A program made the position numbers and the translations under genes. From NCBI GenBank assembly GCA_020446425.1, contig JAGRES010000035.1, forward strand, positions 27,501 through 91,500: a stretch of DNA of 64,000 bases, in the 5' to 3' direction. This DNA is from Sphingobium sp. (lineage in GTDB: Bacteria; Pseudomonadota; Alphaproteobacteria; Sphingomonadales; Sphingomonadaceae). Of the stretch, positions 1-64,000 are shown one piece after another; position 1 is the first letter of the stretch, and every line of letters begins with the position of its first letter. The notes beneath the pieces were generated by a model that saw only the letters and a list, made by a program, of their open reading frames with translations, did not search any database and had not been told where the DNA came from.

Positions 1-35
1 CAACCGGCATGGTAGAAGATGGCATTGGATTTCAT
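1..35 (-). CDS. start of a thioredoxin-like small protein, partial
   Basis: Only the first 11 codons are visible, reading MKSNAIFYHAG from an ATG at 35. A purine-rich AGGAG site about 8 nt upstream lies inside a copy of the TAGGA-N-TCCTA palindrome that also precedes the marR gene. The FYHAG start resembles short thioredoxin-fold proteins that continue GCPVC, but that part is outside the window, so the family is a guess. Confidence 0.35.
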   Translation of the reverse strand, partial: MKSNAIFYHAG

Positions 36-37
36 AG

Positions 38-48
38 TAGGACTCCTA
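38..48. promoter_or_regulatory. putative MarR operator, copy 1
   Basis: TAGGA-C-TCCTA is an inverted repeat with 5-bp arms and a 1-nt centre, just upstream of the partial gene at 1-35 and overlapping its ribosome binding site. It matches the palindrome upstream of the marR gene at 685-697, which suggests one regulator controls both. Confidence 0.5.
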
Positions 49-104
49 ACAATTAAGGGCGCAGAGAACGCTGCGCGCGTTTCGCCGGAAATTCCGGCGC
101 ATTC

Positions 105-683
105 TTATGACCTCTCGGCCTTCTCCTCGTGCTCGGGGCAGTTGATGCGAAGATCGACTGGTTCAAGTGGCGCCTGGATCAAGTTGCAATAAGCTCGTCC
201 GGGCTGTTCCAACTCGCTTTCGGGAACAAAATACCGGCAGGTGACGCACATGCGCTGGGGCGCGATCTGACCAGCCTGCTGCAGCCGTGTGATCGTCTGG
301 AGAACGAAGCGATGCATCACTTCAACCTCCGCGTCTGAAAGCACCGCCACCATGCTGCTGTGCCCGTCAGGCACGGTGCCAAGCATCTCGTGCCCGGCTT
401 TGGTCAGGCTGACACGCACCGCTCGGGCATTCTCCGGATCCGGCAGCCGCTTCACCAGGCCTTTCGCGACAAGGGCGCTCACAGCATCGCTGGCCGTGGA
501 GGGGCGTACACTCAATTGTGCCGCCAACTGGTTAAGTCGCAGGCCTTCCGTGCGGCCCTGCAACAAGCGAAGGGCATCGCCTTGGGTCGGGGTCAATCCG
601 GCATCTTCGCCAGCTCGCCATTCCTGCTGGCGGGCGAGAGCCGAGAGACGTCCAAGGCCAAAAATGAGTTGGTCGCGAATCAT
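105..683 (-). CDS. MarR-family transcriptional regulator with Cys-rich tail
   Basis: A 192-residue winged-helix regulator. Residues about 30-105 form the MarR DNA-binding region (LNQLAAQLSV, then STASDAVSALVAKGLVKR with the wing after it). The C-terminus carries Cys146, Cys149, Cys166 and Cys182 in a CxxC...C...C pattern, unusual for MarR and suggestive of metal or redox sensing. A perfect TTAGGA-N-TCCTAA palindrome lies 2-14 nt upstream of the ATG, fitting autoregulation. The same palindrome precedes the divergent-side gene at 1-35. Ligand unknown. Confidence 0.8.
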   Translation of the reverse strand: MIRDQLIFGLGRLSALARQQEWRAGEDAGLTPTQGDALRLLQGRTEGLRLNQLAAQLSVRPSTASDAVSALVAKGLVKRLPDPENARAVRVSLTKAGHEMLGTVPDGHSSMVAVLSDAEVEVMHRFVLQTITRLQQAGQIAPQRMCVTCRYFVPESELEQPGRAYCNLIQAPLEPVDLRINCPEHEEKAERS

Positions 684-684
684 A

Positions 685-697
685 TTAGGAGTCCTAA
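685..697. promoter_or_regulatory. putative MarR operator, copy 2
   Basis: TTAGGA-G-TCCTAA, a perfect inverted repeat with 6-bp arms, sits between a TTGACA hexamer (715-720, minus strand) and the marR start codon. It would overlap the -10 region or early leader, consistent with repression by MarR itself. Confidence 0.55.
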
Positions 698-757
698 CTT
701 AATACCAAACCTCTTGTCAACCTGCCTGCGCCGGATGCTCACTGCGGAACGTGGCGG

Positions 758-1507
758 TTAGCAGCCGCGAGGCTGGCGTGGCTCGGCGGTGATGAAGAGC
801 ATACTGCCTTCCAGCACTCTGCCAGGTGATGCTTCCAGTCCTGCACTTGGCATTTTGAGGCGGCGCAGAAGTTGGATACTAGTGCGCGGTGTTGCCACCT
901 CGCCTGCGCGATGCAATGCGCTGAGATAGCGTGTGCCCAGCCACCGTTCGGCGACAAGGCTACTCATGAAGAGCTGTGCGTTTCCACTGGCGACGCGGGC
1001 CAGTTCGGCGGTCACGATTTCGACGTCGTCAAAAATGTGCAACATGCCAGGGCACAATATGCTGCCAAAAGCACCATCCTTGAATGGCAGGTGCCTCAGG
1101 TCGGCCTGAACGAAAACCAGGTGCTCTGGCATGGTCCCGGCGATATCCATGACCCTCTTGCGCGCCGCTTCGAGCATCCCGAGTGAAAGGTCACAAAGGA
1201 TTGTCGGTCTGGCAGACCGAATATGCAGTTCTGCGGTCGAGACCAGCGAACCGCATCCACCGTCGAGCAGTGGCCCATGACCGAAGCGTACAGCTTGTTC
1301 GGCAAATCGGGCATAGGACGCCGGAGACGTTCCCCAGGCGAGGCGATTATAAAGCTTGTTGCCAATCAGCCAGTCATAAAGGGCGGCATGGCGATCATAC
1401 ACCTGATGCGAGGTTGCCTCTGCATCTGTTGACCATATCCCATCGGCAACGACCCGAACCGTGCTGCCTTCGGCCAGGACATTACGCAAGATTGAGGGAG
1501 CTTCCAT
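758..1507 (-). CDS. class I SAM-dependent methyltransferase
   Basis: A 249-residue protein with a Rossmann methyltransferase core: glycine-rich motif I as LLDGGCGSL (about residue 80), an acidic motif II region (ILCDLS), the QADLRHLPFKDGAFG segment typical of the post-II/III region, and a hydrophobic ILCPGMLHIFDD strand. The substrate cannot be read from sequence. It lies 4 nt after the membrane protein gene at 1512-1913 and downstream of the globin gene, so the three probably form one operon, linking it to the nitric-oxide response. Confidence 0.75.
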   Translation of the reverse strand: MEAPSILRNVLAEGSTVRVVADGIWSTDAEATSHQVYDRHAALYDWLIGNKLYNRLAWGTSPASYARFAEQAVRFGHGPLLDGGCGSLVSTAELHIRSARPTILCDLSLGMLEAARKRVMDIAGTMPEHLVFVQADLRHLPFKDGAFGSILCPGMLHIFDDVEIVTAELARVASGNAQLFMSSLVAERWLGTRYLSALHRAGEVATPRTSIQLLRRLKMPSAGLEASPGRVLEGSMLFITAEPRQPRGC

Positions 1508-1511
1508 CGCA

Positions 1512-1913
1512 CTATGCGACGAAGGCGATAATCACCGAGATTGCAACACCGAAAAGGGCGACGGCAATAGGCACGGCCAGAATCTGACCTGCTACCGCTC
1601 CAGCCGACATCGGTCCCGTCCAGGTGTGCAATGTGCCCCCTTCTTTCTGTTTCGAGGTCGGGAGTGGCGACAGACGCAGGAGAATGCTGGCTGCACCGAA
1701 GTACATCAGCGAATAGAGGATGCTGACCACGATAGAGAATGCAGCTGATAGTTCTGAACCCAGAGCGCCAAAGATACTGGCGAAGAACAATACATAGCAC
1801 AGGAGCATAGCGCCCCAGACACCTGCCGAGACCCCCATCGCCGATCCCTCGGGCTGGACCTTCTGAACCGGGGCATTGACTTGCTCCGCGGTCGCAATTT
1901 TCTGGTGGTACAT
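1512..1913 (-). CDS. small inner-membrane protein of unknown function
   Basis: 133 residues with three clear hydrophobic segments (about 31-50, 58-80 and 106-132) separated by a polar loop rich in Lys and Gly. The N-terminal 25 residues are soluble. I do not recognise the family. It is the middle gene between the truncated globin (20 nt upstream) and the methyltransferase (4 nt downstream), so it is probably co-transcribed and co-induced with them. Confidence 0.65.
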   Translation of the reverse strand: MYHQKIATAEQVNAPVQKVQPEGSAMGVSAGVWGAMLLCYVLFFASIFGALGSELSAAFSIVVSILYSLMYFGAASILLRLSPLPTSKQKEGGTLHTWTGPMSAGAVAGQILAVPIAVALFGVAISVIIAFVA

Positions 1914-1933
1914 ACTGTGTTCCTCCCTGGAAA

Positions 1934-2386
1934 TTAGTCGCGCTGACTTAGATTCTGCGCCTGGATTGCCGCCATGAAGCTGCCTGCAATCATGCGCGCG
2001 CGCGAATGGACGAGTTCGGCGGCATTCTCGTCGCCGATTTCAAGCAATGTCTCGCGAAACAGTGACAGCCAGTGCGCAAACATCTCCGCCGTCAGCCCCT
2101 GGATCATCAGATGTTTCATCATCGGATTGCCGCGAAATTCTCCGGTGCTGAACAGCACCGAGCGCCAGAAGCGCTTCATGTGCGCCAGGTGGGGCGGCCA
2201 GGCATCGATGTGGCGGGCGAAGACCGGACCCAGCAGCTCGTCCTGCTGGATTCGGTCGTAGAAGCGATCGACCATGACATCGACGAATGCACTGTCGATG
2301 CCATGGTCCAGTCCATCGGCAACCTTGGACTCGCGGGCACGGCGTGCATGTGGGCTGGTCATTTCCGAGACATAGGGTTTGGTCAT
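1934..2386 (-). CDS. group III truncated hemoglobin
   Basis: About 150 residues. The FVDVMVDRFYDRIQQDELLGPVFA segment, the FWRSVLFSTGEFRGNPMMKHLMI block with its haem-ligating proximal His, and the FAHWLSLFRETL helix are hallmarks of the bacterial group III truncated globins, small haem proteins tied to NO or oxygen chemistry. An in-frame GTG lies 6 nt upstream and an ATG at 2362 is another possible start; the ATG at 2386 is chosen. The gene is divergent from nnrS across a long palindrome, which fits NsrR control. Confidence 0.88.
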   Translation of the reverse strand: MTKPYVSEMTSPHARRARESKVADGLDHGIDSAFVDVMVDRFYDRIQQDELLGPVFARHIDAWPPHLAHMKRFWRSVLFSTGEFRGNPMMKHLMIQGLTAEMFAHWLSLFRETLLEIGDENAAELVHSRARMIAGSFMAAIQAQNLSQRD

Positions 2387-2412
2387 GCGCACCGGGTAGG
2401 CGCAGTGCCGAT

Positions 2413-2441
2413 TAAAAGCAACATTTACAATATTGCTTTTA
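2413..2441. promoter_or_regulatory. putative NsrR-type operator between globin and nnrS
   Basis: An inverted repeat with 12-bp arms, AAAAGCAACATT and AATATTGCTTTT, differs at one position and is separated by 3 nt; a flanking T/A pair extends it. It lies exactly 27 nt from each of the two divergent start codons (2386 and 2468). Rrf2-family NsrR proteins bind AT-rich palindromes of about this size, and an NsrR-like gene lies at 4209-4646. Binding by that protein is inferred. Confidence 0.6.
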
Positions 2442-2467
2442 GCTTTGCCCGACCTTACAGCTTGCCC

Positions 2468-3583
2468 ATGCTGAAGGTGACAGACCCGATTTGGAGTGAT
2501 GGGCTACGGCCGTTTTATCTGCTCGGTGCGATTGATGGCTGCCTGGCCATGCTGGCCTGGACCCTTGCCCTGTCCGGCCATGGTGCCATGTCGGTATTTA
2601 CACATGCCAGCGGGCTGATAGGCGGACTTCTGCTCGCGATCGTTACCGGTTTCCTGCTGACGGCGGTTCCGAACTGGACCGGCAGGCCGCTGGTTAGTCC
2701 CACCGGACTGCGAGCACTCACATTGCTATGGCTGGCAGGGCGCGCCACCTTCTGGCTTGCCGGGTTGCCGGTGATCTCGCTGACAATCTTTCCAGCAGTA
2801 GTCGCAGCACTGATTGTCCATCGCTTCGTCGTCACCACCAGCTGGCGTCACTGGGCGATTGCGATTGCTCTCATCACCTTGCCACTTGCTGCTCTCCTCA
2901 GCCATTCCGGCGCGTTCAGCGACCGCAGCCACCATGGCTGGTATCTGGCTTTGGCTGCCATCGCCGTCCTTGTGACAGTAATAGGCGGCAGGATCATTCC
3001 CGCCTTTACCAACAATGCCGTGGCTGGCGCCGATGCCCGCCAGCTATCATGGCTCGACCTTGGCACCGTGCTGGCGACGATAGTTGCACTGGCCGCATGG
3101 GCCTTCGGTGTGCGCGAGAACCTCGGTTCCGCACTGGCGATGGTAGCGCTTGGGTTTCAGGCAATCCGTTTCCTACTGTGGCGGCCATGGAAAACGCGAA
3201 CCAAACTGCTGCTTTGGATTTTGCCGCTCTCCTATCTCTGGCTGATCGCCAGTCTGGCGATGATTGCCTTGGGGTTGCCCGGCGTCCTCGCGCTTCATGC
3301 CATGGCGGCAGGCGCCATGGGCGGAATGATGCTTGCTGTGATGACGCGCAGCAGCAAGGGCCACACTGGCCGTGCGCTGGAAGCCGACGGCTGGGATGGG
3401 ACGATCTACGGGCTTGTCCATCTTGGCGCTGCTCTTCGGGTCGCAGCCGCTTTCGGATTCTTCCTGCCGGACAGCTTGCTGTTCTCAGGTGCAAGCTGGA
3501 CTGCCGCCTTTGGACTGTTCGCCGTGCGCTACTGGCTGGTGCTGACGCAGCCCCGACTGGATCGGGGGGCACCACATCCGTGA
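2468..3583 (+). CDS. nnrS: NnrS-family haem-copper membrane protein
   Basis: 371 residues with about 11-12 hydrophobic segments across the whole length. The opening DPIWSDGLRPFYLLGAIDG, the HASGLIGGLLLAIVTGFLLTAVPNWTGR block and the later GGRIIPAFTNNA and MTRSSKGHTGR motifs are characteristic of NnrS, which relieves nitrosative stress. Conserved His residues in these motifs fit metal binding. The frame is open for 396 nt further upstream but that part is antisense to the globin gene, so the ATG at 2468 is the likely start. Its stop overlaps the next gene as GTGA. Confidence 0.9.
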   Translation: MLKVTDPIWSDGLRPFYLLGAIDGCLAMLAWTLALSGHGAMSVFTHASGLIGGLLLAIVTGFLLTAVPNWTGRPLVSPTGLRALTLLWLAGRATFWLAGLPVISLTIFPAVVAALIVHRFVVTTSWRHWAIAIALITLPLAALLSHSGAFSDRSHHGWYLALAAIAVLVTVIGGRIIPAFTNNAVAGADARQLSWLDLGTVLATIVALAAWAFGVRENLGSALAMVALGFQAIRFLLWRPWKTRTKLLLWILPLSYLWLIASLAMIALGLPGVLALHAMAAGAMGGMMLAVMTRSSKGHTGRALEADGWDGTIYGLVHLGAALRVAAAFGFFLPDSLLFSGASWTAAFGLFAVRYWLVLTQPRLDRGAPHP

Positions 3584-4212
3584 CCGACGTCATCGAGATC
3601 GAGCCGACACCCAATCCCGATGCCATGCGATTCTCCCTGCCACCGGCGCTACGGCAGCAACTGACCCTGCACTATGACGCTGAGCATGGCTTAGCGAAGA
3701 GCACGCCACGCCCTGCCGCACGGCTGCTTGAAATCGATGGTGTAGCCAGTTGCATGTTTGCACCCGATTTCGTGACCGTTTCGCGGATCGGACCAAACGC
3801 CGAATGGTCCGCCCTTCGTGCCGAGGTCGCTCTTGCCCTTATCGAATCAGCCTATGCCGGAGAGAGTATTGAAGCCGATCAGACAGACAGGGGCGACGAG
3901 GTCGGTGACGATGCTGTTACCGCTCAAATTCGCGATATCCTGCACACTCAAGTAGCACCTCGCGTCGCGCAGGACGGTGGCCATATTGCGCTTGATTCCT
4001 ATCATGACGGCGAAGTTCGCGTGCGCTTCGAAGGAGCCTGCGGTGGATGCCCTTCCGCCTCGCTGACGCTGCGCCGAACGGTTGAAACGCTGATCAAACG
4101 CTATGTGCCGGAAGTCCATCGCGTCGTGCTGGTTTCGGCAGATGAAGATGCCTCTGGCGAACCCGGCTGGAAGCGTTTTCTCAAAGCACGCGGGATGCGC
4201 TTTCGCGATTAG
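3580..4212 (+). CDS. Nfu/NifU-domain iron-sulfur scaffold protein
   Basis: 210 residues from a GTG whose last two bases overlap the nnrS stop, so translation is probably coupled. The N-terminal half opens EIEPTPNPDAMRF, the signature of the Nfu N-terminal domain; the C-terminal half (about 110-190) is a NifU-like domain with CGGC (Cys154, Cys157) that binds a bridging Fe-S cluster. Placement after nnrS suggests Fe-S delivery or repair after NO damage. The 3' end overlaps the convergent nsrR gene by 4 nt. Confidence 0.88.
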   Translation: MTDVIEIEPTPNPDAMRFSLPPALRQQLTLHYDAEHGLAKSTPRPAARLLEIDGVASCMFAPDFVTVSRIGPNAEWSALRAEVALALIESAYAGESIEADQTDRGDEVGDDAVTAQIRDILHTQVAPRVAQDGGHIALDSYHDGEVRVRFEGACGGCPSASLTLRRTVETLIKRYVPEVHRVVLVSADEDASGEPGWKRFLKARGMRFRD

Positions 4213-4646
4213 CTGGCGTCAAGGCTGAGATCAGCTAACAACCCTTCGGGTTTGGCGATCAGATCGCTCAATGTGTAGCGGTCAAGCACGCTGAGAAAGG
4301 CACGCACGGCTTCCGACATGGCTCGCTTCAGTTCGCAATGGGGCGTGATCTGGCAGCTTTTTGCCGATTCGAAGCAGGGTACAATCGCAAAGTCCGGCTC
4401 TGTCTCCCGCAACACTTCGCCGATCACGATAGCCTCAGCGGGACGACCAAGCCTGATCCCGCCAGAGCGCCCCCGCACGGTTTCGATCAGGCCCGAACGC
4501 CCAAGTTCGTGGACGATCTTCATCACGTGCGGTTTCGAAATGTCATAGCGCTCGGCGATCTCGGCGATCGTGCAGAGGCGTTCCGGGTTAATGCCCAGAT
4601 ACATCAGCACGCGCAGCGCATAGTCGGAGTAGGACGTGATCCTCAT
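4209..4646 (-). CDS. nsrR: Rrf2-family regulator, NsrR-like NO sensor
   Basis: 145 residues. The start MRITSYSDYALRVLMYLG and the helix-turn-helix ISKPHVMKIVHELGRSGLIETVRGRSGGI are typical of Rrf2 proteins. Cys91, Cys98 and Cys104 match the three-Cys cluster region of NsrR (E. coli NsrR uses Cys91, 96 and 102), which holds a NO-sensitive Fe-S cluster. With nnrS and a truncated globin beside it, NsrR is the best assignment. It overlaps the upstream membrane gene by 4 nt. Confidence 0.85.
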   Translation of the reverse strand: MRITSYSDYALRVLMYLGINPERLCTIAEIAERYDISKPHVMKIVHELGRSGLIETVRGRSGGIRLGRPAEAIVIGEVLRETEPDFAIVPCFESAKSCQITPHCELKRAMSEAVRAFLSVLDRYTLSDLIAKPEGLLADLSLDAS

Positions 4647-5086
4647 GGCTCGGCCCTACAGTGTTTGTCGCGCTCGTGCAGGTTTTTCCTCGCTGGACGC
4701 TCACTCCAGGCAATGGCCAGCAGCATGACCACTTTAAACCCGTCGATCAGCGCCCACGTGCTGTGCAGCCAGCCCGAGCTCGTCGCCTCTCCCTGCATTC
4801 GCAGCAGGGTGGCGTTATCCAGCGGAGGCAGGAGCACGAAGTACTGCACTGCCAGCAAGGCGATCAGACCAGTCGCTGCAAACCGCCGCCAGGCCGAAAG
4901 CGCGATCAGCGGGAGGAACAAGGCAAGCTGCAGGATCATCGAAACGCGGAATGTCGCGCGTCCCACGGCCAGAAGGTCAGCCAACTCGACATTTGCTGCA
5001 AGGAACTTTGCTGGCGTTGCGACAAACGAGAGTCCCACCAGAATGCCCGCACAAAAAGCGGCGTAGATTACCGGCAAGGTCCGCAT
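4643..5086 (-). CDS. four-helix membrane protein, first gene of the nsrR unit
   Basis: 147 residues with four hydrophobic stretches (about 4-22, 48-63, 70-90, 108-128) and a polar Arg/Lys/His-rich tail. It overlaps nsrR by 4 nt and probably shares its transcript. I do not recognise a named family. An AT-rich stretch at about 5090-5135 upstream could hold the promoter. Confidence 0.65.
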   Translation of the reverse strand: MRTLPVIYAAFCAGILVGLSFVATPAKFLAANVELADLLAVGRATFRVSMILQLALFLPLIALSAWRRFAATGLIALLAVQYFVLLPPLDNATLLRMQGEATSSGWLHSTWALIDGFKVVMLLAIAWSERPARKNLHERDKHCRAEP

Positions 5087-5887
5087 AAGATATATTCCAT
5101 TTTAATCCTTAAATCGCTCCCAATATATATATTACGAATCGATCTTTCTACCCTTTCCGCATCGCCGGAAGGGGCGGCGGAATGCAAAAAGGGAATGCGG
5201 ATGGTTAATTTCAGGAGCGGCTGGACCTGCTCATCCTCGTCGCTGTAATCTCCTTGGCGACGCTCGGTCTGATCGGGCGGGAAAGCTGGTAATCCATCGG
5301 CGGTATGCAGCTGTGCTTGGTCTGGAACCATGGTGGATACGTCGCGCCCGACTGGTTCGCTGACTGGCTGCATCGCGAAGCCATCGGGGTGCAGGCCATG
5401 GTTGGCCAGATGCTCAACAACCGCCCCTACGGGCAATTGAGTATTGCCGACAAAGATTCGGTCGATGCGGTGGAGCCACTGTGAAGCGGTCTAACGGCTA
5501 CAATCCCTCCAGTCATGACCTCACCAACGAGCGCGACGTGGCGGTGCGGTACGTGAGGCAGCACTACCTCCAACTCTTCGCCGGAGATTCCGCGAGCGCG
5601 TACTCCGCGAAGACTGTGCCATGCCGCAAAACAGGAGCTGAGTGGAGAAGACGAGACCAACCTCGCCAACTTCGTCTTCTGGAAGAGCCGGACAGCTACA
5701 GCCAAGCGATCATAAGGTAGCGTGCTCAGCCAGGAACGCGGTGAACGCTGCCTCGCCTTGCTCTCGGTTTCATGGTTCCTTGGGCGCCTGGCCAAGTCGT
5801 CAGAGTGAGACATGGATTGGTCCAAGAGTGAAGCGGAACACTCCAATCCACTTGCCACGCGTAAATTGCGCAGGAAAGCATGAACCG
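5087..5887. other. 800-bp stretch with no supported gene, probably decayed insert
   Basis: No frame here has a convincing protein. On the + strand a fragment near 5214-5291 reads ERLDLLILVAVISLATLGLIG, a hydrophobic segment slightly reminiscent of transposase ends, followed by a stop and by short open stretches ending at 5483. Position beside an integrase fits remnants of mobile DNA. The AT-rich part at 5087-5140 probably holds the promoter of the minus-strand membrane gene. Confidence 0.35.
5859..5871 (+). repeat. 13-bp direct repeat flanking integrase 1, downstream copy
   Basis: GCGTAAATTGCGC lies 16 nt beyond the integrase stop. The upstream copy at 7238-7250 reads GCGTAAATTGAGC, 12 of 13 identical in the same orientation. 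It could be an attachment core or recombinase site, but the match is short enough to be chance. Confidence 0.3.
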
Positions 5888-7156
5888 TCAGGCCGCAAGC
5901 CCGAGTGCCTCGGCGAGCTTGTCGCCCACGCGGTCAGCGGCTTCCTTCATCGGATCGTGGTCGATGTGGGCATAGATCATCGTCGAGCGCATGTTGGCGT
6001 GCCCGAGGATCGCCCCCGTCATTGCCAGCGCCTCGCCACTTGATGTGGCGATAGCTCCCATGGTGTGGCGAAGCGTATGGGGCGTGACTCCTTCGAGCCC
6101 GGCCTTGGCAACGATCTTTGGCCAGAGCTTTTTGGTGCCCTGGAAATACCCCTCGCCATGATCTGCCGGAAAAACATGGTCACTGCCTGGCTCGCGAGTA
6201 ATGGACCTGAGGAGACCGATTGCTGCGCCGGAAAGCGGCCTTGTCGATTGGCCGGTCTTGCTGTCGGCCAGAATCAGCAGGCCTCGATCAAGATCGATCT
6301 CGCTCCACTTGAGTTCGACGATCTCCTGCCGCCGGCACCCGGTCAGAATCCACAGACGGGTAATGTTGAGCGCCTTGGGATTGAGTCCCTCTTGTTCGAG
6401 CACATCGCAAGCCGCGCCCAGCTTCTTCACTTCGGCAAGCGAGAGAAATCGTGTCCGACGGCCATCGGATTTCTTCACGACCGCCTTCTCGCACGGGTTC
6501 GCATCGACGAGGCCCCGGCGCATGGCGAAGCTGTACATGGCAGACAGATCGCGGAACACCTTGCGCGCCGCGCCCGAGCCACCGCGCACGACGATGCGTT
6601 TGCGATGGCCGACTTTCTCGTCCTTGCGAGACTTGCCTTGTTCGACATCACGGAAAAAGCGCTCGACATCGCCAGCGGTCAGTTCGGTTATCCGTTTGTG
6701 GCCTAGCAATCGGACCACATGATGGCGAAGGCGTCCGATTGTGTATTGCTTGGTCAAGGGCTTCATCGGCTCACCCTGCCGAACGCCGCGCTGGATATAG
6801 CAGCCTTCCTCCTCATAGAGATCGACCAGCGCGGCGACCTTCATCTCCCGCCTCTTGCTGTTGCGCTCGGCACCCGGGTCTTCGCCGACTGCAATCCGGC
6901 CAAGCACCTTTTTGGCTTCCTTGCGCGCCTCTTCGACGGTGAGATTGCCGAATCGTCCAATCGTCACCAATCGCTGCGGGGCGGTGCGGCCACCACCATC
7001 GGCGCGGTAGCGGACAACGAAACTCTTGGTTCCACTTGGCTCGATGCGAACGGCAAATCCTGCCAATTCACTGTCCCAAACCATGTACCGTTTATCGGTC
7101 CCTTCCGCTGAATCGACCACGGTTTTGGTCAGGCGTGTTTTCGAACTGGTAGACAT
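5888..7156 (-). CDS. tyrosine recombinase/integrase, P4 type (integrase 1)
   Basis: About 422 residues: N-terminal DUF4102-like arm-binding domain (VWDSELAGFAVRIEPSGTKSFVVRYR), a central SAM-like core-binding domain, and the catalytic domain with Arg in LTGCRRQEI, Lys in SKTGQ, HTLRH, GHANMRST and Tyr in MIYAH. All six catalytic positions are present, so it should be active. An in-frame GTG lies 6 nt upstream of the ATG at 7156. It is in tandem with a second integrase at 7339-8568. Confidence 0.9.
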   Translation of the reverse strand: MSTSSKTRLTKTVVDSAEGTDKRYMVWDSELAGFAVRIEPSGTKSFVVRYRADGGGRTAPQRLVTIGRFGNLTVEEARKEAKKVLGRIAVGEDPGAERNSKRREMKVAALVDLYEEEGCYIQRGVRQGEPMKPLTKQYTIGRLRHHVVRLLGHKRITELTAGDVERFFRDVEQGKSRKDEKVGHRKRIVVRGGSGAARKVFRDLSAMYSFAMRRGLVDANPCEKAVVKKSDGRRTRFLSLAEVKKLGAACDVLEQEGLNPKALNITRLWILTGCRRQEIVELKWSEIDLDRGLLILADSKTGQSTRPLSGAAIGLLRSITREPGSDHVFPADHGEGYFQGTKKLWPKIVAKAGLEGVTPHTLRHTMGAIATSSGEALAMTGAILGHANMRSTMIYAHIDHDPMKEAADRVGDKLAEALGLAA

Positions 7157-7237
7157 GGCCACGATGCTCCGGTGGTTCGGTCAACACATGGTCATCACCG
7201 TGGAGGCAAACCATGGGTTGGTTGCCGGATATCTCTA

Positions 7238-7250
7238 GCGTAAATTGAGC
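7238..7250 (+). repeat. 13-bp direct repeat flanking integrase 1, upstream copy
   Basis: GCGTAAATTGAGC, paired with the near-identical copy at 5859-5871. Together they bracket the first integrase gene. Evidence for function is only position. Confidence 0.3.
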
Positions 7251-7338
7251 CAATATTCTACAATATATTCAGTCTATTATGGAGCATTCTGGCGTACTCT
7301 GGCGCAGTCTAGCGAAGGGCTATTTGCAAGATTGGCAT

Positions 7339-8568
7339 CTATCCAGTCTGGTCCGCAGAACCATCGGATTGGCCAGACAGCAATGCGGTAATGTGCTCAT
7401 TCCACATGTCCATGGCTTCCTTCTTTTCCTCCTTCCAGTCATGTCTCTGGTAGATCCCGGCCACACCGGCTCGTGATCCACTCATGTGATTGAGCACTGC
7501 CTCAGTCACTTCAAACCGAACGCCCAATCGTTGAAAGCCGGTCGCCAGAGTTCGCCGGAGATCATGAAGTCGCCACGGTGGAACCGGACTGCCTCCATCT
7601 TTGGCCAGCGACTGATCGAGCTTCTTCTTCCCCTTGTCATAACCGCTGAATCCTCCACCTGACGACGTTGGAAAGACCCGTCCCTGATATGGCCATCCGC
7701 TTCCTCCGGCCGCCTCATCCAGAATTCCAATCGCGAGGCGGCTCAGCGGGACACGGTTGGGCTCGCCATTCTTTGCCCGATTGCCTGGCAGCGTCCACAA
7801 CCGCTCGGTACGGTCGAGTTCCTCCCACGAAAGCGACGCCACCTCTTCGCGCCGTTGCCCTGTCAGAATCAACAGGCGAACGATCGGGCCAAAGCACCTG
7901 TGAGTGTTGTAGGAATGCTGCCATATTCGGCCCAGTTCATCGTCGGAAAGCCATCGGTCGCGCGACTTGACGGGAGGAGGTGTCTCCATACCTTCCATCG
8001 GGCTACGCTCAATATCTCCGCGGCTCACGGCCCAGCGGAACATTCGGCGCAGCACCGCAAACACGTTCCGCTTATTCGCAGCTTGCTCACGAGGCATGCG
8101 ATCAAACACAGCTACGACATCTGCGCGGGTGATCTTCGGCAATGGCTTGGACCCAAGAACCGGTACGGCGTGGAGACGAAAAGAGCGTTCCACAAGGACC
8201 CGCCAGCCTTTGCCAACACAGGATTCGGTAAACCGAGGGGCATAGTTGTCGAACGCAAGATCGACCGCCTCACGCCGCCGCTGTTGCTCAACCTCGACCG
8301 GATCGGTGCCTTGCGCAATCAGCACAGACAGGCGTTCGGCTTCGTCTCGCGCAGTTGCCGGCGTCCAGGGTGAACCGTGATTGCCAATCGTGTAGCGCCG
8401 CGTCTTCGCCTCGCGCCCGCCCATGCGGAACTGTAGGATGTAGGCTACCGCCCCTGACCGCGAACGCTTGGCTCCAAAACCCTTCAGGCTGTTGTCCCAC
8501 AGGAAGCTTTCGCCAGAATTCGCAATTAGCGAATCGACGGTCCGTTTGGTGATCTTTCCACGCGCCAT
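7339..8568 (-). CDS. tyrosine recombinase/integrase, P4 type (integrase 2)
   Basis: About 409 residues from MARGKITKRTVDSL. The DUF4102-like N-terminus (LWDNSLKGFGAKRS...YILQFRMGG) is followed by a core-binding domain and a catalytic domain with LTGQRREEV, HDLRRT, LNHMSG and IYQRH, matching the Arg, HxxR, His and Tyr positions. An open extension to 8619 runs into an 11-bp tandem repeat, so the ATG at 8568 is preferred. The upstream region abuts the 3' end of trmB, the likely integration target zone. Confidence 0.9.
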   Translation of the reverse strand: MARGKITKRTVDSLIANSGESFLWDNSLKGFGAKRSRSGAVAYILQFRMGGREAKTRRYTIGNHGSPWTPATARDEAERLSVLIAQGTDPVEVEQQRRREAVDLAFDNYAPRFTESCVGKGWRVLVERSFRLHAVPVLGSKPLPKITRADVVAVFDRMPREQAANKRNVFAVLRRMFRWAVSRGDIERSPMEGMETPPPVKSRDRWLSDDELGRIWQHSYNTHRCFGPIVRLLILTGQRREEVASLSWEELDRTERLWTLPGNRAKNGEPNRVPLSRLAIGILDEAAGGSGWPYQGRVFPTSSGGGFSGYDKGKKKLDQSLAKDGGSPVPPWRLHDLRRTLATGFQRLGVRFEVTEAVLNHMSGSRAGVAGIYQRHDWKEEKKEAMDMWNEHITALLSGQSDGSADQTG

Positions 8569-8592
8569 TTTTGCTCTCCGAACACTGTTTCC

Positions 8593-8625
8593 AGCAATCA
8601 CCCAGCAATCACCGAGCAATCACCG
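8593..8625 (+). repeat. three tandem 11-bp repeats upstream of integrase 2
   Basis: Three head-to-tail copies of AGCAATCACC followed by C, G and G lie 25 nt upstream of the integrase start and about 80 nt from the trmB stop. Short direct repeats in this position are typical of integrase arm-binding sites; that role is inferred. Confidence 0.6.
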
Positions 8626-8703
8626 AGGCGGAAATTGCCGCCAAGGGTCGCAAAGCGTAGCGCAGATATATTATTGAATTAAAATGCCTTTTCTACGCCA
8701 GAG

Positions 8704-9417
8704 CTACCCTTGGGTACGCCTCCAGCGAAAGTACCACACTTCATGACCCTGCCGCCGCGCCTTGGCCTCATAGCGGGTTTCCGGCCATCCTCCTGGGCGT
8801 TTGAGAAAATCCTCAGGCTTCTCGCATAACCAGTCGAAATCCGAGCGGCCCTTCATGACCATGAGCGCCCAGCGCAGATAGACCGGATGATCGGTTCCGA
8901 AACGGAATTCCCCGCCGGGTTTCAGCTTGGCGGAAATCATGTCCACTGGCCCCTTGTTCATCATCCGACGCTTTGAATGACGCGCCTTGGGCCAGGGGTC
9001 GGGATGTAGCAGATAGACGAAGGAGAGCGCGCTATCGGGGATGCGGGCGAGCACTTCAAGCGCATCGCCATGGTGGATGCGGACATTCGGGACGCCGGGC
9101 TTTGTCGCATCGCCATGTACATGGGTGAGCGCCGCCGCCACGCCGTTGAGGAACGGTTCGCAGCCAATGAACCCATGATCGGGCAGCATGTCGGCGCGGT
9201 ACGCCATATGCTCTCCGCCGCCGAAACCTATCTCGAAATGCAGCGGCCGCGGTTCGCCGAACAGGCGCTGCGCCGTTACTTGCCCATCAGTGGGTACGGC
9301 GATCTGCGGCAGAAGCTCATCCACCAGCGATTGCTGGAAGGCGCGCAGCGGTTTGCCCTTGGCGCGGCCATAGAGGCGATTGAGCGTGGTGGGGTCGCCG
9401 GATTTGTGCGCTGTCAT
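8704..9417 (-). CDS. trmB: tRNA (guanine-N7-)-methyltransferase
   Basis: 237 residues. Makes m7G46 in tRNA using SAM. The Rossmann motif EIGFGGGEH, the following GCEPFLNGV and the LLHPDPWPKARHSKRR motif with its PDPWPK signature identify TrmB. The start MTAHKSGDPTTLNRLYGRAKGK matches family N-termini better than the open extension to 9441. The 3' end borders the integrase-containing island. Confidence 0.95.
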   Translation of the reverse strand: MTAHKSGDPTTLNRLYGRAKGKPLRAFQQSLVDELLPQIAVPTDGQVTAQRLFGEPRPLHFEIGFGGGEHMAYRADMLPDHGFIGCEPFLNGVAAALTHVHGDATKPGVPNVRIHHGDALEVLARIPDSALSFVYLLHPDPWPKARHSKRRMMNKGPVDMISAKLKPGGEFRFGTDHPVYLRWALMVMKGRSDFDWLCEKPEDFLKRPGGWPETRYEAKARRQGHEVWYFRWRRTQG

Positions 9418-9527
9418 GGCGCGCCCTTTAGCGAGCACCATGCTGGTTGGCCAGATGGCTATGGCAAAAAGAACATGATAATGTCCGGGCCGCTGGCGGA
9501 AGCCAGCCTCAAAACAGGAGGGGTATC

Positions 9528-9935
9528 ATGCGTATATGCGGAATAAACTGGGTCGCCGCGCTGGTGGCCGCAATCGCAATCTATTTTATCGGGTTCCTGA
9601 TCTATGGCGTGATCATTGATCCGCAGGACTGGATGGAAGGGGCCGGTATTACGCAGGAGCAGATGGACACTATTGGCATGGCCCGCATGCCGTTCAGTCC
9701 CATCATGCCGCTGATGACGGCGTTCGGCATGGCGTTGCTGTTCAAATGGGGCGGGGTGTCCGGCCTCGGTAACGGCGTGAAATGGGCGCTGCTGATCGCG
9801 TTTTTGTCGGCGATCCCCACATTGCTCTATGGCTGGGTCTATGGGGTTGGACCGTTTCATGCTACGCTGATCGACATTGTGCATCTGGCCATCGGTCATG
9901 GCGTGGCAGGCGCGATCCTCGCAAGCTGGAAATGA
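9528..9935 (+). CDS. DUF1761-like four-helix membrane protein
   Basis: 135 residues with four hydrophobic segments and short polar loops; the pattern INWVAALVAAIAIYFIGFLIYGVI followed by a lumenal acidic loop and a PLM...FGMALLFKW helix resembles DUF1761 proteins of unknown function. An AGGAGGGG ribosome binding site lies 7 nt before the ATG. It is divergent from trmB and convergent with metK, with a shared terminator. Confidence 0.75.
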   Translation: MRICGINWVAALVAAIAIYFIGFLIYGVIIDPQDWMEGAGITQEQMDTIGMARMPFSPIMPLMTAFGMALLFKWGGVSGLGNGVKWALLIAFLSAIPTLLYGWVYGVGPFHATLIDIVHLAIGHGVAGAILASWK

Positions 9936-9938
9936 AAA

Positions 9939-9958
9939 GGGGCAGCAAAGGCTGCCCC
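9939..9958. terminator. bidirectional hairpin terminator between DUF1761 gene and metK
   Basis: GGGGCAGC-AAAG-GCTGCCCC forms a perfect 8-bp stem with a 4-nt loop between two convergent genes. There is an A-run before it on the + strand, giving a T-run for transcripts coming from metK. Confidence 0.75.
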
Positions 9959-9983
9959 CCAATCATTGTAGTAAAGCCGACTG

Positions 9984-11192
9984 TCAGGCCAATGCGGCTT
10001 TGAGGTCGTCGGCCAGATCGGTGCGTTCCCATGGGAAGAAGTCGCCATCGGCATCGCGTCCGAAATGGCCATAGGCCGCCGTACGGTAATAGATCGGCTT
10101 GTTGAGACCCAGATGGGTACGGATGCCGCGCGGGGTCATGCCGCCCAGCTTTTCGATCTTCGCGATTGCCGCTTCGATCGCGTCGTCCGCAACCGTGCCC
10201 GTGCCGTGCGTATCGACATAGAGCGACAGCGGCTTGGCCACGCCAATCGCATAGGCGAGCTGGATGGTGCAGCGCGTGGCGAGGCCGGCGGCAACAATAT
10301 TCTTGGCGAGGTAACGCGTGATGTACGCGGCTGAGCGGTCAACCTTGGTCGGGTCCTTGCCGCTGAATGCGCCGCCGCCATGCGGCGCTGCGCCGCCATA
10401 GGTATCGACGATGATCTTGCGTCCGGTGAGGCCCGCGTCGCCGTCCGGTCCGCCGATCACGAAGCTGCCGGTCGGATTGATGTGATAGATGGTATCATCC
10501 GACAGCAGTTCGGCCGGTATCAGATCCGCCACGACCTTTTTCACATAGGCATGCAGCTCGGCTTCCTTGTCGCCCTCGTCATACCCCGGCGCATGCTGGG
10601 TGGAGACGACGATGGCGGTGCAGGCGACCGGCTTGCCATTTTCGAAGCGCAGGGTCACCTGGCTCTTGGCGTCGGGTTCGAGGAAAGGCGCTGCGCCCGA
10701 TTTGCGGTCCTGCGCCATGCGGTGCAGGATGCGGTGGCTGTAATACAGCGTCGCGGGCATGAGGTCCGGCGTTTCATCACAGGCGAACCCGAACATGATG
10801 CCCTGATCGCCCGCGCCTTCATCCTTGTTGCCGCTGGCGTCCACGCCCTGCGCAATATGCGCGGACTGGCCGTGGAGATTATTGTAGAAGTTGAGCGTCT
10901 GCCAGTGAAAGCCATCCTGCTCGTAGCCGATGTCTTTCACGGTGTTGCGGACGGTCTGCTCGATTTCCTCGAGAGCGCCGGGCGCCCACTCGCCATTCTC
11001 ATAAACGCCCTTGCAGCGGATCTCGCCGGCAAGCACGACAAGCTGGGTCGTGGTAAGGGTTTCGCAGGCGATACGCGCCTCGGGATCCTTGGAAAGGAAC
11101 AGGTCGACAATGGCGTCCGAAATCTGGTCCGACACCTTGTCGGGATGGCCTTCGGAAACGCTCTCGGAAGTAAAAAGGTAGTTTTGACGCAT
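9984..11192 (-). CDS. metK: S-adenosylmethionine synthase
   Basis: 402 residues. Makes SAM from methionine and ATP. Diagnostic segments are [21 protein letters not shown] (residues about 8-28), [10 protein letters not shown] and the [19 protein letters not shown] loop. An open extension upstream runs through the promoter, so the ATG at 11192 is used. A palindrome at 11228-11243 matches that upstream of sahR, suggesting SAH-responsive control together with metF and metH. Confidence 0.98.
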
Positions 11193-11227
11193 GGTTTTCC
11201 CAGTCAGAGTTGCTACTGTATCTGCGT

Positions 11228-11243
11228 ATAAAGAAATCTTTAT
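11228..11243. promoter_or_regulatory. putative SahR operator upstream of metK
   Basis: ATAAAGA-AA-TCTTTAT has perfect 7-bp arms and lies 36 nt upstream of the metK start. The same arms occur in the 20-bp palindrome in front of sahR at 63012-63031. SahR proteins are known regulators of methionine-cycle genes; binding here is inferred. Confidence 0.65.
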
Positions 11244-11256
11244 GTGCGCGGCTGCC

Positions 11257-12900
11257 TTAGCGGCTGGAACCCCTGCGCGCAAGTAACAAGAGAGTTAATG
11301 CGCCGAGACCTGCTGCGAAGGCGAGGGGGACCATATTGCCGAAACGTGAAAAAAAGGTTGGCGGCGCGGCTGTTGGAAGGATTGCGTTGATGCTGCCCGC
11401 CTGATGATGCGGGATGGACGCGATCACAGCGCCGCGCGCGTCAACGACCGCAGAAATGCCGGTTGGGGTGGAACGGATGATGGGCATCGCCTCTTCGATG
11501 GCGCGCATGCGCGCCTGCGCCAGATGCTGCGGCGGGCCCCAGGAACCGAACCAGGCGTCGTTGCTGGGATTGTAAAGAAAGGCGGGGCGGTTGGCGCGGT
11601 GCACGACTTCGCCGGAGAAGATGATCTCGTAACAGATCTGCGCCCCCATTTTGAGCTGGGGTCGATCACCTGCCGCTGGAAGCAATAGCGAGCGCGGACC
11701 GGGGCCGGGCCAGAAATCCGCGTCACCCGGAACGAGGCGCGACAGACCCAGTGGCTCCAACAGGCCACGCATTGGCAGATATTCGCCATAGGGCACCAGA
11801 TGCGCCTTGTCATAACGGGCGATAAGGCGCGCGTCCGGCGTCACCACCCATGCGCTGTTGTTCGCGCCCACAAGGGTGCGATCTTTGTAGAAGCCCTTGC
11901 CACGCTCGCGAAAATAGACCTTCGCACCGCCGGTCATCAACAGGTCGTTGGGACCGAGCAGGGCGGCGACGCGCTCCAGCCATTCCGGCTCCATATCGAG
12001 CCATGCGGGCAGCGCGGCTTCCGGCCAGAAGATCAGGCGCGGCTTGTCCGGTGACGAGGGCCCGGTGAGCTGCGCCAGCTTGACGAAATTCTCTTCCTCC
12101 AGCGCGGGATCATATTTCTCATTCTGGTTGATGTTCGGCTGGACCACTGTGATTGGGGTGATCGGGATACCAGAATTCGCCGCGCCGCCGCTCATGTCGA
12201 TATGACCGAGTATCGCCAGTATGCCAAGTGTGGCGAGTAAAGGCGCGCCGACATGCCAGCGCCGCCGGAACAGTGCGAGCATCGCGCCAGCAGCTATGAT
12301 CGCGAGCCCGGATAGGCCATAGGTGCCGATGATGCGTGCGGACTGATCGACCCCGGTATCGAGCCAGATCATGCCGAGCGGATCCCACGCGAAACCGGTG
12401 AAAATGGTTGCGCGGCCATATTCGGTGACGATCCACAGCGCCGCAAATAGCGGCGTGACGGCCATATCTGGCCTGCGTGTGCGTGCTAAATATACACCGA
12501 GCGTGGCAAGACCCGGGTAGATGGCGAGATAGAGCGACAGCGCGGCCACTGCGAAATAGCCGAGCCAGTGCGGCATCGCGTCCTGATAGGTGAAGGCATG
12601 CGCGATCCAGCCATTGCCGACCGTGAAATGGCCAACGCCAAAGGCCCAGCCGAGAAGGAATGATTCCTTCATCCCCATCCGTTCGCCTCGAGCGAAGTCG
12701 AGAGGCGCTGAAGTTCTTGCCACCGTGTCTCGACTGCGCTCGACACGAACGGAGGTTGGGAGATTTTCCGCTAGCCACATCAGCCCTGCGACGCAGAGCA
12801 ATGTTACGGGCCAAAGACCCAGCGGTGCGAAACCCGTCGCCGCCAGCCCGCCCAGCACCAGCGCGAGCAGAAGCGGGTGGCGATGGATGGCGGCCATCAT
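11257..12900 (-). CDS. lnt: apolipoprotein N-acyltransferase with repeat-derived insert
   Basis: 547 residues, inner membrane enzyme that N-acylates lipoproteins. Several N-terminal membrane helices precede a nitrilase domain with the catalytic triad Glu (FWPEAALP), Lys ([14 protein letters not shown]) and Cys ([10 protein letters not shown]). Residues 50-75 ([14 protein letters not shown]...) are encoded by a palindromic repeat and interrupt the first loop between helices, in frame. The start ATG overlaps the DedA stop by 4 nt, so the two genes are probably coupled. Confidence 0.95.
12679..12752. repeat. GTTCG-type palindromic repeat inside lnt
   Basis: CCGTTCG...CGAACGG boundary motifs enclose GAGCGAAGTCGAG and CTCGACTGCGCTCGA complementary arms. 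It is one of six related elements in the window (also 21129, 21669, 26472, 53178 and 59974). Here it is translated in frame as lnt residues 50-75. Confidence 0.75.
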
Positions 12901-13541
12901 TGCTGTGTCGGCGAGGTTTCGACCGTTGGGGCGGGAGGCGGGCTTTCGGCTTCGTGGCTGCCGCCCAGATATCTCAGCGCGATAAACCCGCCGACGAGCA
13001 ATATGCCGCCGATGGTCGTGATCAGGCCGAAATGCCGGTCGATCAGGCGCTTCATCGGTTCGCCGAATTTCCACAGCAGCGCGGCCTCCAGGAAGAAGCG
13101 CGCACCGCGCGAGACAATGCTGGCGCCGATCAGGACATAGAGCGGCATGGCGGTGACGCCCGCTGCTATGGTGATGACCTTGAAGGGCAGGGGCGTGAAG
13201 CCCGCGAGGAAGACGATGAGCCAGCCCTGCTCATTGAAATTGTCGGAAAAGGCGCTGAACTTGTCGCCGAGCCCATAGAAATCGAGGATCGCCTGGCCGA
13301 TGGTGTCGAACAGGAAATAGCCGATCGCATAGCCGAGCAGCGCGCCCAGCACCGAAGCGGCGGTACAGACAAAGGCATAATAGAAGGCGCGCTTGGGTTG
13401 CGAGAGGCACATGGGTGCGAGCAAAACGTCCGGCGGGATCGGAAAGAAGCTCGATTCCATGAAGGAAATGACGGCGAGCCAGCGGTCGGCATGGCGATGC
13501 GCGGCTTTGGCGAGCATCCATTGATAGAGACGGGTCAGCAT
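12897..13541 (-). CDS. DedA/YqaA-family membrane protein
   Basis: 214 residues. The RWLAVISFMESSFFPIPPDVLLAPM start, GYAIGYFLFDTIG and FLAGFTPLPFKVITIAAGV segments match the YqaA branch of the DedA (SNARE-associated) family, membrane proteins tied to lipid transport and envelope homeostasis. The last about 22 residues are Pro/Thr-rich. The TGA overlaps the lnt start. Confidence 0.85.
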   Translation of the reverse strand: MLTRLYQWMLAKAAHRHADRWLAVISFMESSFFPIPPDVLLAPMCLSQPKRAFYYAFVCTAASVLGALLGYAIGYFLFDTIGQAILDFYGLGDKFSAFSDNFNEQGWLIVFLAGFTPLPFKVITIAAGVTAMPLYVLIGASIVSRGARFFLEAALLWKFGEPMKRLIDRHFGLITTIGGILLVGGFIALRYLGGSHEAESPPPAPTVETSPTQQ

Positions 13542-14031
13542 CGGGGCGGCAATTAGCCAAATTATCCGCCAAGCGCCAGCAGAAAGGCGTGGATTGTACG
13601 TTTGCCGCCGTCAGAGCCAATTCATCCATAATGGATGTGTTTGGCATTCTCTCGCAAGTTTCCGGTTACTATTCGACGATAAGTTACGTCCATTGGCCCG
13701 CATATGGCGGTTGCCGGATGAGGCGTAACAGAAAAGATATGGAAATATGGGTCGCTTGTGGAGAATGATACGCGCAATATTTGCGCTGTGGTTGCCCCAT
13801 GACTGCCCCTATTGCGGGAAAAAGCATGGCTGGCGCTCGCATTGCAATGAAAGCGAGAATGAGCTGGCCGCCTTTTTCCAACAATGGTGAGGCTGGTGCT
13901 TATCCCATCTGTAACTCTGCATTGACCATCGCGGGGCAATCAACCTGTCGCAAATCCGTCACATTCGCGCATTTCTCAAGATAATATAAACCATTGCAAG
14001 GTTATGTTTTTCCCAGAATTTGGGGATAATA
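13542..14031. other. 490-bp intergenic region, no gene seen
   Basis: Lies between the divergent DedA and diguanylate cyclase genes. Open frames of up to 105 codons exist on the minus strand but lack a recognisable motif or a good ribosome binding site. Local base composition is more AT-rich than the flanking genes, as expected for two promoters. No clear hairpin or tRNA is seen. Confidence 0.5.
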
Positions 14032-15795
14032 ATGTTGTATCGGGTTGAACCGCGCCTTTTGCCGAAGGTGCTGATCGCTGGCCTGCTCTATTTTGCGCTG
14101 GCCGCTATAACAATCACGCTTACCAGTAACGGTAACGATATAGCGACGCTGTGGCCCGCCAATGCCGTGCTGGTCGCGTTGATGCTGCTTGCGCCGCGTC
14201 AGACCTGGCGCTCTATTCTTGTGGCCGGGTTCCTGGCCAATATCGCCGCGAATGTGGTGACGCGTAACTCAATCATTGGACCGGCCCTGTTTGGCATTTC
14301 CAACATGGTGGAAGTGTTTATCGTGGCCTGGGGCCTGCATGCCGCGATTTCCAAGGATGGTATATTGCGCCGCCCGACATCGCTGTGGCGGTTTCTGTTC
14401 TGGGCCGGTCTGGCTGGACCGGCGTGCAGTTCGGTGCTCGGCGCTGCGACAGCGTGGATCGCCTTCGACCAGCCATTCATGACCGCGATGATAACCTGGT
14501 ATATTGCGGATTCTCTCGGCCTGATCGTTTTTGCCCCATTTTTCTTCGCCCTGTTCCGTGGCGATTTCATTCACTGTTTCCGGAGCAGGACGGCCATCGA
14601 GCGGTGGGAGACTCTGGCGTTGCAAGGGTTGGTCCTCGCCACGACAATAGGCGTTTTTCAGGTCAATCACCTGCCGATATTGTTTCTCGTTCCGCTGCCC
14701 ATCATGCTGGTGACGTTCCGGCGCGGCTGGCTGGGCACGAAAATGGCGGTGATGATCGTGGCCATCGTTGTGACGGTGTCGACGGTGAGAGGATCAGGGC
14801 CCATCATGTTGGCGGACATGGGGGATTTGCCGCAGGTGTTTTTCTCTCAATTCTACCTCGCGGCGCTGCTGATGATGCAGATGCCGGTTGCGGCAGCGCT
14901 TGCCTCACGCGCAGAATTGATCGAGCAGCTCGCCAAAAGCGAGGAGTCGGTTCATGTGCTGGCGGAGCAATCCGACATTCTGATGCTGACCCTGGACCGG
15001 TCCGGGCAGTTTACAAAGGTGGTGGGGGCCGCCCAGAGGATGATCGGCAAGACCGAGGCCGAATTGCTGGGTATGAGTTTTGAGGCTCTGGCCCCGGCAA
15101 CAGGAGAAAAGCTGGCCTCCGCGTTCAAGGATGTGATTGCTGACGACAGCTTCGATCAGGCAATCGAATTCATCGCGCCCTATAATCCGCGGCACTGGCG
15201 TGAAGCGAAGTTCCGGGTGCTCGAGGCCGATCAGCTTGCCAATCATGAGGTGGTGATCACCGTGCAGGACATCACGGATCGCAAGCAGCGCGAGGGCGAA
15301 CTGGTGGCTCAGGCGCATGTCGATGATATGACGGGGCTGCTCAACCGCGCCGGTTTCACGGACAAGGCCCAGCGGCAGATCGCGCATGCTAGAGACGGTG
15401 ACCTCTATCTGGTGATGATAGATGTGGACCGTTTCAAGCTGATCAACGACAATCTCGGTCATGCCTCGGGCGATGCCGTGCTGACGGCGATCGCGCAGCA
15501 GATGAAGAGTCATCTCCGCTCAGACGACACGATCGGCCGCCTTGGCGGGGATGAATTCGCGATCATATTGAGCCATGTAGACAAGGATCAGGCCTATGAG
15601 GCGTGCAACCGGCTGGTGGCATCCGTCGCCAAAACGCCTGTTGCTCTGTCCAAGGACAAGAGCGTCAATGTGAATATCAGTTGCGGCATGGCGCGGTGGC
15701 ACCGTGGCGAAAATCTCGAGAAGCTGAAGCATAATGCCGACATGGCGCTGTATGAGGCCAAGCGGCGCGGACGCAATACGGCGGTATCCGCATGA
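14032..15795 (+). CDS. MASE1-type membrane diguanylate cyclase
   Basis: 587 residues. Residues 1-290 hold about eight membrane segments with the MASE1-like opening (ATLWPANAVLVALMLLAPRQTW), then a PAS-like domain (about 310-420) and a C-terminal GGDEF domain with intact RLGGDEF. An RSDD sequence five residues upstream fits the product-inhibition I-site. It should make c-di-GMP in response to an unknown signal. A TTG 12 nt upstream is in frame, but GGGGA spacing favours the ATG at 14032. Confidence 0.9.
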   Translation: MLYRVEPRLLPKVLIAGLLYFALAAITITLTSNGNDIATLWPANAVLVALMLLAPRQTWRSILVAGFLANIAANVVTRNSIIGPALFGISNMVEVFIVAWGLHAAISKDGILRRPTSLWRFLFWAGLAGPACSSVLGAATAWIAFDQPFMTAMITWYIADSLGLIVFAPFFFALFRGDFIHCFRSRTAIERWETLALQGLVLATTIGVFQVNHLPILFLVPLPIMLVTFRRGWLGTKMAVMIVAIVVTVSTVRGSGPIMLADMGDLPQVFFSQFYLAALLMMQMPVAAALASRAELIEQLAKSEESVHVLAEQSDILMLTLDRSGQFTKVVGAAQRMIGKTEAELLGMSFEALAPATGEKLASAFKDVIADDSFDQAIEFIAPYNPRHWREAKFRVLEADQLANHEVVITVQDITDRKQREGELVAQAHVDDMTGLLNRAGFTDKAQRQIAHARDGDLYLVMIDVDRFKLINDNLGHASGDAVLTAIAQQMKSHLRSDDTIGRLGGDEFAIILSHVDKDQAYEACNRLVASVAKTPVALSKDKSVNVNISCGMARWHRGENLEKLKHNADMALYEAKRRGRNTAVSA

Positions 15796-15800
15796 TATAG

Positions 15801-15827
15801 GCGTCTCCGCGACCCCGGCGGAGACGC
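15801..15827. terminator. bidirectional terminator hairpin
   Basis: GCGTCTCCGC and GCGGAGACGC form a perfect 10-bp stem with a 7-nt loop, exactly between the convergent cyclase and acetyltransferase genes. It lacks a strong T-run. Confidence 0.65.
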
Positions 15828-16502
15828 TTACGAGCTTTGCGGCGCTGCTCTCTCCAGGGCATCTATATCCCGCTTCATGATCACGTCGATATTAGCCTCG
15901 ATGGTATCGACCGGCCAGTTCCACCAGGCGAGTGCGAGCAGCCGCGCGACGGTGGCGTCGTTGAAGCGCTGTTTGAGGGGTGTGGCGGGGTTGCCGCCCA
16001 TGATTGTGTAGGGCGGAACGTCCTGCGTGACGACCGAACGGGCGCTGATGATCGCGCCGTCGCCTATGGTAACGCCGGGCATGATGACCGCCTCCATGCC
16101 GATCCACACATCATTGCCGATGACGGTGTCGCCCTTGCGACCCGGAACATCAAACATCGCCTTGATGTCGTCGAACCCGGTTTCCGGTGTCATCATGAAA
16201 TTGGCGAACGGAAAGGTGGAAAAGCCGCTCATATCGTGATTGGCAGAGCTGGTGACGATGCGCGCGCCATGGGCGATCTGGCAGAATTTGCCGATCACCA
16301 GCTTCTCCGGGCTGAGCGGAAAAGTATAAGGCGCAAGATAGGCGGCGTAATCCTCCAGCGCTTCGAGATGACCAAAATAGGTGAAATCGCCGATTTCGAT
16401 ACGAGGATGGTCGATCACGCGGTTGAGGTGCACGACCGTCTTGATCTGCGTTCCGTCGGGCATGACCATCGGATAGGTCCTAGTGGGGTCGAGCAAGGGC
16501 AT
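15828..16502 (-). CDS. CatB/Vat-like hexapeptide-repeat acetyltransferase
   Basis: 224 residues with left-handed beta-helix repeats (IEIGDFTYFG, LVIGKFCQIAHGARIVTSSANHDMSGFSTFPF, TVIGNDVWIGMEAVIMPGVTIGDGAIISARSVVTQDVPPYTIMGGNPA). This matches the xenobiotic acetyltransferase group, which includes chloramphenicol- and streptogramin-modifying enzymes, but also many housekeeping O-acetyltransferases. The catalytic His is the one in SSANHDMSG. Natural substrate not predictable; resistance should not be assumed. Confidence 0.85.
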   Translation of the reverse strand: MPLLDPTRTYPMVMPDGTQIKTVVHLNRVIDHPRIEIGDFTYFGHLEALEDYAAYLAPYTFPLSPEKLVIGKFCQIAHGARIVTSSANHDMSGFSTFPFANFMMTPETGFDDIKAMFDVPGRKGDTVIGNDVWIGMEAVIMPGVTIGDGAIISARSVVTQDVPPYTIMGGNPATPLKQRFNDATVARLLALAWWNWPVDTIEANIDVIMKRDIDALERAAPQSS

Positions 16503-16738
16503 TATATGTATTTCCGAAGCGATCTGGATTGGTCGCAGCAGGGGTTACCGGGTTTGAGTGGATAATGCCACCCTGCATAAATAACCTATTTGGAACTTTT
16601 ATATTGACATCGTAACGCTGTTTAGGTACATGCATATACAGTGAAGAATAGTGAGTCGCGCCGGAGCGGTGATGAAACGGGCTGGAGCCGAAGGGCATCC
16701 GGCCTTTTTTGTTGCCGGGGCGCGGAAGCGGAGGCCAG
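16503..16738. promoter_or_regulatory. intergenic region upstream of the GTA-like cluster
   Basis: 236 bp that should contain the cluster promoter. A TTGACA hexamer at about 16603 is followed 17 nt later by TACATG, a possible sigma-70-like promoter. An ATGCATATACAG stretch at about 16630 resembles the core of the palindrome in front of the portal gene. No TTAA-N7-TTAA CtrA site is seen. Confidence 0.35.
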
Positions 16739-17353
16739 ATGGCGCGGGCAGGAAGGAGAGCGGGTTCGAAAGACGATAGCGGGACAGCCACGGATGTTCG
16801 TGGTGTCGAAATCGGCAAGGGTGCGAACGCGCGGAAAATCACGCAGCGGCGGACACCACGCAAGAATGGATGGACGAAAGCGCGGCGCGCGAAGTTCCTC
16901 CAGTTGCTCAAGGAAAGCTGCAACGTGACCGACTCTGTCCGGGCGGTCGGGCTGACCCTGCCGGCGGCCTATGCGCTGCGCAAGCGCGATCCGGAATTCG
17001 CTGCGGGGTGGGCCGAGGCGCTGGAACAGGGTTATGCCGAGTTGGAGATGCATTTGCTGCGTCAGTCGATCTATGGCGCGAAGACCACCGAGATTGTCGA
17101 TGATGGTACGGAAAATGGATCAAAAAAAACCAAAACGGTTCACAGTTATCCGCATATAATCGCGCTGCGCCTGTTGCTCGCACACAAGGACAAGGTGCAT
17201 GCCTATCGCAGCGAGCAGGGCATAGAACGGCCGGGAAGCGAGGCGATCCGCACCGAGATCCAACAGAAGCTGATAGCGATACGTGCGCGAACGGATGATG
17301 AGAGCACGTCAGATGCTGCATCGGATGACACAGAGGGGGATATGGATGCATGA
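16739..17353 (+). CDS. GTA small terminase subunit-like protein (g1-like)
   Basis: 204 residues. A basic N-terminal 45 residues precede a helix-turn-helix region (FLQLLKESCNVTDSVRAVGLTLPAAYALRKRDPEFAAGWAEAL, about 55-97), typical of small terminase-like DNA-binding proteins in GTA clusters; the C-terminus is acidic. It would recognise DNA or bridge it to the large subunit. Overlaps the large terminase start by 4 nt. Confidence 0.75.
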   Translation: MARAGRRAGSKDDSGTATDVRGVEIGKGANARKITQRRTPRKNGWTKARRAKFLQLLKESCNVTDSVRAVGLTLPAAYALRKRDPEFAAGWAEALEQGYAELEMHLLRQSIYGAKTTEIVDDGTENGSKKTKTVHSYPHIIALRLLLAHKDKVHAYRSEQGIERPGSEAIRTEIQQKLIAIRARTDDESTSDAASDDTEGDMDA

Positions 17354-18675
17354 GCCGTTCGCAATGGGAGGAGCTGGCGCACTGGCCTGAGGACAGGCTG
17401 GCGGCGTTTCTGGAGCAGCTCGGCGAACTGGGCCGTGAAACGCTGTTGCATGACTGGGCCGTGCATGCGCGCCCGCAGCAGCTGCCGCCGCCGGGAAACT
17501 GGCGCATATGGCTGATGCTCGCGGGGCGCGGGTTCGGCAAGACGCGCAGCGGTGCGGAATGGGTGCGGAGCATCGCCGAGCGCGATGGCAGTGCGCGCAT
17601 CGCGCTGGTTGGTGCGACGATGATGGAAGCGCGCAGCGTGATGGTGGAGGGCGAAAGCGGCCTGCTGGCGATAGCGCCGTGGTGGGACCGGCCTGTCTGG
17701 CATCCGGCGCTCAAGCGGCTGGTGTGGAAATCGGGTGCGCAGGCGATGGTGCTGGGCGCGGCCGAGCCGGACAGCCTGCGCGGGCCGCAGTTCACGCATG
17801 GCTGGGCGGACGAGCTGGCGAAATGGGCCTATGCGGAGGCGACCTGGGACAATTTGATGATGGGTTTGAGGCTGGGCCTGCACCCTCGCATATTGGCGAC
17901 GACGACGCCGCGCCCGGTGCCGCTGATCCGGCGGCTGGTGAAGCAGGCTGGTGTTGTCGTGACGCGCGGTAGCACCAGGGACAACCGCGCGCATCTGGCC
18001 GAGGGCTTTTGGGCGGCGATGCAGGCTGATTATGGCGGCACGGCGCTGGGGCGGCAGGAGCTGGACGGTGAGCTGATCGAGGAGATGGAAGGCGCGCTGT
18101 GGACACGCGCGCTGATCGAACGGTGCCGCGAGCGATTGGGCGGCGCGGTGCGGGAAGACGAGCGCCCCTTTGCCCGTGTCGTAGTGGGGGTCGATCCGCC
18201 CGCCGGGACGGATGGCGACGCTTGCGGCATAGTGATCGTGGCGCTGGGGCATGATGGACGTGCTTATGTGATTGAGGACGCAAGCGTGGAAAAGGCAAGT
18301 CCGGAAGGCTGGGCGAGAGCAGTCGCGGCGGCGGCGGCGCGGCATGGCGCGGACCGGGTGATCGCGGAGGCCAATAATGGCGGCGCGATGGTGGCAAGTG
18401 TGTTGCGCGCGGCGGAGACGGGCTTGCCGGTCAAGCTGGTCTATGCGAGCCGGGGCAAGAGCGCGCGGGCCGAACCGGTCGCGGCGCTGTATGAGCGGGG
18501 CAGGGTGGCTCATCTCGGCGCGTTTCCAGCACTGGAGGACCAGATGTGCGCTATGCTGATCGCTGGCGAGTATGTAGGGCCGGGCAGATCGCCCGACCGT
18601 GCCGATGCGCTGGTGTGGGCGCTCAGCGAACTGATGCTGAAGCATGTAGCGCATCAGTCGATCCGAACCTTGTAG
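17350..18675 (+). CDS. GTA large terminase subunit (g2-like)
   Basis: 441 residues. The ATPase half carries the Walker A motif AGRGFGKT (residues 58-65) and a downstream hydrophobic-acidic segment in WADELAKW. The C-terminal nuclease half has VVVGVDPPAG and later Asp/Glu-bearing segments of the RNase H fold. It would package DNA into heads. It is directly followed, after 81 bp, by the luxR gene. Confidence 0.93.
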   Translation: MSRSQWEELAHWPEDRLAAFLEQLGELGRETLLHDWAVHARPQQLPPPGNWRIWLMLAGRGFGKTRSGAEWVRSIAERDGSARIALVGATMMEARSVMVEGESGLLAIAPWWDRPVWHPALKRLVWKSGAQAMVLGAAEPDSLRGPQFTHGWADELAKWAYAEATWDNLMMGLRLGLHPRILATTTPRPVPLIRRLVKQAGVVVTRGSTRDNRAHLAEGFWAAMQADYGGTALGRQELDGELIEEMEGALWTRALIERCRERLGGAVREDERPFARVVVGVDPPAGTDGDACGIVIVALGHDGRAYVIEDASVEKASPEGWARAVAAAAARHGADRVIAEANNGGAMVASVLRAAETGLPVKLVYASRGKSARAEPVAALYERGRVAHLGAFPALEDQMCAMLIAGEYVGPGRSPDRADALVWALSELMLKHVAHQSIRTL

Positions 18676-18756
18676 ACGACAGTCTATTGCGCGCATGTCA
18701 ATCAAGGCTAATGCCATTGTACAGACTGGTCGCCTTACATATATGAATACACTGGA

Positions 18757-19497
18757 GTGGCTGATAATCGGGATTCGTTCGTGCACCCGGAATTGAACGA
18801 AATAGCAAAGACCGAATCGCCCGCCGAGCTGTGGCGGGTGGTGAGGCACTATTTCAAGGACCATGGCTTCAGGGGCCTGGCCTATTTCGTCGCCAATCGT
18901 GCCGGTCCCGGCGGAAGCCGCAAGGGGTTCAATGTCGTCCATCACGGCTTTTCCCGAGAGGTAACGAGAGCCTATATTGACGAGGGCTGGGGCGAGAAAG
19001 ACCCAGGTCCGCCCTTCGTACTGGCGCGCGGCATCGCGATGCGCTGGTTCGAGATATGGGATGTCATTGAACCGGACGATGAACAGAGGGAATTTTACCA
19101 GCGTATGCATCAGGCGGGCCTTGGTAATGGCCTGATGTTTCCCGTATATGGTCCTGGCGGTCGCAACGGTAATATATCTGTCGGGCGGATGGCTGACCCA
19201 GCGGTTCTGGATACTGCGCCTGCAGAGGAAATGCATATTTTTGCGCAGTCCGCCCATATGCGCCTGTGCCAGTTGCTGCCCGATAAACCGGCGCTGGAGA
19301 AGCCACTGTCGGCACGCGAACTGGAAATTCTCGACTGGGTGGCGCGCGGCAAAAGCAACAGCGTGATCGCCGACATACTGGAGCTGTCAGGAGCGACGGT
19401 GGATACCTATTTGCGGCGTATATATGACAAGCTGGATGTGTCCGACCGGACATCGGCGGCGGTGCGTGGCGTGGGCATGGGGCTGATTGCGGCGTAG
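18757..19497 (+). CDS. LuxR-type regulator embedded in GTA cluster
   Basis: 246 residues. Residues about 15-165 form an autoinducer-binding-like domain with the DPGPPF, RWFEIWD and GLGNGLMFPVYGP segments matching conserved Asp-Pro, Trp and Gly positions; residues 180-246 form the GerE helix-turn-helix (LSARELEILDWVARGKSNSVIADILELSGATVDTYLRRIYDKL). No luxI is visible, so it would be an orphan receptor. The start may be GTG 18757 or GTG 18781. It sits between terL and the portal gene, followed by two palindromes. Confidence 0.85.
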   Translation: MADNRDSFVHPELNEIAKTESPAELWRVVRHYFKDHGFRGLAYFVANRAGPGGSRKGFNVVHHGFSREVTRAYIDEGWGEKDPGPPFVLARGIAMRWFEIWDVIEPDDEQREFYQRMHQAGLGNGLMFPVYGPGGRNGNISVGRMADPAVLDTAPAEEMHIFAQSAHMRLCQLLPDKPALEKPLSARELEILDWVARGKSNSVIADILELSGATVDTYLRRIYDKLDVSDRTSAAVRGVGMGLIAA

Positions 19498-19544
19498 AGA
19501 TTTCTGGCTGCGCTGCACCGGTTCATGGAATTCGGGTCTAATTA

Positions 19545-19557
19545 ATCCAAATTGGAT
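19545..19557. promoter_or_regulatory. palindrome upstream of portal gene, site 1
   Basis: ATCCAA-A-TTGGAT, perfect 6-bp arms, 58 nt upstream of the portal start and 48 nt after the luxR stop. Candidate operator. Confidence 0.45.
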
Positions 19558-19566
19558 CAAGTTTAT

Positions 19567-19584
19567 CGCCTGCATATGCAGGCG
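19567..19584. promoter_or_regulatory. 18-bp perfect palindrome upstream of portal gene
   Basis: CGCCTGCATATGCAGGCG is fully self-complementary over 18 bp, the size of a lux box, and lies 30 nt before the portal ATG. It is in the short gap directly after the luxR gene. Whether the adjacent LuxR protein binds it is inferred from position only. Confidence 0.55.
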
Positions 19585-19614
19585 CGCATAGTTGCGCCTG
19601 AAGGAGTGACATTC

Positions 19615-20754
19615 ATGAAATTGTTCGGATGGAAGGGTTCGGCGGAAACGCCGCGCCCGGTCTTGTCGCGCGCCTATGCGATGGGCGGGGCCATGCTGGG
19701 CGAGTGGCCCGCCGCCTATGAGCCGCAGGTGCGCGCTGCCGTGCTGGCCAATCCGGTGGCGCAGCGCGCGGTGCGGCTGGTGTCCGAAGCGGCAGGCGAG
19801 GCGGCGATTGCCGCCAGCGGCGCGAGCGCGGCGGAGAACCAGCAGGCGCGGGCATTGGTGCGGCATGTGTCGGGCGGGCAGGGGCTGGTGGAGACGCTAG
19901 CACTCAATCTGCTGCTGCATGGTAACAGTTATGTGCAGATCGCCTGTGATGCGGCTGGCGCGCCTACGGAATTGTTCGCGCTGCGGCCCGAGCGGGTGAG
20001 CGTGGATGTCGATGCGCGCGGATGGCCGGTTGCGTACCAGTATCGGGTGGGCGAGCGTGTGACGCGGCTGGCGTCCGAGGATGGCGCGGGACGGGCGGCG
20101 ATCGTTCATATCAAGGCGATCAACCCGATTGACGATCATTATGGGCTGGGGTGCCTCGGCGCGGCGTCGGGGCCAGTGGCGATCCATAACGCGGCGACGC
20201 AGTGGAACAAGGCGCTGCTCGATAATGCGGCGCGGCCCAGCGGCGCGCTGGTTTATGACAGCGGCAAGGACGGCGCGACGCTCTCCGCCGAACAGTTTGC
20301 CCGGTTGAAGGCGGAAATGGAAGCGGCGTTTCAAGGCGCGGTCAATGCCGGACGGCCGATGCTGCTGGAAGGCGGGCTCAGGTGGCAATCGCTCTCGATG
20401 TCGCCCGCCGAGATGGATTTCGTTGCCTTGAAAGCGGCGGCGGCGCGGGAGATCGCGCTGGCCTTTGGCGTGCCGCCGATGCTGCTCGGCATACCGGGCG
20501 ATAATACGTACGCCAATTATCGTGAGGCGAACAAGGCGCTGTGGCGGCAGACCATCGTGCCGCTGATGAGCAAGATACTGGGCGGCATCGCGCAGGGGCT
20601 GCGCGGCTGGATGCCCGGGCTGGAACTAGGCGTCGATATGGACAAGGTGCCGGAGCTTGCCGACGAACGCAGCGCCTATTGGGAGCGCATCGCGGGTGCC
20701 GGGTTCCTGAGCGATGAGGAAAAGCGCGCGCTGCTGGGGTTTGGCGTCATTTGA
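19615..20754 (+). CDS. HK97-type portal protein (g3-like)
   Basis: 379 residues. The portal forms the DNA channel and head-tail vertex. Family features include NPVAQRAVRLVSEAAGEA near the start, LLLHGNSYVQI, IVHIKAINPIDDHYGLGCL and the C-terminal GVPPMLLGIPGDNTYANYREANKALWRQTI block. A GGAG site 8 nt before the ATG at 19615 sets the start; an open extension to 19552 overlaps the operator-like palindrome. Confidence 0.93.
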   Translation: MKLFGWKGSAETPRPVLSRAYAMGGAMLGEWPAAYEPQVRAAVLANPVAQRAVRLVSEAAGEAAIAASGASAAENQQARALVRHVSGGQGLVETLALNLLLHGNSYVQIACDAAGAPTELFALRPERVSVDVDARGWPVAYQYRVGERVTRLASEDGAGRAAIVHIKAINPIDDHYGLGCLGAASGPVAIHNAATQWNKALLDNAARPSGALVYDSGKDGATLSAEQFARLKAEMEAAFQGAVNAGRPMLLEGGLRWQSLSMSPAEMDFVALKAAAAREIALAFGVPPMLLGIPGDNTYANYREANKALWRQTIVPLMSKILGGIAQGLRGWMPGLELGVDMDKVPELADERSAYWERIAGAGFLSDEEKRALLGFGVI

Positions 20755-20793
20755 TTGGGGGCCGGAGCGGCACATCTCAAAAAGGAAAACGCG

Positions 20794-21105
20794 ATGAGGG
20801 ACAGCGATATGCTCGCCGGGCTGGTGGCGCAGGCTGAAGGGTCTGGCGGCGATCTGGTGATGATCCGCGCGCTGGTCGAGGAAGCGAGCGAGATGGGCGC
20901 GGGGCGCGCGCTCGACCGGCTGGGCCTGAGTGATCGGGAAGCGGAGGACGATGTGCGCGAATTGCGCGAGTTGCTCGGTGCATGGCGTGACGCGAAGAAA
21001 TCGGTGCGCAGCGCGGTGATCGGCTGGGCGGTGCGTGTGGGCTTCGCGCTGATGCTGATCGGCATGGCGGTGAAGCTGGGTCTTTTTGGGTTGGTGCGCG
21101 GATGA
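20794..21105 (+). CDS. small C-terminally anchored protein (g3.5 position)
   Basis: 103 residues: an acidic, helical N-terminal 75 residues and one membrane helix near the end (VIGWAVRVGFALMLIGMAVKLGLFGL). It resembles DUF6127-like proteins found at this place in sphingomonad GTA clusters. Function unknown. AAGGAA 7 nt before the ATG supports the start; it overlaps the protease start by 4 nt. Confidence 0.7.
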   Translation: MRDSDMLAGLVAQAEGSGGDLVMIRALVEEASEMGAGRALDRLGLSDREAEDDVRELRELLGAWRDAKKSVRSAVIGWAVRVGFALMLIGMAVKLGLFGLVRG

Positions 21106-21647
21106 ATACGCAGATCGTAGAGGCGTTTCCGTTCGCTTCGAGCGGAGGTTTGAGCTCTGTCGAGAACCAAAGTCGAGAAGATGTTCTCGACAGCCATCTC
21201 GACCCTGCTCGATGGCAGCCCGAACCGAACGGGAAGGGGGCAAAGGAAGCAAGTGTGCGCTTTGCGGGTTATGCCGCGCTGTTCGACCGTGAGGACAGAG
21301 GCGGAGATATCATCAGGCGCGGGGCGTTTGCACGTGCGATTACGGCCTGGCGCGGGCGCAAGGTGCCGCTGTTGTGGCAGCACAAGCCGGATGCGCCCAT
21401 CGGCATGATCGAGAGCATGAGCGAGGATGCGCGCGGCCTGCGCGTGATCGGACAGGTGCGCGCCGATGCGCCGGGTGCGGCGGCGAAGCTGCTGAAGCAG
21501 GGCCAAGTGAACGGCCTATCCTTCGGCTATCGGGTGACGCGCGCCGATGGCGCGGCGCCACGGGTGCTGAAGGACCTCGATCTGGTTGAGGTCAGTCTTG
21601 TCACATATCCGATGCAGCCCGGCGCGAGGGTGCATGCAGTGGAATAG
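21102..21647 (+). CDS. HK97 prohead protease, S78 family (g4-like), with repeat-derived N-terminus
   Basis: 181 residues. The core from residue 51 (SVRFAGYAALFDREDRGGDIIRRGAF...LLWQHKPDAPIG...VNGLSFGYRV) has the S78 His (His94) and Ser (Ser140) and should cleave scaffold or capsid precursor. Residues about 10-44 are encoded by a palindromic repeat and look unrelated to the family. Translation may really begin further in, but no ATG is available before residue 102, so the repeat is probably translated or a GTG (the SVRF region) is used. Confidence 0.88.
   Translation: MNTQIVEAFPFASSGGLSSVENQSREDVLDSHLDPARWQPEPNGKGAKEASVRFAGYAALFDREDRGGDIIRRGAFARAITAWRGRKVPLLWQHKPDAPIGMIESMSEDARGLRVIGQVRADAPGAAAKLLKQGQVNGLSFGYRVTRADGAAPRVLKDLDLVEVSLVTYPMQPGARVHAVE
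21129..21232. repeat. GTTCG-type palindromic repeat inside the protease gene
   Basis: CCGTTCG start and CGAACGG end enclose complementary TCGAGAA/TTCTCGA arms. It falls within the 5' end of the protease reading frame. Confidence 0.75.
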
Positions 21648-21668
21648 CTGCCACGAAATCTAAAATTA

Positions 21669-21810
21669 CCGTTCGTTTCGAGCGGAGATCGAGCTTGTCG
21701 AGATCGAAGTCGAGAAAGTGTTCTCGACGGACGCATCTCGGCCTTGGCTTGTCCTGAGCGACTGCTCTGGCGGGCAGTCGAAGGGCTCGATGCTGCTCGA
21801 ACTGAACGGA
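21669..21810. repeat. GTTCG-type palindromic repeat between protease and capsid genes
   Basis: About 142 bp from CCGTTCG to GAACGGA with several TCGAGA/TTCTCGA arms, filling most of the gap between the protease stop and the capsid ATG at 21864. Confidence 0.75.
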
Positions 21811-21863
21811 TGTTGAGAGAAAGTCTCTCGAATTTCCAGAGGGCAGATTTGCAGGAGAAGCCT

Positions 21864-23006
21864 ATGTATGAAGTGAAAGCCGATGCGCTGGAGGAGAGCT
21901 TTGACGCGCTCGCCCAGGCGGAAAAAATTGCAACATTGGAAGCCGATATGGCTTCGTTGAAAGGCCAGGTGGCGGCTGCCGCACGAGGTGCGGTCGAGCG
22001 TCCGGCGCTCGACGGCGTAAAGGGTACTGAGGCCGATCCGGCACGCGCCGCATTCGTCGACCAGTATCTGCGTCAGGGCCAGATGACCGGTGTCGAGCTG
22101 AAAAGCATGTCGGGCGCAACGGGCGCGGCGGGCGGCTTCGCGGTGCCGCGCGAAATTGATGCGATGATCGATTCGACGCTGAAAGCCATCTCGCCGCTCC
22201 GCGCGGTCGCCAATGTCGTGAAAACCGGCTCGGCGGGCTATCGCAAGCTGGTGGCGTCGGGCGGCACGCCCTCGGGCTGGGCCAGCGAAACCGGCGCCCG
22301 CGCCGAAACCGCGACGCCGACCTTCAACGAGATCGCACCGCCATCGGGCGAGCTGTTCGCCAATCCGGCGGCGTCTCAGGCGATGCTCGATGATGCGCAG
22401 TTCGATGTTGAAAGCTGGCTGGCGAACGAAATTTCGATGGAATTTGCCCAGGCGGAAGGCGCAGCGTTCGTGTCGGGCACAGGCACCAATCAACCCAAGG
22501 GCTTTCTGACCTATACTGCCACCAACGAGGCGGACAGCGTGCGCGCCTTTGGGTCGCTGCAATATGTCGCGTCGGGCGCGGCGGGTGCGTTTGCGACCAG
22601 CAACCCGCAGGACAAGTTGGTCGATCTGGTGCATTCGCTGAAGGCGCCATACCGGCAGGGTGCGGCGTTCGTGATGAATGCGGCGACGCTGGCGGTGATC
22701 CGCAAGTTCAAGACGACGGACGGTGCATTCCTGTGGCAGCCTTCGCTGTCCGCCGAGCAGCCCGCGACCCTGCTGGGTTATCCGGTGATCGAGGCGGCGG
22801 ACATGCCGGACATCGCGGCCAATAGCTTGTCCATCGCCTTCGGCAATTTCCGCCAGGGCTATGTGATCGCGGAGCGCAGCGAGACGAGCATCCTGCGCGA
22901 TCCCTACAGCAATAAGCCGTTCGTGCATTTCTATGCGGTCAAGCGGATCGGCGGCGCGGTGACGAATAGTGAAGCGATCAAGCTCATGAAATTCTCCGCC
23001 TCCTGA
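21864..23006 (+). CDS. HK97-type major capsid protein (g5-like)
   Basis: 380 residues. N-terminal coiled-coil-like scaffold region (residues 1-90, FDALAQAEKIATLEADMASLKGQVAAA) is expected to be cut off by the prohead protease. The mature HK97-fold part includes GGFAVPREIDAMI, WASETGARAETATPTFNEI, ANPAASQAMLDDAQFDVESWLANEI and the GYVIAERSETSILRDPYSNKPFVHF end. The start is after the palindromic repeat, with GGAG 9 nt before the ATG. Confidence 0.95.
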   Translation: MYEVKADALEESFDALAQAEKIATLEADMASLKGQVAAAARGAVERPALDGVKGTEADPARAAFVDQYLRQGQMTGVELKSMSGATGAAGGFAVPREIDAMIDSTLKAISPLRAVANVVKTGSAGYRKLVASGGTPSGWASETGARAETATPTFNEIAPPSGELFANPAASQAMLDDAQFDVESWLANEISMEFAQAEGAAFVSGTGTNQPKGFLTYTATNEADSVRAFGSLQYVASGAAGAFATSNPQDKLVDLVHSLKAPYRQGAAFVMNAATLAVIRKFKTTDGAFLWQPSLSAEQPATLLGYPVIEAADMPDIAANSLSIAFGNFRQGYVIAERSETSILRDPYSNKPFVHFYAVKRIGGAVTNSEAIKLMKFSAS

Positions 23007-23130
23007 TATTTGCTCCATGGTGGCCTGCGAAGGGCAGCTTTCTGCGCTTCCGGTGCTCATGTACCGCAAAGTACACTGCGCTCCGGTTCTCGAAAGCTGC
23101 CCTTCTCGGCTCACCCTGAACCAAATATCC
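23006..23130. repeat. long imperfect hairpin between capsid and connector genes
   Basis: Outer arms GATATTTG/CAAATATC (23006-23013, 23123-23130) and inner arms GAAGGGCAGCTTTC/GAAAGCTGCCCTTC (23030-23043, 23093-23106) are perfect. A central GTAC...GTAC pair extends it. This differs from the GTTCG and CCCTCTC repeat types. It fills the 240-bp capsid-connector gap. Confidence 0.75.
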
Positions 23131-23245
23131 GCCGCCATATGGTTCGATGTGGCGGTGCATTTCACGCTTCCTCCACTCGGCTCTAGCAGATGCGGGAGCC
23201 GGGTTTCCTTTGGGGGCATTTCGGAAAATATTGGAGGCGCACGCA

Positions 23246-23785
23246 ATGACGGTGCAGATGCAGGCGGTGGCGCAGACGATTGTCGATGCGGCGCGCGATG
23301 AAACCAAGGCATGGCTGCGGATCGAGACCGCCTATGACGACAGCGCGATTGCGGCGCTGGCCCGCGCGGCCATTGGCATGGCGGAGGATTTCTGCGCGCA
23401 GCTGATGTTTACGCGCGGCGGCACGGAGGTGCTGACGGCGAGCAGCGAATGGGTGCGCATGCGCGCCTGCCCGGTGCGCAGTATCACGGCGGCGCGCGGG
23501 CTGCCCGCCGAGGGCGCGAGCTTTGCGTTGGCGAGCGACGCCTACGCCATTGATATCGGCGCGGATGGCGACGGCTGGGTCCGCGTGATTCAGCAGGGGG
23601 CGGCGGGCCGGGTGGAGGTCGACTTCACAGCCGGGATCGTCGACGACTGGCCGAGCCTGCCCGAGGCGTTGCGGCAAGGGATCGTGCGGCTGGCCGCGCA
23701 TCTGTTTGCCGAGCGAAACAGCGACGCGCCGCCCGCCATCGTGACAGCACTGTGGCGGCCCTGGCGGCGGATGCGCATCGCATGA
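23246..23785 (+). CDS. head-tail connector/adaptor protein (g6-like)
   Basis: 179 residues. The opening with ETKAWLRIETAYDDSAIAALARAAIGMAEDFCAQ matches phage gp6-like head-tail connector proteins (DNA-packaging adaptor ring). The later YAIDIGADGDGWVRV...VEVDFTAGIVDDWPSLPEALRQGIVRLAAHL segment is also typical. GGAG 9 nt before the ATG supports the start. Overlaps the next gene by 4 nt. Confidence 0.85.
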   Translation: MTVQMQAVAQTIVDAARDETKAWLRIETAYDDSAIAALARAAIGMAEDFCAQLMFTRGGTEVLTASSEWVRMRACPVRSITAARGLPAEGASFALASDAYAIDIGADGDGWVRVIQQGAAGRVEVDFTAGIVDDWPSLPEALRQGIVRLAAHLFAERNSDAPPAIVTALWRPWRRMRIA

Positions 23786-23988
23786 CCGCGCTGCCGATGA
23801 CGATGCGCAAAGGGACACAGATTGCGCAGGCACGCGCCGCGCAAAAGCGTGGCGAGATTGCCGATGAGGCAAATGCCATTCCGGGCGTGCATGCGCATGT
23901 CGAGGACGAGGCGGTGGTGCTGGAAGGGCGCGGGCTGCTGGACCGCTGGATTCGCGAGGCCAGCCTGCGCCATATCGGAAGGATTTAG
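23782..23988 (+). CDS. small protein at the g7 (stopper) position
   Basis: 68 residues, basic N-terminus, acidic middle (VEDEAVVLEGRGLLDRW). It overlaps the connector stop as ATGA. It holds the slot where the Rhodobacter GTA has its stopper protein g7 but is much shorter, so equivalence is uncertain. No motif recognised. Confidence 0.6.
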   Translation: MTALPMTMRKGTQIAQARAAQKRGEIADEANAIPGVHAHVEDEAVVLEGRGLLDRWIREASLRHIGRI

Positions 23989-23991
23989 GCG

Positions 23992-24387
23992 ATGAATGCC
24001 GAATATGACATTCGCGGTGCGCTGATCGCCGAGCTGCGCGGCGATGTGGCCCTGACGGCGCAGGTGAACCGTATCCATGACGGGGTGCCCGATAAAGCGA
24101 CGCCGCCCACGATGATGGTCGGGGAGTGTCTGGGTACAGACTGGGCGGTCAAGGACAAGCCGGGGCGGGAGCTGCGCATCGCAATCACCATCGAGGACGA
24201 TATCGAAACGCCGACGCGCATCAGCGGGATCATGCCTGTGACGGATGCCGCCGTGCAGCGCCTGACGGGCACTGTTGCGGGATGGCAGGTCGGCAGCCTG
24301 CGCATGGTGCGCTCGCGATTGTTGCGCACCAATGCGGGGCGGTGGAATGCGCTTATGGATTATCGGATACGGGTGTTGGCGGTTTAG
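23992..24387 (+). CDS. DUF3168-type tail terminator (g8-like)
   Basis: 131 residues. The start YDIRGALIAELRGDVALTAQVNRIHDGVPDKATPPTMMVG is typical of DUF3168 proteins, which cap the tail tube at the head interface; the hydrophobic and acidic IAITIEDD strand and closing RVLAV fit the fold. It lies 3 nt after the small preceding gene. Confidence 0.85.
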   Translation: MNAEYDIRGALIAELRGDVALTAQVNRIHDGVPDKATPPTMMVGECLGTDWAVKDKPGRELRIAITIEDDIETPTRISGIMPVTDAAVQRLTGTVAGWQVGSLRMVRSRLLRTNAGRWNALMDYRIRVLAV

Positions 24388-24416
24388 TTTGATTTCGCTC
24401 ACGCGAAATGGCGGTG

Positions 24417-24486
24417 CCGGCCCTCTCCCCCACCCAACCACCCGATGACAATACCCTATGGGTGGTTGGGTGGGGGAGAGGGCTGG
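24417..24486. repeat. CCCTCTCCCCCACCC-type palindrome, copy 1
   Basis: A perfect 23-bp inverted repeat (24421-24443 and 24460-24482) around a 16-nt loop, in the gap after the tail-terminator gene. The same outer arm sequence recurs at 51740-51816. Confidence 0.8.
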
Positions 24487-24523
24487 TGAGGTACGATTTC
24501 AGCCAAAGCTGAAATCAGACAAT

Positions 24524-24841
24524 TCAACCCGCGTTGTCGAAATCGTCGGTCATCTTTTCGCGATAGCCTTCGATCTGGTCATCCGCATCCTCATTGGATT
24601 CGGCGTCGGTCATGCCGTCGGCCTTGTCGGCGGCGACCAGAGCTTCGCGGAATTTCACCTCCTGCTTGGCGCATTTGGTGGTGAGACCCGCTAGAAACTC
24701 TTCGCGCGCGATTTTACGATCGGATGCATCGCGCGTGTATTCGCCCAGACATGAAGCATAGGCCTGACGCGCCTTGGGAACTGCGTCTGCCGGGGCAGCC
24801 GCCGCGAAGATCAGTGCAACGAGAACCATAAACCCCTCCAT
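24524..24841 (-). CDS. small secreted protein on reverse strand within GTA cluster
   Basis: 105 residues. A signal-peptide-like hydrophobic start (MVLVALIFAAAAPADA) is followed by a charged helical domain with two Cys (SCLGEY, TKCAKQ) that could pair in the periplasm, and an acidic tail. It is the only minus-strand gene between the tail terminator and tail tube genes and lies between a palindrome and the tube-gene promoter region. Function unknown; it looks like an insertion of a cellular gene. Confidence 0.6.
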   Translation of the reverse strand: MEGFMVLVALIFAAAAPADAVPKARQAYASCLGEYTRDASDRKIAREEFLAGLTTKCAKQEVKFREALVAADKADGMTDAESNEDADDQIEGYREKMTDDFDNAG

Positions 24842-24912
24842 TCAGATGGCTTTGAAAACGCCACGACTCTGATGTCGTGACGGCCATCGCTTGTATCAAG
24901 GAGCAGATATCA

Positions 24913-25320
24913 ATGAGCGTGGAAAAAGGAAGCGCATTTTTGCTGAAGATCGGCAATGGCGACGTACCGCTGACCTATGCCACAATCGCCGGTTTGCGCA
25001 CGACGCAGCTGCAGGTGAGCGGCGAGGCGGTGAACGTCACCAACAAGGACAGCGGCGGCTGGCGCGAATTGCTGTCGGGCGCGGGCGTGCGCGCGGTCAG
25101 CGTGTCGGCGGCGGGCATTTTCACGGGCTCGGCGGGCGAGGTGAAAATACGCACGCATGCGCTGGCCGGGACCATCGACGATTATGAGCTGAGCTTTGAA
25201 AGTGGGGAGCGCATGCGCGGCAAATTCCTCGTCACGCGGCTGGAATATGCGGGCGATTATAATGGCGAGCGCAATTATACGATCAGCCTGGAAAGCTCCG
25301 GCCAGGTGGTGAGCCTGTGA
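24913..25320 (+). CDS. major tail tube protein, TP901-1 type (g9-like)
   Basis: 135 residues. EKGSAFLLKIGNG...YATIAGLRTTQLQVSGEAVNVTNKDSGGWRELLSGAGVRAVSVSAAGIF is diagnostic of the TP901-1-like tail tube family. It forms the hexameric tube. The start is chosen at ATG 24913. The stop overlaps the next gene's GTG. Confidence 0.92.
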   Translation: MSVEKGSAFLLKIGNGDVPLTYATIAGLRTTQLQVSGEAVNVTNKDSGGWRELLSGAGVRAVSVSAAGIFTGSAGEVKIRTHALAGTIDDYELSFESGERMRGKFLVTRLEYAGDYNGERNYTISLESSGQVVSL

Positions 25321-25652
25321 GCGCTGCATTGAACGCAATACGCGAGGCCAATCGCCTGCGCGGTGAGGCGAGCCTGTTTGTGCGCGGAGAGTCGCTGTTG
25401 CTGCGTCCGTCCTTTACGGCGCTGGTGGCGGCCGAAGAAGAGCTGGGGCCGCTGTTCGCGCTGGTGGAGCGGGCGTCAGCGGGCGAGCTGAAACTGGCGG
25501 AGATGGTCGCGCTGTTCTGGCACTGCCGCCATGAATGGCCGGATACGATCACGCGCGAGCATGTCGGCGAGGCGGTGGCATCGCAGGGGCTGGCGGCGGT
25601 GACGCCTGCGCTGAAGGCGATATTGCAGCAGATATTGTCGGGCAGGGCGTGA
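25317..25652 (+). CDS. GTA gp10-like tail assembly chaperone
   Basis: 111 residues from a GTG overlapping the tube stop. The sequence RGEASLFVRGESLLLRPSFTALVAAEEELGPLFALVERASAGELKLAEMVALFWHC matches gp10-type GTA proteins (gene transfer agent family), which act as tail assembly chaperones. Confidence 0.85.
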   Translation: MSAALNAIREANRLRGEASLFVRGESLLLRPSFTALVAAEEELGPLFALVERASAGELKLAEMVALFWHCRHEWPDTITREHVGEAVASQGLAAVTPALKAILQQILSGRA

Positions 25653-25695
25653 CGGGCATTTGGCTCATGCTGGGCGCGTATGCGGAGGCGGTCTG

Positions 25696-25908
25696 ATGGC
25701 CGGGAATTTTGCCGAAACCGCGCTGCAACTGGCGGGCCTTGCGGGCTGGCATCTGGGGTGGAGCGCGGATCAGTTCTGGAGCGCGACCCCCGCGGAAATG
25801 GAGATCGTGGTGCGGGCCATGCTGGGCGCGGATGCGGAAGGTGGCGGGGATGCGCCGCCCAGCCGTGCGGACATCGACCGATTGATGGAGTTATACCCCG
25901 ATGGATGA
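25696..25908 (+). CDS. phage tail assembly chaperone, small (g10.1-like)
   Basis: 70 residues with AGLAGWHLGWSADQFWSATPAEMEIVVRAMLG, characteristic of the short GTA tail chaperone (DUF2376-like). It overlaps the next gene by 8 nt. In tailed phages two overlapping chaperone frames are usual at this place. Confidence 0.78.
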   Translation: MAGNFAETALQLAGLAGWHLGWSADQFWSATPAEMEIVVRAMLGADAEGGGDAPPSRADIDRLMELYPDG

Positions 25909-26467
25909 GGAAATCGACCGGCTGGTCGTTTCGGTGCGCGCCGATACGCAGGGCTTTGCCAGGGATGTGGCGGATATGCGCAGCGAGTTGGAAGGGCCGC
26001 TGATCGTTGGCACGGAGCGCGCGGGCAGGGCGATAGAGGCGTCGTTGCGGCGCGCGGTGATTACCGGCAAGTTCGGCTTTGAGGACCTGCGCAGGATTGC
26101 GCTGAGCGTTATCACCTCTATCGCCAACGAGGCCCGCAAGATTGCGTTCAGTCAGCTTCTGCCCTCCGGCAAGGGCGGTCTGTTGGGCGGCGTACTGAAC
26201 ATCGCGAGCGCGGCTTTTGGCGGTGCGCCGGGGCGGGCGACGGGTGGGCCGGTTACGGCAGGGCGAGCCTATAAGGTTGGCGAAAGTGGGCCGGAGCTGT
26301 TTGTGCCGAACGCAGGTGGCCGGATCGTCGCAGCCGGTGGCGGATCGGGTGGGCGCGATGTGCGCGTGACTATCAACGTAAACTCTCCCGATGCAGGCGC
26401 GCCGCAGGCGTTGGCGCGCAGCGCGCGGCAGATTGCGCGCAATGTTCGTTCAGCATTGTCAGAGTAA
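25901..26467 (+). CDS. short tail tape measure protein (g11-like)
   Basis: 188 residues, far shorter than phage tape measures, as in Rhodobacter GTA. DRLVVSVRADTQGFARDVADMRSELEG at the start, a small hydrophobic region (LLGGVLNIASAAFGG) and the C-terminal RATGGPVTAGRAYKVGESGPELFVPNAGGRIV motif are typical tape measure features. A short protein implies a short tail. Confidence 0.88.
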   Translation: MDEEIDRLVVSVRADTQGFARDVADMRSELEGPLIVGTERAGRAIEASLRRAVITGKFGFEDLRRIALSVITSIANEARKIAFSQLLPSGKGGLLGGVLNIASAAFGGAPGRATGGPVTAGRAYKVGESGPELFVPNAGGRIVAAGGGSGGRDVRVTINVNSPDAGAPQALARSARQIARNVRSALSE

Positions 26468-26471
26468 ACTT

Positions 26472-26565
26472 CCGTTCGGTTCGAGCGGAGCCGAGAACAT
26501 ATGTCGAGAACGCGTTTCTCGACTTCGGTTCTCGATAAACTCGAACCTCCGCTCGAAATGAACGG
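26472..26565. repeat. GTTCG-type palindromic repeat between tape measure and distal tail genes
   Basis: CCGTTCG...AACGG ends with TCGAGCGGAG and CTCCGCTCGA complementary arms, filling the gap of 126 bp before the next ATG at 26594. Confidence 0.75.
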
Positions 26566-26593
26566 CCTTTTTGATTTATTGAGGAAAACCCCC

Positions 26594-28918
26594 ATGACCT
26601 ATTGGCTGGCGTCAAAAGGCGGCGGGCAGGAGAAGGGCGTGATCAAGCGCTTCTCGCCCGCCTACTGGACGGTCAATTTCCCCCGCCCGATGATGGCAGG
26701 TGTCGTCACCACTGCGCCGGACGCATTGCGCGTCGATGCGGTATTTTATGGGTCGGGCGATCTCGCGGGCCTGATCTGGGAAGCGGAGGATGTGTGGGAT
26801 CATCCCTTGCTCGCCTATGAGACAAGTCGTGATTTCCGTAACTGTCAGCTCCGTTTTCACTGGCGCAGCAGTGGCCTGAAGCCGCTCGATACATTGCACG
26901 GGCCGACGCTGACCATCGAGGGGCGGGACCAGGGCGGCAATCCCAAAAGCTGGTATGTGCGCCTGTGGAATTACGCCAGCGGGTCGAGCGAGGACGCCGA
27001 CATCGTGCTGGATTTTAATGCGATGGATGGCGGTTATTTGCTGCCTGCAGAGGCGGACCCGGTATGGGCGGGCGATGTCGACCGCATGTTCATCTCGCTG
27101 GTCGCGCCCGGTTACGATGCCGGGACGACGCCATTCGCCAGCGGACAGGAAGGCTGGGCCGAGCTGACCGGCATACAGTGCGACGGTTCGGGATCGGTGC
27201 TGTCCATCGGGGATGTGATGCTGCCTGAACATGGTCTGTCGATGGCGACCGGCTATGACGACGGATATAACCAGACGCCAGAGCGGCTGGTGCGGCAAAT
27301 CCATGCGCTCGGTTATCGCGGCGATATTCTCCATTATGTCGGGATGAGCCATTATTTCCGGCTCGAGGCCAATAGCGGCGGCTGGTACGCCAGCCTGACG
27401 GGAGGAGCGCTGAATGCGCCATGCGCCGCATGGCATGCGGACTATGCCGCGCGGGCCAAGGCGATGGGGTTAGGTCTGATCTGGTCGCTGTCCTATGAGT
27501 TGTTCGATGCGCATTGCTGGAATGACTGGAAACAGCGAGCGGAAAATGGCGAACCGGCGCTCACCGGCTGGGTGCCGCCGTCGGCACTGCTCTCGCCCGC
27601 GCATACAGGTGCGATGGGCTATCTGCAGCAGGTCGGTCAGGCGTTCATCGCCATAGGCGTGGCGGCGGGGCTGACGCCCAAATTTCAGGTGGGCGAGCCA
27701 TGGTGGTGGATCATCCCCGCAGACGGACGCATCTGCCTGTATGACGATGCGGCGAAGGCAGCTTTTGGTGGCAGTCCGGTGTCGATTCCGACGGTGCGGG
27801 CATCGCTTAACAGTGCGCAAAAGGCACTGCTCGATCAGGCAGGCGTGCTGCTGGCGAGTTCGACAGCGGCGCTGGTCGCTGCGGTACGGAGCGTGGCTCC
27901 GGCCACAATTTCATACCTGTTGACCTATCTGCCGACCGTGCTCGACCCGCTCGCGCCGGAGGCCAAGCGCGCCAATATGCCGGTGGGCTGGGCCAAGCCC
28001 GCCTTCGATATATTGCAGCTAGAGGATTATGACTGGGTGATCGAGGATCGCAGCGCGCTGACGATAGCGGGCGTGGCGGCGGCGGAAGCGCGGCTGGGCT
28101 ATGGCGCGGGCGAGCAGCATTACCTCTCCGGCTTTGTGCTGAATGCTGTGGATGCGCCGGTGCTGTGGCCGCGCATCGAGAAGGCGGCGGTGACCGGGCG
28201 CAAGCGGGGTGTCGCCGCGACCTTCATCTGGGCGCTGCCGCAAACGGCACGCGACGGCTTCACCTTTTTCGATCTGGGCGAGGGAGACGATATGCAGGCC
28301 TTTGATGATGTGCAGTTCCCGATTGGCATCGGGCGGGAGGCGAGCGTGGTGCCCGCCTTTTCGACGCAGACGGTCGAGAGCCTGTCCGGCCATGAGCGGC
28401 GGTCGAGCGACTGGGCCGACGCGCGGCTGCGGTTCGACGCCGGGCCGGGTGTGCGTTCCGAAGCCGATCTGGTGACGCTGATCGCATTTTTCCGGGCGCG
28501 CAGGGGTGCGGCGCGGGGATTCCGCTTCACCGATCCGTTCGATTATCAGAGCGCGGTTGCCGGGACGGTGGTGACCGCCATCGACCAGAAGCTGGGAACC
28601 GGTGATGGCGTCACCAGCCAGTTCCGCCTCGCCAAATATTATGGGACGGGTGCGGATGCGCAGCAGCGCCTGATTACGCGCCCGGTGGCGGGCAGCATTC
28701 GGGTGGCCATCGACGGCGCCGAGCAGATGAGCGGATGGCGGCATCTGGGTGGCGGTGTGATCGCATTCGATACGTCGCCCGCCAATGGCGCGGCGCTGAC
28801 CGCCGGGTTCAGCTTCGATGTGCCGGTGCGCTTTGCCGAGGACGCGCTGGAGGTAAGCCGCGCCACCTTTGCTGCCGGGGAAGCGCCATCGGTGCCGCTG
28901 GTGGAGATACGCGAATGA
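26594..28918 (+). CDS. distal tail protein DUF2460 fused to a TIM-barrel-like domain (g12-like)
   Basis: 774 residues. The C-terminal about 210 residues (DDVQFPIGIGREASVVPAFSTQTVESLSGHERRSSDWADARLRFDAGPGV...FRARRGAARGFRFTDPFDY) are the DUF2460 distal tail domain of GTA g12, normally about 200 residues alone. The N-terminal 560 residues begin with a beta-rich part and continue with a segment resembling a glycoside-hydrolase barrel (YRGDILHYVGMSHYF, GLIWSLSYELFD, FQVGEPWWW with a possible catalytic Glu). GAGGAAA before the ATG supports the start. Confidence 0.88.
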   Translation: MTYWLASKGGGQEKGVIKRFSPAYWTVNFPRPMMAGVVTTAPDALRVDAVFYGSGDLAGLIWEAEDVWDHPLLAYETSRDFRNCQLRFHWRSSGLKPLDTLHGPTLTIEGRDQGGNPKSWYVRLWNYASGSSEDADIVLDFNAMDGGYLLPAEADPVWAGDVDRMFISLVAPGYDAGTTPFASGQEGWAELTGIQCDGSGSVLSIGDVMLPEHGLSMATGYDDGYNQTPERLVRQIHALGYRGDILHYVGMSHYFRLEANSGGWYASLTGGALNAPCAAWHADYAARAKAMGLGLIWSLSYELFDAHCWNDWKQRAENGEPALTGWVPPSALLSPAHTGAMGYLQQVGQAFIAIGVAAGLTPKFQVGEPWWWIIPADGRICLYDDAAKAAFGGSPVSIPTVRASLNSAQKALLDQAGVLLASSTAALVAAVRSVAPATISYLLTYLPTVLDPLAPEAKRANMPVGWAKPAFDILQLEDYDWVIEDRSALTIAGVAAAEARLGYGAGEQHYLSGFVLNAVDAPVLWPRIEKAAVTGRKRGVAATFIWALPQTARDGFTFFDLGEGDDMQAFDDVQFPIGIGREASVVPAFSTQTVESLSGHERRSSDWADARLRFDAGPGVRSEADLVTLIAFFRARRGAARGFRFTDPFDYQSAVAGTVVTAIDQKLGTGDGVTSQFRLAKYYGTGADAQQRLITRPVAGSIRVAIDGAEQMSGWRHLGGGVIAFDTSPANGAALTAGFSFDVPVRFAEDALEVSRATFAAGEAPSVPLVEIRE

Positions 28919-29739
28919 GTGCCGACACGATATTGGCACAGGAGCTGGTGACGCTGGCCTTTTGCTGGCGGCTGGAGCGGCGCGACGGTGTGGCCATCGG
29001 CCTCACCAGCCATGACCGTGATCTGGTGATTGGCGGTATCATATACGAGGCCGCGCCTGGGCTGGTGCCCTCGGCGATCCGCCGTGGAACGGGGTTGGAG
29101 CCGGAGTCGATGGACCTCAAGGGCGCGATCACCAGCGATGCGATCAGCGAGGCCGACCTGAATGCGGGCAAGTGGGACGGGGCGGCGCTGTATCTGTATC
29201 TGACCGAATGGACCGAGCCGGGTACGCTGTGGCTGGAGCTGATGCGTGGCGAGCTGGGCACGGTGCAGCAGCAGGATGAGAGCTTTTCGGCGGAACTGGC
29301 TGGGCCGGTATCGGTGCTGGGCAGACCGGTCGCGCCTGAGACATCGCCGGGCTGCCGTGCGCTATTGGGCGACAAGGCGTGCAGGATCGACATGGCGCAT
29401 CATCGCCGGGTGGTGACGATAGCGTCGACGGCGGACGAGGTGGTGGCCGTAAGTGGCGGCGGGCTGGTGAACGGCGATTATCTGTTCGGCACGCTGCGCT
29501 GGTTGGAAGGCGCGAATTGTGGGCTGACGCAGAGTATCGTCGCCAATGATGCGGGCAGCGTGACATTGGCCGACGTTCCGGCATTTGCCGTTACTGCGGG
29601 CACGCGCGCGCTGCTGACCGAGGGATGCGACAAGCTGATGGCGACATGCTCGGGGCGCTTCGCCAATGCGGCCAATTTTCGGGGTGAACCCTATCTGCCG
29701 GGGAGCGACCTGCTCACCCGATATCCCGGAGCAACCTGA
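28915..29739 (+). CDS. tail hub protein DUF2163 (g13-like)
   Basis: 274 residues. DTILAQELVTLAFCWRLERRDGVAIGLTSHDRDLVIGGIIYEAAPGLVPSAI is the DUF2163 N-terminal domain; the second half with CRALLGDKACRIDMAHHRRVVTI and the final GCDKLMATCSGRFANAANFRGEPYLPG contains conserved Cys seen in the phage_BR0599 domain that binds Fe-S in some relatives. Overlaps g12 by 4 nt and g14 by 1 nt. Confidence 0.92.
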   Translation: MSADTILAQELVTLAFCWRLERRDGVAIGLTSHDRDLVIGGIIYEAAPGLVPSAIRRGTGLEPESMDLKGAITSDAISEADLNAGKWDGAALYLYLTEWTEPGTLWLELMRGELGTVQQQDESFSAELAGPVSVLGRPVAPETSPGCRALLGDKACRIDMAHHRRVVTIASTADEVVAVSGGGLVNGDYLFGTLRWLEGANCGLTQSIVANDAGSVTLADVPAFAVTAGTRALLTEGCDKLMATCSGRFANAANFRGEPYLPGSDLLTRYPGAT

Positions 29740-30140
29740 TGCGGCGCGCCGAGAGGATAGTCGCGGCGGCGCGGGGGCTGGTGGGTGTGCCCTTTCGCCT
29801 GCACGGGCGGGATGCGCGCACTGGTGTGGATTGCATCGGCCTTGCGATGCTGTCGTTGGAGGGCGCGGGGCATAAGGGTCTGCATGCCTTTGTTCCAGAT
29901 GCCTACAGTATCAGGGGCGGCAGCGTTGCGTGCTTTGCCGATGCCATGGCGGCGCTGGGTTTGCGAAAGGCGCGGACCCAGCATGCGGGCGATCTGGTGC
30001 TGGTGCAGGCGGGGCCGGCACAATTCCATCTGATGATCGCGACCGATGGCGGACATGTGCACGCCCATGCCGGGCTGGGCAAGGTGGTCGAGATGCCCGG
30101 TGCGTCCCCCTGGCCTGTGCTCGGTCGCTGGCGTTTCTGA
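29739..30140 (+). CDS. NlpC/P60 cell-wall peptidase (g14-like)
   Basis: 133 residues. Catalytic Cys in GVDCIGLAM (about residue 31) and His in AQFHLMIATDGG (about 96) define the NlpC/P60 fold. It should cut peptidoglycan during DNA delivery. Its ATG shares one base with the hub stop. Confidence 0.92.
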   Translation: MRRAERIVAAARGLVGVPFRLHGRDARTGVDCIGLAMLSLEGAGHKGLHAFVPDAYSIRGGSVACFADAMAALGLRKARTQHAGDLVLVQAGPAQFHLMIATDGGHVHAHAGLGKVVEMPGASPWPVLGRWRF

Positions 30141-30157
30141 TATTTGGGAGAAGAGTA

Positions 30158-32365
30158 ATGGCGACACTTGTGCTGACCGTGGTCGGCGGTGCGCTGGCAG
30201 GGCCATTTGGGGCTGCGATCGGTGCTACGATTGGCCAGGTGTTCGACAGCACGGTCCTGTTCGCGCCCAAGGGACGCGAAGGGCCGCGCCTCAATGACCT
30301 GCGCGTGCAGACATCGCGCTATGGCGACCAGATTCCGCAATTATTCGGGGCGATGCGCGTGGCGGGATCGGTCATCTGGTCGACGGATCTCAAGGAACAG
30401 CGCGACAAGAAGAAGGGCGGCAAGGGGCAGCCGAGCGTCACGACCTACAGCTATAGCGCCAGCTTTGCAGTGGCGCTGTCGTCGCGGCGGATCGCGTCGA
30501 TTGGGCGTATCTGGGCCGACGGTAATCTGCTGCGCGGCAGTGCGGGCGATTTCAAGACCGCGATAGGGGCCTTCCGTTTCTATGACGGTAGCCCGGATCA
30601 GGCCGCGGACCCGCTGATCGCTGCGGACAAAGGCGCAGGCGTTGTTCCGGCGCATCGGGGCATGGCCTATGCTGTGTTCGAGGATTTGCAACTGGCAGAT
30701 TATGGCAATCGTATTCCATCGCTTACCTTTGAAGTAGTGGCGGATAGCGGCGATGTCTCGATTGCGGCTATTGCAGCGGGTGTGAGTGACGGGGCGATAG
30801 CGTCCACCGCCATCGGTGCGGTTCCGGCGGTTCATGGCTATGCCGCGAGCGGCAATGATGTCGCATCGGCGCTGAGGCCGCTAATCGGCGGTTTGGGCAT
30901 TGCGGTGCGCGGTGACAATTCAGGCCTGATGCTCGATGCAGGAACGGCGAGCGAGGCGACTGTCGGGCAGGGAAGTATAGGCGCGCGTTTCAACGGCAAG
31001 GAGGAGCGCGGCTTGCGCCTGATCCGCAGCCGGGCCGAGGATGTGCCGGTGCGGCTCAACCTGCGCCATTATGACCCCGCGCGTGATTTTCAGGCGGGTA
31101 TCCAGACAGCGCTGCGCCCCGGAGCGGGCCGCAAGGAGGATAATCTCGATATGCCTGCCGCATTGACGGCTGCATCGGCGCGCGGTTTGGCGGAGGGCCG
31201 GTTGCAGCGGCTTTGGGCCGGGCGCAGCGGTATGGAGCTGCGCTGCGACTGGCGGGCGCTGCCGCGTGTCGCCGGGTCGGTCATCACGGTTGAGGGGCAG
31301 CAGGGCCGCTGGCGCATCGAAGAGAGTGAATGGGAGGGCATAGGCGTGCGCCTGACCTTGCGGCAGGTTGGCGGAACGGGTGTTGCGGTCCCTCCGGCGA
31401 GTGCCGGCAATGCGGTGTCGCAGGCCGATGTGAGCCATGGCGTGACGGTGCTGCAGGTCGCGGATCTTCCGGTGACGGGCGATGAGGTGCCGACTGCCCC
31501 GGTTGTCGTCGCCGCCGCGTCCGGTGCGTCGTCGGGATGGCGGGCGGCGGAATTGTTCGTCGAGGATGCGGCGACAGGCGGGCTGACGTCCATCGGGCCG
31601 AGCGCGGCTCCGGCAATACTAGGCGTGGCGGTGACGACGCCGGTGGCGCTGCCTTTCGCGCATATCTTCGATACACTGTCAGCGGTTGAGGTCGACCTTG
31701 TCAGCGATGCGATGATCCTGACCAATGCCGACGATCTGGCGCTGGCATCGGGGAGCAATGCGGCACTGCTTGGCCGCGAGCTGATCCAGTTCGGCAAGGC
31801 GACGCAGACCGGCCCCAACAGATGGCGGCTGGAGCGGCTGATGCGGGGCAGGCGCGGAACCGAGTGGGCGATGGCAACGCACAGCGTGGGAGAAAGCTTC
31901 CTGCTTCTGGAGCAGGAAGCTCTGGCGAGCGTGCCTTCGGCCTATGTGCAGCATGGCGCTACGCTGCATATGAGCGCAATCGGTATTGGCGACCTGACGC
32001 CGGTGTCGGCGCAGGAGACAGTGCTGGGGCAGGCGCTGGTCGTACCCAGCCCGGTTCATGTGCGCGCCGCCTATGTCGGTTCGGACTGGCAGCTTAGCTG
32101 GGTCAGGCGCAGCCGCAGTGGATGGCGCTGGAACGACGGGGCAGACGCGCCAGTGGCCGAGGAACAGGAACTCTATCGGGTAAACCTGATCCATAATGGC
32201 GCTATTTTCAGAACTGCCGAGACCGGGGTTGCGCAATGGATTTATGGCGCAGCGGACATTGCCGCCGACCAGTCAGCAGGTGTCAGTGGGTCCGTTACTG
32301 TCGAGATACGGCAGATAGGGACCTATGGCCTCGGGCGGCCAGCCTCCATCGACATCATAATCTGA
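30158..32365 (+). CDS. GTA central tail/host-specificity protein (g15-like), no TIM domain
   Basis: 735 residues. The start MATLVLTVVGGALAGPFGAAIGATIGQVFD is followed by NDLRVQTSRYGDQIPQLFGAMRVAGSVIWSTDL, an opening found in phage and GTA central tail proteins; a phage-tail_3-like region lies at about residues 230-370. It is roughly half the length of the Rhodobacter megatron and I see no GTA TIM-barrel region, which instead seems to be in g12. Confidence 0.88.
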   Translation: MATLVLTVVGGALAGPFGAAIGATIGQVFDSTVLFAPKGREGPRLNDLRVQTSRYGDQIPQLFGAMRVAGSVIWSTDLKEQRDKKKGGKGQPSVTTYSYSASFAVALSSRRIASIGRIWADGNLLRGSAGDFKTAIGAFRFYDGSPDQAADPLIAADKGAGVVPAHRGMAYAVFEDLQLADYGNRIPSLTFEVVADSGDVSIAAIAAGVSDGAIASTAIGAVPAVHGYAASGNDVASALRPLIGGLGIAVRGDNSGLMLDAGTASEATVGQGSIGARFNGKEERGLRLIRSRAEDVPVRLNLRHYDPARDFQAGIQTALRPGAGRKEDNLDMPAALTAASARGLAEGRLQRLWAGRSGMELRCDWRALPRVAGSVITVEGQQGRWRIEESEWEGIGVRLTLRQVGGTGVAVPPASAGNAVSQADVSHGVTVLQVADLPVTGDEVPTAPVVVAAASGASSGWRAAELFVEDAATGGLTSIGPSAAPAILGVAVTTPVALPFAHIFDTLSAVEVDLVSDAMILTNADDLALASGSNAALLGRELIQFGKATQTGPNRWRLERLMRGRRGTEWAMATHSVGESFLLLEQEALASVPSAYVQHGATLHMSAIGIGDLTPVSAQETVLGQALVVPSPVHVRAAYVGSDWQLSWVRRSRSGWRWNDGADAPVAEEQELYRVNLIHNGAIFRTAETGVAQWIYGAADIAADQSAGVSGSVTVEIRQIGTYGLGRPASIDIII

Positions 32366-32396
32366 ACCATGAATAGCCGACACGGAGAAATAGCAT

Positions 32397-32900
32397 ATGA
32401 GCGATGCGAGCGATCGCTTTGCGCTGCCGCTGCTGCATGCGGGGCAGGCGCAAAAGGAAATCACCCATAATGAGGCGCTGCAACTGATCGACATGCTGCT
32501 GCACCCCTATGCCGAGAGCGCGTCGCTGACGGCACCGCCAGGAGGAGAAACAGCGGGCCAGAGCTGGATTGTAGCGGCTGGCGCAAGCGGGGCGTGGGTC
32601 GGGCAGGACGGTAATCTGGCGCTCATGACATCGGGGGGGTGGCGCTTTGTCGTGCCCAAGGCCGGGATGAAGGTGTTTGTGGCGGATATCGGCGCCGCCT
32701 CTGTTTTCGACGGGTCTGTATGGGTGGCGGACGCGGTTGGGGCCGATGGCTATTATGTGAACGGACAGCGGATCATTGGCGCCCGGCTTTCCGCCATAGG
32801 CGATCCATCCGGAGGGAGCGTGATTGATACGCAATCGCGGGCCGCGATCGGATCAGTCCTTACCATGCTGCGCAATCACGGGATGATTGATGCCGCGTGA
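32397..32900 (+). CDS. DUF2793 phage-associated protein
   Basis: 167 residues with the DUF2793 signature: SDASDRFALPLLHAGQAQKEITHNEALQLIDMLLHP, then SWIVAAGASGAWVGQDGNLALMTSGGWRFVVP. These occur at the end of GTA and prophage tail clusters and may be tail-fibre or tip-associated. It is 31 nt after the g15-like gene and ends the cluster. Confidence 0.85.
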   Translation: MSDASDRFALPLLHAGQAQKEITHNEALQLIDMLLHPYAESASLTAPPGGETAGQSWIVAAGASGAWVGQDGNLALMTSGGWRFVVPKAGMKVFVADIGAASVFDGSVWVADAVGADGYYVNGQRIIGARLSAIGDPSGGSVIDTQSRAAIGSVLTMLRNHGMIDAA

Positions 32901-33098
32901 TAGAAGCGGCTGACGAAAAACAAATAACTGTCCGATTACTCAATTTGGTGACACTGTAATGAGATAATTTTGCATTTGGCATGATTTTACAAAGGGCCGT
33001 TTTACACTGTGGATCGGCCAAAAGTTGTCTTGCCATGCAACTTTTGTGAGAGTAGGGAGTTTTCGCAGTCCTAGTGACCATTTTGAAAGGGGAATGAT

Positions 33099-34178
33099 AT
33101 GCGGAAGCTTGCTCTTGCAGCGGCTCTTGCGACCACTGCGATGGCATCTCCTGCTCTCGCGAGAGAGGATGCCTGGTACATTGGCGCCCATGGCGGCGCA
33201 ATGCTGGTCGAAGATATCGACATTACAACGGCCGACGGTGCGTCCGACGCAACAGCCGATTATAACACCGGTTATGACGTCGATGGCGTGATCGGGTATG
33301 ATTTCGGCATGTTCCGTCTGGAAGGCGAGGTCGGTTTCCGGCGCGCCTGGACGGATGTCGTTGGTTTTGCCAATGGCGCTCCCAGCAGCACGAAGGGTAA
33401 TGTCCGTTCGCTCAGCTTCATGCTGAACGGCTTGCTCGATTTCGGCCCGGATGATGGCCTGCAGGGCTTTGTCGGCGGTGGCGCGGGTGTTGCCCGTACG
33501 CACCTCTACAGCTCTGTTACGGACGACTCCGACACCGGTTTCGCCTGGCAGGCTCTAGCGGGTGTCCGTTTCCCGCTCAGCGACAAGCTGGATGCGGAAC
33601 TGAAGTATCGCTTCTTCAATCACCGCAATCTGGACATTGTCACCAGCCGTCAGCCCAGCGGGATTTTCTCGCCGGTGGGAACGGCGACCGATGCCGATGT
33701 GCGCACGCACAGCCTGCTTGTCGGTCTGACCTACAACTTTGGCGAACCGGCTCCGCCGCCGCCTCCGCCGCCTCCGCCGCCACCCCCGCCGCCTCCGCCC
33801 CCGCCGCCTCCGCCGCCGGTGGTTGAGTGCACGCCTGGGCCGTATATCGTGTTCTTTGAATTCGATAAGTCGGATATCACGCCGGATGCTGCGACGATCC
33901 TCGACAATGCCGTCACCGCTTATGGCGATTGCGGCAATGCCCAGGTCATGCTGGCAGGCCACGCGGACAAGTCCGGTCAGCCGGCTTACAACGTAGCCCT
34001 GTCGCAGCGTCGTAACGACTCCGTGCAGGCGTACCTGGTTTCCAAGGGTATTTCGGAAGACGTGATCTCGACCGAAGCCTTCGGTGAGAGCAAGCCGCGC
34101 GTCGAAACCGCCGACGGTGTACGCGAATTGCAGAACCGCCGTGTGGAAATCACCTACGGTCCGGGTTCGGGCATGTAA
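33099..34178 (+). CDS. ompA: OmpA-family outer membrane protein with long proline tract
   Basis: 359 residues. Signal peptide (residues 1-22), an eight-stranded beta-barrel-like domain (about 23-215, Ala-Tyr-Ile-Gly-Ala start), a run of 22 prolines, and an OmpA peptidoglycan-binding domain (YIVFFEFDKSDITPDAATILDNA...GHADKSGQPAYNVALSQRRNDSVQAYL...ELQNRRVEITYG). Anchors the outer membrane to the wall. A GGGGA site lies 6 nt before the ATG. A strong terminator follows. Confidence 0.95.
   Translation: MRKLALAAALATTAMASPALAREDAWYIGAHGGAMLVEDIDITTADGASDATADYNTGYDVDGVIGYDFGMFRLEGEVGFRRAWTDVVGFANGAPSSTKGNVRSLSFMLNGLLDFGPDDGLQGFVGGGAGVARTHLYSSVTDDSDTGFAWQALAGVRFPLSDKLDAELKYRFFNHRNLDIVTSRQPSGIFSPVGTATDADVRTHSLLVGLTYNFGEPAPPPPPPPPPPPPPPPPPPPPPPVVECTPGPYIVFFEFDKSDITPDAATILDNAVTAYGDCGNAQVMLAGHADKSGQPAYNVALSQRRNDSVQAYLVSKGISEDVISTEAFGESKPRVETADGVRELQNRRVEITYGPGSGM
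33753..33818 (+). repeat. CCN trinucleotide tract encoding 22 prolines in ompA
   Basis: 22 proline codons in a row, mostly CCG and CCT with a few CCC and CCA. The codon mixture weakens perfect repetition but length variation between strains is plausible. Confidence 0.8.
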
Positions 34179-34216
34179 TCAGATCGTTGGGGCATAGCCC
34201 CGACCGATTAAAATCA

Positions 34217-34246
34217 GGGGCTGGTTTAACGACCGGCCCCTTTTTT
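34217..34246 (+). terminator. terminator after ompA
   Basis: GGGGCTGGT and ACCGGCCCC form a 9-bp stem (one G-T pair) around a 6-nt loop, followed by six T. Confidence 0.85.
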
Positions 34247-34333
34247 ATGGTGTTTTGCTGCGGTTCGTTTGTGTTGGCGGCGTCACTGGGATAGTTTCGT
34301 AATCCCCATTTCCCAACGAAGGTTGTTCCCGAC

Positions 34334-34900
34334 ATGCGCAATATTTCCCGATTTTCAATGTTGTTCACTGTAATGAGCGCCAGTGCGCTGGCGGGTTGCG
34401 CTTATGAGAGTGAAACTGCCCCGGTATCAGCGGCAGCCGCCCAGCCGCCCGCCGTAGCCGTTGCGACGCTGATGGACGCGGCAGGCAATAATGTCGGCGA
34501 AGCCAAGCTAGTGCAGCAGGGCGATGGCGTTGCGGTCTCCATTTCCGTATCGGGTATTAGCGCTGGGCCGCATGGCACACATATCCACATGACCGGGACA
34601 TGCGATGCACCGGATTTCAAGACGGCCGGAGGGCATTGGAACCCCATGATGACCCAGCATGGCCTGGAAAACCCGCAGGGCCACCATAGCGGCGATCTGC
34701 CGAATATGGATGTACAGGCCGACGGCACCGGCTCGCTGAGCTTCATTGTTGCTGGTGCAACACTGCGCGATGGCGATAATCCGCTATTCGATGAGGATGG
34801 CGCCGCCATTGTCGTGCATGCCGGCCCCGATGACATGGTTAGCGACCCATCAGGCAATTCCGGCGGGAGAATTGCGTGTGGCGTGATTCGATCCGAATAA
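34334..34900 (+). CDS. sodC: periplasmic Cu-Zn superoxide dismutase lipoprotein
   Basis: 188 residues. A lipobox at ALAGC gives Cys22 as the predicted lipid site. The copper-site motif HGTHIHMTGTC is followed by HWNPM, HHSGDLPN (zinc loop) and IVVHAGPDD...GGRIACGVI, matching SodC with its Cys pair. It removes superoxide in the periplasm. Monocistronic to sight. Confidence 0.93.
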   Translation: MRNISRFSMLFTVMSASALAGCAYESETAPVSAAAAQPPAVAVATLMDAAGNNVGEAKLVQQGDGVAVSISVSGISAGPHGTHIHMTGTCDAPDFKTAGGHWNPMMTQHGLENPQGHHSGDLPNMDVQADGTGSLSFIVAGATLRDGDNPLFDEDGAAIVVHAGPDDMVSDPSGNSGGRIACGVIRSE

Positions 34901-35059
34901 TATGGCCGAATAATATGGAAGGTGCTGTTGAGAGGGCTTTTTTAAGAGATGACGGCTCTGATCGGGCATATTTGCCCGGTTTTGCTTGAAACCGAGCGGT
35001 AATCATCCGATATTATTGTCAGTTGGCATTGGAGCCAGTGACTGAGGAGTAGAGTTATA

Positions 35060-35797
35060 ATGGCTAATTGGTCTGACCCCCGGACAGGTGGCGTGGGCAT
35101 GGGCGGCGCGGTCGCGCAAGGCCGTGAGGCAGCCTTTGACGCGGGGCTGCGGTCCTACATGCTGTCCGTATATAATTACATGGCAAGCGGCGTGCTGCTG
35201 ACCGGCATCGTGGCGCTGCTGTTCGCGCAAAGCGGCCTCGCCGCTCAGATTCTCGCCGGACCCGGCATATTGAAATATGTGATCATGTTCGCGCCGTTGG
35301 CGTTCATTCTGGTGCTGAGCTTCGGGGTCAACAAGCTGTCGACCACGGCGACCCAGGCGATCTACTGGGCTTATGCAGCGGTGATGGGCTTGTCGCTCGC
35401 CTCGATTTTCCTGGTGTATACCGGCACGTCGATCGCGCAGACATTCTTTGCGACCGCTGCGGCTTTTGCCGGTCTCAGCCTCTATGGCTACACCACGAAG
35501 AAGGACCTGTCCGGTTTCGGCACCTTCCTGATCATGGGTCTGGTTGGCCTGATCGTGGCGTCTGTGATCAATATTTTCCTGCAGAGCAGCACCTTCGATC
35601 TGGTGATCAGCTTTATCGGCGTGCTGCTGTTCGCTGGCCTGACGGCTTACGACACGCAGAAGATCAAGAGCATGTACCAATATGTCGCCGGGACGGAAAT
35701 GGCCGGTAAATCGGTGGTGATGGGCGCGCTCAGCCTCTATCTCGATTTCATCAACATGTTCCTGTTCCTGTTGCGCTTCATGGGCAGCCGCGAATAA
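35060..35797 (+). CDS. BI-1/YccA-family inner membrane protein
   Basis: 245 residues with about seven membrane helices. Family hallmarks include the soluble N-terminal 30 residues, YNYMASGVLLTGIVALL, GLSLASIFLVYTGTSIAQTFFATAAAFAGLSLYGYTTKKDLSGFGTFL and the C-terminal YDTQKIKSMY...ALSLYLDFINMFLFLLRFMG. Bacterial relatives modulate FtsH or act as ion leak channels; role here unknown. Confidence 0.93.
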   Translation: MANWSDPRTGGVGMGGAVAQGREAAFDAGLRSYMLSVYNYMASGVLLTGIVALLFAQSGLAAQILAGPGILKYVIMFAPLAFILVLSFGVNKLSTTATQAIYWAYAAVMGLSLASIFLVYTGTSIAQTFFATAAAFAGLSLYGYTTKKDLSGFGTFLIMGLVGLIVASVINIFLQSSTFDLVISFIGVLLFAGLTAYDTQKIKSMYQYVAGTEMAGKSVVMGALSLYLDFINMFLFLLRFMGSRE

Positions 35798-35817
35798 TAT
35801 CGAGCGCTTTGTATGAG

Positions 35818-35855
35818 AGAGCCCGGTCGCTTATGCGGCCGGGCTCTTTTTATAT
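35818..35855 (+). terminator. terminator after the BI-1-like gene
   Basis: AGAGCCCGG and CCGGGCTCT form the stem, extended by a GC-rich inner pair with a TTAT loop, followed by a T-run. Confidence 0.85.
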
Positions 35856-35922
35856 CTGCCCCAAGCGGATTGCGCATCAACGCCGGGTTCAATTCCCGCC
35901 CTTCTTTTGATACGTCCCTTAT

Positions 35923-36684
35923 ATGCCGATCTGGGACCGCTTTTTCTCCTCCAAGCCGTGGAGCACCGATGGGTGCCGCATCTATGCGATTGGCGATGTC
36001 CATGGCTGTTTCACTCAACTTACCGGCTTGCTACGTCAGATAGAGCGCGATCAGGCGGGGCGTGAGCCCTTGGAAACCCATATTGTAATGCTGGGGGATT
36101 ATGTTGACCGCGGGCCACGTTCTCGCGACGTGTGCGAGCTGTTGCAGGCGATTGGGCCGTCCGCCTATTTCCACTGTCTGCGCGGCAACCACGAACAGAC
36201 AATGCTGGACGTGCTGGACGGCAGTGAATTCGCGCTGCGGCACTGGCTCGGTTTCGGGGGTAGGGAGACCTTGCTGAGCTGGGGCGTGGAAGAAGCGCTG
36301 GTCGATATGGTTGCCGCAGGGCCGGGCCATGAAGCGGAATTGATCGAGGCGTTTCGCGGGGCTGTGGCGATCGAGATTGTCGACTGGATGCAGGGATTGC
36401 CCTCCTATCGCCGACAGGGCGATTATCTGTTTGTACATGCCGGGGTTCAACCCAAGGTTGCGCTCGAAAATCAGGTTGACGACGACCTGCTCTGGATCAG
36501 GGAGCCATTCCTTTCGAGCAAGGCCAAACATCCCTGGCGCGTGGTTCATGGGCACAGCCAGAGCGAGGACATAGATATTTTTCATCATCGCATCGGCATT
36601 GATACCGGGGCGTATCGCACGGGTACATTGACGGCGATTGGTCTGGAGGATGACCGGCATTGGGTTATCCAGTCGGGGGTGTGA
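35923..36684 (+). CDS. PPP-family serine/threonine (metallo)phosphatase
   Basis: 253 residues. The three metal-site motifs GDVHG (about residues 25-29), GDYVDRG and RGNHE are intact, followed by the His residues in FVHAGVQP and HGHSQS. Bacterial members act on phosphoproteins or on dinucleoside tetraphosphates. Substrate unknown. Confidence 0.9.
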   Translation: MPIWDRFFSSKPWSTDGCRIYAIGDVHGCFTQLTGLLRQIERDQAGREPLETHIVMLGDYVDRGPRSRDVCELLQAIGPSAYFHCLRGNHEQTMLDVLDGSEFALRHWLGFGGRETLLSWGVEEALVDMVAAGPGHEAELIEAFRGAVAIEIVDWMQGLPSYRRQGDYLFVHAGVQPKVALENQVDDDLLWIREPFLSSKAKHPWRVVHGHSQSEDIDIFHHRIGIDTGAYRTGTLTAIGLEDDRHWVIQSGV

Positions 36685-36717
36685 CGGTACCGCAATTCCA
36701 CGTGAGTGGAGCAGGCT

Positions 36718-37851
36718 CTAGTCGCGCGATTTGGCGGGAGCCCATGTCTGATAGGTCCGGCCGCGCTTTGCATCCATGACGCCGATGAAGGTTGCGACAA
36801 TGGCGGTGAGGATGTTCGTGAAAGTCGAGAAGGGCCTTATGCGAAGCACTTCGCCCAAGGCTATCATGAGCAGTCCCATAGCCCATAGGATCAGGGCCCA
36901 AACCCCTTTGTCATCCATGACCAACGCCGCAGTAAGCGCAAGGGCGCATAGCATCGCGACCGGCGCGCCCATCCAGCGCAACCATTTGTGCGAGACATAT
37001 TTATAGAGGCCGCCGGGCGTATAATGTTCGCGAATCTGCGGCCACAGATAGCGGTGCGTGTTGAACGAGCGGGCAGCGATGCGCCGCTTGCGCCGGAACT
37101 CATCGCGCGCATCGGTGGTGTTGCGCTCATAGGCGACGACATCGGGCGCGCTGATCAGACGATATCCGGAAAAGGTAACGCTGAGCGATGCGATCATATC
37201 GTCGAGCAGATGCGGCGGCACTGCGGGATATAAGGCGCGCCGCGTCGCGAAGATCGAGCCATCCGCGCCCATCATGGACCCGCAGCGCGATTCCAGCGCC
37301 TTGATTGTCTCCTCCAGCCGCCAGTAGAGCCCGCCGGCGCTGGCTGTGGCGCTTTCTCCCTCGTTGACATAGCGCAGCGTGCCGGACACGCCGCCGATGC
37401 GCTCATCGCGAAAATAGCTGAGCAGCGCGCCCACCGATTGCGGGTCGAGCATGACATTGGCATCGGTGAAGATACAGATGTCGCCTTTAGCCTGCTCGAC
37501 CATCAGGCGCATGCCGGTGGCCTTGCCGGTGCGCTCGCTCGCGGCGATCACGCGCACCAGATCAGGGCGGCTGTTCAGCAGCGTCAAAGTGGCGTCGCTG
37601 CTCATGTCCGAATAGGCCAGCACCTCCAGGTCGGGATGGAGCGCCTTGATCTCTTCTATGTTGCGGAGCTTGGCGGGCAGCGTGCGTTCCTCATTATAGG
37701 CCGAAAAGAGCATGGTTGCGGTTGGCTGCGGGCCCTGCCGCGCTTTGAGCGGGTATGCTTTCATCAGGCGCAGGCTGAGCGGATAGAATAGATAGGGGTG
37801 CAGAAAGACGATCAGCAGCAATGCGGCCAATATGTATAGCGGGATCGTCAT
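36718..37851 (-). CDS. membrane-anchored family 2 glycosyltransferase
   Basis: 377 residues. One N-terminal helix (3-22), a GT2 catalytic domain with SAYNEE, a nucleotide-binding FTDANVML, GGVSGTLRYVNEG, and the acceptor-region Asp-Asp-Met-Ile followed by RRKRRIAARSFN in place of the usual QxxRW. Three C-terminal helices follow. Likely makes a surface polysaccharide. It is isolated, so the product is unknown. Confidence 0.88.
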   Translation of the reverse strand: MTIPLYILAALLLIVFLHPYLFYPLSLRLMKAYPLKARQGPQPTATMLFSAYNEERTLPAKLRNIEEIKALHPDLEVLAYSDMSSDATLTLLNSRPDLVRVIAASERTGKATGMRLMVEQAKGDICIFTDANVMLDPQSVGALLSYFRDERIGGVSGTLRYVNEGESATASAGGLYWRLEETIKALESRCGSMMGADGSIFATRRALYPAVPPHLLDDMIASLSVTFSGYRLISAPDVVAYERNTTDARDEFRRKRRIAARSFNTHRYLWPQIREHYTPGGLYKYVSHKWLRWMGAPVAMLCALALTAALVMDDKGVWALILWAMGLLMIALGEVLRIRPFSTFTNILTAIVATFIGVMDAKRGRTYQTWAPAKSRD

Positions 37852-38049
37852 GCGCTTTGGCTAGCGGTTCTTGGTTGGCATGTCGTGCCTTATTTAACGC
37901 CGCTGCGTCAAAAACGTGGCACTTTTGCCCTGATTCCCCCGTTTAAGTTGACGGCAATGGGGGAAATCGTTATTGGGCACGGCTTCACGAGTCAGCGCAC
38001 CTGACGCATGGCTCGATTCATTGCATTTGAACGGGATTTTGAGGACGAT

Positions 38050-38313
38050 ATGGCCAATACGCCGCAGGCAAGAAAGCGCATCCGCCGCAACGAGCGTCGC
38101 CGGGTGATCAACGGTAACCGCATGGGCCGCATTCGCACGCTGGTGAAGAAGGTGGAAAGCGCCGTGGCCGCAGGCGATAAGACGGCTGCGGCCGAAGCGC
38201 TGCAGGGTGTACAGCCGGAGCTGGCACGCGGCGTTGCGCGCGGCGTGCTGCACAAGAATACCGCTGCGCGCAAGTTCAGCCGTCTGACCAAGGCCGTCAA
38301 CGCCCTGGCCTGA
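38050..38313 (+). CDS. rpsT: 30S ribosomal protein S20
   Basis: 87 residues: [39 protein letters not shown] is the S20 N-terminus with its Lys/Arg-rich 16S rRNA-binding helices. GAGG 7 nt before the ATG at 38050 supports the start. It is upstream of dnaA, as usual in this group, but has its own terminator. Confidence 0.97.
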
Positions 38314-38839
38314 GCCTGACCGAATATGATTTAGAAAGCCCGTCGATCATCCCGGCGGGCTTTTTTGTATTTCAGGCGAATCGATTCGGCGTTTTTTGAC
38401 CTTATGAAGGTGTACGCGCCGTCATCATCGCATTGGCCGTTTTTGATCAGATGCGATACAAAAATGGAGGCTTGGCGTCGCGTGGAGACCGGCTTTGGTC
38501 AAAGGCTAGGACTTGTGCTGATTCGCTGCACTTGCACACTGATGGACCAAAATTAATATAATAAAATCATATAGTTAAATATAGGCTTAGGTTTTCTGCG
38601 GCCTTGAAGCTGTCAAATATTTTATTTCACTTTTTTGACAGGCTCCGCTCTTGATCCCATCGTTAACGAATGCCTAATGGGCTCCATCGCCCGATGCCAA
38701 TCGGAGTCGTGTTCAGCATCAAGGACCAATGGGGAAACTGTTTTCGGCATCGAAAACGGGAATGGGGTCTTTTTGCAAAAAAATATGGCCAGGGCAGGCC
38801 AAAAATGAGGTCGCTTTTTTTGAGAGGGGTGGTTGCGCA
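38314..38839. other. rpsT-dnaA intergenic region
   Basis: 525 bp with an rpsT terminator at the start and an AT-rich block at 38550-38640. No consensus TTATCCACA DnaA box or clear iteron is seen, so an origin is not supported. TTAA-CGAATGC-CTAA at about 38664 is one base off the TTAA-N7-TTAA CtrA consensus. The dnaA promoter must lie here. Confidence 0.5.
38335..38366 (+). terminator. terminator after rpsT
   Basis: AAAGCCCG and CGGGCTTT form an 8-bp stem, followed by TTTTTT. Confidence 0.85.
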
Positions 38840-40306
38840 GTGAGCCGTGAAGCCGACAATATAGTGAATGACCGCCCGCTCGTGGAAACAGGGTCGCAGC
38901 GCGATGGCGCGTGGGAAGAGATCAGGCACGGACTGCGCCGGTCGATTGGCGCGCGCATGTACGACCAGTGGATCAAGCCGGTGCGATTGGGAGACTATTG
39001 CCCCGTCACCGCGACGATAGACCTGCTCGCGCCTTCCGATTTTTCCGCCAATTTCGTATCCAGCCAGTTTGGCGATCGTCTCAGGCTGGCATGGAGTTCC
39101 GCCGATGCGGGAGTCAGCGACGTTCGCATCATTCGCGCACCGGAAGGTGGCCCTGCGAAAGTGGGCGCGCTGGGTGCGGACAAGGCGCATGCATCGAGCG
39201 AGGCCGCGCCCGCCAAGCCGGATAGTGCCGGACGGGGTTCTGGCTCTGGCCCCACGGATGGCGACGCCACAGGAGCGCTGATACGGCGTGAAGCGCTGCA
39301 TCTGCGGCACAGTTTCGGGGACTTCGTCGTCGGCGAAAGCAACCGGCTGGCATTCTCCGCAGCGCAGGCGATGGCCGCCAAAACGGCGCCGCTGTTCAAT
39401 CCGCTCTATATTCATGGCGGTACGGGGCAGGGCAAGACGCACCTTCTGCACGCGATTGCGCAGGAATATGTGACGCATTTTCCATCGCATGCGGTTGTCT
39501 ATATGTCGGCCGAGAAATTCATGATGGAATTTGTCACCGCCATGCGCGCCAATGACAGCATGGGGTTCAAGGCGCGTCTGCGCGCGGCGAAGCTGCTGTT
39601 GATCGACGATATCCAATTCATCGCCGGCAAGGGATCGACGCAGGAGGAATTCCTGCACACCATCAACGAGCTGGCGGAGAGCGGCGCGCGCATCGTCATC
39701 AGCGCTGATCGTGCGCCGCATCATCTGGATTCGGTCGATCCGCGCATCCTCTCGCGCCTGTCAGGCGGGCTGGTCGCCGATATCCATGCTGCCGATCTGG
39801 ACCTGCGCCGTGCGATACTGGAAGCGAAGCGCAAGGCCGTGGCTGCGGACATCTCGGATATGGTGCTGGACTTTCTGGCACGCTCCATCCGCACCAATGT
39901 GCGTGAGCTGGAAGGCGCGTTCAACAAGCTGCTCGCCTATGCCCAGCTTACCGGCCGTCAGGTCGATATGGAGTTCGCGCAGGCGATGCTCGCGGATTCG
40001 GTGCGGGCCAATGCGCGGCGTATCACCGTGGACGAGATACAGAAGGCGTGCGCAGCGCATTATCATATCGAGCCGTCCGAAATGCGCTCCAAGCGGCGTG
40101 CACGCGCCGTGGCGCGCCCGCGTCAGGTCGCCATGTATCTCGCCAAGAAAATGACGCCGCGTTCGCTGCCGGAGATCGGACGTATCTTCGGCGGACGCGA
40201 CCATAGCACCGTCATCCACGCGGTGCGCACGATTGAGGCGCTGCGCCAGAGCAACCCGGAAATCGATTCCGACATCCGCACGCTTCAACGCAAGCTTGAG
40301 ATGTAG
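38840..40306 (+). CDS. dnaA: chromosomal replication initiator protein
   Basis: 488 residues. Domain I begins at WEEIRHGLRRSIGARMYDQWIKP, a variable domain II of about 70 residues follows, then the AAA+ domain with Walker A GGTGQGKTHLL and Walker B LLLIDDIQF, and the DNA-binding domain IV with RSLPEIGRIFGGRDHSTVIHAVR. The frame is open upstream to 38729; the GTG at 38840 fits the conserved start and a GAGAGGGG site, but the ATG at 38762 cannot be excluded. Confidence 0.96.
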   Translation: MSREADNIVNDRPLVETGSQRDGAWEEIRHGLRRSIGARMYDQWIKPVRLGDYCPVTATIDLLAPSDFSANFVSSQFGDRLRLAWSSADAGVSDVRIIRAPEGGPAKVGALGADKAHASSEAAPAKPDSAGRGSGSGPTDGDATGALIRREALHLRHSFGDFVVGESNRLAFSAAQAMAAKTAPLFNPLYIHGGTGQGKTHLLHAIAQEYVTHFPSHAVVYMSAEKFMMEFVTAMRANDSMGFKARLRAAKLLLIDDIQFIAGKGSTQEEFLHTINELAESGARIVISADRAPHHLDSVDPRILSRLSGGLVADIHAADLDLRRAILEAKRKAVAADISDMVLDFLARSIRTNVRELEGAFNKLLAYAQLTGRQVDMEFAQAMLADSVRANARRITVDEIQKACAAHYHIEPSEMRSKRRARAVARPRQVAMYLAKKMTPRSLPEIGRIFGGRDHSTVIHAVRTIEALRQSNPEIDSDIRTLQRKLEM

Positions 40307-40307
40307 C

Positions 40308-40742
40308 TTATAGCTGGGGTTCTTTGTTGAGCCAGGCCAGCGCTTCCTGCTCCGAGTCGAAATAGGCGATTTTTGTCGGAAGCATGAGCCGCTTCATCTG
40401 AACCCTGAGCAGGGATGACTCTGGCAGCAACATGCCATATTCGTCGATCTGACCGGCATAGGCCTGGATTATATCGGCCTGGCTATCGACAACGCACTTT
40501 GACTGAACTGTGCAATCCTGCAAGTCGAGCAAGACCCTGCGTACGGGTGAAGCGCCGCCAGCGGCTGCGGATCGCCCCTGCAACGCCATCTGGTATCGCT
40601 TGACAGTGTCCTGATCCCAGAAGCCGTGAAAGATAATCCTGAGCGCTTCGGGGCTGGATCCGGCTAAAAACTCAAACTGTCCGGTGGCGGTGGCAGCGCT
40701 GCGCTGCGATTCGGTATTCAAGCCTTGCATTCTTATGTTCAT
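40308..40742 (-). CDS. STAS/SpoIIAA-like protein of unknown function
   Basis: 144 residues. FEFLAGSSPEALRIIFHGFWDQDTVKRY, RVLLDLQDC and LPTKIAYFDSEQEALAWL follow the beta-alpha pattern of SpoIIAA-like domains, but key residues are not conserved enough to name a role. It ends 2 nt from the dnaA stop, convergent. Confidence 0.6.
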   Translation of the reverse strand: MNIRMQGLNTESQRSAATATGQFEFLAGSSPEALRIIFHGFWDQDTVKRYQMALQGRSAAAGGASPVRRVLLDLQDCTVQSKCVVDSQADIIQAYAGQIDEYGMLLPESSLLRVQMKRLMLPTKIAYFDSEQEALAWLNKEPQL

Positions 40743-40884
40743 TTGGCGCGTTTCGACCTGTGCTCGGACGGCATTATCCGACTGTATAAACTAGCAAATC
40801 ATTACGAATGAACGCTTAACAATTGCTCCGGTGCAATCGCAAAAATATGCCGAAACGAATATCGCTCCGCTTTGCTCGATTGGC

Positions 40885-41523
40885 CTATTTCTTCTTTTCC
40901 GGCGCGAGGGTGATCTTGACCGTCTCGCCCGACTGGCCGGGGAAATTCACGAACATTGCGTCGATCAGGTTCGGCACCAGATAGGTCAGCTTGTTGCTGA
41001 GCGATTGCGACTCCGCCTTGCCCTCGAACAGGCGCTGGCCATCGCTGGCGCGGTCAATGCGCAGGTCCAGCGTGCCGGTGTAGACGGTATAGCTCTCGAC
41101 ATCCTGATAGCCGGGACCGAACAGGAACGGGTCATAATAGCCCCAGCGATAGGGGTTGCGCCAATATCCATAGCCATAATAGCCGCGATAGAACGGGTCA
41201 TAGCCGAAGGAGCTGGTGCGGACTTTTTCGCGTCCATTATCAACGCTGTAGCGCATGCGGACAATGAGGTCTGCCTTGGCGGGATCGTCAGCCGGGACAT
41301 AGCCCACGCCGCCCAGCTTATGGGCTGCCAATGAGGCGTATTGAGAAAATTCGAGACCGCCCGCCAGACGCGGATCATCGGCAACGATCGTGAAGCTCTG
41401 CCCCTGCGGTGCGGGAAGCTGCTGGAAGCGGGCGACATCCGCCTTGAACTGCTGGGCGCAGCCGCCGACCATGATCAGCGCGGCAGTGGCGAAAGCTGTG
41501 GCAATGAGTTTGCGGTGTTTCAT
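40885..41523 (-). CDS. DUF4136-type lipoprotein
   Basis: 212 residues with a lipobox (IMVGGC), a tyrosine/glycine-rich loop (YDPFYRGYYGYGYWRNPYRWGYYDPF) and a DUF4136-like domain in YVPADDPAKADLIVRMRYSVDNG...YTGTLDLRIDRASDGQRLFEGKAES. It is predicted to be membrane-anchored and face the periplasm. AGGAAAG precedes two tandem ATGs; the second is chosen. Confidence 0.82.
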   Translation of the reverse strand: MKHRKLIATAFATAALIMVGGCAQQFKADVARFQQLPAPQGQSFTIVADDPRLAGGLEFSQYASLAAHKLGGVGYVPADDPAKADLIVRMRYSVDNGREKVRTSSFGYDPFYRGYYGYGYWRNPYRWGYYDPFLFGPGYQDVESYTVYTGTLDLRIDRASDGQRLFEGKAESQSLSNKLTYLVPNLIDAMFVNFPGQSGETVKITLAPEKKK

Positions 41524-41644
41524 CATTCTTTCCTGCATCCTGCGATGGCGCGGAGAGAGGGCGCGCCCGACATCATCATGCGCATAAATCTGGCATGAAG
41601 CAACTGAACAGAGTTTGAACGGGCGAACGCGGCGGGGGCTCCGC

Positions 41645-42637
41645 TTAGCGCATCAACCCCATCGCTTCATATGCGCCGCGGAGTGTCGGCTCCGCTGTGG
41701 CGGACGCCTTTTCCGCGCCCTTTACCAATATCGCATCGAGCGCTGCATGATCGTCTTTCAGCGCCACATAGCGCTCGCGAATGGGGCGCAGATGCTCGAC
41801 CAGTATCTCGGCCAGTGCGGGTTTGAACGCACCGAAGCCCTGGCCCGCAAATTGCGCGCATACCGCATCGGCGGTCGTGCCGGTCAATGCAGCATAGATC
41901 CCGACCAGATTCTGCGCCTCGGCTCGTCCTTCCAGACCGGATGCATCGCCGGGCAGCGGTTCGGGATCGGTTTTGGCCTTGCGGACCTTCTGCGCGATTG
42001 TGTCGTCATCATCGGTCAGGTTGATGCGGCTCATGTCGCTCGGGTCCGATTTCGACATCTTGGCCGCGCCGTCGCGCAGGGACATGATCCGTGCGGTTTC
42101 CTTCGGGATGATCGGGGCGGGCAGGGTGAACAGCTCAACCCCGAAATCGGTGTTGAACTTGATCGCGATATCGCGGGTCAGCTCTAGATGCTGTTTCTGA
42201 TCTTCGCCCACCGGCACATGCGTCGCCTGATACAGCAGCACATCGGCGGCCTGCAGCACGGGATAGGTGAACAGCGCGACCGAAGCGCCTTCACGATTCT
42301 TGCCGGCCTTGTCCTTCCACTGCGTCATCCGGTTGAGCCAGCCCATGCGCGCGACACCGTTGAGCAGCCATTGCATTTCGGCATGCGCGGGCACGCGCGC
42401 CTGATTAAAGAGCACGGAGCGATCCGGGTCGATGCCGCAGGCGACCAGCGCCGCCGCCATTTCGCGCACATGGATAAGCCTGTCGGCGGCGCTGATATGT
42501 TCGCTGATCGAATGCATGTCGGCGAGGAAGAAATAGCATTCACCTTCATCCTGCATCTTCACCCAGTTGCGGATCGCGCCGAGATAATTGCCGAGATGCA
42601 GATTGCCGGTCGGTTGTATGCCGGAGAGAACGCGCAT
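41645..42637 (-). CDS. trpS: tryptophan-tRNA ligase
   Basis: 330 residues. Class I motifs GIQPTGNLHLGNYLGAI (HIGH-like) and KMSKSD are intact. It attaches Trp to tRNA. It is last in the secB-murJ-trpS minus-strand run, 6 nt after the murJ stop. Confidence 0.97.
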   Translation of the reverse strand: MRVLSGIQPTGNLHLGNYLGAIRNWVKMQDEGECYFFLADMHSISEHISAADRLIHVREMAAALVACGIDPDRSVLFNQARVPAHAEMQWLLNGVARMGWLNRMTQWKDKAGKNREGASVALFTYPVLQAADVLLYQATHVPVGEDQKQHLELTRDIAIKFNTDFGVELFTLPAPIIPKETARIMSLRDGAAKMSKSDPSDMSRINLTDDDDTIAQKVRKAKTDPEPLPGDASGLEGRAEAQNLVGIYAALTGTTADAVCAQFAGQGFGAFKPALAEILVEHLRPIRERYVALKDDHAALDAILVKGAEKASATAEPTLRGAYEAMGLMR

Positions 42638-42643
42638 TATGTA

Positions 42644-44230
42644 TCAGCTTCCTTGCGGGCGCCGGGTGACCAGCGACTTGAGTTCGGACAGGCGATAGGC
42701 GCCCGTACCAAAGATGGCGACCGCATAGACCAGAGCCCCGCCGCCGCACAACAGGCATAATGCGAGGACGCGCTCACCCAGGCTGCGCGCCATGAAGTTG
42801 TCAGCGATGGGGGCCGCGAACCAGAGCGCAACGCCCATCAGCGCGCTGGCGGCGATAATGCGTGTGCCGCGTGAGATCAGGCGCGTATCGGCTTTCAGGT
42901 GATCGTCGCGGTGCAGCAGCCAATAGAGGACCAGTACATTGACCCAAGCGGCAATCGCAGTCGATGCGGCGACGCCGACATGGCCCAGCGGCCAGATCAG
43001 GATCAGGTTGCCGACCAGATTGAACAGCATCGAGAACAGGGCGACGCGCACCGGCGTTTTCGTGTCCTCGCGCGCGTAGAAGCCCGGAGTGAGCACCTTG
43101 ATCAGTACATAGGCCGGCACGCCCAGTGCGAAAACGGCGAGTGCCGATGCGCTGCCAATCGTATCGGCGGATGTGAACTCACCATGCTGCAGCAAGCCAC
43201 GGATAAGCGGCGTGGCGGCGATACACAGCGCGATGGCCGCGGGCAGGCTGAGGAACAGGGCCAGCTCTATCGCCCGGTTCTGTGTGTCCTTTGCGGCTTG
43301 TTCATTGCCCGAACCGATCTGGCGCGAGAGTGCAGGCAGGATCGCGGTGCCCACACCAATGCCGATCAGGCCGAGTGGTAACTGATTCAGGCGGTCGGCA
43401 TAATAGAGATAGCTGACCGAGCCCTGCGGCAGGAAACGCGCGGCGAGCGAAGTGGAAATGAGCAGGTTGAACTGTATCGCGCCCGCGCCCACGGCGGCGG
43501 GCAGGATGAGCGCCAGCATTTTCTTCACGCGCGGTGGCAGCTTGGGCAGGCCAAGGCGCAGCGTAACGCCCGCTCGCTTGCACGCCCACATCAACCACAA
43601 CAACTGCATTGCACCGGAAACGGTGACGGCGATGGCCTGGCTGTACGCGGTTTCAATCGTGGTATCGCCCCGGAAGAAAAGGATCGCGGCGATCATGCAG
43701 ATATTGAGCAATATCGGCGCGGCGGCATTCACCCAGAAACGGTCGAGCGAGTTCAATATGCCCCCCAGCAGCGAAACCAGGCTGATGAGCGCCAGATAGG
43801 GGAACGTGATGCGCGTCAGTTCTACCGTCAGCGCGAATTTTTCCGGCCCGCCATCGGGGAAGCCGCCGGTCATCGCCCAGACCACCGGCACGGCCAGCAC
43901 CATCATGATGCCGGTGAAGATGACGAGGAACGGGAAGAGCACGGACAACACCTGTCCGGCGAAGACTGTGGCGGCGGTTTTTCCCGTACCGGGGAGGTTT
44001 TTGTCCGCTTCCGCCATGGTGCGGTTGAACATCGGCACGAAAGCAGCGGAAAACGCGCCCTCGGCAAATAATGCGCGGAACAGGTTGGGCAGCCGCCAGG
44101 CGATCAGGAATGCGTCGGACGCAAGACCTGCGCCGAGAAAGCGCGCGACCAGCATGTCGCGCACCATACCCAATATGCGGCTGATCAGCGTCAGCCCGCC
44201 AATGGTGCTTGTGGCGCGAATGAGACTCAT
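42644..44230 (-). CDS. murJ: lipid II flippase MurJ
   Basis: 528 residues with about 14 membrane helices. TIGGLTLISRILGMVRDMLVARFLGAG, LPNLFRALFAEGAFSAAFVPMFN and the Arg- and Asp-bearing GGILNSLDRFWVNAAAPILLN are typical of MurJ (MviN), which moves lipid II across the inner membrane. Essential. Lies between secB and trpS. Confidence 0.96.
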   Translation of the reverse strand: MSLIRATSTIGGLTLISRILGMVRDMLVARFLGAGLASDAFLIAWRLPNLFRALFAEGAFSAAFVPMFNRTMAEADKNLPGTGKTAATVFAGQVLSVLFPFLVIFTGIMMVLAVPVVWAMTGGFPDGGPEKFALTVELTRITFPYLALISLVSLLGGILNSLDRFWVNAAAPILLNICMIAAILFFRGDTTIETAYSQAIAVTVSGAMQLLWLMWACKRAGVTLRLGLPKLPPRVKKMLALILPAAVGAGAIQFNLLISTSLAARFLPQGSVSYLYYADRLNQLPLGLIGIGVGTAILPALSRQIGSGNEQAAKDTQNRAIELALFLSLPAAIALCIAATPLIRGLLQHGEFTSADTIGSASALAVFALGVPAYVLIKVLTPGFYAREDTKTPVRVALFSMLFNLVGNLILIWPLGHVGVAASTAIAAWVNVLVLYWLLHRDDHLKADTRLISRGTRIIAASALMGVALWFAAPIADNFMARSLGERVLALCLLCGGGALVYAVAIFGTGAYRLSELKSLVTRRPQGS

Positions 44231-44263
44231 ATCGTCATGCCTCTCCGCGCCTCAGACAGCCGG

Positions 44264-44767
44264 TCAGGCGTTGTCAGCAGTCTGCTCGCCCTGTTGCTCG
44301 GCGGCACGCGCCTGAACCTGCTGCAGATAAAGGCCGTTAAAGTCGATCGGGTCGAGCAGCAGCGGCGGGAAGCCGCCATCGCGCACCGCATCTGCCAGCA
44401 CGCGGCGGGCAAAGGGGAACAGCAGGCGCGGCGCTTCGGCAAAGAGGAAGGGCTGAACCTGATCTTCCGGAATGTTGCGCATGCCGAACAGGCCCGCAAA
44501 GACGAGATCGGCGGCGAAAGCGGTGCCCTGACTGGCTTTCGCCTTGACCTCGATCTTGAGGGCGACTTCGTAGACATCGTCACCTGGCTGTTCCGAGCTG
44601 ATGTTGAACTGTACGTCGATATCCGGCTGCTCCTGCCACTGATAAACGGCGGGGGAGTTCGGGTTTTCGAACGAGAGATCCTTCACATATTGCGTGATCA
44701 GGCCGATTGCGGGCTGGGTGTCTGCGCCATTGGGCAGCGGTTCGTTCGGTGCGGCGTCGTCGGCCAT
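44264..44767 (-). CDS. secB: protein-export chaperone SecB
   Basis: 167 residues. Family segments: QYVKDLSFENPNSP, the EVALKIEVKAKA strand, FAGLFGMRNIPEDQVQPFLFAEAPRLLFPFARRVLADAVRDGGFPPLLLDPIDF. It holds Sec substrates unfolded for SecA. An open extension to 44863 lacks family similarity; the ATG at 44767 is used. Confidence 0.97.
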   Translation of the reverse strand: MADDAAPNEPLPNGADTQPAIGLITQYVKDLSFENPNSPAVYQWQEQPDIDVQFNISSEQPGDDVYEVALKIEVKAKASQGTAFAADLVFAGLFGMRNIPEDQVQPFLFAEAPRLLFPFARRVLADAVRDGGFPPLLLDPIDFNGLYLQQVQARAAEQQGEQTADNA

Positions 44768-44983
44768 GCTTTCTGCTTTCCTCAAATTAACGAATGCCCG
44801 CGCCATTCGCGGACAAAAACACATGCCCGCGCGCTTAGCAGGGTGATGTGCCAAGAGCAACATTGTCGGGCGAGGTGATATCAGCGGGATTTCGGCCAGC
44901 CCCTATTTGAAAAAGGGGCGCGATGCGCTTATGTAATAGATCACACCGGCTGGTATTGCATCTTACAAGAGGTTCGTTTTCGC

Positions 44984-45640
44984 GTGTACATGATCGTCAT
45001 TCTTGCCCTGATTGCGGCGTTTTTGGCCTTGAGGCTCTATTCCGTGCTGGGACGCCGCACCGGACATGAGCAGCAGCCCGCGCCAACGCAGCCCGATGAG
45101 CGCGTTTCGTCCAAGATCGTGCAACCGCAAATGGCTCAGCCTTCTGCGCCGGAACGGGCGCATCTGGCGAATATCTTCATCGCGCCGGAAGCGGAAAACG
45201 GCATTCGCGCGATTATCGCTGCGGATCGCAATTTCGACGTCGCCCAGTTCATCGAGGGCGCCCGCAGCGCCTATGGCATGATCCTGGAGGCGTTCTGGCA
45301 GGGCAATCGCGACGATCTGCGCTGGCTGTGCGACGCGGATGTCGCGCAATCCTTCGAGGAGGCCATCGCGCAGCGCGAAGCCGATGGGCATGTGCTGGAA
45401 AACCGCCTGGTTCGCGTCGAAAAATCGCAGATCATCGAGGCATCCTGCACGGCCGGCGTGGCGCATATCACGCTGCAATTCGATGCCGACATCGCCGCCA
45501 TCACGCGGGACAAGGACGGCAATGTCATTGCCGGGTCGATGAGCGACGCAGTGGCATCACATGATATCTGGACCTTCAGCCGCCGGATCGGCGATGCTGA
45601 CCCCAACTGGAAGCTGAGCGAAACCGACGAGGCTGCCTGA
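44984..45640 (+). CDS. Tim44-domain membrane-associated protein
   Basis: 218 residues. One N-terminal helix (VILALIAAFLALRLYSVLG), a Pro/Gln-rich linker and a Tim44-like domain (FIEGARSAYGMILEAFWQGNRDDLRWLCDADVAQSFEEAI). Alphaproteobacterial TimA-like proteins are relatives of mitochondrial Tim44. Convergent neighbours are absent: it is co-directional with mltA, separated by 1 bp from a possible mltA GTG. Confidence 0.85.
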   Translation: MYMIVILALIAAFLALRLYSVLGRRTGHEQQPAPTQPDERVSSKIVQPQMAQPSAPERAHLANIFIAPEAENGIRAIIAADRNFDVAQFIEGARSAYGMILEAFWQGNRDDLRWLCDADVAQSFEEAIAQREADGHVLENRLVRVEKSQIIEASCTAGVAHITLQFDADIAAITRDKDGNVIAGSMSDAVASHDIWTFSRRIGDADPNWKLSETDEAA

Positions 45641-45674
45641 CGTGCGGCCGGCCAGTGGGGGTGGTGGTGCGACC

Positions 45675-46967
45675 ATGAATCCTGTGCGTGGTCTGTTGAA
45701 ATCCGCTCTGGTAGCCGCGGGGCTGTTCACCTTGTCGGCCTGCTCGGGCGGTCTCATTCCACCCCATATCGACCGGGGCCCGGCTCCCCCGTCAAGGCCT
45801 CCGGCAACTGGTACGGTCCCGCCCAAGCCCGCAACGCCGCGTGAAACATTGCCCCCTCCACCGCAAAACACTGTAGTGGAAGCAGGCGACAATGCGCTTG
45901 GGATGGGGTTGGTCAAGGGGCCGCCGCTGGAGAATCTGGTCTGGCAGAACGACCGCACCGTCGATGCGCTCAGGGCGTTTCGTATTTCCTGTCCCGGATT
46001 GCAGCGGCGCACGGACCAGACGGGTCTGACGAGCGGCAGCGATTGGGCCCAGGCGTGCAGCGCTGCGGCCAGCTGGCCAGAAGTTAACGCCGCCGGTTTC
46101 TTCACCCGCTATTTCGAGGCTGTGCAGGTTGGGGATGGAAAAGCGCACGCCACCGGCTATTTTGAACCGGAAATCGCGGCGTCGCGCGTGCGGCAGGAGC
46201 AATATCAGACACCCATCTATCGCCGCCCTTCTGACCTCGTAGATGTCGACCTCGGCCAGTTCAGCGACAGCCTGAAGGGCAAGAAGATCCGGGGCCGGGT
46301 TGAAGGACGCAGCTTCGTTCCCTATGCCGAGCGTGCGCAGATCGTCGATAGCGGCGCGTTGGCTGGGCAAGGGCTGGAAATGGCGTGGGCCGCGGACCCG
46401 GTCGAGTTCTTCTTCCTGCAAATACAGGGCAGCGGGCGGTTGCGCATGCCGGACGGGTCGATCATGCGCATCGGCTATGACGGGCAGAATGGCCGGGATT
46501 ATGTCGGTATCGGCAGGCTGATGAAGGATCGCGGCCTGATCGAGGCCGGTTCGATGCAGGACATCATGGCCTATTTGCGGTCGCATCCCGAGGAAGGCCG
46601 CGCGATCATGAACGAGAACAAGAGTTTCATTTTCTTCCGTGAGCTGACAGGGGCTGGGCCGATTGGCGCAATGGGCGTGCCGGTAACCGGTGAGGCCAGT
46701 GTTGCTGCCGATCCCAAATATATCCCGCTGGGCGCGCCCGTTCTGCTCTCACTCGATCGCGCGGAGCCCAATGGCGTCTGGATCGCGCAGGATACCGGCG
46801 GCGCGATCAAGGGCGCGAACCGCGTCGATACTTTCTGGGGCGCTGGCGAACGGGCACGGGGCATAGCGGGCGGCATGTCCGCACGCGGCAGCGCGCTATT
46901 GCTCGTGCCCCTTGGCACCTATGCGCGTCTGGCGGCGGAACATGGTTGGCCGGCCACTCAGCCCTGA
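45675..46967 (+). CDS. mltA: membrane-bound lytic murein transglycosylase A
   Basis: 430 residues. Lipoprotein signal with lipobox LSAC, Pro-rich linker, MltA domain (AAGFFTRYFEAVQVGDGKAHATGYFEPEI...YRRPSDLVDVDLGQF...MAWAADPVEFFFLQIQGSGRLRM) and a C-terminal 3D domain (VAADPKYIPLGAPVLLS...IAQDTGGAIKGANRVDTFWG with catalytic Asp). Start is ATG 45675 or GTG 45642. Overlaps the Smr gene. Confidence 0.93.
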   Translation: MNPVRGLLKSALVAAGLFTLSACSGGLIPPHIDRGPAPPSRPPATGTVPPKPATPRETLPPPPQNTVVEAGDNALGMGLVKGPPLENLVWQNDRTVDALRAFRISCPGLQRRTDQTGLTSGSDWAQACSAAASWPEVNAAGFFTRYFEAVQVGDGKAHATGYFEPEIAASRVRQEQYQTPIYRRPSDLVDVDLGQFSDSLKGKKIRGRVEGRSFVPYAERAQIVDSGALAGQGLEMAWAADPVEFFFLQIQGSGRLRMPDGSIMRIGYDGQNGRDYVGIGRLMKDRGLIEAGSMQDIMAYLRSHPEEGRAIMNENKSFIFFRELTGAGPIGAMGVPVTGEASVAADPKYIPLGAPVLLSLDRAEPNGVWIAQDTGGAIKGANRVDTFWGAGERARGIAGGMSARGSALLLVPLGTYARLAAEHGWPATQP

Positions 46968-47496
46968 AGAGCAGCTGATCTGGTCCAAGGTCACGCAAAG
47001 CGTCGACCCGTTGGCGGGGCGCGCATCTCCCAAAGCGCTGGTCGAGCCATCGCCCCATAAGCCGGACGCGCAGGCACGGGGGCCTAATGACAAAAAAGCG
47101 GGCACGCGTGCGCCGGCACCCCCGGCTCCTGCGAAAGCTACGCCGGTCGCCCGGTTGGACGATAGTTGGGAAAGACGGATTTCCAATGGATCGCTGATGC
47201 CCGAAATGTCCGTCGATCTGCATGGCTATACGCTTCAGGGTGCGCATATGCGTCTGAACCAGGCGCTTTCATCCGCCGTTGCACGCGGCGTGCGCGTGCT
47301 GCTGGTCATTACCGGAAACCCGCGAACGCATGTGTCGGGCGCAGGCGGACAGTCCAGGCGCGGTGCGATCCGTGCCGAAATCGGGGACTGGCTGGCGCTA
47401 AGCGGTCATGCCGAGGCCATTGCCAGTGTCCGTATTGCGCATCCGCGCCACGGTGGACGCGGTGCTCTCTACGTGATTCTGCGCCGCAAGAAATAG
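46942..47496 (+). CDS. Smr-domain protein
   Basis: 184 residues. N-terminal SPEEQLIWSKVTQSVDP, a Pro/Ala-rich linker, and a C-terminal Smr domain with DLHGYTLQGAH and ITGNPRTH then HPRHGGRGALYVILRRK. Smr domains are nucleic-acid endonucleases or binding modules. Start ATG 46942 lies within the 3' end of mltA. Confidence 0.85.
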   Translation: MVGRPLSPEEQLIWSKVTQSVDPLAGRASPKALVEPSPHKPDAQARGPNDKKAGTRAPAPPAPAKATPVARLDDSWERRISNGSLMPEMSVDLHGYTLQGAHMRLNQALSSAVARGVRVLLVITGNPRTHVSGAGGQSRRGAIRAEIGDWLALSGHAEAIASVRIAHPRHGGRGALYVILRRKK

Positions 47497-47612
47497 GTCC
47501 ATTTTGAGGCAAGTTGAGTGCGTCAGCCGCTATTTTGTTAACCTTTTCGCCGTCATAATCCGTGGGCATGCGATGTGGGATCGCATCCATAGCAAGCGGG
47601 CGGATATAGACT

Positions 47613-49292
47613 GTGAGAGTCTGGCGGGAAATTGACAGGCATGCAGCCAAGGTTGCAGCCGCAAATGCCGGTGTTGCGGCATTTGCGACCGGTGTCGCCT
47701 TCTGGCTGTCCTACAGCCTGGGGCTTGGCCCCGTCGCATTTCTGCTTCCTTTATTGATGCTCTTCGGTGGCCTGTCGGTGCTTCTGTATCGTAGGATAAA
47801 ACGCACGCATCTTATCGTTTCCCATGTCGTCGACCGGCTGGACAGCGCCGCCAATGGCGATCTGGGCAGCCCGGTTCCGCAGGCGATAGAAGGGCGATTC
47901 CCGGCTCTCACCGCTGCACTGGATGGATTATTCCGGCAGACGCGCACCCGGATCGACAGCGCGAACAGCATGGCCTTGTTCGACGCGGTGACCGGCCTTC
48001 CCAATCGCAGCAATTTTTGCGGCACGATAGAAGGCCTGATTGCCGACAGAGAAATCGCGGGCCCGGCGGCGATGTTTTTCATTGATCTGGATGGCTTCAA
48101 GGGCGTCAACGATACACTGGGCCATGCGGCGGGCGATCAGATATTGGCGCGCGTGGCCGCCCGCATCCGGGAGGTGGCCCACGGCCAGGAAAAAGCGGGT
48201 GTTGGCGACATATTGGTCGGTCGTTTCGCGGGCGACGAATTCACCATGTTTTTCCCGTTTCTGCCGCCGGAGGTGTCTGCGGTTCAGGTCGCCCGGCTGG
48301 TGCAGAATGTGATCAGGGAGCCATTCATCATCGGCGGCACTCAGGTCGAAATTGGGGCCTCTGTCGGTATCGCCTATTATCCCGAACATGGTGCGACGCT
48401 GCCTGCCCTGCTGCGCTCGGCCGATCATGCCATGTATGTGGCCAAGAGCAGTGTGAGCAAAGGCGTGCAGCTCTACACCAGAGATATGGAAATGGGCCTC
48501 GCTCATCGCGCCGAAAAAGAGCGGGCTCTGCGCCACGCCATCGAGCGGGATGAGTTGCGCCTCGAATTCCAGCCGCAGATAGATTTCAGCAACGGGTCCG
48601 TCATTTGCGCCGAGGCTCTGGTGCGCTGGGCGCGTCCGGGCGGCGAGGTATTGCTGCCAGAGGCTTTCGTCTCGCTGGCCAAGGAAACCGGCATGATCGT
48701 CGAGCTGGGCGACTGGATCATGGACAAGGTGTGCGATACGGCGTCCCGCTGGGCCGCGTCGGGGATCGGCTATCCCGTGTCGATGAACATTTCGCGGCGG
48801 GAGCTGATCCAGCCCGACTTCTTCAATCGCCTGCATGCTACGATGGACCGGCACAATGTGCCCCCGCATATGCTGGAGCTGGAGCTGTCGGAATCGCTCA
48901 TCATGCGTCTCAGCCAGGAAAAGTCCGACGCCCTGATATGGCTCCGCCGGAAGGGTGTGCGCATCGCTATCGACGATTTCGGCACCGGCTTTTCCAATCT
49001 CGTTCGGCTGAAGGATTTGCCGGTGGACCGGGTGAAGGTCGACCGCAGCCTGGTGCGCGACATCGCCATCTCCGAGGAAGCGCGCAGCGTATGCGCCGCC
49101 GTCGTCGCGCTGGTGCAGGGCGTCGGGCTCGATATCGTGATTGAAGGTGTCGAGAGCGAAGATCAGCTCGAAATATTACGCGTCATGGGCTGCACGATTT
49201 TCCAGGGCTTCCATTTTTCACGGCCCGTTGAGGAAAGCCACTATTTCGAGCGCTTTGGCGCGAACATATTCCCGCTGTCGACGCGCGCCTGA
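47613..49292 (+). CDS. membrane GGDEF-EAL c-di-GMP protein
   Basis: 559 residues: two N-terminal helices (about 20-60), a GGDEF domain with AGDEF in place of GGDEF and no visible RxxD I-site, and an EAL domain. The EAL part keeps AEALVRW, NISRREL, ELSES, IDDFGTG, VKVD, IEGVE and QGF, so phosphodiesterase activity is plausible. The GGDEF half may bind GTP as a regulator or still be active. GTG start. Confidence 0.9.
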   Translation: MRVWREIDRHAAKVAAANAGVAAFATGVAFWLSYSLGLGPVAFLLPLLMLFGGLSVLLYRRIKRTHLIVSHVVDRLDSAANGDLGSPVPQAIEGRFPALTAALDGLFRQTRTRIDSANSMALFDAVTGLPNRSNFCGTIEGLIADREIAGPAAMFFIDLDGFKGVNDTLGHAAGDQILARVAARIREVAHGQEKAGVGDILVGRFAGDEFTMFFPFLPPEVSAVQVARLVQNVIREPFIIGGTQVEIGASVGIAYYPEHGATLPALLRSADHAMYVAKSSVSKGVQLYTRDMEMGLAHRAEKERALRHAIERDELRLEFQPQIDFSNGSVICAEALVRWARPGGEVLLPEAFVSLAKETGMIVELGDWIMDKVCDTASRWAASGIGYPVSMNISRRELIQPDFFNRLHATMDRHNVPPHMLELELSESLIMRLSQEKSDALIWLRRKGVRIAIDDFGTGFSNLVRLKDLPVDRVKVDRSLVRDIAISEEARSVCAAVVALVQGVGLDIVIEGVESEDQLEILRVMGCTIFQGFHFSRPVEESHYFERFGANIFPLSTRA

Positions 49293-49296
49293 TTGC

Positions 49297-50430
49297 TCAG
49301 CCTGCCAGTGCAGCTTTCAAGATAGCCGCATAAATAACGCGCAAGCGGTCCAGATCCTCGACCGCCACGGCCTCATCCAGCTTGTGCATGGTGGCGTTGC
49401 ATAGCCCGAATTCCACGACCGGGCAGAGCGCTGAGAGAAAGCGCGCGTCCGATGTGCCGCCCGTGGTGGACAGATCGGGCGTCAGCCCGGTGACGCTGTT
49501 GATCGCCTCGCTCACGAGCGCCGAGAGTTCCCCCGGCGGCGTCAGGAACGCCTCGCCGCTGATCTTGGCGTCCAGCACGCCGCCTTCGGCTTCGACTATG
49601 GCGCGGATACGCTCGGTCAATGCCGCACCCGTATGCATGTCGTTGAACCGGATTGAAATGCGCGCGCGCGCCTGCGCCGGAATGACGTTTGTGGCGTCAT
49701 TGCCTGCGCCGATATCGGTAATCTCGATATTGCTGGGCTGGAACCAGTCGTTACCATTATCCAGCGCAATCTCTTCGATGGCGGACAGGATACGTACGAG
49801 CGCGGGGATCGGATTGTCGGCCAGATGCGGATAGGCGACATGGCCTTGTGTGCCGTTAACGGTGATCCACATGTTGACCGATCCGCGCCGCCCGATCTTC
49901 ACCATATCGCCGAGGCGATTGACCGAGGTCGGCTCGCCGACAAGGCACAGGTCGGGCGCGATATTCCGCTGCGCCATACGGTCGATGATCGCGCGCGTGC
50001 CGTAAACCGCTGCGCCTTCCTCGTCGCCGGTGATGAGCAGGCTGACCGTGCCCGGCAGGTCGCGGCACTGCGCCAGCGCGGCGACGAAGCTGGCGATGCT
50101 GCCTTTCATGTCGACGGCACCGCGCCCATGCAGCAGGTCGCCGCGTATTTCCGGTTCAAAAGGATCGCTGGCCCAGCCTGCACCCGGCGGCACTACATCC
50201 AGGTGCCCGGCAAAGGCGAAATGCCGCCCCGGCCCGTTCGAGCGCAGCGCGATCATATTCTCGACTGGGCCATCCGGCGCTTCGCCCACGATGAAGCGAT
50301 CCACGTCAAAACCGAGCGCGACCAGCATTTCCTCGAGTGCGACAAATACCGCGCCGGTGGCCGGGGTGACCGAGGGGCAGGCGATCAGCCGCTGCGTAAG
50401 AGCCAGTGGATCGTCGATGAGGTTGGACAT
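49297..50430 (-). CDS. dapE: succinyl-diaminopimelate desuccinylase
   Basis: 377 residues. M20 peptidase-fold zinc enzyme of lysine/meso-DAP synthesis. FAGHLDVVPPG (His/Asp), GRGAVDMKGSIA, ITGDEEG (catalytic Glu), RRGSVNMWITVNGTQGHVAYP (lid) and GGTSDARFL are present. Start 50430 or a tandem ATG at 50436. Divergent from apt across about 50 bp. Confidence 0.94.
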   Translation of the reverse strand: MSNLIDDPLALTQRLIACPSVTPATGAVFVALEEMLVALGFDVDRFIVGEAPDGPVENMIALRSNGPGRHFAFAGHLDVVPPGAGWASDPFEPEIRGDLLHGRGAVDMKGSIASFVAALAQCRDLPGTVSLLITGDEEGAAVYGTRAIIDRMAQRNIAPDLCLVGEPTSVNRLGDMVKIGRRGSVNMWITVNGTQGHVAYPHLADNPIPALVRILSAIEEIALDNGNDWFQPSNIEITDIGAGNDATNVIPAQARARISIRFNDMHTGAALTERIRAIVEAEGGVLDAKISGEAFLTPPGELSALVSEAINSVTGLTPDLSTTGGTSDARFLSALCPVVEFGLCNATMHKLDEAVAVEDLDRLRVIYAAILKAALAG

Positions 50431-50484
50431 GGACATCGCGCTGCGATAGCGAATGATTCGCGCCAGCGCCAGAAGGGGAATGAC

Positions 50485-51036
50485 ATGCTGACCGAAATGG
50501 ACCGTAACGCCGATCTGGCCGCTCTCGTGCGGACGATCCCGGATTTTCCCAAGCCGGGCATCGAGTTTCGTGATGTCTCCACCTTGCTGCTCGATGGCAC
50601 AGGGTTTCGCACCGCCATCGACCGGCTGATCGCAACGTTCGATCCCGCCGAGGTTGACCTGATCGCTGGGATTGAGGCGCGCGGGTTCATCGTTGCTTCC
50701 GCGCTGTCCTATGCGCTGTCCAAGGGCAAGGTCATGCTGCGCAAGTCCGGCAAACTGCCGGGCGAGGCCGTCGGTGTCGATTATGCGCTGGAATATGGCA
50801 CGGACCGGATCGAGATGCATGTTGGTGCGGTTGAGGCAGGCCAACGGGTACTGGTGGTCGATGATCTGATCGCGACAGGCGGTACGGCTCTGGCGGGTAT
50901 CCAGTTGCTGCGCGGTGAAGGCGCGGTGGTGACGCAGGCACGCTTTCTGGTGGACTTGCCTGATCTGGGCGGCGCGGCGCGCCTCGGCGAAGCAGGGGTT
51001 GAAAGCGGCGCATTGATGGCTTTTGCCGGGGACTGA
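50485..51036 (+). CDS. apt: adenine phosphoribosyltransferase
   Basis: 183 residues. IPDFPKPGIEFRDVSTLLLDG, EARGFIVASALSYALSKG, RKSGKLPGEAVG and the PRPP-binding VLVVDDLIATGGTA identify Apt, which converts adenine to AMP. It lies 5 nt before a nucleosidase-like gene; together they would recycle adenine released from MTA/SAH. Confidence 0.96.
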   Translation: MLTEMDRNADLAALVRTIPDFPKPGIEFRDVSTLLLDGTGFRTAIDRLIATFDPAEVDLIAGIEARGFIVASALSYALSKGKVMLRKSGKLPGEAVGVDYALEYGTDRIEMHVGAVEAGQRVLVVDDLIATGGTALAGIQLLRGEGAVVTQARFLVDLPDLGGAARLGEAGVESGALMAFAGD

Positions 51037-51041
51037 GCGAT

Positions 51042-51707
51042 ATGCGTGTTGCCATCATTACCGGCGTTGATGAGGAAGCAGAGGCATTTCTGCCCGGTCA
51101 ATATGAACGCGTCGAACAGCATGGGCATTTGTCCGTGCGGTTCGTCACGCACAGGGCGCATGCGGTTGCCATCAGCTGTTGCGGTGTGGGCAAGGTCAAC
51201 GCCGCCATTGCCGCGACGATGCTGGCGACACTGCATCGCGCGGAGCTGATGATGATTATCGGTACAGCGGGCAAATTGTCCGCCATTGCGGGCGATTGCT
51301 TCGAGCTGCATGAGGCGGTGCAGGGCGATTATGGGGCGCAGCGCCCGGAGGGCTTCGCCCATTATACCGCTGGCAGCTGGCCGATAGGGCCGAACAGCGT
51401 CGAGGCATTTCGCGCGCTTCCGTTACCTCATACGGGCTTGCCGCAAGCACGCATCGTTACCGGCGACAGCTTCGTTGAATGCCCGGACCACAGCTTGCGT
51501 TTGCGCGACGGGTTGAGCGGCGATCTGGTCGATATGGAAACCGGCGCGCTTGCACAGGTGGCGCAGCGTCTTGGGCTGCCCTGGGCGGGTATCAAGGCGA
51601 CGACCGACGATGCCAATGGAGAAAGCGCGGGAGATTTCCAGACGAACCTGCTGCTCGCGGCGCGCCGCGCGGCGGAAGCTGCTGAGCGGGCTATCGCACT
51701 TTTTTGA
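51042..51707 (+). CDS. MTA/SAH nucleosidase-like phosphorylase-superfamily protein
   Basis: 221 residues. Phosphorylase superfamily with the glycine-rich GTAGKL loop and the C-terminal VDMETGALAQVAQRLGLPWAGIKATTDDANG containing a Met-Glu-Thr and Asp positions similar to MTA/SAH nucleosidases. Exact specificity (nucleosidase or phosphorylase) is uncertain. It follows apt by 5 nt, implying joint adenine salvage. Confidence 0.82.
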   Translation: MRVAIITGVDEEAEAFLPGQYERVEQHGHLSVRFVTHRAHAVAISCCGVGKVNAAIAATMLATLHRAELMMIIGTAGKLSAIAGDCFELHEAVQGDYGAQRPEGFAHYTAGSWPIGPNSVEAFRALPLPHTGLPQARIVTGDSFVECPDHSLRLRDGLSGDLVDMETGALAQVAQRLGLPWAGIKATTDDANGESAGDFQTNLLLAARRAAEAAERAIALF

Positions 51708-51739
51708 TTTTCTGGTTCCGGCTTTGATGTAACCGTTCG

Positions 51740-51816
51740 GCACCAGCCCTCTCCCCCACCCGGCCTCCCAACAACATACACTGAGTGGGAGGCCGGGTGG
51801 GGGAGAGGGCTGGTGC
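51740..51816. repeat. CCCTCTCCCCCACCC-type palindrome, copy 2
   Basis: Two perfect 31-bp arms (51740-51770 and 51786-51816) with a 15-nt loop, between the converging nucleosidase-like and GST genes. Related to the copy at 24417-24486. It may act as a transcription terminator. Confidence 0.8.
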
Positions 51817-51844
51817 GGCAGGTTCGCGTTAGCGAACAGAAAAA

Positions 51845-52516
51845 TCAGCTATAATCCGGGCCGTTTTCATATTTGTCGACGACCCAGGTCTCTGCCTTGG
51901 CGTCCTCAACCCATTCGACCATCCACGGGTGCGCGAGCATTGCATCGACATAGTCTTTGGCCGCGCCGCTGACGGGTAATTCATATCCCCATATGCGAAA
52001 GACGACAGGTGCGAACATGATATCCGCCGCACTAAACTCTCCGAACAGATAAGACCCGCTTGCACCGAAGCGGTCGCGCGCTTGTGTCCATAACGTAGAA
52101 ATGCGCTCCAGATTGGCCAGCACCGCGTCGCTGGGCGTCTGCGCCGGGAAGATACGGCGTACGTTCATCGGACATGCAACGCGCAGCGGCACATAGCTGC
52201 TGTGCATTTCCGCTGCTATCGAGCGGGCCAGCGCGCGCGCCGCCTTGTCCTGCGGCCAGAAGCGCGTGTTGCCGGTGATGTCATTGAGGTAATCGACGAT
52301 GGCGAGGCTGTCCCACACGGGCGTATCGCCATCCCACAGCGTCGGCACCTTGCCATCGGACACTGCGATGTCGCTGCCGGATTTGCGGTTGTCCCATTCT
52401 GGCGTGAACATCGGCATGACAGTCTCTTCATAGGGGAGGCCGGATTGCTTTACCGCGAGCCAGCCGCGCAATGACCAGCTGGAATAGGCCTTGTTGCCGA
52501 TGATGATCCTGAGCAT
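51845..52516 (-). CDS. glutathione S-transferase family protein
   Basis: 223 residues. N-terminal thioredoxin-like domain (NKAYSSWSLRGWLAVKQSGLPYEETV with Ser cluster, GKVPTLWDGDTPVWDSLAIVDYLND) followed by an all-helical C-terminal domain (LFGEFSAADIMFAPVVFRIWGY). Substrate unknown. 11 nt after engB. Confidence 0.88.
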   Translation of the reverse strand: MLRIIIGNKAYSSWSLRGWLAVKQSGLPYEETVMPMFTPEWDNRKSGSDIAVSDGKVPTLWDGDTPVWDSLAIVDYLNDITGNTRFWPQDKAARALARSIAAEMHSSYVPLRVACPMNVRRIFPAQTPSDAVLANLERISTLWTQARDRFGASGSYLFGEFSAADIMFAPVVFRIWGYELPVSGAAKDYVDAMLAHPWMVEWVEDAKAETWVVDKYENGPDYS

Positions 52517-52527
52517 GAGGCTTCTTT

Positions 52528-53187
52528 CTATTCCAGAGACGATAATATGGCGGCGCGGAGTTCCGCTATGCCCATGCCTTTTTCGGATGATGTGGCGATA
52601 ATATCCGGGTGTGCCGCCGGGCGTTGCCGTGCCTCCGCCACTGTGCGTTCGGTCACTTCCGCCAGAGCGCTCGCCTTTATCTTGTCCGCCTTGGTGAGGA
52701 CGAGACGATAGGATACGGCGGCGTCATCCAGCATCTTCATGACTTCGCGGTCGACATCCTTGATGCCATGACGGGCGTCAATCAGCACCAGCGCGCGTTT
52801 CAGCACGGCCCGTCCGCGCAGATAATCGTTCACCAGAAAGCGCCACTTCTTCACCACATCCTTGGGGGCTTTGGCAAAGCCGTAGCCGGGCATGTCGACG
52901 AGGCGGAACAGCAAAGGCTCGCCCACATCGAAGAAATTCAGTTCCTGTGTACGTCCCGGCGTGTTGGACGTGCGCGCAAGGCCATTGCGGTTGGTGAGCG
53001 CGTTGAGCAGTGACGACTTGCCGACATTGGAGCGTCCGGCAAAGGCGACTTCGTTGACGGTAGGTTCCGGCAGGAATTTGAGCGCGGGTGCGGATTTCAG
53101 AAAGCTGATCGGCCCGGCGAAGATACGCCGGGCGGTTTCGATCAGTTCTGTATCGGGTTCGCTATCCACTTTCCTATCCGTTCGCAT
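52528..53187 (-). CDS. engB: ribosome biogenesis GTPase EngB
   Basis: 219 residues. G1 [15 protein letters not shown]2 TPGRTQ, G3 [13 protein letters not shown]4 LTKADKI identify EngB/YsxC. Needed for 50S assembly. The ATG at 53187 lies inside a palindromic repeat (53178-53282); GTG at 53169 or later starts are possible, as the first residues are not part of the family core. Confidence 0.94.
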
Positions 53188-53282
53188 CGAGCGCAGGTTC
53201 GAGCCTGTCGAGAACCGCAGTCGAGAAGGCGTTCTCGACAGGCTTTCTCGGCTTCGCTCGAAAGCTGCTCGAACCGAACGGG
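53178..53282. repeat. GTTCG-type palindromic repeat between yidC and engB
   Basis: CCGTTCG to CGAACGGG ends with internal GTCGAGAA/TTCTCGAC arms. It fills the yidC-engB gap and overlaps the annotated engB start. Confidence 0.75.
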
Positions 53283-53301
53283 AGAGGAAAGTAGGAGATC
53301 A

Positions 53302-55008
53302 TCACTTCGCCACGGCCTGCTTGAGCTGTGGATGGCGGCTATAGAGCCAGCTCTGCTGCGCGATGGTGAGGATGTTGGAGGTGATCCAGTAGATCAGCAA
53401 TCCGGCCGCGAACGGCGCCATGATGAACATCATCATCCACGGCATGATGGCAAAGATCTGTTTCTGCATCTCGTCCATCGGCGCGGGGTTCAGCTTGAAC
53501 TGCAGCCACATGGTCACGCCCAGTATGATCGCCAATATGCCGATGCCCAAGAAGGCGGGCGGCGTGAAGGGCAGCAGGCCGAACAGGTTCAGCACATGCA
53601 GCGGATCGGGTGCGGACAGATCCTTGATCCACAGCACAAAGGGCTGGTGCCGCATTTCGATGGTCAGCATCAGCACCTTGTACAGTGCGAAGAAGATCGG
53701 GATCTGCAGGAAGATCGGCAGACAGCCAGAGAAGGGGTTGACCTTCTCCTTCTTGTAAAGGTCGAGTAGCTCGGCCTGCAGCTTCGGCTTGTCGTCCTTA
53801 TGCTTTTCCTGCAGCGCCTTCATCTTGGGCTGGATGGCGCGCATCGCCGCCATGGATGCGAACTGCTTCTGCGCAATCGGGAACATCAGCCCGCGCACGA
53901 TGAAGGTGAGCGCGATGATCGCCACGCCGAAATTGCCGATCTGCGTGAACAGCCAGTGCAGCAGCGCGAAGATGGGCTTTTCGAACCAGTAGAACCAGCC
54001 CCAGTCTATCGAGCGGTCGAACAGTTCGATTCCGCCATCCTGATAGGCTTCCAGGGTTTTCACTTCCTTAGCGCCGACAAAGAGGCGCGATGTGTGGGTG
54101 ATCGCCTTGCCGGATGCCAGCAATACAGGCTTCAGGCTGAAATCAGCCTGATAGCCGCCATTGCCCGCCTTGCGGAACTGCGCGTCGAAACTGGCTTTCT
54201 GGTCCGGCACAAGCGCGGACAGCCAATATTTGTCGGTAAAGCCCAGCCAGCCGCCGGTGCTGGTCAGCATGCCGGGTGCGGAGCCGTCATCGACGTCGTC
54301 ATAATTGACGTCGTAATTGGCTGCGCCATTGAAAACGCCCATCGGGCCGACATGGATGGTCCAGGTGTCCAAGTCGGTCGATTTTTCCGCGCGGCTGATG
54401 AACCCATAAGGGCGCACGCCGATGGTGCCTGCGCTGGCATTGGTCACCTTCTGCTGCGCGGTGATCATGTAATTCTCGTCTATCGACAGCGCGATCTCGA
54501 ATGTCTGGCCGGCTCCATTGTCCCAGCTCAACGTGACGGGCGATGTCGGCGTCAGCTTGTCGCCGCTCGCCTGCCACAGCGTATCGGCATTGGGCGCTTT
54601 CAGGCCGTCACCCGACCAGCCGAAACCAGCGAAATAGGCGTCCTTGGTGCCGCTGGGCGAGAAGAGCTGGATCGGTGGCGAATCTTTTTGTTGAGTCTCC
54701 TGATATGTCGGCAGGATGACATCGTCGATGCGCGCGCCCTTGAGCGCAATCGAGCCGTGCAGCTTGGGCGTCTCGATGGCGATGCGCGGGCTGTCCTTCA
54801 GCACGGCGGCGCGCGCGCGTGGCGCGGCAGGAGCAGCGGGCGCTTGCGGCGCACCGGGCGTCACCACGCCATCGGCGGAACGCTGTTGCTCGACCTGCTG
54901 GTCAGCCTGTTGTGCACCGGGGAACAGCCGGTCGGCGATATAGGGCCACCCGAACAGGATCAGCCCGGTCAGCACCATCGCCAAAATGATATTACGCTTG
55001 TCGTCCAC
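53302..55008 (-). CDS. yidC: membrane protein insertase YidC
   Basis: 568 residues. N-terminal anchor (MDDKRNIILAMVLTGLILFGWPYIADRLFPG), large periplasmic beta domain, and a C-terminal five-helix insertase core (WFYWFEKPIFALLHWLFTQIGNFGVAIIALTFIVRGLMFPIAQKQFASMAAMRAIQPKMKALQEKHKDD...). In an operon-like minus run after rnpA and yidD, as usual. Confidence 0.97.
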   Translation of the reverse strand: MDDKRNIILAMVLTGLILFGWPYIADRLFPGAQQADQQVEQQRSADGVVTPGAPQAPAAPAAPRARAAVLKDSPRIAIETPKLHGSIALKGARIDDVILPTYQETQQKDSPPIQLFSPSGTKDAYFAGFGWSGDGLKAPNADTLWQASGDKLTPTSPVTLSWDNGAGQTFEIALSIDENYMITAQQKVTNASAGTIGVRPYGFISRAEKSTDLDTWTIHVGPMGVFNGAANYDVNYDDVDDGSAPGMLTSTGGWLGFTDKYWLSALVPDQKASFDAQFRKAGNGGYQADFSLKPVLLASGKAITHTSRLFVGAKEVKTLEAYQDGGIELFDRSIDWGWFYWFEKPIFALLHWLFTQIGNFGVAIIALTFIVRGLMFPIAQKQFASMAAMRAIQPKMKALQEKHKDDKPKLQAELLDLYKKEKVNPFSGCLPIFLQIPIFFALYKVLMLTIEMRHQPFVLWIKDLSAPDPLHVLNLFGLLPFTPPAFLGIGILAIILGVTMWLQFKLNPAPMDEMQKQIFAIMPWMMMFIMAPFAAGLLIYWITSNILTIAQQSWLYSRHPQLKQAVAK

Positions 55009-55052
55009 TCTCGAAATGCTCCCCGACTGCGATTGCCGTCTTGTTTTCGTAC

Positions 55053-55265
55053 TTATGGAACCGGGTCATAGCCCGACCCGCCCCATGGATGGCAGCGCAA
55101 TAGCCGTTTCAGCGCCAGCCAGCTACCCCGAAACGCGCCATATTTTCGGATCGCCTGTATCGCATAGTGCGAGCAGCTTGGGTGATAGCGGCATGTGGGC
55201 GGGATCAGGCGGGACGGGCCGATCTGCCACAGACGGGCCAGGCCGATCAGCAGGCGGCCGATCAT
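55053..55265 (-). CDS. yidD: membrane protein insertion efficiency factor YidD
   Basis: 70 residues with the family pattern [62 protein letters not shown]. Helps YidC insertion. Overlaps rnpA by 4 nt. Confidence 0.96.
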
Positions 55266-55795
55266 CGCGCTCTCGCTTTGCCATGCCGGGGCTCGCGGAT
55301 CTTGCGCAGCGCCTTTTCCAGCTCGCCAGCGAGCTGCGCATAGTCGCGTTCTATGCCGCCTTCCCGGCCAATCAGCACATGGTCCGCGCCCGCAAAACCC
55401 GAAGCGGGCAGAACCTGCCGCGCCAATGCACGAAAACGGCGCTTCATCCGGTTCCGGACGACAGCGCCGCCAATCTTCTTGGTGACTGTGATGCCCAGCC
55501 GCATTGCGGCGTCGCCATCCTTGCGGTCCCGCACCAGCAGAACAAAGCCCGGCATCGGCTGGCGCTTGCCACGGTTGCAGGCGAGAAAATCCGCCCGCTT
55601 GCGGATTATGCCCAGCGGGGCTTGTGCCGGAGTCCGGACTGCTTCCGGCTGGTTCAGGCGCTCAGGCTCTTGCGGCCACGCGACCGGCGGGCACGCAATA
55701 TCTTGCGGCCGGCTGCCGTCGCCGTGCGGGCGCGGAATCCATGGCGCCGCTTGCGGACCAGATTGCTCGGCTGAAAAGTGCGCTTCATCGCTCAT
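55262..55795 (-). CDS. rnpA: ribonuclease P protein component with long N-terminal extension, nesting rpmH
   Basis: The conserved part ([27 protein letters not shown]...[28 protein letters not shown]) is clear RnpA. In its frame there is no ATG, GTG or TTG between codon 1 at 55795 and the conserved part (an internal ATG in PMPGF is too late), so the only canonical start is the ATG 7 nt upstream of the rpmH start. That gives about 72 extra residues (pI-neutral, Pro-rich) encoded over rpmH. Non-canonical starts such as CTG or ATT inside remain possible. Confidence 0.85.
55654..55788 (-). CDS. rpmH: 50S ribosomal protein L34
   Basis: 44 residues, [20 protein letters not shown] ... ending GRKSLSA, a full-length L34. 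It lies entirely inside the rnpA open frame, in another frame. The GAGGA sequence 7 nt before its ATG is its ribosome binding site and directly touches the rnpA ATG. Confidence 0.97.
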
Positions 55796-55926
55796 TCCTC
55801 AAAATTCGAATCATGCATGATAAAAAGAGGCCGCCAAATCGGGATTTCCCGCTGGCAGCCGCCAATCAGACGGGTGCCGATAGGGAAAGGCGGGCGAAAA
55901 GTCAACTCTTAAGCCAGCGACAAACG

Positions 55927-56865
55927 TCAGCGACGGTCGGTTATTCTAATTCCATTGGCCAGCTTATTTTCAACTATTTGCGGCGCATCCTCGCTCCAGT
56001 TGGCGACGAAGGTACTGATGCGCCGCAGGCCGGGCACGAAGGACGCGTTGTTTTCGCGGATGATAAGCGATGACGAATCGCGCGCTCGGCCTTCCGGCGC
56101 GATGGTGATGAAGGCGCTGTAATTCTCCTTGTCTTTCCCCTGCACCATGATGTTGCCTTCGATCAGCCCCGCCGATCCATTGGGCAGGTCGATCATATAA
56201 TTGGTGGCGTGGCCCGCGCTGTCGTCAAAGCTGTTGTGGACGATCTCCACTGCATTGGCGCGGCTCTTGATATAATGGCCGCCGGTTCCCGCCTCGAACC
56301 GGCTGTCGCGCACGATCAGCCTGCCGTAATGGCCGATATAGATGCTGTGCGCGCAATCGAGGCCACGGTCGCACCGGCCCAGGCCACTGAACGTCGAGCG
56401 TTCGATGCGGATCGTCGCACCGGGGTCGTTATGGGTGAGGATGCCCTGTTCGCTGTTGCGGAAGATGCTGCCCTTCACCGTCAGGTCGCCGCGCTCCAGC
56501 CTGATACCGGAGCCATTTCCATCGGGCACGTACAGGTTCTGGAAGGTGATGCCCTCCACTTGAGCCGCACGTCCACGCAGTACCAGCGCAGCCTTGCCTT
56601 CGCAGATTGTGGCGTCGAAAATCACGCTGCCCGGCTTTTCCGCCCTATAGGCAATGTCGCCGCCCTGCTGCACCGCGCACTGGCGATAGGTGCCCGGCGC
56701 GATCAGAATCGTGCCCTTGCCATTGCCGATGGCGGCAACCGCTTCCGACAAGCTCTTATATTCGCGCCCGCTTTCCGCGATAGTGAAGGGACGAGCATGT
56801 GCCGATCCCGCAGTTAACAGACCCATCAGAAACAGGGCGGATATCCGTTTCAAGAAAGTCGTCAT
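55927..56865 (-). CDS. secreted right-handed beta-helix protein
   Basis: 312 residues. Signal peptide (KRISALFLMGLLTAGSAHA) then parallel beta-helix repeats (ILIAPGTY, VIFDATICEGKAALVLRG, GITFQNLYVPDGNGSGIRLERGDLTVKGSIFRNSEQGILTHNDPGATIRIERSTFSGLG...). Likely a periplasmic polysaccharide-binding or lyase-like protein; no catalytic residues could be assigned. Confidence 0.78.
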   Translation of the reverse strand: MTTFLKRISALFLMGLLTAGSAHARPFTIAESGREYKSLSEAVAAIGNGKGTILIAPGTYRQCAVQQGGDIAYRAEKPGSVIFDATICEGKAALVLRGRAAQVEGITFQNLYVPDGNGSGIRLERGDLTVKGSIFRNSEQGILTHNDPGATIRIERSTFSGLGRCDRGLDCAHSIYIGHYGRLIVRDSRFEAGTGGHYIKSRANAVEIVHNSFDDSAGHATNYMIDLPNGSAGLIEGNIMVQGKDKENYSAFITIAPEGRARDSSSLIIRENNASFVPGLRRISTFVANWSEDAPQIVENKLANGIRITDRR

Positions 56866-57110
56866 GGCGCAGATCATACGGTGTATCGCTCCTGAAGGGC
56901 AGCATTTTTGAAGTATCGTAATGAAAGGTCTTGAAAAGCGTTCGAGGGTTCCCAAATCAATATTTGCGGGCCGGGCCCCTCTGGCGATGTGCGGATTTTT
57001 TCGTGCTCGTGATGTCGGACCGCATCGGATGACACCGGTGCGAAAATCTGACCCCCCTAGATCGCTCCGGGTCATCCGATTTGGATCAACATCCAATATT
57101 GGAGTGGCAA

Positions 57111-57293
57111 ATGAGTGATCGTTTCTTCAGTCTTCTCAGTAAACATCAACGGTTTGACGACGCCTTGCAAGCCGAGCAAAACCGGGCGGCACCTGACACC
57201 GCGCGCCTGCAATATCTCAAACGTATGAAGCTGCGCATCAAGGACCGGATGGTGCAGTTGATGCGGACAGGAAGAGCGTTGCAATCCTCCTGA
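57111..57293 (+). CDS. YdcH/DUF465-family small protein
   Basis: 60 residues, highly charged helical hairpin (FFSLLSKHQRFDDALQAEQNRAAPDTARLQYLKRMKLRIKDRM), as in YdcH/DUF465 proteins of unknown function. Start ATG 57111. Confidence 0.75.
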   Translation: MSDRFFSLLSKHQRFDDALQAEQNRAAPDTARLQYLKRMKLRIKDRMVQLMRTGRALQSS

Positions 57294-57349
57294 TATAATC
57301 GACAGCATGGCGGAGGCACGGCTTGGCTCGCGCCTCCGTTTCCCTGGTG

Positions 57350-59965
57350 TCAGTCCAGGTTGGGCCTTAGCCAGCGTTCGGCGGTTGCGAGGTCGACGCC
57401 GCGCCGCTGCGCATATTCCTCCAGCTGATCGCGACCGATTCGCGCAACGCCGAAATATTCGGATTCCGGGTGGCCGAAATAAAAGCCGCTGACGGCTGCC
57501 GTCGGCCACATCGCGAAGCTGTCGGTCAGCGTGATGCCAGTATGATGGGTCGCATCCAGCATGTCAAACAGCAGCGGCTTCTGGCTATGATCCGGGCAGG
57601 CAGGGTAGCCCGGCGCCGGGCGGATACCGCGATATTGCTCCTTGATCAGCGCCTCGTTGGTCAGCTGCTCGCCCTCGGCATAGCCCCATAATTCCGTGCG
57701 GACATGGTGATGCAGGCGCTCGGCAAAAGCCTCCGCCAAGCGGTCGGCCAACGCTTTCAGCAAGATATCGTTATAGTCATCGTGCCGCGCCTTGAACTGG
57801 GCCAGATGCGTTTCGATGCCGTGGCCTGCAGTTACCGCGAAGCCACCGATCCAGTCGCCGTCATGGCTGATGAAATCGGCGAGACACATATTGGCGCGGC
57901 CCTCCCGCTTGGCGATCTGCTGGCGCAGGAAGGGCATGCGGACATGCTTTTCATCCTCGATATGGATGATGACATCGTCGCCTTCTCGGCGGCACGGCCA
58001 TAGCGCGGCCACGCCGCTCGCCTTGATCCATTTCTCGTCGATGATCTGCTTGAGCATCTTCTGCGCGTCGTCGAACAGGTTACGCGCGCTCTCGCCCACG
58101 ACAGGATCGTCGAGAATGGCCGGGTAATTGCCCGCCAGTTCCCATGCGCGGAAGAAGGGCGTCCAGTCGATATAGTTGGCGAGGTCGGCGAGATCCCAAT
58201 CGTCGAACACATGCAGGCCAGGCTGTTTGGGCGCATGCGGTTTCAGCGCTTCGTCGATGGTGAAGGCGTTGGCGCGTGCATCCTCAATGCTGACCAGCGC
58301 GCTCTGGCCCTTGCCCGCGCGGACATCGCGAATATGTTCATATTCTCCTGCTGTCTGACTGACGAACCCGTCCTTCTGCGTGTCGGAAACCAGCGCAGTC
58401 GCGACGCCGACCGCGCGGCTGGCGTCGAGCACATGCACGACCGGTCCATCATAGGCCGGGTCGATCTTCAGCGCAGTATGCACTTTGGAGGTAGTGGCGC
58501 CGCCGATCAGCAGCGGCATGGTCATGCCCGCCTTCTGCATTTCCTCGGCAACCGTCACCATTTCGTCGAGCGATGGGGTGATGAGGCCGGAAAGGCCGAT
58601 CATGTCCGCGTCATTTTCATTGGCGGCGGCAAGGATATCGGACCACGGCACCATCACGCCGAGATCGACGACCTCGAAGCCGTTACACTGCATGACGACG
58701 CCGACAATATTCTTGCCGATATCGTGCACGTCGCCCTTGACGGTCGCCATGATGATCTTGCCCTTGCCTTTCGAGTTCTCATCCTTTTCGGCTTCGATAT
58801 AGGGGAACAGGTGGGCGACGGCCTGCTTCATCACGCGCGCGGATTTGACGACCTGGGGCAGGAACATCTTGCCCGATCCGAACAGGTCGCCGACGACGTT
58901 CATGCCATCCATCAGCGGACCCTCGATCACCTCGATGGGACGTCCGCCGCGCTCGGCGATGGCAAGGCGCGCTTCCTCGGTATCCTCGATCACATGGGCG
59001 TCGATGCCCTTGACCAGCGCATGTTCAATGCGTTTCTCGACCGGCCAGCCGCGCCATTCCGCCGCGGCTTTTTCCGCCACGGCGTCGGTGCCTTTGAACT
59101 TTTCGGCCAGCGCGACGAGTCGCTCGCCCGCTTCGGGATCGCTATTGAGGATGACATCCTCGCATGCCTTGCGCAGTTCCGGGTCGATCGTGTCATAGAC
59201 GTCGAGCTGGCCGGCATTGACGATCGCCATGTCGAGGCCAGCGGGAATGGCATGATAGAGGAACACGCTGTGCATCGCGCGGCGTACGGTCTCGTTGCCG
59301 CGGAAGGAGAAGGAGAGGTTGGAGAGGCCGCCCGAAAAATGCGCATGTGGGCAGCGCTCGCGAATGACCTTCACCGCCTCGATAAAATCGACCGCATAAT
59401 TATTATGCTCCTCGATACCGGTTGCGACCGCGAAGATATTGGGATCGAAGATGATGTCCTCGGGCGGAAAACCGATACCGGTCAGCAGCGTATAGGCCCG
59501 CTCGCAGATCTCGATTTTGCGATCCTTGGTATCCGCCTGCCCGGTCTCGTCGAACGCCATGACGACGACCGCCGCCCCATAGGCCATGCATTTGCGCGCA
59601 TGGTCAAGGAACGCTTCTTCGCCTTCCTTCATGCTGATCGAGTTGACGATGGGCTTGCCGGACACGCATTTGAGGCCCGCCTCGATCACGCTCCATTTTG
59701 AGCTGTCGATCATCACCGGCACGCGGGAAATATCCGGCTCGGCGGTGATGAGCTTCAGGAACTGCTCCATCGCCGCCTCGGAATCGAGTAGGCCTTCGTC
59801 CATGTTGACATCGACGATCTGGGCGCCATTTTCCACCTGCTGCCGCGCGATTTCAACAGCGGCGGCATAATCGTCCGCCATGATCAGCTTCTTGAACTTG
59901 GCCGATCCGGTGACATTGGTGCGCTCGCCGATATTGACGAAATTGGCTGTGCTCGCTTGATTCAT
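57350..59965 (-). CDS. metH: methionine synthase, C-terminal part (pterin, B12 and activation domains)
   Basis: 871 residues. Pterin-binding domain ([21 protein letters not shown]...), B12-binding domain with [16 protein letters not shown] (cobalamin-ligand His in DVHDIG), and the AdoMet activation domain ([35 protein letters not shown]). The homocysteine-binding domain is a separate upstream gene, as in many alphaproteobacteria. Last gene of the sahR operon, 93 bp after metH-N with a palindromic repeat between. Confidence 0.96.
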
Positions 59966-59973
59966 CTCTGACT

Positions 59974-60049
59974 TCCGTTCGCCCTGAGCTTGTCGAAGGG
60001 CGTTGTTTCCTGATGACGTATCGGGCTTCGACAGGCCCAGCCCGAACGG
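59974..60049. repeat. GTTCG-type palindromic repeat between the two metH genes
   Basis: CCGTTCGCCCTGAGCTTGTCGAAGGGC paired with GCTTCGACAGGCCCAGCCCGAACGG. It fills most of the 93-bp intergenic gap. Sixth copy in the window. Confidence 0.75.
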
Positions 60050-60058
60050 TTGTTTTAG

Positions 60059-61108
60059 TTACGCCGCGATGTGCATAGGTTCGAGGCCAGCGAGGCGCGT
60101 GATAACCGGCACTTCGGGCACCTGTCTCGGCTTCGCATTTGCAAGCGCTTTGGTAATCGCGCCGATATGGTCGGGCGTGGTGCCGCAGCATCCGCCGACC
60201 ATATTGACCAGCCCTTCGTCGGTCCACACGCGGATCAGCTCCGCCGTGCGTTCGGGCAGTTCGTCATACTGGCCCAGCTCATTGGGCAGGCCCGCATTGG
60301 GATAGGCAAGGATCAGCGTATCGGCGATCTTGGACAGTTCGGCGAGATAAGGGCGCAGTTTGTCCGCACCGAATGCGCAATTGGCGCCGATGGTAATCGG
60401 TTTCAGATGCCGCAGCGTGTACCAGAAGGCCGCCAGCGTATGGCCGGAAAGATTGCGGCCCGACATATCGGTGATGGTGAAGCTCATCATCAGGGGCACG
60501 GAACGCCCGGCGGCTGCCTCGGCTTCCTTTGCCGCCATGCCCGCTGCCTTGGCGTTCAGCGTGTCGAAGCAGGTTTCGATCAGGATGAAGTCCACGCCGC
60601 CTTCGATCAGAGCGTCGCATTGCTCGCGATAATGAGTTTTCAGCGTGTCATAATCGACCTCGCGAAAGGCGGGGTCGTTAACCTGCGGGCTGATCGACAG
60701 CGTCTTGTTCGTGGGGCCAATGGATCCGGTGACGAAGCGTTTGACGCCATCCTGCGCTTCGGCTTCGTCGCAGGCTTCCCGCGCCAGCCGCGCCGCCGCG
60801 ATGTTCAGTTCCCGCACCAGATGCTCGCAGCCATAATCGGCCATGGCGATCTGTGTGCTTGAGAAGGTATTGGTCTCGATCATGTCCGCGCCATTGTCGA
60901 TATAGGCCTTGTGAATGGCCTTCACGACGTCCGGACGGGTCAGGCACAGCAGGTCGTTATTGCCCTTCTGATCCTTTTCGAGGGGCAGGTCGCCGCGATA
61001 ATCGGCCTCGGTCAGGCCATATTTCTGGATTGCCGTGCCGTAGCCGCCGTCAAAGATCATCACCTTCCTGGCGGCGCGCTCGCGGAACAGGGTTTCGGCA
61101 TCTGTCAT
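60059..61108 (-). CDS. metH: methionine synthase, homocysteine-binding part
   Basis: 349 residues, homocysteine S-methyltransferase domain. Starts MIFDGGYGTAIQKYGLTE; zinc ligands are Cys in GANCAFGAD and the CC pair in GGCCGTTPDHI. Works with the downstream B12-binding MetH part. Its start overlaps the metF stop (ATGA). Confidence 0.95.
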   Translation of the reverse strand: MTDAETLFRERAARKVMIFDGGYGTAIQKYGLTEADYRGDLPLEKDQKGNNDLLCLTRPDVVKAIHKAYIDNGADMIETNTFSSTQIAMADYGCEHLVRELNIAAARLAREACDEAEAQDGVKRFVTGSIGPTNKTLSISPQVNDPAFREVDYDTLKTHYREQCDALIEGGVDFILIETCFDTLNAKAAGMAAKEAEAAAGRSVPLMMSFTITDMSGRNLSGHTLAAFWYTLRHLKPITIGANCAFGADKLRPYLAELSKIADTLILAYPNAGLPNELGQYDELPERTAELIRVWTDEGLVNMVGGCCGTTPDHIGAITKALANAKPRQVPEVPVITRLAGLEPMHIAA

Positions 61109-62034
61109 TTCGATATGTCCTTCGGGCGCATACCGAGCAAATGGCAGATCGCATAGCTCAACTCGGCACGGTTCAATGTGTAGAAATGGAAACTGCGTAC
61201 ACCGCCCGCATAGAGCTTGCGGCACAGTTCAGCGGCGATGGTGGCCGCGATGAGCTGGCGGGCAGGGGGGTGGTCGTCCAGCCCTTCGAATAGCCGCGCC
61301 ATCCAGCCTGGCACGTCGGTGTTGCACATGGCCGACATTTTCTTGATGCCCGCGAAATTGGTAACGGGCATGATACCGGGCAGGATTTCGGCGTCGATAC
61401 CGGCCGCGCGTGCTTCGTCGACGAACCGGAAATAGTTTTCAGGCGAGAAGAAGAACTGCGTGATAGCCCGCGTGGCGCCCGCATCCAGCTTGCGCTTGAG
61501 GTTGTCCATATCGCTCTTGGCACAATCGGCGTCAGGATGAACTTCGGGATAGGCGGCTACGCTGATCTCGAAATCATGCAGGTCTTTGAGGCCCGCCACC
61601 AGCTCGGCGGCGTTTTGATAGCCTTCCGGATGTGGCACGAATTTCGCGCCCTGTTCCGGCGGGTCGCCGCGCAGCGCGACGATATGACGCACGCCCGCTT
61701 CCCAATAGGCATGGGCGACTTCGGTAATCTCCGCCTTGCTGGCGGCAACGCACGTGAGGTGGGCTGCGGCTGGAATAGCCGTTTCCTTGGCGATTCGCGC
61801 GACGGTATTATGCGTGCGTTCGCGGGTTGTCCCACCCGCGCCATAGGTGACGGATACGAAGCGCGGCCCGAGAGGGGTCAGCGTCTCGATGCTTTCCCAT
61901 AGCGTCTCCTCCATCTTCTCCGTCTTGGGCGGGAAGAATTCGAAGCTGACGTCGGCGTCTCCGCCCAGGTCCGCATAAAGCGGCGCGTCCAATATCCGTC
62001 TGGCTTCGGCCAGCACCTTCTGTTCGGCATTCAT
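61105..62034 (-). CDS. metF: methylenetetrahydrofolate reductase
   Basis: 309 residues. SFEFFPPKTEKMEETLWESIETLTPLGPRFVSVTYGAGGTTRERT with its catalytic Glu, plus RGDPPEQG and FFSPENYFRFVDEARAAGI, identify MetF (FAD). Supplies methyl-THF to MetH. Its ATG shares one base with the sahR stop (TAATG). Confidence 0.96.
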   Translation of the reverse strand: MNAEQKVLAEARRILDAPLYADLGGDADVSFEFFPPKTEKMEETLWESIETLTPLGPRFVSVTYGAGGTTRERTHNTVARIAKETAIPAAAHLTCVAASKAEITEVAHAYWEAGVRHIVALRGDPPEQGAKFVPHPEGYQNAAELVAGLKDLHDFEISVAAYPEVHPDADCAKSDMDNLKRKLDAGATRAITQFFFSPENYFRFVDEARAAGIDAEILPGIMPVTNFAGIKKMSAMCNTDVPGWMARLFEGLDDHPPARQLIAATIAAELCRKLYAGGVRSFHFYTLNRAELSYAICHLLGMRPKDISK

Positions 62035-63002
62035 TATATCTGCATTCCCTTGATTGGCGTTACGACCGATCCGTGGCGGCGGCCCAGCCAGAGTTTGATC
62101 GTCAGCTCTCCACCGGGCAGTGTCTCTGTCTTTTCCATTTCCAGCCCCGCGGCCCTGAACCATTCTCCCATTTGTTCGTCCGAAAAGCCCAGGCGCTCAT
62201 GCTGGTCGCGCGTGCGGAGCTCTTCATAGTCATGCGGCGCGAAATCCACGATCAGCAAGCGGCCATTTTGCCCTAGAACGCGTCCGGCTTCGGCAATGGC
62301 GCGTTCCGGAGTCGGGCTGTAGTGCAGTATCTGATGCGCTGTAACCAGGTCGATGACGCCGTCATTAACCGGTAGTTCGCAGAAATCCCCTAGGATGAGG
62401 TTAAATTTGTCGCCGCCGGTGGCGGGCAGCTTGGCACGCGCCATGCGCAACATGTCGGGGCTGCGGTCTATGGCATGTACCGATTGCGCGTCCTGGCCGA
62501 ACAGCTCGATCATCCTGCCGGTGCCCGTCCCCAGATCGAGCAGCGTGTCGAATGCTTCATCGCCGAGCAGCGCGGCCATTGCCCGTTCCACTGCGCCTTC
62601 TGATATGTGGAGCGAGCGGACGGCGTCCCACTCCTCTGCAATCTGGGCAAAATATTCATTGGCGGCATGTTGCCGGTCGGCCCGTATCGCATTCAGCCGC
62701 GCCAGATCGGCCTGAAACCATAATTGCTCGCTATCTGCCGGTTCCACCTGATCGAGCAGTGCCTGGAGCTTCCGGCTGGCGCTGTTGCTCGCTGCCCGCA
62801 GGAAAACCCAATTGCCCTCCTTGCGCCGGTCTATCAGGCCGGCCTCGACCAGTATTTTGACATGGCGTGAGACGCGCGGCTGGCTTTGTGCAACCGCCTG
62901 CGCCATCTCTCCAACCGATAATTCCATTGCGCGCAGCAAGCGCATGATGCGCATGCGCGTCGGATCTGCCAATGCACGGAAAATGGCCAAAAGCTCGGTC
63001 AT
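62034..63002 (-). CDS. sahR: ArsR-family regulator with methyltransferase domain, SahR-like
   Basis: 322 residues. Residues 1-95 are ArsR winged helix (LADPTRMRIMRLLRAMELSVGEMAQAVAQSQPRVSRHVKILVEAGLIDRRKEGNWVFLR); residues 145-250 are a SAM-binding fold (LLDLGTGTGRMIELF, IDRSPDMLRMARAKLPA). SahR proteins sense S-adenosylhomocysteine and repress methionine-cycle genes. A 20-bp palindrome precedes it. First gene of the sahR-metF-metH operon. Confidence 0.9.
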   Translation of the reverse strand: MTELLAIFRALADPTRMRIMRLLRAMELSVGEMAQAVAQSQPRVSRHVKILVEAGLIDRRKEGNWVFLRAASNSASRKLQALLDQVEPADSEQLWFQADLARLNAIRADRQHAANEYFAQIAEEWDAVRSLHISEGAVERAMAALLGDEAFDTLLDLGTGTGRMIELFGQDAQSVHAIDRSPDMLRMARAKLPATGGDKFNLILGDFCELPVNDGVIDLVTAHQILHYSPTPERAIAEAGRVLGQNGRLLIVDFAPHDYEELRTRDQHERLGFSDEQMGEWFRAAGLEMEKTETLPGGELTIKLWLGRRHGSVVTPIKGMQI

Positions 63003-63011
63003 GGACGCTCT

Positions 63012-63031
63012 ATATAAAGAATTCTTTATAT
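63012..63031. promoter_or_regulatory. 20-bp perfect palindrome, putative SahR operator
   Basis: ATATAAAGAATTCTTTATAT is perfectly self-complementary and ends 10 nt from the sahR start codon. The same ATAAAGA/TCTTTAT arms are upstream of metK. It would control the whole sahR-metF-metH operon. Confidence 0.75.
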
Positions 63032-63230
63032 TGGTCAACAGTATTGAAAAATTGTGCGAAATATCCTTTAGTTTCAGAAATTTAACTGCCCGCATGTCGG
63101 ATTGATCAAAATCATGCGCTTGCGTTAACTTCTGCAACGCATTAGAAGTTGCGCCTGCAGGCTCAATGGGGGTGAGCTTTTCTCCGAGAGAGGCCTGCGT
63201 CGGTTTTATCTCAGAGAAGGGGGTTTGCCC

Positions 63231-63443
63231 ATGAAGAAAACCATCGCACTTTCGCTTGCTGTTGCAGCGTCGCTTGGCCTGAGCGCTTGCTCCAAGGAAG
63301 AAGCGGCCAGCAATGTTGACGCCATGGAAAATGCTGCTGACAACGCTATGGATGCAGCTGAAAACACCATGGACGAAGCCATGAACAGCGCCGAAAACGC
63401 TGCTGACGAGGTTTCCAACGCTGTTGACAACGTTACCGAGTAA
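63231..63443 (+). CDS. small acidic alanine-rich lipoprotein
   Basis: 70 residues. A signal peptide with lipobox (LGLSAC) then a repeating Ala-Glu-Asn/Asp helix (NVDAMENAADNAMDAAENTMDEAMNSAENAADEVSNAVDNV) likely coiled coil. Common in sphingomonads, function unknown. A terminator follows. Confidence 0.75.
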   Translation: MKKTIALSLAVAASLGLSACSKEEAASNVDAMENAADNAMDAAENTMDEAMNSAENAADEVSNAVDNVTE

Positions 63444-63482
63444 GCAAAACAGCTTTCACATAACAATGTTATGATGTGTTAT

Positions 63483-63511
63483 AAGGGCGCGGCGTTGGCT
63501 GCGCCCTTTTG
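63483..63511 (+). terminator. terminator after acidic lipoprotein gene
   Basis: AAGGGCGC and GCGCCCTT stem with 10-nt loop followed by TT. Confidence 0.8.
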
Positions 63512-63526
63512 CTATTGGAAACAGGT

Positions 63527-63706
63527 TTGACGATTATCCGGAAATATTTCCCGCTATTATTTTGCCTGCTGGCGGCTTGTGGCTCGTCGGATCAGAGTGA
63601 GGGCGTGGGCGGCATATCGGCGAGTGAGGCGCAGGCCCTCAATGAAGCCGCCGAGATACTCGATCAGCGATACGAAGACAGTCAGGCTGCACTTAACGCC
63701 TCATAG
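63527..63706 (+). CDS. short putative lipoprotein
   Basis: 59 residues from a TTG start. A hydrophobic signal with lipobox LLAAC (IIRKYFPLLFCLLAACGSSD), then acidic helical tail. It overlaps the tail of the preceding terminator, so its expression is uncertain. Family not recognised. Confidence 0.5.
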   Translation: MTIIRKYFPLLFCLLAACGSSDQSEGVGGISASEAQALNEAAEILDQRYEDSQAALNAS

Positions 63707-63814
63707 CGCTGACGTTCTTTGTCCTCACAATGCATGAAAAACAGGCTGGCGCCGACTGGGCTGCCGTTTTTTTAGGCAGTCTAAGCGCTTTATCCCATCC
63801 CAGAGTCGTGTTAA

Positions 63815-64000
<186 letters not shown>

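Follow-up and report, generated by a model that had tools for sequence, protein, structure and literature searches.

A LuxR-solo gene housed between the terminase and portal genes of a Sphingobium gene transfer agent-like cluster

The 64-kb stretch of Sphingobium DNA analysed here, hereafter the window, carries on its forward strand a cluster of head and tail genes that encloses a regulatory gene. The cluster opens with a gene at 16739–17353 that is taken as the small terminase (terS) by its position and for which no match was found in Pfam or NCBIfam, followed by terL (17350–18675, with domain matches to Terminase_6N/6C), a luxR-type gene of 246 codons (18757–19497), the portal protein gene (19615–20754), and the remaining structural genes (20755–34178), which include DUF6127, prohead protease, HK97 capsid, head–tail connector and tail genes. 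The presence of a LuxR-family gene between terL and portal, proposed in a sequence-only reading of this DNA, is confirmed by these coordinates, with terL ending at 18675 and the portal ATG at 19615. Gene order across the structural cluster, which is related to that of the Rhodobacter capsulatus gene transfer agent (RcGTA), is nearly unchanged in SYK-6 and BIN35, and terL is matched (E ≤ 1e-40) in 85 of 94 same-genus genomes. With its head and tail genes in fixed order and its genus-wide occurrence, the cluster is of the RcGTA-like gene transfer agent (GTA) type, as known here from genes alone. Its neighbours include, divergent from the GTA promoter, a hexapeptide acetyltransferase gene on the reverse strand (15828–16502) that is Vat/CatB-like and scores under the curated cut-offs of those families.

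The luxR product combines Autoind_bind (E 1.5e-15) and GerE (E 8.1e-17) domains and is accordingly a LuxR-type transcription factor. Its start may be 18757 or 18781, because several relatives in the alignment apparently begin at the codon equivalent to 18781. The AlphaFold model of the protein (mean pLDDT 85, pTM 0.67) finds its best fold matches in the PDB among CviR, RhlR, QscR, LasR and SdiA. In TraR numbering, the residues of the AHL site are W57, Y61, D70, P71, W85 and G113; the residue matching Trp57 of TraR was placed through the CviR alignment. At these six positions the window protein has V, Y, D, P, W and G. Across an alignment of 43 chosen sequences, a subset of the relatives fetched, the W57 equivalent is V, E, Q or I in rows from GTA clusters and Trp in none of the 19, nor is it Trp in any of five same-clade Novosphingobium rows, as against 13 of the 19 other rows. 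The other site residues are largely kept in the GTA rows (Y61 in 19 of 19; D70, W85 and G113 in 18 of 19 each), with P71 in 7 of 19. A Y61W-type pocket change marks plant-responsive LuxR solos, according to PMC4288048; the GTA rows give no sign of this PAB, OryR-type class, all 19 having Tyr at the Y61 equivalent.

A search of this genome, which is 99.9% complete, turned up no LuxI. The same search found LuxI in 11 of 19 LuxR-positive genomes, as well as in G130, and none in 7 of the other 18 LuxR-positive genomes; it may miss some, because it finds three in SYK-6 (G073), for which PMC4288048 reports four. With LuxR domains and no adjacent luxI, the protein is a LuxR solo. The sequence-only reading had suggested a quorum-type switch for the structural genes; an AHL switch of this kind is unlikely, because none of the 19 GTA rows keeps the Trp57 equivalent and the search for LuxI in the genome was negative.

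Residence of luxR in this slot extends well beyond the window. A profile built from nine relatives was searched in the 94 same-genus genomes and matched 21 of them at E ≤ 1e-25, 19 at more than 300 bits and two (G078 and G103) at only 175–180 bits. Among the 19 genomes with this LuxR type, which include the named carriers S. fluviale, S. jiangsuense and Sphingobium sp. SYK-6, luxR lies immediately 3′ of terL in 14 (G000, G032, G072, G073, G074, G087, G089, G095, G096, G097, G100, G105, G107 and G113). It stands just ahead of portal at a contig break in G017, ahead of portal with terL not upstream in G034, G076 and G098, and ahead of a capsid remnant in G028. G-numbered genomes are paired with named loci, such as G028 with L103 and G073 with SYK-6, by agreement of contig coordinates, and G113 is taken as the genome of L076. 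Relatives retrieved from IMG/VR, partly of the same species as those in the genus-genome count, have portal 3′ of luxR in 24 of 24 cases and terL 5′ in 23 of 24. A survey of sphingomonad GTA clusters had been put forward as a check on the sequence-only reading, which absence of luxR from this site in all close relatives would have weakened; the reading withstands it, because luxR is kept there in relatives. IMG/VR classes sphingomonad GTA clusters as viral contigs, and all 24 relatives (L178–L201) were found under that label. In S. sufflavum (L076, 5294–7254) two tandem luxR genes occupy the space between terL and portal, and the second is devoid of the W85 and G113 equivalents. Of 18 terL–portal gaps examined in Sphingobium without this LuxR, at least 6 (L039, L041, L048, L050, L051 and L052) encode instead a small, glycine-rich protein that resembles a signal-peptide product.

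Upstream of terS, a predicted GTA promoter (TTGACA-N17-TACATG, 16604–16632, forward strand) is conserved across loci, with the near-dyad ACATCGTAACGCTGT in its spacer (16607–16621, 6 of 7 pairs) and a conserved box, CCTATTTGG, ahead of it (16585–16593, forward strand; CCAAATAGG in L170). The element TTGACATCGTNACGCTGTTT upstream of terS is a single site in this genome at ≤3 mismatches and is common to LuxR-positive and LuxR-less clusters, usually with CCTATTTGG ahead. Conservation of the box amounts to 1.62 bits per position in 14 LuxR-positive loci versus 1.66 in 10 LuxR-less loci, and that of the promoter core to 1.65 versus 1.93, the LuxR-less loci being from core Sphingobium genomes without such a LuxR. 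Judged by its sequence, a conserved GTA control region is thus present upstream of terS with or without luxR. The split clusters of S. nicotianae and S. xanthum (L147, L148, L152 and L146) have terS–terL at a second locus, which carries the same promoter core without the CCTATTTGG box.

These comparisons bear on the idea of a cis-encoded switch with feedback, in which LuxR would activate or repress the terS promoter directly. The near-dyad ACAtCGTNACGCTGT, which forms 4–7 of 7 pairs in 28 loci and is perfect in 2, has a size suited to a dimeric regulator. However, LuxR cannot be required at this promoter, because promoter and box are equally conserved in the 10 LuxR-less core Sphingobium loci, and the spacer dyad resembles the GafZ element of the Caulobacter crescentus GTA (CcGTA); we consider direct action at the terS promoter improbable.

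Between the promoter and terS lies a candidate intrinsic terminator (16679–16710, forward strand), consisting of a hairpin at 16679–16705 and a T run to 16710. Defined as a hairpin followed by T's, starting 61–81 bases past TTGACA and folding at –19 kcal/mol or better, such a leader terminator occurs in 17 of 29 rows, two of which (L034 and L069) come from one genome. The hairpin is missing or different in the other 12: none at all was seen in 8, in L147 another stem lies at +40, and those of L077, L080 and L103 fold more weakly (–13 to –15) and are outside the 17 counted. Most rows without it belong to the SYK-6 clade or Novosphingobium; the terminator is present in S. jiangsuense and was not found in Sphingobium sp. 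SYK-6. In an alignment of 15 loci, which excludes L076 and the second copy from the L034/L069 genome, double changes occur in 6 of 13 pairs; covariation contributes little (–1.05 of –22.61 kcal/mol), and 5 loci break the innermost pair.

Ahead of luxR, a second promoter-like block (TTGTAC-N17-TATATG, 18717–18749, forward strand) is conserved with the closest relatives L178 and L179 only. It shares 30 of 33 bases with L178, compared with 21 of 37 in the remainder of the gap; across luxR the match is 514 of 702, and across terL it is 1040 of 1317. Within the window's own group the variant reads TTGTAC-N17-TATATG/T. The SYK-6 clade has a box of its own before luxR, CTTGCTTTTG-N11-GCGGACNAT, which is exact in L075, L077, L078, L079 and L103 and in the IMG/VR loci L191, L194, L195, L197 and L198. 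It is matched with 3–4 mismatches in L080, L170 and L171, a tolerance that lets in stray matches as well, and was not found before luxR in L081; no common promoter-like block was seen before luxR in the other clade A species. A strict promoter and terminator scan of 16500–20000, under rules that missed the terS promoter, the leader terminator and the luxR block alike, returned no promoter where 1.0 would be expected by chance and a single, unrelated terminator where 2.3 would be.

On the 3′ side of luxR, the 117-bp gap before portal contains two palindromes, both as the sequence-only reading described them: the 13-bp ATCCAA-A-TTGGAT (19545–19557) and the perfect 18-bp CGCCTGCATATGCAGGCG (19567–19584), the latter 30 bp before the portal gene. 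The same reading had LuxR bind the 18-bp palindrome and switch portal and the downstream genes from an internal promoter. A perfect, suitably sized palindrome at this distance from portal would fit such a role, and it is unusual; it is not unique, because the window as a whole has two gapless perfect palindromes with arms of at least 9 bases. The lux box follows the pattern CT-N12-AG, and the half-site spacing of the palindrome differs from it. Its core, CTGCATATGCAG, is absent from the luxR–portal gaps of 14 other named genomes (best match 2–5 mismatches) and of the 24 IMG/VR relatives (3–6 mismatches), two sets that overlap in some gaps. The 13-bp palindrome, scored in the 24 IMG/VR gaps only, differs there by 3–7 mismatches. 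Across the genome at ≤3 mismatches, CGCCTGCATATGCAGGCG occurs exactly once and inexactly at 7 more sites, the closest of which has 2 mismatches and falls in coding sequence for what looks like a signal peptide; the whole genome holds no second non-coding exact copy. The palindrome was therefore rejected as a LuxR operator, its core not being kept in relatives' gaps and its best other genomic site being coding. The strict scan, moreover, lists no promoter-like site there, and the same gap carries a terminator hairpin in the two closest relatives, making control of portal through the palindrome very improbable. The related imperfect stretches that the same reading placed before terS and luxR coincide with –10 elements: ATGCATATACAG (16630–16641) shares bases with that of the conserved terS promoter, and TTACATATATG with that of the luxR promoter-like block.

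As RNA, CGCCTGCATATGCAGGCG forms a 7-bp hairpin (–12.6 kcal/mol) with no U run after it, and we take it for a hairpin specific to this species, possibly a worn terminator. The terminator hairpin of L178 and L179, whose luxR genes are 72% identical to that of the window, reads GGGCAGC-CATTGT-GCTGCCC-TTTTTGTT in L178; L170, L171 and L191 likewise have clear terminator hairpins 3′ of luxR. The gaps of other relatives contain repeat-like inserts or different hairpins, and those of L063, L065, L066 and L069 have long imperfect inverted repeats that are REP/MITE-like. A lenient count gives terminators in 21 of 37 luxR–portal gaps against 4.7 expected, with mixed denominators, shuffled gaps scored only to 260 bases and long gaps cut at 320; our reading uses the five clear cases alone. 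Because luxR has its own conserved promoter-like block, it resembles a moron-style cassette; a terminator of its own is seen in relatives only, since the hairpin in the window gap is without a U run.

To place luxR in time, we compared trees of LuxR and TerL. The LuxR tree draws on 62 candidate loci, of which 52 rows remained once short or weak matches had been set aside, and joins 16 GTA rows and five Novosphingobium rows in one clade (support 99/96); in the five Novosphingobium members luxR has no GTA genes within 6 kb. Two changes of an 'in the GTA' label are required on this tree, so the slot was possibly entered twice, or left in Novosphingobium. The TerL trees, of 38 rows and of 42 once G062, G093, G105 and G111 were added, likewise each require two changes of the LuxR label. 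They place 26 LuxR-less same-genus rows, a subset of the 73 genus genomes that gave no luxR profile match, in one group (support 95/84); the position of S. sufflavum in the 38-row tree is unsure (64/23). With two Novosphingobium rows as outgroup, this pattern is compatible with luxR in the Sphingobium ancestor and a single loss. The trees thus fit long residence of luxR in the GTA cluster and one loss, in core Sphingobium. A phage origin of luxR was considered and rejected: 14 of 50,697 phage records match, 4 of them at ≥80% query coverage with ~23–26% identity, shorter matches among those listed show 33–48% identity at 28–58% coverage, and all 24 IMG/VR matches are GTA-type contigs.

Long retention may also be read as service to the host, with LuxR a host-directed regulator that is housed in the GTA locus, acts on chromosomal targets and exerts no control over GTA output. 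The luxR frame is unbroken in clusters that have lost structural genes (L103/L146, L077/L150 and L078/L152); in L103 portal and most of the capsid gene are gone, and the genome of L103 has no portal match at E ≤ 1e-10. The persistence of luxR in L103 and in the deleted cluster of L150 means that a role outside the GTA also fits. In 10 pairs, including loci with lost structural genes, luxR dN/dS is low (0.03–0.27, with dS mostly near saturation), and the HTH is nearly identical in Novosphingobium relatives whose luxR stands away from GTA genes. No shared dyad is prominent in the non-coding DNA of 17 LuxR-positive loci, where shared dyads show only a weak excess over shuffles, to which repeat elements and the promoter contribute. 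However, so long a stay in one slot is unexpected of an unlinked function, although vertical inheritance alone could explain it, and the GTA promoter is still found 5′ of luxR in L075, L078, L103 and L170, where terL is not upstream. We regard a purely host-directed LuxR as possible but rather unlikely.

The explanation that we prefer instead gives luxR and the particle genes separate controls. In this proposal, luxR would be an old, vertically inherited LuxR-solo gene housed as a moron-like cassette within the Sphingobium GTA operon, equipped with a promoter and, in several lineages, a terminator for its sole use, so that it could be transcribed with the particle genes off. The structural genes would be switched from the single promoter upstream of terS, where a GafYZ-like activator and antiterminator probably lets RNA polymerase through the leader terminator, and this machinery would work without need of LuxR. 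LuxR itself would most likely be an accessory regulator that senses a ligand, other than a canonical AHL, or a state. We infer the transcription units, the antitermination and the accessory regulation of GTA output within this model, the antitermination because the GafZ palindrome and the GafYZ-dependent passage of a terminator in CcGTA are analogous. No GafYZ homologue was identified, the Bac_DnaA_C search of the genome, which covers the DnaA-type domain alone, finding only DnaA. That match (dnaA), the only one in the genome, lies in the window at 40028–40234, ~6 kb past the GTA cluster. Taken whole, the model seems to us evenly balanced between right and wrong. The bolder claim that the cluster contains its own sensor, an independently transcribed LuxR solo whose pocket has moved away from AHLs, which reads a non-AHL signal, tunes GTA production from within and was retained as the Sphingobium lineage diverged, is offered tentatively and would fall short of probable.

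To our knowledge, little is known of how GTAs are switched outside Rhodobacter and Caulobacter. No description of luxR inside a GTA cluster was met in the literature searched, mostly at abstract level, and neither LuxR nor GafA is matched in the main text of PMC9836097. In RcGTA, whose regulators include GafA, GtaR/GtaI and CtrA, the LuxR-type protein GtaR binds the gafA promoter, according to PMC6363796. The two systems are alike in that a LuxR-type protein belongs to the broader regulatory circuit; they differ in that GtaR works via gafA with a LuxI partner (GtaR/GtaI), whereas here luxR is embedded among the structural genes and the genome search returned no LuxI. In CcGTA (GafYZ, IHF, terGTA), PMC11150451 describes a near-perfect palindrome between –35 and –10 of the GTA promoter that is used by GafZ, and a terminator that follows the first gene and is read through with the help of GafYZ. 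A dyad in the –35/–10 spacer and a terminator early in the cluster are features in common with that description, whereas the present terminator lies in the leader before terS rather than after the first gene, and luxR is present. Among sphingomonad LuxR solos, PMC4288048 records a W57V change in one homologue and, in a section heading, a neighbourhood that is not conserved; a word search of its main text returned neither 'phage' nor 'terminase'. The GTA-resident type matches the solos of that account in its LuxR domains and lack of an adjacent luxI, but differs in its fixed neighbourhood. In a phage moron, an extra gene with its own promoter and terminator sits inside a phage-type late operon. 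luxR is similar in its promoter-like block and, in relatives, its terminator, and differs in residing in a GTA rather than a phage and, in the window, in having no clear terminator after it. Overall, the comparison yields a candidate sphingomonad GTA promoter with a leader terminator, together with a resident LuxR solo. A regulator encoded within the particle cluster would, if true, be a new means of coupling GTA release to a signal; should LuxR serve the host instead, the GTA cluster would be a carrier of unrelated genes.
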